DNA from: a virus
IMG/VR virus record: IMGVR_UViG_3300023281_002120
Location: 1-22,791 of that record
DNA length: 22,791 nt
Direction: 5' to 3' (one strand)
Shown here: piece after piece, positions 1 to 22,791 of the stretch
Layout: each line of letters starts with the position of its first letter
Numbering within the stretch: position 1 is the stretch's first letter
Made by a program: the position numbers and the translations under genes
The notes under the pieces: generated by a model
The model's input: the letters and a program-made list of their open reading frames with translations, nothing else
Databases searched by the model: none
Told to the model about the DNA's origin: nothing

Positions 1-2
1 AC

Positions 3-251
3 CTGAGCGGAGCCGACATGGGAAACGCCGTCCTGTGGGGGGGCAACCTGTATGGAGCCAACCTGAGCAATGCCAACCTGAGCAAGGCCAACCTGAGCAA
101 GGCCAACCTGAGCAAGTCCAATCTGAACCAGGCCGACATGATCGATGCCGACCTGAGATGCGCCAGTATGTTCATGGCCAATATAAGCAATGCCGACCTG
201 ACTGGAACCAACCTGAGCGTAATCCAATTGCTTGATGCTGTTGGGATTTGA
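3..251 (+). CDS. Pentapeptide-repeat protein, C-terminal part (5' end outside window)
   Basis: The reading frame is open to the window edge: the codons before the first in-window ATG (position 18) already encode LSGAD, so the gene begins further left. About fifteen five-residue units of the A(N/D)LSx type follow (GANLS, NANLS, KANLS, KSNLN, QADMI, DADLR, MANIS, NADLT, GTNLS). This is the signature of the right-handed quadrilateral beta-helix of pentapeptide-repeat proteins. The DNA also repeats, with near-identical 15-bp units around 67-130. The repeat stops at about residue 70 and a short tail follows (VIQLLDAVGI). Functions in the family range from gyrase-protecting DNA mimics to unknown roles, and nothing here decides between them. 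The gene converges on the leftward head operon, with a hairpin between the two. The family call is firm; the function is unknown. Confidence 0.85.
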   Translation: MSGADMGNAVLWGGNLYGANLSNANLSKANLSKANLSKSNLNQADMIDADLRCASMFMANISNADLTGTNLSVIQLLDAVGI

Positions 252-283
252 CCCAAGGGCAATTCGATCACATCTTTGCCAGA

Positions 284-319
284 ACGGGGGAGACTTCACG
301 CCCGCGAAGTCTCCCCCGT
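284..319. terminator. Long hairpin between convergent genes (possible bidirectional terminator)
   Basis: A 14-bp perfect inverted repeat (284-297 paired with 306-319, arms ACGGGGGAGACTTC and its complement) surrounds an 8-base loop. It overlaps the TGA stop of the F-like gene (296-298) and lies 32 bp past the stop of the pentapeptide-repeat gene. On the + side a weak T-rich tract follows (GGAATTTTTATAC). On the - side there is no T-run. It is best read as a shared transcription end or an mRNA 3' stabiliser. Confidence 0.55.
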
Positions 320-964
320 CTTGGAATTTTTATACTCCACCGAACACTGATCCCGCGACAAACAAATCCTGGCCCCAATTGGAACCATATTGCCAAATTT
401 CTGAAACCCCTTGGCAGCCTCACTCAGACAGAGCGTACAATGTTTGGCCCCTGGATTAAGGATTGATCTAATCAGGTCAAAACCCCTCACCACCATTTTG
501 CTATTCCAGAAATTATAATAACTCCCGCGCCCAGCTTCGGCGTAAAGCTCGGCCCGGCTGCCGAGCGTCCCGTCAAGTAGCTGCGTACCGTTGGCAATGT
601 CTCTGGCAAAATTCCTCAAAAAACCGTATTGTTCTCTTACTATCCGACCTACCCTCCCGTAATCGCTCTGAGTCATTTGCTGCCATCCGCCGCGCTGCAT
701 AGCGCCTGCAGCAAGATGGGTAGTTTTGATTTGCTGCATCATTCCGGTTTGCCACTGTGCCAGCGTTATACTCCCTCGCTGCAGTTGTCCCGACAGCCGG
801 CCCATTGCCTCCCCCGATGCCTCCATCACCTGATCGAGTTGATCTCTGAGTACCTGGCGGCTAACGAAGCGGCCCGTTTGTTTGTTAACATACTGAGCCG
901 CTTTTTCATTCCACAGATAATCTGGCGTTAGCGGATTGGCCTTGAAATTTGGGGGAGTAGGCAT
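296..964 (-). CDS. Mu F / SPP1 gp7-like minor head (head morphogenesis) protein
   Basis: This 222-residue protein follows the portal gene, the usual place for Mu gpF/SPP1 gp7-type minor head proteins, which join the procapsid near the portal. The C-terminal half has the family's hallmark cysteine region: HCTLC at residues 175-179, a hydrophobic stretch, then C201 and C207, a possible metal-binding site. The N-terminal region (KAAQYVNKQTGRFVSRQVLRDQLDQVMEASGEAM) is helical and resembles the start of the family domain. It is shorter than Mu gpF (over 400 residues) and close to a core-domain-only version. The start codon lies 3 bp after the stop of the chimeric gene upstream, and its Shine-Dalgarno (AGAGGA) sits inside that gene's last codons, so translation is probably coupled. 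The first 76 codons are duplicated in the upstream chimeric gene. Confidence 0.75.
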   Translation of the reverse strand: MPTPPNFKANPLTPDYLWNEKAAQYVNKQTGRFVSRQVLRDQLDQVMEASGEAMGRLSGQLQRGSITLAQWQTGMMQQIKTTHLAAGAMQRGGWQQMTQSDYGRVGRIVREQYGFLRNFARDIANGTQLLDGTLGSRAELYAEAGRGSYYNFWNSKMVVRGFDLIRSILNPGAKHCTLCLSEAAKGFQKFGNMVPIGARICLSRDQCSVEYKNSKTGETSRA

Positions 965-1350
965 AGGTTACGCGTCCTCTGTTTGCTCTTCAGCCAGTAA
1001 TAGGTTTTTGAATTCTCTGGACAGAGCCTTGGTCGTGAAACGCTGCATCATTCCGGTTTGCCACTGTGCCAGCGTTATACTCCCTCGCTGCAGTTGTCCC
1101 GACAGCCGGCCCATTGCCTCCCCCGATGCCTCCATCACCTGATCGAGTTGATCTCTGAGTACCTGGCGGCTAACGAAGCGGCCCGTTTGTTTGTTAACAT
1201 ACTGAGCCGCTTTTTCATTCCACAGATAATCTGGCGTTAGCGGATTGACTTTGAAATTCGGGGGAGTAGGCATAGGTTACGCGTCCTCTATTTGTTCTTC
1301 AGCCAGTAATAGGTTTTTGAATTCTCTGGACAGAGCGTTGGTCGTGAAAC
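733..1350 (-). repeat. 309-bp tandem duplication spanning the portal/F-like gene junction
   Basis: Two adjacent 309-bp units (733-1041 and 1042-1350) differ at only six positions by my reading (939, 941, 950, 981, 986 and 1028 in the left copy), about 98% identity. Each unit carries, in leftward order, the last 25 codons of the portal gene, its stop, the 3-bp gap, and the first 76 codons of the F-like gene. The unit length is a multiple of three (103 codons), so the join is in frame and creates an intact chimeric gene. All six differences fall within 939-1028; the 206 bp from 733 to 938 are identical between copies. Confidence 0.95.
968..1273 (-). CDS. Chimeric small protein: F-like N-terminus fused to portal C-terminal tail
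   Basis: The 101-residue product is a direct result of the 309-bp tandem duplication. Residues 1-76 match the N-terminus of the F-like head protein except A9V. Residues 77-101 match the last 25 residues of the portal except two changes (K for N in TTKALS, T for I in QTEDA). It lacks the cysteine-rich C-terminal region of the F-like protein. The start is 3 bp from the portal stop, with the Shine-Dalgarno inside portal codons, so it should be translated by coupling. The frame is intact and the changes are few, so the gene is either recent or maintained. It may be a harmless by-product, an assembly modulator, or a decoy that competes with the full F-like protein; nothing in the sequence chooses among these. 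Confidence 0.7.
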   Translation of the reverse strand: MPTPPNFKVNPLTPDYLWNEKAAQYVNKQTGRFVSRQVLRDQLDQVMEASGEAMGRLSGQLQRGSITLAQWQTGMMQRFTTKALSREFKNLLLAEEQTEDA

Positions 1351-3028
1351 GATGAGCTATACTAATATCCTCATCAGTGATAACGCTTAATCTGTCCAAA
1401 TCTTTATCACTCAATTTAAGAGGTTTCATAGATTTTTTATTGATAGCCTGCTTCTCTGTCTCTTCATCTTCATCTTCGTTTTCGGCTGGCTCGTTTTCAG
1501 GCTCTGGCGGCGCGGTCTGCTCTGGCGGATCTACAACGACCGCACTTTCGTCAAGTTCGGGCAGGTCAGCCAATTGCCTCAAATGTCTTTCCAGTTCAAT
1601 GTCCGGCGTAATGACAGCCTTGTCTACTAATTTGTTTATAAACTCGGATACCTCACCCAGGTTCGGCACTCCCAGCGTGCTGAAAACGAGTTCAGGGAAT
1701 CCAGTGATCCCTTGAAAGTCATTAAACATTATCAACTTGGGAATAGCATGACGGTTGTAAACATCGGCCACGCCCCGCAGAAAGGCGCTAATAGCTAGAA
1801 TGAAAATGTCCCCTTGATGTCGACTCAGAGCGTAGCTACCCACGTTATTCATGCCAAGCATGATGAATTGCGCCAGGACTGAAATTGCTTTCTGTTTGTC
1901 ATAGCGGTCTAACGTTTCACCTATGTTGATCCCGCCACTACCCGCATTATCAGCAGACAATAATTCCAGCAGTACACCCTCGCCGTCCTTTGCCCCCTCG
2001 CCCATTTTAGCATAAGGAAAAACTACACCCATCTGCTCATCGATTCTTATGTTAGACGTGATCTCCTTTAGTAGATCATAATCATTATTGGCCCCACTTT
2101 TTCTGGTGTCTTGGCCCATGTAAGCCACTGGAAGCCCGGCCAAATTGCGCTCAATGCTTATGGCCTCTATTTCCTGAATGTTTCGAGAATACCAATAAGG
2201 CAAATACATGGCGCGATGTATCTCCATCCCTTCGGGATTGTTGGCCGGATGAGGCGTGGTTCTGAAGTGTAGCAATTTTTGGATAGGAATAAAAATAGTG
2301 ACAGCCTGTCGATCAAAGTCCGTCTCAGGCATTTGCCATATTCCATTAATGCCTCCGTTTTCATCAAAATCCCATTCTCTCCCCTGCGCCAACGTTTCAG
2401 CCGGGCGGGGTGGCAGTTTACGCCAGCCAATACGGCCATCATTGAACATTGACTTTGCCGGGTCAGGAACATATTTTGGCGGGTTGGCCCCCAGCCGCCG
2501 CTTGTAGACAGTCTCTAGCAAACTAAATCCTTGCTCCAGCGTTGGCTCTACTGTAAATGTTAACTGATCTTGCCAGGTCCATACCATATCAAAAAATGCG
2601 CTTTCTACAAATTCGGCCACTTCTCTATCTGCTGGCTTCTCGCTGACCGGTGCAATTCTGATCGTGGTTTGTTTGATGGCGTTTAATATCCCGAAAAATA
2701 TTGCAGAGATAATAGGATCATTCAGGCGCATCTCACGTTTCTCTATGCGCCCTTGCCGGCCCTGCAAACTCCTAAGCCGTTCCTCATGTACACTGCCAGC
2801 CCATTGCCTCAGTCCTGTAGTACCAAATTCCAGATACCTATCTTTTGGCTTTAATTCGGTTGGCTCGGCGGCCTTAAACATCTCGGTCACGGCGTCTTGA
2901 TCGTATCGCCGATGGTTGCCGCTGGTCCTCGATGCTTTTATTAAGCCTTGCTCTTCATAACGCCTCATCTGTTGCGGCGTGTGCCCAAATTGCTCTAAAA
3001 CTTCAGCCGGTTTAAGTGGTTTGCCCAT
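1277..3028 (-). CDS. Phage portal protein (DUF935/Mu gp29 class) with N-terminal MerR-like HTH domain
   Basis: The portal is the dodecameric DNA-entry channel at one capsid vertex. The core, about residues 85-470 of 583, has typical family stretches: LNDPIISAIFFGILNAIKQT near 102, the KLLHFRTT...NNPEG segment near 251, and YSRNIQEIEAISIERNLAGL near 280-299. Residues 1-52 are unusual. They read as a MerR-type winged helix (LKPAEVLEQFGHTPQQMRRY then EEQGLIKASRTSGNHRRYDQ), with the Q-x-R-R-Y-E-x-x-G-L-I and N-H-R-R-Y signatures, in frame with no break before the portal. An acidic Pro/Glu linker lies at about 500-527. The last 25 codons are part of the 309-bp duplication. The start ATG has GAGGT about 5 bp upstream. 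A promoter and a leader terminator lie further upstream, suggesting regulated expression. Confidence 0.85.
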   Translation of the reverse strand: MGKPLKPAEVLEQFGHTPQQMRRYEEQGLIKASRTSGNHRRYDQDAVTEMFKAAEPTELKPKDRYLEFGTTGLRQWAGSVHEERLRSLQGRQGRIEKREMRLNDPIISAIFFGILNAIKQTTIRIAPVSEKPADREVAEFVESAFFDMVWTWQDQLTFTVEPTLEQGFSLLETVYKRRLGANPPKYVPDPAKSMFNDGRIGWRKLPPRPAETLAQGREWDFDENGGINGIWQMPETDFDRQAVTIFIPIQKLLHFRTTPHPANNPEGMEIHRAMYLPYWYSRNIQEIEAISIERNLAGLPVAYMGQDTRKSGANNDYDLLKEITSNIRIDEQMGVVFPYAKMGEGAKDGEGVLLELLSADNAGSGGINIGETLDRYDKQKAISVLAQFIMLGMNNVGSYALSRHQGDIFILAISAFLRGVADVYNRHAIPKLIMFNDFQGITGFPELVFSTLGVPNLGEVSEFINKLVDKAVITPDIELERHLRQLADLPELDESAVVVDPPEQTAPPEPENEPAENEDEDEETEKQAINKKSMKPLKLSDKDLDRLSVITDEDISIAHRFTTNALSREFKNLLLAEEQIEDA

Positions 3029-3040
3029 ATGACCTCACGC

Positions 3041-3078
3041 AAAAAAAAACGGATTGTCTCATCGGGACCAATCCGTTT
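3041..3078 (-). terminator. Intrinsic terminator in the leader of the head operon (attenuator-like)
   Basis: On the - strand a 10-bp stem (AAACGGATTG at 3069-3078 paired with CAATCCGTTT at 3047-3056) with a 12-base loop ends in nine consecutive T residues (3041-3049 on the complement, three of them in the stem). This is a textbook Rho-independent terminator. It lies between the predicted leftward promoter near 3105 and the portal ATG at 3028, so it would cut off the head operon unless read through. The product would be an RNA of about 55-60 nt. Confidence 0.75.
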
Positions 3079-3104
3079 CGATACAATCTAATTGATTTGT
3101 AGAG

Positions 3105-3113
3105 AGTATAGCA
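3105..3113 (-). promoter_or_regulatory. Extended -10 promoter reading toward the portal gene
   Basis: On the - strand the sequence TGCTATACT gives an extended -10 element (TGn followed by TATACT, the hexamer at 3105-3110). The -35 region is poor (CTGCTA-like at 17 bp spacing), as is common for extended -10 promoters. The predicted start is near 3098, about 20 nt before the leader terminator stem. Confidence 0.45.
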
Positions 3114-3181
3114 TATTTTGGTAGTTTTAGCAGATAATGATTGGGAAAATTCTAAAATTGGTTGACGTTGGGCCAGAGAAG

Positions 3182-3264
3182 TTATCCACAGGTTAACCCC
3201 ACTTATCCACAGGTTATACACAGAATTTTTACTCAAACGAAATTTGGGATAAAATTTGGGTTAT
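3182..3264. other. Cluster of DnaA-box-like sites with adjacent AT-rich 12-mers (candidate replication origin)
   Basis: Two perfect consensus DnaA boxes, TTATCCACA, occur at 3182-3190 and 3203-3211, and a one-mismatch box, TTATACACA, at 3214-3222. All are on the same strand and 21 and 11 bp apart. The first two are part of a 14-bp direct repeat (TTATCCACAGGTTA). Immediately downstream lie AT-rich tandem 12-mers (AAATTTGGGATA at 3240-3251, AAATTTGGGTTA at 3252-3263), the layout expected of a DNA-unwinding element. The site is in the divergent intergenic region between the leftward head operon and the rightward small-gene operon, typical for origins. No replication initiator gene is visible in the window. 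An alternative is a DnaA-regulated promoter region. Confidence 0.6.
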
Positions 3265-3280
3265 ATTAGGTGTTTGCCTA

Positions 3281-3309
3281 TTGCAATGAGGGTTATAACG
3301 TGATATAAT
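3281..3309 (+). promoter_or_regulatory. Strong sigma70-type promoter for the rightward small-gene operon
   Basis: TTGCAA at 3281-3286 and a perfect TATAAT at 3304-3309 are separated by exactly 17 bp. The predicted transcription start is about 3315-3317, where the duplicated 55-bp leader begins. It lies just downstream of the DnaA-box cluster. Confidence 0.7.
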
Positions 3310-3314
3310 TCTTA

Positions 3315-3369
3315 TAGAAGTTTGGTTGAGGAATTAACCCCAACCTATAATGAACAGGAGATTAGAATG
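3315..3369 (+). repeat. 55-bp duplicated leader, copy 1, with operator-like inverted repeat
   Basis: An exact 55-bp sequence found again at 3694-3748. It contains an imperfect inverted repeat (arms GGTTGAGG and CCCCAACC around AATTAA, 3324-3345), then TATAAT (3346-3351), a Shine-Dalgarno AGGAG, and the ATG at its very end (3367-3369). The inverted repeat could be a repressor operator or an RNA hairpin controlling translation. If TATAAT is used as a -10, the inverted repeat would occupy its spacer, with TTGGTT as a weak -35. Confidence 0.8.
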
Positions 3370-3657
3370 AAATCACAGCAGAGGAGAAAAACGATGTCAG
3401 TCAATGAAGTACATAGTGGCGGTCACACCTTGATCACGGTGGACTATGAAACAGCCAAGCCCTTGGCCGAACAACGCGGCTTAGATCCTCATAAACTCCA
3501 CCTGGCGCTGAATTGGTACGTGCGCGACGGGATCAAGGACCCGGGGCCAGCAGTCAGCGGCAGCGGGTGGAGCGTCAAGCGCGGCAAAATTTGGTGGAAT
3601 GACCGAGAGGACCCGGATCGATTTGTTTTGGCGGACCTGTACGAGCAAGCACATTAG
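3367..3657 (+). CDS. Small protein of unknown function (96 aa)
   Basis: First gene of the rightward operon. The chosen start is the ATG that ends the 55-bp leader (AGGAG about 8 bp upstream), because the second copy of the leader ends in the start codon of the next gene in the same way. A second in-frame ATG at 3394 also has a good ribosome site (GAGGAG) and may be the real start, giving 87 residues beginning MSVNEVHSGG. The protein is soluble-looking and Trp/Asp-rich toward the C-terminus (GWSVKRGKIWWNDREDPDRF). No signal peptide, membrane segment or recognised domain is visible. I cannot assign a function. Confidence 0.65.
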   Translation: MKSQQRRKTMSVNEVHSGGHTLITVDYETAKPLAEQRGLDPHKLHLALNWYVRDGIKDPGPAVSGSGWSVKRGKIWWNDREDPDRFVLADLYEQAH

Positions 3658-3663
3658 AGAGAA

Positions 3664-3690
3664 GCTGGCCGCGCATCGAACGCGGCCAGC
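3664..3690 (+). other. Intergenic 10-bp perfect hairpin
   Basis: GCTGGCCGCG (3664-3673) pairs perfectly with CGCGGCCAGC (3681-3690) around a 7-base loop, starting 7 bp after the first gene's stop. No T-run follows, so it is not a normal intrinsic terminator. It may be an mRNA 3'-end stabiliser or processing site separating the first gene from the second, which has its own copy of the 55-bp leader. Confidence 0.55.
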
Positions 3691-3693
3691 CAC

Positions 3694-3748
3694 TAGAAGT
3701 TTGGTTGAGGAATTAACCCCAACCTATAATGAACAGGAGATTAGAATG
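3694..3748 (+). repeat. 55-bp duplicated leader, copy 2
   Basis: Identical over 55 bp to 3315-3369, offset 379 bp, including the inverted repeat, TATAAT, AGGAG and the start codon (ATG 3746-3748). Two non-homologous genes therefore share the same 5' control segment, implying joint regulation or insertion of a gene with its leader by recombination. Confidence 0.85.
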
Positions 3749-4174
3749 TTGTATAATTTGACAGCTCACAACCAGGCAGTGTTGAGTAAGGTAGACCTGA
3801 GCGATCTCGGAATTAATGAAGTCGAGGTAAAGCCCAGATTGCAGCCGGCGGACAATCCGAAGAATTATCAGGAATTAAAGGAGATTGTGAAATCGGCGGT
3901 AAGCGGGATACGACCGGGGAGCATGGTACTAATTGGTGGACTGGGGCAGTTTCAGGGTTTAATAATGCAATTGCCATTTCGGTTTTATTTCGCGGATTTC
4001 AATTTCGCAGAGAAGCGGGTGGAAGGAGTGATCCCGCACCAGCCGTTTACACGGCAAGAACTGTTCGATATTGAAAATCACCCCGCATCTTGCCCAGTAT
4101 GTGGAGGGCAAGGGGGGGCCATCGGCTCTGGACTGGAAAGTGACGACCCTTGTCATTCGGGGCCGTATAAATAA
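3746..4174 (+). CDS. Unknown protein (142 aa) with C-terminal Cys motif
   Basis: Second gene of the rightward operon; the ATG is the last codon of the 55-bp repeat with AGGAG 8 bp upstream. The sequence MVLIGGLGQFQGLIMQLPFR at about residues 59-78 resembles a strand-Gly loop-helix unit, followed by a beta-rich stretch (FYFADFNFAEKRVEGVIPHQ). The C-terminus has CPVCGG, half of a zinc-finger-like motif, with only one other cysteine after it. There is no signal peptide or clear membrane helix. I do not recognise the family. Confidence 0.65.
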   Translation: MLYNLTAHNQAVLSKVDLSDLGINEVEVKPRLQPADNPKNYQELKEIVKSAVSGIRPGSMVLIGGLGQFQGLIMQLPFRFYFADFNFAEKRVEGVIPHQPFTRQELFDIENHPASCPVCGGQGGAIGSGLESDDPCHSGPYK

Positions 4175-4211
4175 TTTGGTTCAGTAATTCAATCAATCAA
4201 GGAGAAAAAAG

Positions 4212-4448
4212 ATGAACCCAGAACAAAAACTATTAGAAAAATTATTAGAAAAATTACCGCCTCCTCCACTGGATTGCTATGAGGCTTCCGACTTCCTGGG
4301 CATCCCAGTGGAGGATGCCGCTCGCTTGCTCCGTGAAAACTGGGAGTTTGTGGGCTATAACGATTGTGGGGAGTATGAGTATGCGCCGCCCATACCTCCT
4401 CAGTCCAGGAGGGTTGAGGCTTATGGCCCAGAGTGGCCGCCAGAGTAG
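4212..4448 (+). CDS. Small acidic protein of unknown function (78 aa)
   Basis: Preceded by a good Shine-Dalgarno (AAGGAG, about 8 bp from ATG). The leader at 4172-4198 keeps traces of the 55-bp repeat (ATTTGGTT...AATTC) but is not a true copy. The N-terminus is a short amphipathic repeat (LLEKLLEKL), then a region that may be a small helix-turn-helix (DCYEASDFLGIPVEDAARLL) typical of excisionase-like or AlpA-like folds, then a Pro-rich acidic tail. The helix-turn-helix reading is tentative. The gene has the same strand and spacing as the neighbouring small genes, consistent with one operon. Confidence 0.6.
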   Translation: MNPEQKLLEKLLEKLPPPPLDCYEASDFLGIPVEDAARLLRENWEFVGYNDCGEYEYAPPIPPQSRRVEAYGPEWPPE

Positions 4449-4466
4449 AGGTGGTCAAAGACACCT

Positions 4467-4505
4467 CGTCGGGTGAAAAATCTTATTATGAGTTTTTACC
4501 CGGCG
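4467..4505. other. Imperfect hairpin downstream of the 78-aa gene
   Basis: CGTCGGGTGAAAAA (4467-4480) pairs with TTTTTACCCGGCG (4493-4505), with one bulge and one G-T pair, around a 12-base loop. The A/T tracts are in the stem, so termination is uncertain. The gap 4449-4593 holds no other recognisable feature. Confidence 0.4.
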
Positions 4506-4593
4506 AATTAACGATTATGCCTCCCCTCGTTCAATCTAAAACCTAACCCTCAGACAGACCTGGGCACGTCGGTAAACTGCCTGAAAATTTATT

Positions 4594-4809
4594 ATGACCA
4601 GTAGAGAAGCATTAAAAGTAATCAGAGATTTGTACAACCTAAATACTCAACGAGTACCGGCCAACGTCGCCGCCCAGCGACGCAGAGAGTTAAGAGACGC
4701 TTCAGAGAAATTAACAAGAAAAGACTTTGGAAGGCTTTCACTTGACCAAAGGGAATGGGTTATAGGTGAAACTCTCCCTTATGACATTCCCAACACGCCA
4801 TTGAGCTAA
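4594..4809 (+). CDS. Small basic protein of unknown function (71 aa)
   Basis: Reads MTSREALKVIRDLYNLNTQR and continues as a mostly helical, charged protein ending DIPNTPLS. Composition and helix periodicity look protein-like, but no convincing Shine-Dalgarno precedes the ATG, so it may depend on transcription and translation from upstream or be a weakly expressed gene. In another frame just past its stop, codons 4810-4866 read ...SHRDALNLIAWLRKV, which also looks coding and could be a frameshifted continuation or a gene remnant. No domain is recognised. Confidence 0.5.
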   Translation: MTSREALKVIRDLYNLNTQRVPANVAAQRRRELRDASEKLTRKDFGRLSLDQREWVIGETLPYDIPNTPLS

Positions 4810-4874
4810 CCTCGCCCAGTCACCGCGACGCGCTGAACCTGATCGCCTGGCTGAGGAAAGTCTAAAGCTAAGAT

Positions 4875-4896
4875 GGCCGGCTAAAGTTAGCCGGCC
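4875..4896. terminator. Palindromic hairpin between convergent operons
   Basis: GGCCGGCTAA and TTAGCCGGCC form a perfect 10-bp stem with a 2-base centre. It lies downstream of both the rightward small-gene operon and the leftward sugar cassette. Neither side has a strong T-run directly after it; it could act with the adjacent terminator at 4907-4933. Confidence 0.5.
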
Positions 4897-4906
4897 CAGT
4901 CCCCAG

Positions 4907-4933
4907 GCCGCCCCTAATCCGGGCTGCTTTTTT
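4907..4933 (+). terminator. Rho-independent terminator of the rightward operon
   Basis: A GC-rich stem (GCCGCCC at 4907-4913 with GGGCTGC at 4921-4927, one mismatch) with a 7-base loop is followed directly by six T residues (4928-4933). It lies 8 bp before the end of the leftward sugar cassette and protects it from convergent transcription. Confidence 0.7.
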
Positions 4934-4941
4934 GTTATATC

Positions 4942-5952
4942 TTAACTTCTGGGTTTAGCCAATTCCCAATATTTCGCCGACCCACAATCATCCGTCTGGC
5001 ATTTGATCTTTCCACTTTCAATCTGTGTCTCTCCATCGCGGGTATACAAAATTCCATTCTGCTCATAACCTAGCAGATGTCCCCGGTGACAAAACACCGG
5101 TGCCTGTTGATCGTTTAGCGGTTTCCACCATTTGTTATTCCAATCGAATACTGGTTGGCCCTTCATCAACATCTTCCATATTCGATGTTGCTGATATGAA
5201 TAAGAAATAACAGGCCCTGTTTTCTCTACTCGTTCTCGATTTATATTTGCCAATTCGGGCGATTTGTCTAACAACTTTATCACTGTTGCCAAGGGTTTGA
5301 TAAAGCCTATCTTGTCCCCTACGGCCTTCACCAATTCAGCATCTTCCTGATAATCAACTTCTAGCCGATAATGAGATCTAAAATAGACCTGCTTGGGTGG
5401 TACGTGGTAAAGAATGTCAAACATACGCCGATTCTGGTGGAAATACATATCGGTGTGTTCGCGTTGTTCGTTACTGATAGATCGCCTGGCAATTTTGTTC
5501 CAACCGGCCCGGCTAAAGGGGAATTCTCTGGCTCCATAGACAGGCCAAATGTCGGGCGGAAGGTGCCAGCAAAAAGCCTCTTTCTCTGGATGTTTTAGTA
5601 ACACTTCAACTGCGCGATTGACCAATTCTATACCAATAAAAGGCATGTCAGCCAATGCCCTCAGGACTAGTTTGCAGTTGGGTGCAAACGCTCGCATCGC
5701 ATTATCAACCCTACCCACAACATCACGACTATCCCCCCGAAAACATGGTATCTTCATCTCTGCCGCTATGTCAGCCAACTGGTCATCAGACCTAAGATGC
5801 GTTGTAGCCATTAAGACTCGGCCACCTTTTATCCGCTCCAATCGTTTTATGATCCAGTAGATTAATGGTTTTTTCCTGACAGTTAAAAAACATTTATCCT
5901 TTAACCGTTCGCTATCAGATCGAACGGTTAAAACAATGGCTAAATCCGCCAT
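4942..5952 (-). CDS. SpsF/NeuA-like cytidylyltransferase (CMP-nonulosonate synthetase) with C-terminal zinc-ribbon-like extension
   Basis: Last gene of the sugar cassette. Family members transfer CMP from CTP to a nonulosonic acid. The N-terminal 230 residues show the nucleotidyltransferase pattern: IVLTVRSDSERLKDK (R11, S14, R16-L17, K20) as the CTP-binding loop, then VLRALADMPFI (about 96-106) with the metal-binding Asp, and a late HYRLEVD...DAELV segment (194-207) as in SpsF proteins. Usual family length is about 230-250, but this is 336. The extra 100 residues contain C288, H292, C318 and C323, arranged like a metal-binding ribbon. The ATG has GGGG about 8 bp upstream and follows the small membrane protein by 18 bp. 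Which nonulosonic acid it activates cannot be read from sequence. Confidence 0.8.
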   Translation of the reverse strand: MADLAIVLTVRSDSERLKDKCFLTVRKKPLIYWIIKRLERIKGGRVLMATTHLRSDDQLADIAAEMKIPCFRGDSRDVVGRVDNAMRAFAPNCKLVLRALADMPFIGIELVNRAVEVLLKHPEKEAFCWHLPPDIWPVYGAREFPFSRAGWNKIARRSISNEQREHTDMYFHQNRRMFDILYHVPPKQVYFRSHYRLEVDYQEDAELVKAVGDKIGFIKPLATVIKLLDKSPELANINRERVEKTGPVISYSYQQHRIWKMLMKGQPVFDWNNKWWKPLNDQQAPVFCHRGHLLGYEQNGILYTRDGETQIESGKIKCQTDDCGSAKYWELAKPRS

Positions 5953-5970
5953 ATTACATTCCCCAAGATG

Positions 5971-6207
5971 TTATAGATTTATGGTCAACGTTCCCATTAT
6001 TATCAGTCCCAGAGTAAATCCAATTAGTCCCCACGCTGGTCCCTGCTCTTTAATCCGTTCCCAGAGAGTTTTTGGGGATTTGGCGAACCAAAAAACCTCG
6101 CCTTTGTCAACGTCAGGCAGACCGATGATGATGGGCTTCGATTCTGACCGTGCAGTAAAATACCATACTGTAGACAACCAAACGATAGCAAAAAATAACA
6201 TTTCCAT
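5971..6207 (-). CDS. Small two-helix membrane protein of unknown function (78 aa)
   Basis: Begins 3 bp after the SDR gene's stop with a clear Shine-Dalgarno (GGAG). Two predicted membrane helices, about residues 3-19 (LFFAIVWLSTVWYF) and 58-74 (AWGLIGFTLGLIIMGTLTI), flank a polar loop of about 38 residues. The second helix is Gly-rich. There is no recognised family. Lying inside the cassette, it may anchor or organise the sugar enzymes at the membrane or be a partner of an export or transfer step; this is inference from position only. Confidence 0.65.
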   Translation of the reverse strand: MEMLFFAIVWLSTVWYFTARSESKPIIIGLPDVDKGEVFWFAKSPKTLWERIKEQGPAWGLIGFTLGLIIMGTLTINL

Positions 6208-6210
6208 AAT

Positions 6211-6879
6211 TCACTCCGGCCAAACACTAAATTTATGTAGACTGCTGATTTCGATTGTTTCACCGCTTAATGATGGCTGTTCATACAGATTGAGAACAAA
6301 CCGGGCGGCATCCTCAAAACTAACCCAGGCCAAAGGAGTTTTTGCATTTATGGCCTGCTGTTCGTCTTCCGAAAACTGGATGCCGGCCATTTGGTCCGTC
6401 ATCTGGCCGAGTCTTAATGTCATAGCTCTGCCATACGGAGCCAATTCCACCGCCATTCCCCGGCTCAACGCCTCCAGACCGATTTTGGCTATAGCATATA
6501 AAGATCGGCCTGTTCTGGGTTGAGTAGCTTGAATAGATGAACAGTAAACGACCAACGCGCCAGAATTTAGTTTCTTTTGGCGGAGCAAGGCGCTAGAAAG
6601 CACGAAGGCAGACTCTAGATTGTTTCCAATAGTTTCACACCAGTCTGTTTTCGTACTCTCTGAAATCAAGACATTTTTAGCCGTACCGTGAGCCATCAAA
6701 ATCACATCGTACTGTGGCAATGAGTTTGCATAAACATCCGTCGCTTCCCAATCTGTCAGATCTAACCCTGTGCTTTTGCCAACGGTAGTTATCGACCAAC
6801 CATTTTCAGCAAAAACGCTATAAGCCGCCATGCCCAGATTTCCTGTATCTCCTCCCGTTATTAGAATTCTCCTTTCCAC
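6211..6879 (-). CDS. Short-chain dehydrogenase/reductase (PtmA-like), nonulosonate cassette
   Basis: A Rossmann-fold NAD(P)-dependent oxidoreductase of 222 residues. Visible motifs are the nucleotide-binding TGGDTGNLG (8-16), AHG at 63-65 in place of the usual NAG, catalytic serines at 114-115 (CSSIQ), and the Y128-x3-K132 pair (YAIAK). The start is GTG, chosen because it overlaps the preceding stop by one base (TAGTG) and has GGAGGT upstream. SDRs of this type (PtmA) accompany NeuB and CMP-transferase genes in legionaminic-type flagellin glycosylation loci. The exact substrate here is unknown. Confidence 0.8.
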   Translation of the reverse strand: MERRILITGGDTGNLGMAAYSVFAENGWSITTVGKSTGLDLTDWEATDVYANSLPQYDVILMAHGTAKNVLISESTKTDWCETIGNNLESAFVLSSALLRQKKLNSGALVVYCSSIQATQPRTGRSLYAIAKIGLEALSRGMAVELAPYGRAMTLRLGQMTDQMAGIQFSEDEQQAINAKTPLAWVSFEDAARFVLNLYEQPSLSGETIEISSLHKFSVWPE

Positions 6880-8120
6880 TAGCTGACCTCCTGATCTGTG
6901 TATTTTGGCTGTATTTTCTCAGCGGCCAACATTGCATCCCCTAAAGCTTTGTCGTTGTTGATGTCTTTAGTAATGATAAAAACTGGTCTATCTTGATTTT
7001 GCACTAGAGGATCTATTCCCTTGTGTTTCATAAAAAAGATTTGTTCAGCTATTTCCTCTGCCCCCCACAATTCCCAGCCGCCAATTTCGCCGGGATCATA
7101 TCTCGGCGCAAAGCAACAAGCTACGCCGTCACTTGTAACGTACAGTTTTTCCTTATCCACCCCGTCCCCCAAGGCAACATCTAACATGATGCCAGTCGCG
7201 TCTCGTCCTGTGGACAAAGGGGCGGTGACCATATGATCGAACCCGCCACTTAGCCGAGTCGCACACTCCAGCAGACACCAACCATAACGCCGATCTTTTT
7301 TTACATCTATTTTGAATGGCCCCCACGTTACTCCCAATTTGCGAGCGGCGACTCTGGCAAGCCATACAATTTCATCATTAGGGTAAAATGGATTTATATG
7401 ACCAGCTTCTATACCTAGTTGATCTACCCAGAACATTCTGAGCGCACCATTTACACAAATGATCTGCCCGCCCTCTACAAAAAAATCAAATGCAGCCTCA
7501 GATGTATCGAATCCGTATTTTTGTCTCCACTCTGGAATGATGTCTACACCGATGAGCAACTCTTCGATCAAGGCATCTTCGGTTCGTTGGTTTAACGCAG
7601 CATCCATATCAGCTTTATTATAAACGATTTCTAACCCTCGGCTGCCGGCCTGCCTTGGCGATTTTATCACCAGCGGCATGTTATCCGATGACAATCTGTT
7701 TATCACTTGATTATCAGATCCCTCATTCTCCCGATAACTATAAATGAAATAATACGGATGAGGCAATTCTGTCACCTTTCTCATTTCAATTTTGTTTTTG
7801 GTATTCTCTGCCACCTGCCGGCCTACTCCAGATAGTCCTAGATGTTCTGATAATGCGCTAACCGTAGGGCCGGCATCAGTACCAATGGTCAGGACAGCAG
7901 CTATCTCTGCCTGACCAACTTGGTCATATTTGGCCGCCATGTCCAGATGAGCCTGGACGTCATAGACTGATAGTTTTTCAAAATGGCTGGCCTGGTAGCG
8001 ACAGTGGCAATTTTCGTTGCCATCAGTCAAGATCAACTTGTAGCCACGCCGATCTATTTCCATCGCCATCGGTTCAGCCATTATTGAACCACCAACAAGC
8101 CAGACATGCTTTTCGCTCAT
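6879..8120 (-). CDS. ATP-grasp family ligase (carbamoyl-phosphate-synthase-like)
   Basis: A 413-residue ATP-grasp protein. The N-terminal preATP-grasp part begins VWLVGGSIMAEPMAM and contains ILTDGNENC. The central ATP-binding lysine region is MPLVIKSPRQAGSRGL, and the metal/ATP site ends in WCLLECATRLSGGFDH, matching the conserved E-x(2,3)-R-x-GG. Family members couple ATP hydrolysis to forming an amide or similar bond between a carboxylate and an amine. The start at 8120 was chosen over an upstream in-frame ATG (8144) because AGGAG lies 8 bp before it. Similar ligases occur in flagellin-sugar islands beside NeuB and class III aminotransferases. It could attach an acyl or amino-acid group to an amino sugar, but that is inference. 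Confidence 0.8.
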   Translation of the reverse strand: MSEKHVWLVGGSIMAEPMAMEIDRRGYKLILTDGNENCHCRYQASHFEKLSVYDVQAHLDMAAKYDQVGQAEIAAVLTIGTDAGPTVSALSEHLGLSGVGRQVAENTKNKIEMRKVTELPHPYYFIYSYRENEGSDNQVINRLSSDNMPLVIKSPRQAGSRGLEIVYNKADMDAALNQRTEDALIEELLIGVDIIPEWRQKYGFDTSEAAFDFFVEGGQIICVNGALRMFWVDQLGIEAGHINPFYPNDEIVWLARVAARKLGVTWGPFKIDVKKDRRYGWCLLECATRLSGGFDHMVTAPLSTGRDATGIMLDVALGDGVDKEKLYVTSDGVACCFAPRYDPGEIGGWELWGAEEIAEQIFFMKHKGIDPLVQNQDRPVFIITKDINNDKALGDAMLAAEKIQPKYTDQEVS

Positions 8121-8152
8121 TTTTATCACTCCTATCTCATACAACTGTAAAA

Positions 8153-9001
8153 TTATAATGTCTGCATTAGATCGAGTATTCGTTCACTCGCTCGCCCATC
8201 AATTGGCCGTCCTGACGGTGTGAACGGTTGGCCCAAAAAGTCTCTAATTTTCATTTCAGTGTCAGGTAATCCGACTTGACGGTGCGCCCTAATGTAACCC
8301 GCCCCGGCCATTTTTTTCGCAAAGCTCAAATGTTGGGCGGTCAGAGAATATACATATGTTGGAATTCCCATAGCAGCCAATTCCCAAACTGTCATGCCCA
8401 TTGCCACGCATGCACGCCTGCACTGACTCGCTGCCACCAAAAAACCATTGTCATGACTATCCCCAGCTTGCCAATCCTGATCTGAGATAGTAAAACTCAT
8501 TTTTTGGAAGTCCGGGAACCGCTTGGTTAGTCCCATTTTATCAGCGGCCCCCCCAAACACAAACCAATCCATAATCGGGCGTCTGATGGCTTTAGCCTCG
8601 AAAACGCTTTTCCTTAAAATGATATAGTCAACGCCCGAATATTCCTCTCTTCCCAGACCCTGGACGATTCGCAAATCGGCCCGGTCTCCCACCTGATGGC
8701 CGACCCCGTTTAGCACGCAGGTTTTAATATTAGATTGCTGACAGTGATCGTATATCCAATCCGGGGCCTCGTCGGGTAAGTCGATCACCAACCAGTCACA
8801 CTGTTGAGATAGCGGACCTCTCCAAATTGTTTGATCACCAAATGGAACTCGGTGACAAAGCAAATTGTCAGGAGGAACACGGTCGCCAATAATGGTGACT
8901 TGAGAGCCTTGGTTCCTGATGTGTTTCGCCAGGGCAACAGATCGATACCAGTGACCGAATCCAGTCTCGTTATTGGCGAAACAAAGAAAGTTAACTTTCA
9001 T
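8153..9001 (-). CDS. PseG/SpsG-like UDP-sugar hydrolase (GT-B fold)
   Basis: A 282-residue protein resembling PseG, which removes UDP from the UDP-diacetamido-trideoxy sugar just before NeuB-type condensation. The N-terminus has the family motif G-x-G-H-x-x-R (TGFGHWYRSVALA), with the histidine at residue 17, the position of the catalytic His in characterised PseG. FVFGGAADKMG marks the start of the second domain, and the nucleotide-binding region reads CVAMGMTVWELAAMGIPTYV followed by QHLSFA (family: NQ). The start overlaps the methyltransferase gene by 11 bp with GGGAG upstream. An SpsG-type glycosyltransferase is an alternative reading, because the folds are shared. Confidence 0.75.
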   Translation of the reverse strand: MKVNFLCFANNETGFGHWYRSVALAKHIRNQGSQVTIIGDRVPPDNLLCHRVPFGDQTIWRGPLSQQCDWLVIDLPDEAPDWIYDHCQQSNIKTCVLNGVGHQVGDRADLRIVQGLGREEYSGVDYIILRKSVFEAKAIRRPIMDWFVFGGAADKMGLTKRFPDFQKMSFTISDQDWQAGDSHDNGFLVAASQCRRACVAMGMTVWELAAMGIPTYVYSLTAQHLSFAKKMAGAGYIRAHRQVGLPDTEMKIRDFLGQPFTPSGRPIDGRASERILDLMQTL

Positions 9002-9848
9002 CGTCAGTTCTCCCTATAAATATCAACTCTCGCCCAATGCTCCACCTCTCAAACATCCATTTATAAACCCAAAAGATATTCGGGCCCAGTAGCTTCTCCC
9101 AGTGAAGCTTTAGCAGATGGCATTTGCCACCCATCGCATCATTGTCAAAATAATTGAAACCAAACAAGGGGAATAATTCCATTGGGAATGTTGCGCCTCG
9201 AAATATTACATTAAGCCCAGCCGATTCCAACAACTGCATCAAGGTCGGCGGCGTAAAATAATTAAGATGAACCGAGCTGACAAACCCGGTATAACCCAGC
9301 CTTGCCTGCAATGGATTTATATCGTTAGGAACCACCACCAGAATCTTCCCACCGGGATTAAGAAAATTCAACACATTCTCCAGAAATTGACCGGGATAAG
9401 CGACATGTTCAAGAACTAAATGCAAAATAACGACGTCAAACTGATGTGGAAAATGGTAAGTCAACTCCTCCTCGTTCTGGTACAAAATATTTCCCGTCAT
9501 TATTTTTTTTGCAGCTTGCCTTGCTACTTTTGATGGCTCTATACCGCGAACCGCTGCACCCTTCCCATAGAAATGAGATAGCAACATTCCACAACCACAA
9601 CCATAATCGAGAATGGTCTGACCCTTCTCGATTTCCAAAATATCAGAAAGATAGTTGAAATACGATCTCCATAGACCCGTCGAATATTCGGCTATTTCTT
9701 TTTTTAGCCAGTCATCTGGGGAATGTTCCGCGTAAAACCGGTCATCGTTATAATACGATTCTATATATGTCTGAGCAGGGTAGGGGTCAATCCTATAGTG
9801 ATGCAAAATTCGATCATAGACAATTTTTAGCATCTCGGATTTCATCAT
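8991..9848 (-). CDS. SAM-dependent class I methyltransferase
   Basis: A 285-residue protein with a Methyltransf_11/23-type core. Motif I is ILDYGCGCGMLLSHF at about residues 79-93, the acidic loop after strand 2 is VRGIEPS, motif IV-like VVILHLVLEHV follows, then NPGGKILVVVPND. The N-terminal 70 residues are an aromatic-rich helical cap seen in sugar methyltransferases. The start is ambiguous: ATGs at 9854, 9848 and 9845 are possible. 9848 is chosen because AAGGGG then lies about 8 bp upstream. It probably O- or N-methylates a sugar intermediate of the cassette, but the acceptor cannot be told from sequence. Confidence 0.8.
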   Translation of the reverse strand: MMKSEMLKIVYDRILHHYRIDPYPAQTYIESYYNDDRFYAEHSPDDWLKKEIAEYSTGLWRSYFNYLSDILEIEKGQTILDYGCGCGMLLSHFYGKGAAVRGIEPSKVARQAAKKIMTGNILYQNEEELTYHFPHQFDVVILHLVLEHVAYPGQFLENVLNFLNPGGKILVVVPNDINPLQARLGYTGFVSSVHLNYFTPPTLMQLLESAGLNVIFRGATFPMELFPLFGFNYFDNDAMGGKCHLLKLHWEKLLGPNIFWVYKWMFERWSIGRELIFIGRTDDES

Positions 9849-9873
9849 AATCATTGCCCCTTAGCGCAAAACC

Positions 9874-10512
9874 TTAAAACTTCTCTGCCGCCGAAATGTT
9901 CTCAGCTTGATAAACCCAAATGTAAGCCAGGCGCACTCCCGGACCTGCTGTCACCATATGAACGCCTAACGGAATATCCAAAATGTCTCGGTCTCTGATT
10001 ATCTGAGTGTCTTGCATCCATTTCCCATCCAGGAAACCCTGTCGGGTTTGGATACCCCACCCGCTGGGCGGGTCGGTTATATAAGCAAATTTCTCCCAGA
10101 ATCGCATAGGTTTAAGAGATTTTAGAGCTTCAAGTTCAAAATCATGAGGCTCGCTTGACCAAGTTCCTCGTCCCTCGTGGATGGTCATTCCTAAGCGAAA
10201 ATCCAGACCGGAATCTTTGCCAATGTATTCATAGACATTCCTGGCTGTGCCGCGCTCAGGGTCACCGACAAATTTCATGGCAGGCGGCCCTGTCGGTAGA
10301 CTGAATTTTTCCGGCAAATCGCAAAATATTCTTAGCTTGAATTCCGAGCCATCATCATATGTCCCTTTGAGCGAGGCAGGCGTTATAACTAACTCGTCTT
10401 GTATATCACCAGAAAACAAGCCATCAATATCGGGTAACGAGATGACTAAACCGCTTGATAGTTTGGGGCCATTTGCTCTTGTCCATTTTAAGTCCATCGG
10501 ATTTATAGTCAT
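9874..10512 (-). CDS. IolB/KduI-like cupin (putative sugar isomerase)
   Basis: A 212-residue protein with the bicupin-type pattern of 5-deoxy-glucuronate isomerase (IolB/KduI superfamily). GRGTWSSEPHDFELEAL (about residues 113-129) matches the IolB signature region R-x-G-T-W-S-S-x-P-x-H, with the metal-binding His and Glu. DIPLGVHMVTAGPGVRLAYI near 178-197 matches the second conserved block (VPxGxHP.....G). Family IolB is about 270 residues, so this is a shortened relative. It overlaps the upstream oxidoreductase by 4 bp (ATGA). A cupin of this group is not a standard nonulosonate enzyme; it may isomerise or epimerise a keto-sugar intermediate. Confidence 0.65.
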   Translation of the reverse strand: MTINPMDLKWTRANGPKLSSGLVISLPDIDGLFSGDIQDELVITPASLKGTYDDGSEFKLRIFCDLPEKFSLPTGPPAMKFVGDPERGTARNVYEYIGKDSGLDFRLGMTIHEGRGTWSSEPHDFELEALKSLKPMRFWEKFAYITDPPSGWGIQTRQGFLDGKWMQDTQIIRDRDILDIPLGVHMVTAGPGVRLAYIWVYQAENISAAEKF

Positions 10513-11312
10513 TCTTCATGCTCCTTGTTCAGTCTGTAACACTGTTCTATTAGTTCCTGCGTTTTAATCGCCTCAGCCAGATCGGGATAATGGTCTCCGG
10601 CTAAAAAAGCTTGCCACATAGAGATGAACATCATTGGATCAGGATCAACGATGATACTTTCTAAAAAAATATTTTCTTTCGGTCTAGGGTGAAATATTCT
10701 GGCTATTCGGTTTATATCACTATCTGTTACCGTCTCTGTAATATCACCCAAACAGGTTTTTATGATCCATGTCAAACGTTGTCCTGCATCTTCTATAGTT
10801 TCTTTGGCTGATACTATTTTTAGCTCATGATCGGTTATCATTCGAGCTATATCCAAATCATGGGATGCGTGATCGAGCAAAAGTCCCCATTCTGGCATGT
10901 CTGCCCGCTGCTGTTCGAAGTACATATCAAATGAATGTACCCCTGCCACCCGATGCGCCAGTTCATGGTGATAACGGTAATTATAAGCCACCATAACTGG
11001 CGCATCGGGTGGCAGACTTTTGGCATGTTCTAATTGGCCTATTCCGCATAGCGGTTTTTCGCATAGGATTGCAGGGACTCCAACTGATAGCCAATCCTCA
11101 ATATGTGCTAGATGTAAATCCGGCGGCGTACATATCACAACAAGATCAAAACTTGACGGATAAAAGTAATGGTTTTTGTATCCATCAACTGTCACGCTTT
11201 CTATACAATCTGGATCGGCAATGTAGACGTCTAGCCCCATTGATTTTGCCAGAGCCGCATGGCGTTTGCCCGCCCGTCCGTAACCCAAAATCAGCGCCTT
11301 TTTATCTGTCAC
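10509..11312 (-). CDS. Gfo/Idh/MocA-family oxidoreductase
   Basis: The N-terminal Rossmann domain reads KKALILGYGRAGKRHAALAK, followed by VVICTPPDLHLAHI and the family signature CEKPL (about residue 92 counted from the GTG). The C-terminal sugar-binding domain follows, with DHASHDLDIAR as the catalytic Asp/His region. NAD(P)-dependent members oxidise or reduce sugar hydroxyl or keto groups. A GTG at 11312 is chosen as start: it has AAGGG about 8-10 bp upstream, gives a short 11-bp overlap with the aminotransferase, and begins where relatives begin. The longer ATG form from 11345 would add 11 residues and overlap by 44 bp. It fits a sugar-tailoring role in the cassette. Confidence 0.8.
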   Translation of the reverse strand: MTDKKALILGYGRAGKRHAALAKSMGLDVYIADPDCIESVTVDGYKNHYFYPSSFDLVVICTPPDLHLAHIEDWLSVGVPAILCEKPLCGIGQLEHAKSLPPDAPVMVAYNYRYHHELAHRVAGVHSFDMYFEQQRADMPEWGLLLDHASHDLDIARMITDHELKIVSAKETIEDAGQRLTWIIKTCLGDITETVTDSDINRIARIFHPRPKENIFLESIIVDPDPMMFISMWQAFLAGDHYPDLAEAIKTQELIEQCYRLNKEHEE

Positions 11313-12543
11313 GAAATAATACCCTTGGCAGTCGCTGTGCCACATGCTTGGTTAACGTAGCCCGTTCCTGAGCCGCACCATATTTAGCCCTGACCCGCCG
11401 TGATGCCTGAACAGTTTGATCTACCATTGCAACGGTGTGGCTCAAAGTTGGGAAATTAGGTCTATTCATTAAAAAACCTTCCTCCCTCATACCGTGAATA
11501 AAAAAAGCTTGCTCTTCAATAGAAACGAAAGTAACCAGACTTCGAGGCGGATCTCCGACCACGCGCCAGCCTGCACTACCAAGGCCGGCTATCAATTGCT
11601 TGCCTATCTCCCAGATATGCGCAACAGTCTCTTGATTCCAATTCGACAAAACAGCGACCGCAGCCGCCATATTAAGCGAGTTGCCCCAATGAGTAGATGA
11701 GCAAAATACCGGTGACGTTTTGGAAAATTCATTCATCAGGTTACTGCCACCGACCAGAGCAGAAACTGGCAAACCGTTTCCCAACGCTTTCCCCATGCAA
11801 ATCAGATCAGGCGAGACATTCATAGATTCACATACACCCCCCAGGCCATAGCGCAAACCCGTAACCACCTCATCCATAATGAGCAAAACCCCATGATCGT
11901 CGCAATATTTTCGCACCTCGGAATAAAATCCAGCAGAACTTTCGAGTCCCTGCTCGATGACAATGGCCGCTGGTAGTTTGTTTGTTTTATTGCCGATAAC
12001 CAACCCTGCTTGGTGTAACGATTTTATGTCATTAAATTTGAACTCTTCAATATAGTCAACCAAGCCAGGCGGTATACCATCGGCTGGCTTGGTTCGGGCG
12101 ATGGTCCAATCTGCCCATCCGTGATAACCGTCTTCAAGAACCAAAATTCCAGGACGGTCCGTCACCGATCTGGCTAACCTGACAGCCATTGATACCGCTT
12201 CCGTTCCTGATAATGCAAAACGCACCCCTAGACTTTGGTTCCGCCAATAAGGGATATTTCGACTCAACATATCGGCCAACAAGTTGGCGGCTTTACATTC
12301 AAGCTTGTGAGGTAACGAAAAACTGCCACCGCCGCCTACCATCTCATCTATCAATTGAAATTTGAAATACCCATAGCCAAACAGGTTAGTCCCTAATCCT
12401 GACACCCAATCAATGTAATGATGTCCGTCAGTGAGTCCAACTCTTGCCCCGTTGCCCACAGTTACGGCCAAGTCAGGCTCAAAACCCCAAGCCTGGGGAT
12501 GCTTCGAAAAAGTGCCGGTCATGCTTAGGTTATTCCCCATCAT
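11302..12543 (-). CDS. Class III PLP-dependent aminotransferase (glutamate-1-semialdehyde-aminomutase-like)
   Basis: A 413-residue protein with all main elements of the GSA-aminomutase group: LSGTEAVSMAVRLAR (phosphate-binding, 111-125), LEDGYHGW (136-143, ring-stacking aromatic), IMDEVVTGLR (222-231, Asp bonding the pyridine nitrogen) and MGKALGNGLPVSAL with the Schiff-base lysine K252. It starts with ATGATG, overlapping the previous small gene by 4 bp. A chromosomal hemL role in haem synthesis is unlikely in this setting. Class III aminotransferases recur in nonulosonate/flagellin-glycan islands, where they aminate a keto-sugar or side chain. It replaces the DegT-type aminotransferase (PseC/LegC) usual for these pathways. 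Confidence 0.85.
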   Translation of the reverse strand: MMGNNLSMTGTFSKHPQAWGFEPDLAVTVGNGARVGLTDGHHYIDWVSGLGTNLFGYGYFKFQLIDEMVGGGGSFSLPHKLECKAANLLADMLSRNIPYWRNQSLGVRFALSGTEAVSMAVRLARSVTDRPGILVLEDGYHGWADWTIARTKPADGIPPGLVDYIEEFKFNDIKSLHQAGLVIGNKTNKLPAAIVIEQGLESSAGFYSEVRKYCDDHGVLLIMDEVVTGLRYGLGGVCESMNVSPDLICMGKALGNGLPVSALVGGSNLMNEFSKTSPVFCSSTHWGNSLNMAAAVAVLSNWNQETVAHIWEIGKQLIAGLGSAGWRVVGDPPRSLVTFVSIEEQAFFIHGMREEGFLMNRPNFPTLSHTVAMVDQTVQASRRVRAKYGAAQERATLTKHVAQRLPRVLFRDR

Positions 12544-12619
12544 CTCGCCTTGAAACTTCTTGATTGTGTTCGTTGGCTAACGCCGCCAATTCTCTTAAAA
12601 TGTCTTTGGGATCGATCAT
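12530..12619 (-). CDS. Overlapping mini-ORF (29 aa), possible frameshifted end of the neighbouring small gene
   Basis: In the +1 frame relative to the 81-aa gene, the ATG at 12619 opens MIDPKDILRELAALANEHNQ and ends with TAA inside the aminotransferase start region. Its helix-like, Ala/Leu/Glu pattern looks more protein-like than the Arg/Ser-rich tail of the 81-aa frame over the same DNA. A TGA two codons upstream closes the frame, so it is either a tiny separate gene with a weak ribosome site or the true C-terminus of the 81-aa gene after a one-base slip. Confidence 0.35.
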   Translation of the reverse strand: MIDPKDILRELAALANEHNQEVSRRDDGE

Positions 12620-12785
12620 ATCTCATATCGATTCTTATGTGGGCGAAGCCTCTAAAATTCTCAACGATCCATACGCCTTCAACATTTTTTATATGTCTAT
12701 CGGACAAACCCGACCAAATATAAAATGACTGCGGCATAATATCATCTTTTTCTTCATAATGAAACTCAGTTTTTCTTGTTACCAT
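12540..12785 (-). CDS. Small unknown protein between neuB-like and aminotransferase genes (81 aa)
   Basis: Has a good Shine-Dalgarno (GGAG, 6-7 bp before ATG), sits 24 bp after the NeuB-like gene and overlaps the aminotransferase start by 4 bp, so it is likely expressed. Residues 1-56 (HYEEKDDIMPQSFYIWSGLS and onward to RIDMRYD) look like a compact alpha/beta domain. The last 25 residues are Arg/Ser/Gln-rich and low in hydrophobics, unlike the rest, while another frame there looks coding, which suggests a frameshift. No family is recognised. Confidence 0.55.
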   Translation of the reverse strand: MVTRKTEFHYEEKDDIMPQSFYIWSGLSDRHIKNVEGVWIVENFRGFAHIRIDMRYDRSQRHFKRIGGVSQRTQSRSFKAR

Positions 12786-12809
12786 TATCGCTCCATATCC
12801 CCTGCTCAG

Positions 12810-13694
12810 TTACCATGCTTTCGTTGCGTTTTTCAATCTTTGTCTTATATATGTCATTGGTCTCAACCCATCTGTAGGGCTAGTCCTAAAGTGCCTCTCT
12901 GGATTTTGCGTAGGATCAAATGTCCCTTTCCCATCAGCCATCAGTCCGTCTCTTACCTGATCGATAACATCTTTCATCTTGCTTGGCGTCCAACAGTGGC
13001 CTAAATAATACTCAAAACCTAGCTTGTCATCCAAGTCCAAATGAAATTCTATCACTCCGGCCCTATATTGATGGACCGCCCGATGAATAACCCCAGCGTT
13101 CGCTGAGTGATCTGAATAACCCACGCTACTATTCAAGTATGCTCTAATTTCATCTATAAAATCCAAGTGACAATCTTTTGGCTCAACCGGATATTGACTA
13201 ATGCAATGCAACAGGGTCAACCGATCCTCTGCATCCCAATGTTTTATGGTTTGGCTAAATATAGCTGCTTGAATTTCCTCCAATGTAGCCATGCCTGTAG
13301 ACAAAATAACGGGCTTATCAGGGATGCTCAAAATCTTATCCAGCAAGGCCGGCCATGTTAGTTCGTAGGATGCCACTTTGTAAAAATCTACATAGGGTTG
13401 TAACTGATCGACCGCATCTAAATAAAACGGACTACAGCCAAAATGTATTTTGTGTTCGCGGCAAGCCTCGGCCAGTTTTGGTAGCCAGTCTAAGGGCAAT
13501 TCCCACTGGCGGCGCTTGTTTATACTCTCGAATTCTGGGTGATCTAGTAGTGATTGAGTGAATAGTTTGTCAATTCTAAAAAGTTGAAACTTCACGCCAT
13601 CGCACCCAATATCTTTGGCGGCTTTAATTATTTTAATGGCTCGCTCTATATCACCATTATGATTAGAACAAACTTCAGCAATAAATCTAGTCAT
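12810..13694 (-). CDS. neuB: NeuB-family nonulosonate synthase, catalytic barrel only
   Basis: Condenses phosphoenolpyruvate with a six-carbon sugar to make a nine-carbon nonulosonic acid. The TIM-barrel signatures are clear: FIAEVCSNHNGDIERAI at the N-terminus (family IAEIGxNHxG), GCDGVKFQLF, FYKVASYEL, ILSTGMATLEEI, LLHCISQYP, SVGYSDHS, and VIEFHLDLDD where most members have E-K-H. Length is 294 against about 335-350 for NeuB/PseI/LegI. The protein ends just after the barrel (RTSPTDGLRPMTYIRQRLKN), so the C-terminal SAF/antifreeze-like domain that caps the partner's active site in NeuB dimers is missing. It overlaps the dehydratase gene by 4 bp. The exact product (legionaminic, pseudaminic or another) cannot be told. 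Confidence 0.85.
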   Translation of the reverse strand: MTRFIAEVCSNHNGDIERAIKIIKAAKDIGCDGVKFQLFRIDKLFTQSLLDHPEFESINKRRQWELPLDWLPKLAEACREHKIHFGCSPFYLDAVDQLQPYVDFYKVASYELTWPALLDKILSIPDKPVILSTGMATLEEIQAAIFSQTIKHWDAEDRLTLLHCISQYPVEPKDCHLDFIDEIRAYLNSSVGYSDHSANAGVIHRAVHQYRAGVIEFHLDLDDKLGFEYYLGHCWTPSKMKDVIDQVRDGLMADGKGTFDPTQNPERHFRTSPTDGLRPMTYIRQRLKNATKAW

Positions 13695-14632
13695 GCCGTC
13701 TCCCGCTCAGACTTAATACCCAACCGATCTAAAACCTCTTGACCTGTCATCCTGAAAGCGGTCTGGCTGTTATACATAGCTACAGACTCAGATGTCCTTC
13801 CTGGACTAACTATTGCCAATTTATCGCTGACCATTTTTGTTACTTCGCCCTCCTGTATCAGTATTTCATGCTGTTTCTCCCCTGGCTGTAGGGGCGCATT
13901 ACAAATATTAACCGCATCGGTAATTGCGGTAGCTACAGCATGAATATCAAACCGCGGTAAAGAATGAGGGACAAATACACCATTTTGGCTTTCCATTGTC
14001 AGCAGAGCATCATCTATTAAATCCATGGCCTCGGCGATAGACAAAAAAAACCGGGTAGGATTTGGATTCCTGACCTGAATCGGATTGCCCTTTTTTAATG
14101 CTTCCCCCCATTTGTGGATGAATGAGCCTTGCGATTCTACTACGTTCCCGTAGCGAATCGAGCTAAACCCCAGGCTGATAAAGGCCGCTTCACCGCATCG
14201 CTTGGAACATCCATAAGTATTAATCGGAGATACGGACTTGTCAGAGTTTATGTATAACGCTCGCCTGGGAATATGAGGTTTCCCATAACTGTCTTCAGTA
14301 TGATTTGTTGCCGCCCATGCCCTGGCTACCACCTGAGAACCAACAGCGTTGACCCGGTAATATTCGGATGGGAATTGCTCACCTAGAGAAACCACTTTTA
14401 GCGCTGCGGCGTGGATCAAGATGTCTTTACCCAAACACGCTTGATATACCGCCTCGTAATCGCAAACGTCAGCCAAAACAAAAACAGACGGCGGCAAATC
14501 AAATTGTTCTTGTAGTTGCTGCTGTCTGTGCGGATTTCGAGATAGTACGGTGAGATCATACCGATCTTTGTATCGGGCTACAAGCGCCTGCCCTAATGAT
14601 CCCGTTCCCCCGGTTATCAAAATCTTATTCAT
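13691..14632 (-). CDS. PseB-like UDP-HexNAc 4,6-dehydratase (NAD-dependent SDR)
   Basis: First gene of the cassette. An extended SDR of 313 residues: ITGGTGSLGQAL (6-17) binds NAD; HAAALKVV (74-81) is typical of the FlaA1/PseB group; INSDKSVSP with D131-K132 and the Y140-x3-K144 pair (TYGCSKRCGE) are the catalytic residues; SSIRYGNVVESQGSFIHKW is the signature RYGNV block; NPTRFFLSIAEAMDLI follows as in PseB. Family enzymes turn UDP-GlcNAc into a 4-keto-6-deoxy sugar, the first step toward pseudaminic or legionaminic acid. GAGGGG precedes the ATG. A TATAAT (14663-14668) lies upstream, so the cassette may have its own promoter in addition to read-through from the tail genes. Confidence 0.85.
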   Translation of the reverse strand: MNKILITGGTGSLGQALVARYKDRYDLTVLSRNPHRQQQLQEQFDLPPSVFVLADVCDYEAVYQACLGKDILIHAAALKVVSLGEQFPSEYYRVNAVGSQVVARAWAATNHTEDSYGKPHIPRRALYINSDKSVSPINTYGCSKRCGEAAFISLGFSSIRYGNVVESQGSFIHKWGEALKKGNPIQVRNPNPTRFFLSIAEAMDLIDDALLTMESQNGVFVPHSLPRFDIHAVATAITDAVNICNAPLQPGEKQHEILIQEGEVTKMVSDKLAIVSPGRTSESVAMYNSQTAFRMTGQEVLDRLGIKSERETA

Positions 14633-14662
14633 AGCGGTCCCCTCGCCTGTTAAACAAACTTT

Positions 14663-14668
14663 ATTATA
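14663..14668 (-). promoter_or_regulatory. Possible -10 element for the sugar cassette
   Basis: On the - strand a perfect TATAAT lies about 31 bp before the dehydratase ATG in the 72-bp AT-rich gap after the tail genes. No good -35 is found at 16-18 bp and there is no TGn extension. It is only suggestive. No terminator separates the tail module from the cassette. Confidence 0.3.
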
Positions 14669-14704
14669 CTGTTAGTTTACTCGAAACTATAGAGTTATGC
14701 CAAA

Positions 14705-14941
14705 TTATAATAACGGATGTGTTTTTTGTTCGCTTGGCTCGGCGATCTGTGAATTCAAACGGTTGTCTAACTCTGTCTCTGAATCGGACGGTTTTAATTC
14801 TGCCTGAAGACGGGCTACGGTTTCTTGAAGTTTGGCTATTAGTTCAGCCTGCAAGCGATTTTGCAAATATAGATCACCAACGATTTGCTGAAAGCGCTCC
14901 ATTGCAATCGTGTTGTTTTGAGTTTGAAATCGGTTATCCAT
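14705..14941 (-). CDS. Small coiled-coil protein at end of tail module (78 aa)
   Basis: Begins within TAATG, overlapping the previous gene's stop by one base, so translation is coupled. Residues 14-50 (MERFQQIVGDLYLQNRLQAE and LIAKLQETVARLQAEL) have strong heptad spacing, predicting a coiled coil, followed by a polar Ser/Glu-rich tail. Small coiled-coil proteins at the end of tail modules often trimerise fibres or belong to the lysis/tail-tip region, but no family is recognised. There is no membrane segment, so a holin is unlikely. Confidence 0.6.
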   Translation of the reverse strand: MDNRFQTQNNTIAMERFQQIVGDLYLQNRLQAELIAKLQETVARLQAELKPSDSETELDNRLNSQIAEPSEQKTHPLL

Positions 14942-15336
14942 TACTGACTACCTAAATCGTCTCGCAGAGCATTGACTGTGGACTGATAATCGCCTGCTGT
15001 CACGGCTGCATTATTCCTTAAGTTCTGAATTTGTTGGAATAATGTATCTCCGGCTGCTACCTCAGCCGCCGTAATCCCTAAACTGGCGATGTCGGCGTCA
15101 ATAATCGGATCGGCTCCAGAGCCGTCAAAACTTTGCGTGAAATAGACGCTGTCCAAGTCCTTTGTATCCAAATAGAGTTGTGCTATAGTCGTACTTATAG
15201 CTTGTACTTTTTTCGCAAATTCAATTTTATTTGCCATCTTTAATGCCTCGCCTTTCGTTCCGAAATAATCTGATTTTATACCATTACTGAAAACTATCCA
15301 GCGACCATCAGCCGCTTGATAAACTGCAGTAGCCAT
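14941..15336 (-). CDS. Hypothetical tail-region protein (131 aa)
   Basis: Lies 12 bp after the fibre-tip-like gene, in the same leftward operon. The N-terminus (MATAVYQAADGRWIVFSNGI then KSDYFGTKGEALKMANKIEF) looks like a small beta-hairpin unit resembling the sequence-display edge of phage tail/assembly proteins. The middle is helical, with a DSVYFTQSFDGSGADPI loop, and the C-terminus is Ala/Asn-rich helical. No conserved domain is recognised. The order (hub, tip, this gene) suggests a tail-tip or fibre component or its chaperone. Confidence 0.6.
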   Translation of the reverse strand: MATAVYQAADGRWIVFSNGIKSDYFGTKGEALKMANKIEFAKKVQAISTTIAQLYLDTKDLDSVYFTQSFDGSGADPIIDADIASLGITAAEVAAGDTLFQQIQNLRNNAAVTAGDYQSTVNALRDDLGSQ

Positions 15337-15348
15337 TAGAACTCCTTA

Positions 15349-15612
15349 CTACGGCTGAGTGGCAAGGATTTGCACCGCACCGGTATTGAATACTACTGCT
15401 AATTGCGTTTTCCCGGCCCCGTTGTCAACGGCGTAGAGACGAGCCGTGTTAGCCGCCCCCGCGCCAGGTGCGGTCATTTCGTCAAATTCAATTGCACCCG
15501 CCATACCCACATTCCCACTATCATCAACCGACAACGTCTCAACCGCCGACAGCCGATCAAGCAAGCGCTCTAAATTATCTATCTTCGCCACCAATTCCCT
15601 GATTATCGTCAT
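15349..15612 (-). CDS. Small fibre-tip-like tail protein (87 aa)
   Basis: Starts inside TGATG with the hub gene, so translation is coupled. The N-terminal 30 residues form a coiled-coil segment (IRELVAKIDNLERLLDRLSA). The remainder contains a block often seen in trimeric tail-fibre and adhesin tips: EMTAPGAGAANTARLYAVDN then GAGKTQLAVVFNTGAVQIL. The short coiled coil plus this beta-rich module suggests a trimeric tail-tip or receptor-contact protein; this rests on motif resemblance only. Confidence 0.65.
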   Translation of the reverse strand: MTIIRELVAKIDNLERLLDRLSAVETLSVDDSGNVGMAGAIEFDEMTAPGAGAANTARLYAVDNGAGKTQLAVVFNTGAVQILATQP

Positions 15613-16727
15613 CAGTCCTCAATCCTTATATCAGCCGTGATAGTTTCTTTGCCACCAGAGACATCAACAGAGATAGTATTGATCCGGGCCGTAAACACTT
15701 CTCCCTCAATCTCGACAGTTACTTTGTCTCCCCAATTCCAATCAACCCCATAGAGAGAGCCCGGCTTGTTTATGATCGTCCCGGAGATGGTACGAAGGGG
15801 CCGGCCAGATGTCAACTTTGATTCTGCCTCAGCTATCAACCCATTATCGTTATTGGTCTGCCTTGAATCCGCCAACGCCTCAATCCTGCCAAATGGACTA
15901 AGTCCGATCCGTGTGACATCACTGGCAGTCTGAATGTTTCTATCAGATGCCAATCCTTGCCCAGCCGCATAAACAAACGTTACCTCATTTGTGAATTCAT
16001 CACTCTGTACAACGTTGATCAGATTGCCATATTCAGGCGAAAACACAATAGCCCTGGTCCCTGTAGTAATATCGCTGCCCCGGACGTTGATGAAGATCTT
16101 GAACTCCTGAGTTTTGGCCGACACATTATAATCAAGGTCAAAATAGACCGGCGTCCCCTGAACGTTGGCCTGTTGGGCTACTTCCTGAATCGTAGTCAAC
16201 AGGTTTCGCCGTGAGGCCGACTTGCGGACGGTTGGGCCCAGTCCCGATGAACCAAAAACTGTGATTTTATCTGAGATGTCGCGGTCGCTGTCAGTGGCAC
16301 TACTGCCTAAATTTTCCTTAACAAATTCTACTATCACATTATCAGCCAGGTCATTTTTAGACGATTGACTTGACCCGGCGTCATAAGCAATGACCCGGCG
16401 ACGCAAAACATCAAGGGCCGATTGACACTGAATTTCTAGCATTTGTTGGTCAAAATTGAAAGTCCTTTTTCTGAGTAGCCATTGGGTGCCGGTTTCCAGA
16501 TACTCAACCCCCCCAGCTATCCCGCGCCAAATCTCGATTCTGACATCGCGGGTGAAGATCGAGCGGTCAACGAGGGATGTGTCAAAGTTAAATGTGAGGG
16601 TGCCAGGAACGTTGACTGAGCGGGAATAGGCGAGGGTGTTAAAATTGCTTTTGATAGCCAGGGTTGAATCTTGAGCGTTTTTGATAACCAGGGTGTAGGT
16701 TGCGCCGACAATGGTATCACGTGCCAT
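15612..16727 (-). CDS. Tail hub/baseplate protein, siphovirus Gp37-like
   Basis: A 371-residue, beta-rich protein directly after the distal tail gene, overlapping it by 11 bp. It begins YTLVIKNAQDSTLAIKSNFN and has features of the ReqiPepy6 Gp37-like/T4 gp27-type hub group: an N-terminal beta-barrel domain (LTFNFDTSLVDRSIFTRDVR followed by IEIWRG), a middle region NLLTTIQEVAQQANVQGTPV, and a C-terminal domain ending GDKVTVEIEGEVFTARINTI and a DI-R-I tail. Such proteins form the ring that closes the tail tube. The position after the Dit-like protein supports this. No peptidase domain is visible. Confidence 0.7.
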   Translation of the reverse strand: MARDTIVGATYTLVIKNAQDSTLAIKSNFNTLAYSRSVNVPGTLTFNFDTSLVDRSIFTRDVRIEIWRGIAGGVEYLETGTQWLLRKRTFNFDQQMLEIQCQSALDVLRRRVIAYDAGSSQSSKNDLADNVIVEFVKENLGSSATDSDRDISDKITVFGSSGLGPTVRKSASRRNLLTTIQEVAQQANVQGTPVYFDLDYNVSAKTQEFKIFINVRGSDITTGTRAIVFSPEYGNLINVVQSDEFTNEVTFVYAAGQGLASDRNIQTASDVTRIGLSPFGRIEALADSRQTNNDNGLIAEAESKLTSGRPLRTISGTIINKPGSLYGVDWNWGDKVTVEIEGEVFTARINTISVDVSGGKETITADIRIED

Positions 16728-19167
16728 CTATGCTCCAGTGTCGTTTTTTCCATTGGAGGAGAATGGACGCGCCGGGATTGCTCTTGATAAAAGCGGTTAC
16801 ATTATTATCACCTGGTAATAGCCGCCATGTGGCAAAATTAGAACCAGGCAAAATATCACCTTCTCTGTTTCCCGAAAAGTCTGATATAAAAGTCTGATTT
16901 TGCATGTCTGCTACAATTCGATCATTTGCTTGAACAATAACATTAAATTGAATTTCTTTATCAGCCGTAAAATTCCTGACTAATCTGACACATGCTGATG
17001 TTGTTGAATGTCCTTTTAAGATTATTTTTGGAATTCCATTGCTTGTGCCATCATTTGCAACCACCGTGTGTCCTGCAACCTGTATTGCTCCCTGAGTAGA
17101 ATTTAACCCAGCAGCAATTTTTCCGTCAGGTGAATGTGCGAAATGCAACCCGAAAGTGTTCTGGAAATCAGTCTCAATGTCTGAATAAAACCAAGTCGTA
17201 CCATTCCATACCGCATGGCTACACGGAGTAATGACCCCAGCAGATTGTATTGTGCCACCTATAATTAATTTATCTCTCTGTCCATCATATGCTATAGTTT
17301 GTAAAGTGGTAGCAGATATATCGCCCAACGTGTTAAATTGCTGACCATCCCACTGTGCGACTCTTGCCGGCGATCCGGAGCCTTCGGGGAAAACTCCGGT
17401 AAAAAACCCCATTAAAAACACATCATCATTGGGTTTTGATACTGTAGCGTTAACGAAGCTATTCAAACTCGCCCCGCCAACGTTTTGCCATTCTATTCCA
17501 TCAAACAAAGCAAAACGACAGGGCGACACGACTGAGCCTGTTGTGGTACTGAATAACCCACCTACATATATGTTACTAGAACTTTTTGATATTATTATTG
17601 TCTCTTTGTCCGCTCGAGTGGCAGGTGTAGCACCACCTAAAAAATCATCACTTAACGATTGAAACTCATTTCCATCAAATTTGAAAACACCACATCCTGT
17701 TATACTGCCAGAGTCAGACATATCTCCCGCAACATGTAAAGTTCCAGAATTGTCGAATGCCATTGATTTTACAGTATCATCAAACCCGTCACCACCTCCG
17801 ACATTTAAAAAATCATTACCATCCCACTGCATCACTCTCAGAGCGCTTATGCTACCTGCGACGGTAAAATCACCACCAATAAACAAAACGCTTGCAGAGT
17901 CGAACACTAGCGCTCTGAGAGCCGCATTAATTTGACACCCAGAGGTGGTAGGCCCAACAGATTCTAAGCTTTCTGTTGTGTAATTATATCTTGATAGTCT
18001 AACATGATTTGCTGTATTAAAGTTTCCACCAAAATAAAGTTTACCATCGGGGCCAAATAGCGTAGCTCCTACATTACCATTAACATCGGCGGTATCAGCT
18101 AAACTTTCCCATTTTCCATCATTCCCTCTGGACATAATAAATGATGTAAACGATGAGCCAGTAACTAAACTTACCCCCTGATCTCCCACCTCCTCCCAAT
18201 AAGGGTCATAAGCAATGAAGCCTACCGAAAACTGTTCTATATTCGCCGTCACCGATGTTAACTCGAATCCACTATCATAATGGACCTGTATTTGTTTCGT
18301 GATCGAACTGGCCCCGGTGTATCTCAACAAGAAAGGGCTTTCAGGTAAAACCAAGTCAGGCTTAATGGCATCAATCAGCCGCTGGCGCTTAAAATGAAAG
18401 TCGGTCACATCGGACCCGGAAATAACCCCTTCAAGCTGAAAAGACCTGACCTGCGTTTTGCTTCGCTGGAAGATACCCCCATCGAGCAAACCCAGATCGC
18501 TTTGTATATTCTCAATCGGCGGCATCCCACTGCCTACCTGTTGTCTGACGATCACATTGTAATCATCATTCAAATTGATGACCTCGCCGCCCAGTCTGGC
18601 CTGAGCATCCCGACTCGATTCCGAGTTGTCAATCTGGCCCAACCATATACAACCTGGCTGCTCGCCATCGCAATAAGTCGTCGCTGGTGTGTTAGCTTCA
18701 ACTTGTAAGGCATCAATATTAAAAACCGTGGTCTCGGCTCCGCCATTCTTGTTGACATAGGCTCGCCGTGTAGCCAAGGTCTCTACCTCTGCATAAGAGG
18801 CCGAGACCCTTTCCCAGCCGCCCGTCGCGGTCACTGATGCCGCTGTACCTAACACCGCCCCGGTTGAGGCCCCCAGATACACATTGTAATCGGCCCCGGC
18901 GGCCCCCTTGAAATAGACGCTAAAAGTGTAAGTTGTGCCGGAGGTCAGGCTTATTGTGCTGAAGTATGCCCCATCATTACTGGCTGAAGTCGGTGTCACT
19001 TCCAGGCTATAGACGCCGAAAAACTGCGCATCAGATACGCGGGCGATAGCGGCGGCTGAGGCGGCAGTGTAGCCAACGGCGTTTGATTCTACGCTGGGGT
19101 TTCCTACAAGGTTGGTTGTGGCCTTCGGCTTAATGATTTGCCAAAAATTATTGCCGTGTATCGTCAT
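16717..19167 (-). CDS. Dit-like distal tail protein with carbohydrate-binding-like N-terminus and beta-propeller insertion (816 aa)
   Basis: Follows the tape measure immediately (adjacent stop and start), the usual site of Dit. Domains as read: residues 16-165, a jelly-roll resembling carbohydrate-binding modules (NLVGNPSVESNAVGYTA ... YFSTISLTSGTTYTFSVYFK ... FNIDALQVE); a CDGEQPGCIWLG linker near 166-177; 190-335, the first part of a siphovirus tail-component fold, ending AYDPYWEE; about 345-690, five to seven repeats with the pattern GGxF...(V/A)QWDG..(F/W)..(L/V)G (for example FIGGDFTVAG, YVGGLFSTTTG, IIGGTIQSAG), a likely beta-propeller; and 700-816, the closing tail domain with ILPGSNFATWRLLPGDNNVT. 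Ordinary Dit is about 250 residues. The two extra modules probably bind host glycans. Confidence 0.75.
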   Translation of the reverse strand: MTIHGNNFWQIIKPKATTNLVGNPSVESNAVGYTAASAAAIARVSDAQFFGVYSLEVTPTSASNDGAYFSTISLTSGTTYTFSVYFKGAAGADYNVYLGASTGAVLGTAASVTATGGWERVSASYAEVETLATRRAYVNKNGGAETTVFNIDALQVEANTPATTYCDGEQPGCIWLGQIDNSESSRDAQARLGGEVINLNDDYNVIVRQQVGSGMPPIENIQSDLGLLDGGIFQRSKTQVRSFQLEGVISGSDVTDFHFKRQRLIDAIKPDLVLPESPFLLRYTGASSITKQIQVHYDSGFELTSVTANIEQFSVGFIAYDPYWEEVGDQGVSLVTGSSFTSFIMSRGNDGKWESLADTADVNGNVGATLFGPDGKLYFGGNFNTANHVRLSRYNYTTESLESVGPTTSGCQINAALRALVFDSASVLFIGGDFTVAGSISALRVMQWDGNDFLNVGGGDGFDDTVKSMAFDNSGTLHVAGDMSDSGSITGCGVFKFDGNEFQSLSDDFLGGATPATRADKETIIISKSSSNIYVGGLFSTTTGSVVSPCRFALFDGIEWQNVGGASLNSFVNATVSKPNDDVFLMGFFTGVFPEGSGSPARVAQWDGQQFNTLGDISATTLQTIAYDGQRDKLIIGGTIQSAGVITPCSHAVWNGTTWFYSDIETDFQNTFGLHFAHSPDGKIAAGLNSTQGAIQVAGHTVVANDGTSNGIPKIILKGHSTTSACVRLVRNFTADKEIQFNVIVQANDRIVADMQNQTFISDFSGNREGDILPGSNFATWRLLPGDNNVTAFIKSNPGASILLQWKKRHWSIDGT

Positions 19168-22100
19168 TTACACCACCGCCAGACTAGATTGCATCATCGC
19201 GAAGTCCGCCGACAGGTTGTCGGTGGGTGCCGATGAGTTAATGGTTAGGTTCATTGATGTGTTACTAACATTAGATGTATTATTATCTTGACCTGTCACT
19301 CTATCTATAAAAGCCGACAGATTAAATGATTCATCGAAAAAATTAGCCAACCCTTCTTCTGCAAAATCTTCGAGGCTGTTAAAAAGTACATTCCCAGCCT
19401 CTCCTAAAACACTGGTAGCATCTACCGATCCGAAAAAATCTCTAAACAAATTAGGGATAACATTTTGCCCAAGATCGCTTCCTTCTATCAAAACCTCCGC
19501 CGAATCTACTAGCGATGACGTCGTCATGACCGCATCTCCAAACTGCTCGAAAGCTGATTCTAACAAACTGCTAACCATGGTGTCATTTTCTGCTGCCCTG
19601 GCTGCCCTGGCTGCTTCGGCTATCCTGTCCGTTTCGGCTACCCTGGACGCTTCGGCTACCCTGGCCGCTTCAGCCACCCCAGACGTCGCTGCTATCCTGG
19701 ACGATTCGTTCAACCCGGCATTTATTATTTCAGAGAATTGATCGAGACCAAAGTTGCCCCCTAATATCTCGGAAAACCCAATGTCTCTTGATAACTGTTC
19801 GCGGTCTGCGTTGATAACATCTGCTATTATATTAGTAAAATCGGTCTGACTTCCGAACGTGTCTTCTATTATATTTTTGATAGTGTCATCGGTTACAGCA
19901 GCCCCGCCGGTAAAACTCGATCTTATGGCCTCGAATGTATTTGCCAAAGCATTGGTTACATTCTCGCCTCTGAGTGCGTCGGCGGCAGCCTGAGCAAAGC
20001 GTTCTTGTTGAGCCGCTATAGCTTCGGTGGCTAATTCCCCAGATGACTGAAGTCGCCCTTCATCGACTTTTAGTTCTCCAGCCCTGACCAGCCCAGCCAC
20101 TAAATTCTGAAGCCCTTCGACATTTAATTTTTCAATATCGCCAAAATCCCCTAGCCCTTGCAATGCCTCAAATACCGCCTTTTGCAAGCCTAAGTCCTCT
20201 CCACCTCCGAATTTGCTAACAAGAATGTCTTGAGCTTCACCAAAGTCCGCTTGTCCCCCTTCAAATTGCCTAGCCAACTTGAGCGCTTCAAATATCTCAT
20301 TTGTCGAACGCGCCAAGGTTTCAGTGCCTATCTCAACATCTTCCGCTTGTTCAAGTTTAAAGGCTTCGGTTTTGAAAACGTTAACCCCTTTTATCAAATT
20401 CTCAAACGCTGATGAGCCTGAAACCTCCAGAGACCTTAGCGACTGGCCCAGTGATGAAATTTGCTGCCTTGATTGAATTGCTGCCAGGGCTACATCGTCT
20501 AAAGCCCTGGCTAAAGGGGTCTCGCCAGTTGAAAGGAATGTCGGCAAAGCGCCTGCTGTGTTTTGCAAGCTCTGGCCAAACCTTGAAACCTCTGCCCTCG
20601 ATGTAGATGCGGCGCTGCCAATATCGCTAAAGGCAATCGCTAACGGGGGAGGGCTGCCTAGTTTTAAGAATTCTGGCAATGCTCGCCCCACACCCTTTAG
20701 GATTTTGCCAAAATTATCAACATTTCCTATTGTAATTTTAGCCGCCTTGGCGATGGATTCCATTGCAAATGCCAGTCCTTGAAAAAGAAATGTGATACCT
20801 TTGACAGCGCCCACTATAGCATTCAAAACAAATCCTAGCGTATCGGCGGCGGCGGAAGCGCTGTCGGCGCTTGTCGCGCCGTCCCCAAATATTGCTATAA
20901 TATCGGAGAAGGCTTCGCCTATTCTGATAAGCGATTCGATGATAATTGGGCCTGCTTGTTCCCATACTTCCTGAAATCGCTCTGTAAAACTTTCTATGAT
21001 GGGCTGTGCCTTGGCTCGGAAGTCCTCAAACCAAGCTACCGCCTTATCTCTGAAATCCCTAAATTTCATTACAGCCTGAGTTACGAATGACACTATTTTG
21101 GGTAATGTCTCTGTCCTGAACTCATCAAATCTCTGTTTGGCCGACTCTTTGAATTCCTCAAATCTCTGTTTGGCCGACTCTTTGAATTCCTCAAATCTCT
21201 GTTTGGCCATATCAGCGAATTCTCTTAATTTCGGCAAAGTTTTTGTCGCGAAATTTACAATCGTATTGCTTGCTACTCTTATCCATTCTGGCAAACGTTC
21301 CGCAATCCAGGTTCCTAACTTTACAAAGGCGGGTATCACCGTGCCGAATAGAAACGAGGCGGCGACCCTGAGGGCTGGAACCAATACGCCAGTAAAAAAA
21401 GTGCTGGCAGTTGACAAAGCGCTGGGTAAAACTTTTTTGGCTATCTCGACAAGGTTCTTGAAGACAGGGAATATGTTGGTTTGCAAAAATGACCAAACAT
21501 CCCTCATTGCTGGCAATAAAATATTAGTCCAAAAACCAGTTACCGATTTTATAGCTAACGGTATTTTAGCTTTCAAAAAATCGACCAAAGCCTGCAGCCT
21601 TGGTTCCAAAGTTTGGGCTAATTCTTGGAAGTTAAATCCTTCTATCAATTCAGGCAAAAACCCAACCAGGTCCGTGCCAGCCTGAACTATAATTCTAAAT
21701 AGTGGACCTATAGCGTCAAAGACATCTAATTTCACACCACTAACCGCACTCTGGAAAAGGGTGACATCTCCTGACAGGTTATCAAGTTGTTTTGAGGCTA
21801 CAGTGGCGGCGGTCCCCGATGTTAGAAGCTCTTGAGAATATTGGGCCAGTTTTTGCTGACCCTCCTCCGTTATGGAATTCCCTTCAGCTAACAATATCTG
21901 AAAAGCTCCTGCGTTCTCAGAAGTGAATAGTGTAGCCAAAGCAGCATTTTTTTGTTCTTGTGTCATACCCTCCGTTGCTATTCCTATTTCTTTTAGCAGA
22001 TCAGGGAAGGGACGCATCTCTCCACTAGAGTTAAAAACAGAAACGCCTAATTTGTCCAGTTCCTCCGATGCCGCCTTTGTAGGATTGGCTAACCGCGACA

Positions 22101-22791
22101 AAATAGCCCGAAATTTTTCCCCAGCAGTTGCGCCTTGTAGACCTGCATTTCCTAAAATACCTATAGATGCTGCTGTCACTTCTATTGATTGACCAAGCCC
22201 TTTTGCCACAGGTGCGGCAAATTTCATAGATTCGCCAAGCTGCTCTAAATTAACATTTGAAGTTGTAAAAGTGTTAGTTAGAATGTCGACGAATTTTCCT
22301 GTCTCATCTGCTGTGGCACCAAAGCCGCTAACGATATTTGAAACTATATCGGCAGAAGAGCCCAGATCGGTCCCAGATGCTGCTGCTAAATCCAAAACGC
22401 CCGGCAATGCTTGAACAATATCTTTAACTTCAAATCCAGCCTGTGCTAAAAATTGCATCCCTTCGGCTGCTTGTGTGCCACTAAAAGCCGTGGTCGCCCC
22501 CATTTCTTTAGCCGTTTTTGTTAACAATTCCATTTCTGAGGGTACAGCACCCGATATAGCCCCAACGGCTGACATTTGCTTGGTAAATGCGGCCCCCTCC
22601 TTAACGGAAGCAGCGATACCAGCCCCCACCCCTACAGCGCCAGCAGCCAATAAACCTAACCCGCCCAAGGCTGCCTTTGACGCTACTGAAGCAACTCCCT
22701 TCCCCAACTTGGCAAAGTTACCCCCGGCATCCTTCGCTACCGTGCCGATCCCTTTCCCTAATTTGGCAAAGTCTCCCCCGATCCCCTTCAT
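19168..22791 (-). CDS. Tail tape measure protein, TP901 family (5' end probably outside window)
   Basis: At least 1207 residues. The window ends exactly on an in-frame ATG, and the first visible residues are already a repeat (GGDFAKLGKGIGTVAK, then GGNFAKLGKGVASVAS), so the gene likely begins further right. A hydrophobic Gly/Ala stretch follows at about 40-62. The TP901-type domain spans about 65-310 (MSAVGAISGAVPSEMELLTK, ATTAFSGTQAAEGMQFLAQA, TFTTSNVNLEQLGESMKFAA, ILGNAGLQGATAGEKFRAIL). Further on are long helical and hydrophobic segments, an 11-residue repeat at about 530-560, two diverged copies of a roughly 47-residue unit at about 690-775 (GRALPEFLKLG / GALPTFLSTG), and an Ala/Glu/Arg repeat near 1034-1066. 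Tape measures set tail length and form the DNA channel. Confidence 0.85.
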   Translation of the reverse strand: MKGIGGDFAKLGKGIGTVAKDAGGNFAKLGKGVASVASKAALGGLGLLAAGAVGVGAGIAASVKEGAAFTKQMSAVGAISGAVPSEMELLTKTAKEMGATTAFSGTQAAEGMQFLAQAGFEVKDIVQALPGVLDLAAASGTDLGSSADIVSNIVSGFGATADETGKFVDILTNTFTTSNVNLEQLGESMKFAAPVAKGLGQSIEVTAASIGILGNAGLQGATAGEKFRAILSRLANPTKAASEELDKLGVSVFNSSGEMRPFPDLLKEIGIATEGMTQEQKNAALATLFTSENAGAFQILLAEGNSITEEGQQKLAQYSQELLTSGTAATVASKQLDNLSGDVTLFQSAVSGVKLDVFDAIGPLFRIIVQAGTDLVGFLPELIEGFNFQELAQTLEPRLQALVDFLKAKIPLAIKSVTGFWTNILLPAMRDVWSFLQTNIFPVFKNLVEIAKKVLPSALSTASTFFTGVLVPALRVAASFLFGTVIPAFVKLGTWIAERLPEWIRVASNTIVNFATKTLPKLREFADMAKQRFEEFKESAKQRFEEFKESAKQRFDEFRTETLPKIVSFVTQAVMKFRDFRDKAVAWFEDFRAKAQPIIESFTERFQEVWEQAGPIIIESLIRIGEAFSDIIAIFGDGATSADSASAAADTLGFVLNAIVGAVKGITFLFQGLAFAMESIAKAAKITIGNVDNFGKILKGVGRALPEFLKLGSPPPLAIAFSDIGSAASTSRAEVSRFGQSLQNTAGALPTFLSTGETPLARALDDVALAAIQSRQQISSLGQSLRSLEVSGSSAFENLIKGVNVFKTEAFKLEQAEDVEIGTETLARSTNEIFEALKLARQFEGGQADFGEAQDILVSKFGGGEDLGLQKAVFEALQGLGDFGDIEKLNVEGLQNLVAGLVRAGELKVDEGRLQSSGELATEAIAAQQERFAQAAADALRGENVTNALANTFEAIRSSFTGGAAVTDDTIKNIIEDTFGSQTDFTNIIADVINADREQLSRDIGFSEILGGNFGLDQFSEIINAGLNESSRIAATSGVAEAARVAEASRVAETDRIAEAARAARAAENDTMVSSLLESAFEQFGDAVMTTSSLVDSAEVLIEGSDLGQNVIPNLFRDFFGSVDATSVLGEAGNVLFNSLEDFAEEGLANFFDESFNLSAFIDRVTGQDNNTSNVSNTSMNLTINSSAPTDNLSADFAMMQSSLAVV
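19595..19690 (-). repeat. 18-bp degenerate repeats (Ala-Glu-Arg) in the tape measure gene
   Basis: Successive units encode RVAEAS, RVAETD, RIAEAA and similar, giving a charged alanine-rich helix (VAEAARVAEASRVAETDRIA). At the DNA level GGCTACCCTGGACGCTTC-like units repeat with an 18-bp period. Such repeats change length easily by slippage. Confidence 0.75.
21125..21208 (-). repeat. 33-bp tandem repeats in the tape measure gene
   Basis: Two identical 33-bp units (21125-21157, 21158-21190) and an 18-bp partial third (21191-21208) encode QRFEEFKESAK-type 11-residue units. An 11-residue period suits a right-handed hendecad coiled coil. Confidence 0.9.

Follow-up and report, generated by a model that had tools for sequence, protein, structure and literature searches.

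The stretch of DNA analysed here, the window, spans 22,791 nucleotides (positions 1–22,791 of IMG/VR record IMGVR_UViG_3300023281_002120) and represents one part of an uncultured tailed phage genome. It carries at 4942–14632 a cassette of 12 packed minus-strand open reading frames (ORFs), and the encoded families support its assignment as a near-complete, phage-owned gene set of the CMP-nonulosonic acid (NulO) type. The phages of this lineage probably coat their own particles with a sialic-acid-like sugar, and we suggest, with somewhat better than even confidence, that virion glycosylation is the best explanation, in which the cassette and a pair of glycosyltransferases would together put a glycan on a virion protein. 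Single sugar genes and the alteration of host glycans are known from phages; no report of a near-complete NulO pathway that is constant in a lineage and linked to glycosyltransferases was found in the open-access literature searched.

Genome context of the cassette

Directly upstream of the cassette, on its strand, is a tail module (14705–22791, minus strand), in which Pfam and PHROG matches identified a tape measure protein (19168–22791), a Dit-like protein (16717–19167) and a Sipho_Gp37-like minor tail protein (15612–16727), together with three small ORFs. On its other side, four small plus-strand ORFs with no clear family (3322–4809) separate it from a minus-strand gene (1277–3028) for a Mu-type portal protein (PF06074, 2.7e-24) with an N-terminal MerR-type helix-turn-helix (1.8e-7). 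As tail genes lie on one side and the portal gene on the other, the cassette lies inside the phage genome. With such flanks and no export gene recognised, the region did not fit a bacterial surface-glycan locus. No tRNA gene was found in the window.

A preliminary description, made from the sequence alone, had reported twelve packed leftward genes, which was borne out by the ORF list, with overlaps of 1–11 bp. The tight packing was confirmed, as most junctions lie between −11 and +19 bp, but the range runs from a 24-bp gap to a 44-bp overlap at the aminotransferase/Gfo-Idh junction (if the first ATG is used), which had been missed. The passage from tail genes to cassette without a terminator also held, with no candidate in 14633–14704, in a search that performed no better than chance (15 candidates versus 16.0 expected in 3000–20000). 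Neither GC content nor GC skew exhibited a step at the cassette ends, and the codon usage correlation was 0.917 between cassette and tail and 0.891 between tail and portal. The PHROG library held no family for the NeuB, SpsF, Gfo/Idh, cupin, PseG or ATP-grasp protein of the window at 1e-3. The likelier case, in our judgment, is that the window represents a genome fragment of a siphovirus-like tailed phage, in whose lineage the NulO cassette is a stable part of the genome.

Enzymes encoded by the cassette

All five core enzyme families named in the preliminary description were present with family motif residues retained (coordinates on the minus strand throughout). The first gene encodes a PseB/SpsM-like UDP-GlcNAc 4,6-dehydratase (13691–14632; Polysacc_synt_2, 1.6e-43; PDB 4j2o, 2.1e-30), which has orthologues in phage G002 and six lineage contigs (30–41% identity). 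Its retained active-site residues S130, D131, K132, Y140 and K144 are those of a 4,6-dehydratase, and S130(x9)Y140(x3)K144 conforms to the T-(x)9-M/Y-(x)3-K triad of the family (PMC7439481), with S in place of T. The NeuB/PseI/SpsE-like nonulosonate synthase (12810–13694; PF03102, 7.6e-51; best PDB match SpsE of Bacillus subtilis, 2.5e-26) is without the C-terminal SAF domain and retains the metal- and phosphoenolpyruvate-site residues of a synthase (E7, K35, K106, H196, E216 and H218, invariant in four phage NeuBs); it was placed by tree. The candidate 4-aminotransferase is a class-III (GSA-type) PLP enzyme (11302–12543; PF00202, 2.9e-37), 38–41% identical to homologues on four lineage contigs, with the PLP lysine Lys252 and Asp224 invariant across nine phage sequences. 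Known PseC/SpsC-type aminotransferases usually belong to the DegT family, and bacterial counterparts of the window enzyme were under-sampled among the matches listed.

The candidate PseG/SpsG-like UDP-sugar hydrolase (8153–9001) matched TIGR03590 at 8.4e-10 over residues 1–41 only, which is weak alone; the assignment is backed by motifs common to the PseG of the sister phage G002 (G14-G16-H17-R20 of GxGH..R, GMTV.E and DGR..ER), which itself matches TIGR03590 over its length at 4.2e-22. The window protein is 32% identical to its counterpart in G433, and its AlphaFold model (pLDDT 38.5) was too poor for a fold search. The SpsF-like CMP-sugar cytidylyltransferase (4942–5952; CTP_transf_3, 2.2e-13; PDB 6oew, 9.8e-9; 53% identity to L221) retains the nucleotide-binding signature R11/S14/R16/L17/K20 of a CMP-sugar synthetase and ends in a zinc-ribbon-like tail with cysteines common to G002. 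The scores of PseB (TIGR03589; 139.5 bits against a cut-off of 407.75), PseI (152.7 against 340.25), NnaB (156.7 against 399.65) and PseG (38.7 against 153.55) were all under the curated NCBIfam equivalog cut-offs, so that the pathway was not recognised as that of pseudaminic or N-acetylneuraminic acid proper. Because NeuB, PseB and PseG are well under these values, no precise sugar can be assigned, and the product could conceivably be something other than a NulO.

The remaining genes may tailor the sugar. They encode a Gfo/Idh/MocA-type oxidoreductase (10509–11345; PF01408, 1.2e-8; 32–44% identity to lineage contigs), a KduI/IolB-type cupin (9874–10512; PF04962, 1.1e-6) with homologues in the G437, G447 and G460 cassettes, a SAM-dependent methyltransferase (8991–9854; PF13489, 1.3e-21; 32–42% to lineage contigs), a short-chain dehydrogenase/reductase (SDR; 6211–6879; PF13561, 2.9e-14; 45% to L221 and L223) and a candidate N-acylating ATP-grasp ligase (6879–8144). 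Two small ORFs complete the operon: an 81-aa ORF with no Pfam match (12540–12785) and a 78-aa predicted membrane protein (5971–6207) with hydrophobic N- and C-terminal segments, judged by eye, and a homologue at the same place in L221 (2e-6). The ligase match (PRK07206, 1.3e-8), weak alone, is supported by orthologues that carry ATP-grasp and LAL_C2 domains of the L-amino-acid-ligase type; it is 37–38% identical to proteins of G433, G437 and G460, and its AlphaFold model (pLDDT 46.7) was likewise too poor for a fold search. A GNAT N-acetyltransferase for the PseH/SpsD step was absent from the window and was found in 0/16 lineage records (all fragments), whereas the ATP-grasp ligase is regularly present in the lineage. 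The set had been called complete-looking, and this stands for the five core families but not for the N-acetyltransferase step, which has no candidate. In place of a GNAT, the ATP-grasp ligase may provide the N-acyl group.

By homology to the B. subtilis Sps pathway, UDP-GlcNAc would be dehydrated by the PseB/SpsM-like enzyme, aminated by the class-III aminotransferase and released from UDP by the PseG/SpsG-like hydrolase, after which NeuB would join the hexose with phosphoenolpyruvate and the SpsF-like enzyme would form the CMP-sugar. Gfo/Idh, SDR, cupin, methyltransferase and ATP-grasp proteins could tailor the sugar, with the N-acyl group possibly from the last of these. Two GT-B-like glycosyltransferases, as encoded in relatives, could next attach either the sugar itself or a glycan that includes it to a virion protein, resulting in a particle decorated with a sialic-acid-like glycan. 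Every reaction, product and acceptor in this route is predicted.

Conservation in the lineage and the glycosyltransferase pair

All large portal relatives, namely six contigs of 37–117 kb and phage G002, carry the cassette at 22–50% identity, and a supported branch in the portal tree sets the cassette carriers together on one side. PseB, NeuB, aminotransferase, Gfo/Idh, methyltransferase, ATP-grasp and SpsF were found in 6/6 of the contigs, and NeuB and the SpsF-like cytidylyltransferase are kept together in 7/7 larger lineage genomes. The G002 cassette shares 9 gene families with the window in nearly the same order (2/36 pairs inverted), a match far beyond chance (P about 1.2e-4 for order alone). 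On the 82.5-kb contig G434, the tail is followed by the cassette and then by the portal; the tail-plus-cassette arrangement of the preliminary description thus recurs in another phage contig. Its view that a set attached to a virion module is unusual was not supported, as the cassette is in every large contig of the portal lineage and other phage groups have NulO cassettes next to terL and portal. Single-sequence IMG/VR scans with NeuB or the aminotransferase gave no matches and alignments were needed, of which the nine-sequence aminotransferase alignment was too diverse as a query. INPHARED yielded two distant NeuB matches only and 0 PseG matches, so that isolates do not help.

No glycosyltransferase is encoded in the window. 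In relatives, a conserved pair, gtA and gtB, is adjacent or nearly so (G434, G435, G437, G447, G449, G453, G460 and G001) and lies between the gene for the head-tail connector and those for the tail, a region absent from the window; the connector gene is beside gtA in 7/7 searched, and in G434 the major head and tail proteins flank the pair. Members of gtB match Glyphos_transf (8.2e-9) and, weakly, Capsule_synth, both gtA and gtB being only distant relatives of characterised families. We infer that the missing part of the window phage carries the same pair. A tyrosine integrase was found neither in the window nor in the lineage records (0/16); all these records are fragments, which makes absence statements weak. 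The glycosyltransferase pair among virion genes and the lack of a tyrosine integrase favour virion glycosylation over lysogenic conversion. Of the two functions proposed at the outset, virion decoration has thus gained positional support, and recoding of the host surface stays as its rival. A more specific reading is tentative: the cassette may make a dedicated NulO on which the ATP-grasp enzyme, standing in for the usual acetyltransferase, puts an N-acyl group of the amino-acid type, the pair may target head-tail joining or capsid proteins, and coating may be a core virion trait, here and via Maf-type transferases in several unrelated phages.

Alternative explanations and related systems

The cassette could instead recode LPS, capsule or flagella of the host with NulO during infection or lysogeny and block rival phages, which we consider unlikely yet weightier than the other alternatives. 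The A. baumannii prophage genes epaA-epaB, acting on capsule (PMC12053666), a cyanophage contig whose many sugar genes include SpsF and NeuB, and closest cellular loci of the surface-polysaccharide or plasmid type all speak for it; against it stand the lack of a tyrosine integrase in the window and 16 lineage records, a cassette in which no flippase or polymerase was recognised, and conserved glycosyltransferases that lie among virion genes and not with the cassette. That the end product is not a canonical NulO but something such as a related 2-keto acid or amino sugar, the name being one of homology, seems rather improbable: the low equivalog scores, the lack of GNAT in the lineage, the extra ATP-grasp, cupin, Gfo/Idh and SDR genes and a TPP enzyme in G002 would suit it, whereas NeuB retains its catalytic and metal-site residues and stays with the SpsF-like enzyme.

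That the cassette serves to hypermodify phage DNA, by way of an activated amino sugar or an acid resembling NulO, is highly improbable. DNA-modifying phage glycosyltransferases have been reported (Pyle 2024, as cited in PMC12619734), a thymidylate-synthase-family gene occurs in one lineage record and G002 apparently has a DNA methyltransferase by sequence, but 15/16 lineage records are without a thymidylate-synthase/hydroxymethylase-family gene and the glycosyltransferases lie in the late structural region. A chimeric assembly, or a degraded prophage with a bacterial glycan locus next to it, which the preliminary description had named as fatal to its reading, is hardly credible. A 310-bp, 98% tandem repeat at 733–1351 points to some problem of assembly or duplication in the leftmost part, and the closest NeuB is bacterial; however, the codon usage matches, GC shows no step, portal and tail genes flank the cassette, and the tail-cassette-portal order of the separate contig G434 and the cassette in every large relative led us to reject this explanation for the lineage.

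If virions are decorated as we favour, the known chemistry of phage particles would gain sialic-acid-like coats, and stability, adsorption and recognition would be affected. The gtA-gtB pair provides a defined enzyme for assay, and new CMP-sugar enzymes could be drawn from the lineage. In the open-access literature searched, no report of a phage NulO cassette was found; neuB figures among virome genes in PMC3877843, and a review of marine phages gives pseI among its abbreviations (PMC6359870).

Among known systems, the B. subtilis Sps pathway to CMP-legionaminic acid (spsM, spsC-G; PMC7439481) shares the dehydratase, an aminotransferase, the SpsG/PseG hydrolase, SpsE/NeuB and an SpsF-type cytidylyltransferase, working on UDP-linked precursors. 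The window differs in its class-III aminotransferase, in having no SpsD-type acetyltransferase and in being phage-borne, and has ATP-grasp, cupin, Gfo/Idh, methyltransferase and SDR genes in addition. Nearest among cellular loci were a surface-polysaccharide locus of Terriglobia (NeuB 49%) and a plasmid of Solidesulfovibrio (NeuB 46%). The former (MAG JAIQFA010000081.1, L074) shares PseB, NeuB, SpsF, aminotransferase, PseG, methyltransferase (37%), cupin (41% over 113 aa), ATP-grasp and SDR in an operon-like block, but is bacterial, adjoins a chain-length-determinant-like gene and sugar genes, and has an extra DegT aminotransferase and aldo/keto reductase. As 347 genomes of its phylum yielded only one close NeuB, that of this known locus, there is no clear donor. 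Plasmid pDCAR1 of S. carbinolicus (NZ_CP026539.1) shares NeuB, PseB, ATP-grasp with LAL_C2, methyltransferase, FabG-type SDR and cytidylyltransferases, but its locus has PseC, PseF, transketolase and radical SAM genes.

Unrelated phages also carry NeuB cassettes beside terminase genes. The IMG/VR group L019–L040 has core enzymes beside packaging genes (terL, portal), namely PseB, DegT, PseI, Gfo/Idh, methyltransferase, GNAT and an SpsF::aminotransferase fusion, one PseI being above the NCBIfam cut-off (395.6 versus 340.25 bits); it differs in its terminase and portal families, in the fusion, in the presence of GNAT and in the lack of a recognisable PseG across the flanks covered. A gene of the Maf type, the flagellin NulO transferase family, is near NeuB in other groups (L135, 9.5e-45; L182/G420, just after a capsid-like gene). 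Glycosyltransferases of mycobacteriophages have reportedly been proposed, by Freeman in 2023, to modify virion proteins; members of the present lineage encode glycosyltransferases for which such a role is predicted, and the lineage differs in also encoding a de novo NulO supply. The prophage genes epaA-epaB likewise encode enzymes that work on a nonulosonic acid, but these are only two, modify host-made pseudaminic acid with the capsule as the target identified by NMR, and belong to a temperate phage (PMC12053666), a lysogenic-conversion type that the fragmentary lineage records, in which no tyrosine integrase was found, did not match.

Organization of the window

The record is a linear IMG/VR virus contig of 22,791 bp, all of which is covered by the window. 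On the minus strand, a tape measure gene (19168-22791; PhageMin_Tail, 1.4e-49) is followed by the genes of a Dit-like tail protein (16717-19167) and a Gp37-like minor tail protein, three small ORFs and the cassette (14632 down to 4942), which is predicted to produce a CMP-activated nonulosonic acid (NulO); beyond it (below 4942) are four small plus-strand ORFs and then a minus-strand Mu-type portal gene (1277-3028). Thus, with tail genes on one side and the portal on the other, the cassette is bracketed by phage genes.

Its twelve minus-strand ORFs include the core five with the expected active-site or motif residues kept: a PseB/SpsM-like dehydratase (S130/D131/K132/Y140/K144), NeuB (E7, K35, K106, H196, E216 and H218, with roles as in known NeuB structures), a class-III aminotransferase (Lys252, Asp224), a PseG/SpsG-like protein (GxGHxxR) and an SpsF-like cytidylyltransferase (RxxSxRLxxK). 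The others encode Gfo/Idh, cupin, methyltransferase (MT), ATP-grasp and SDR proteins, as well as a small predicted membrane protein and an unassigned 81-aa product. The preliminary description was right that the cassette is real and carried by a phage, tail, cassette and portal also being together on G434, a contig of the same portal lineage.

The Dit-like protein contains CBM_4_9 and a Rax2-type beta-propeller region and is possibly a glycan-binding tail part. The portals of the window and G434 (62133-64619) have an N-terminal MerR/excisionase-type helix-turn-helix. Such a fusion is unusual and could tie packaging, or expression of the portal, to DNA binding. The 78-aa putative two-helix membrane protein (5971-6207), which has a homologue at the corresponding position of the relative L221, could be a holin or a cassette part. 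A 310-bp tandem repeat (733-1042 and 1042-1351; 304/310 identical), either a real duplication or an assembly artefact, yields a truncated gp30-like ORF (968-1273) whose end is a copy of the portal C-terminus. A perfect 55-bp direct repeat (3315-3369 and 3694-3748) lies amid the plus-strand small ORFs, and the tape measure gene contains a short 33-bp-spaced repeat (21117-21208).

Distribution and origin of the cassette

The cassette is a trait of the portal lineage. PseB, NeuB and the aminotransferase, and also Gfo/Idh, MT, ATP-grasp and SpsF, were present in all six relatives on 37-117 kb contigs (G434, G435, G437, G447, G449 and G460). The portal search found G002 (portal 35% identical to that of the window), whose cassette (PseB, NeuB, aminotransferase, Gfo/Idh, PseG, MT, SDR, ATP-grasp and SpsF) is ordered nearly as in the window, with 2 of 36 gene pairs inverted (chance about 1.2e-4, from order alone), and runs into terminase and portal genes. 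A wider portal search gave closer relatives, L221 (63%) and L223 (51%), in both of which cassette genes precede the portal; L221 was 53%, 45% and 42% identical to the window in SpsF, SDR and ATP-grasp, respectively. On G434 (82.5 kb), Dit-like and Gp37-like tail genes, replication-type genes, the cassette and the portal follow one another in this order on one strand, confirming that the tail-plus-cassette arrangement recurs. Its exact order up to the portal is not universal, because the cassette of G437 and G460 is on the opposite strand and more distant from the portal. In the portal tree, a branch with an SH-aLRT of 96 had 16 cassette rows on one side and four non-cassette rows opposite, the latter being a small set from larger contigs without a cassette in the searches run, with 30 short-contig rows unlabelled and some cassette labels given from single genes such as SpsF.

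G002 has an RNA-ligase-family gene (L014 9591-10253; PF09414, 4.8e-17) inserted between pseB and neuB. In L221, the portal occurs twice, as almost identical copies that face opposite ways (5033-6796 and 7682-9817), alongside a partial SpsF; this arrangement is probably an assembly artefact.

The proposal that such a cassette is unusual beside virion genes was not supported, given its presence in 6/6 large relatives and the NulO sets beside terminase or portal genes in other phages. An alignment search with the aminotransferase gave 32 loci, most of which have Gfo/Idh, an SpsF-aminotransferase fusion, PseB and NeuB in common; phrog_1216 portals were found in three sampled loci, two of them with a phrog_38 terminase beside the cassette, and one NeuB among the 32 loci scores above the PseI cut-off. 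In L019-L040, the fused proteins (~670 aa) occur in phage NulO cassettes adjoining terminase genes. The NeuB search gave 199 matching stretches, including L135, whose NeuB is 39% identical along the window protein and which also has PseB, SpsF, GNAT, DegT and a glycosyltransferase of Maf type (PF01973; 14054-15439), and L182/G420, in which terL comes just after NeuB and a capsid-like gene is followed by a PF01973 gene (L182 16012-17025). These loci are viral according to IMG/VR, with structural genes checked in those named. Taken together, the cassette is conserved and more widely spread than first thought; the lineage-wide combination is new as far as the searched open-access literature shows, with its function a prediction.

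In the NeuB tree, from which lineage contigs such as G453 and G434 (49% and 41% identical to the window NeuB) were left out, the window grouped with a Terriglobia locus and a Solidesulfovibrio plasmid (98/86), and then with L135 (100/98). The Terriglobia locus, of bacterial surface-polysaccharide type, has nearly the whole gene set, adjoining a chain-length-determinant-like gene.

Predicted role of the product

G001 and G002 overlap at the portal and share its sequence. G001 contains two glycosyltransferase-like genes (gtA and gtB) flanked by head-tail connector-type and tail-completion-type genes. Their homologues are paired in G434, G435, G437, G447, G449, G453 and G460, with a connector homologue adjoining gtA in all seven; the window does not contain the homologous region. 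In G434, one other ORF separates gtA from gtB, and the two are flanked by a major head protein (phrog_1005, 3.4e-89) and a major tail protein (phrog_9522, 1.2e-14). Identity across eight members was 33-70% for gtA and 18-57% for gtB. Members of gtB have matches to Glyphos_transf (8.2e-9) and Epimerase_2 and a weak one to Capsule_synth, a family that includes CMP-Kdo transferases, and we infer that gtB uses CMP-NulO as the donor.

Between the two roles initially proposed, decoration of the virion is favored over conversion of the host surface, because the glycosyltransferase pair sits in the structural region, no tyrosine integrase was found in the 16 lineage records, all of which are fragments, and no export genes were recognized. 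A product serving DNA modification has little support, since the thymidylate-synthase-family gene that would suggest it was found in only 1 of the 16 records.

Comparison with known NulO pathways

The window NeuB is without the C-terminal SAF domain, as is the 290-residue 6ncs chain, judged by its length. The core enzymes score far below the NCBIfam equivalog cut-offs, and the product is therefore named neither pseudaminic, legionaminic nor neuraminic acid. The window has no candidate for the SpsD/PseH acetyltransferase of the B. subtilis-type pathway. GNAT genes were found in none of the 16 lineage records (all fragments), in which ATP-grasp is regular, and our guess is therefore that this ligase performs the N-acylation. 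Compared with the CMP-legionaminic acid pathway of B. subtilis, which consists of six enzymes (PMC7439481), the cassette, described initially as complete-looking, lacks that acetyltransferase and provides candidates for the other five of the six steps.
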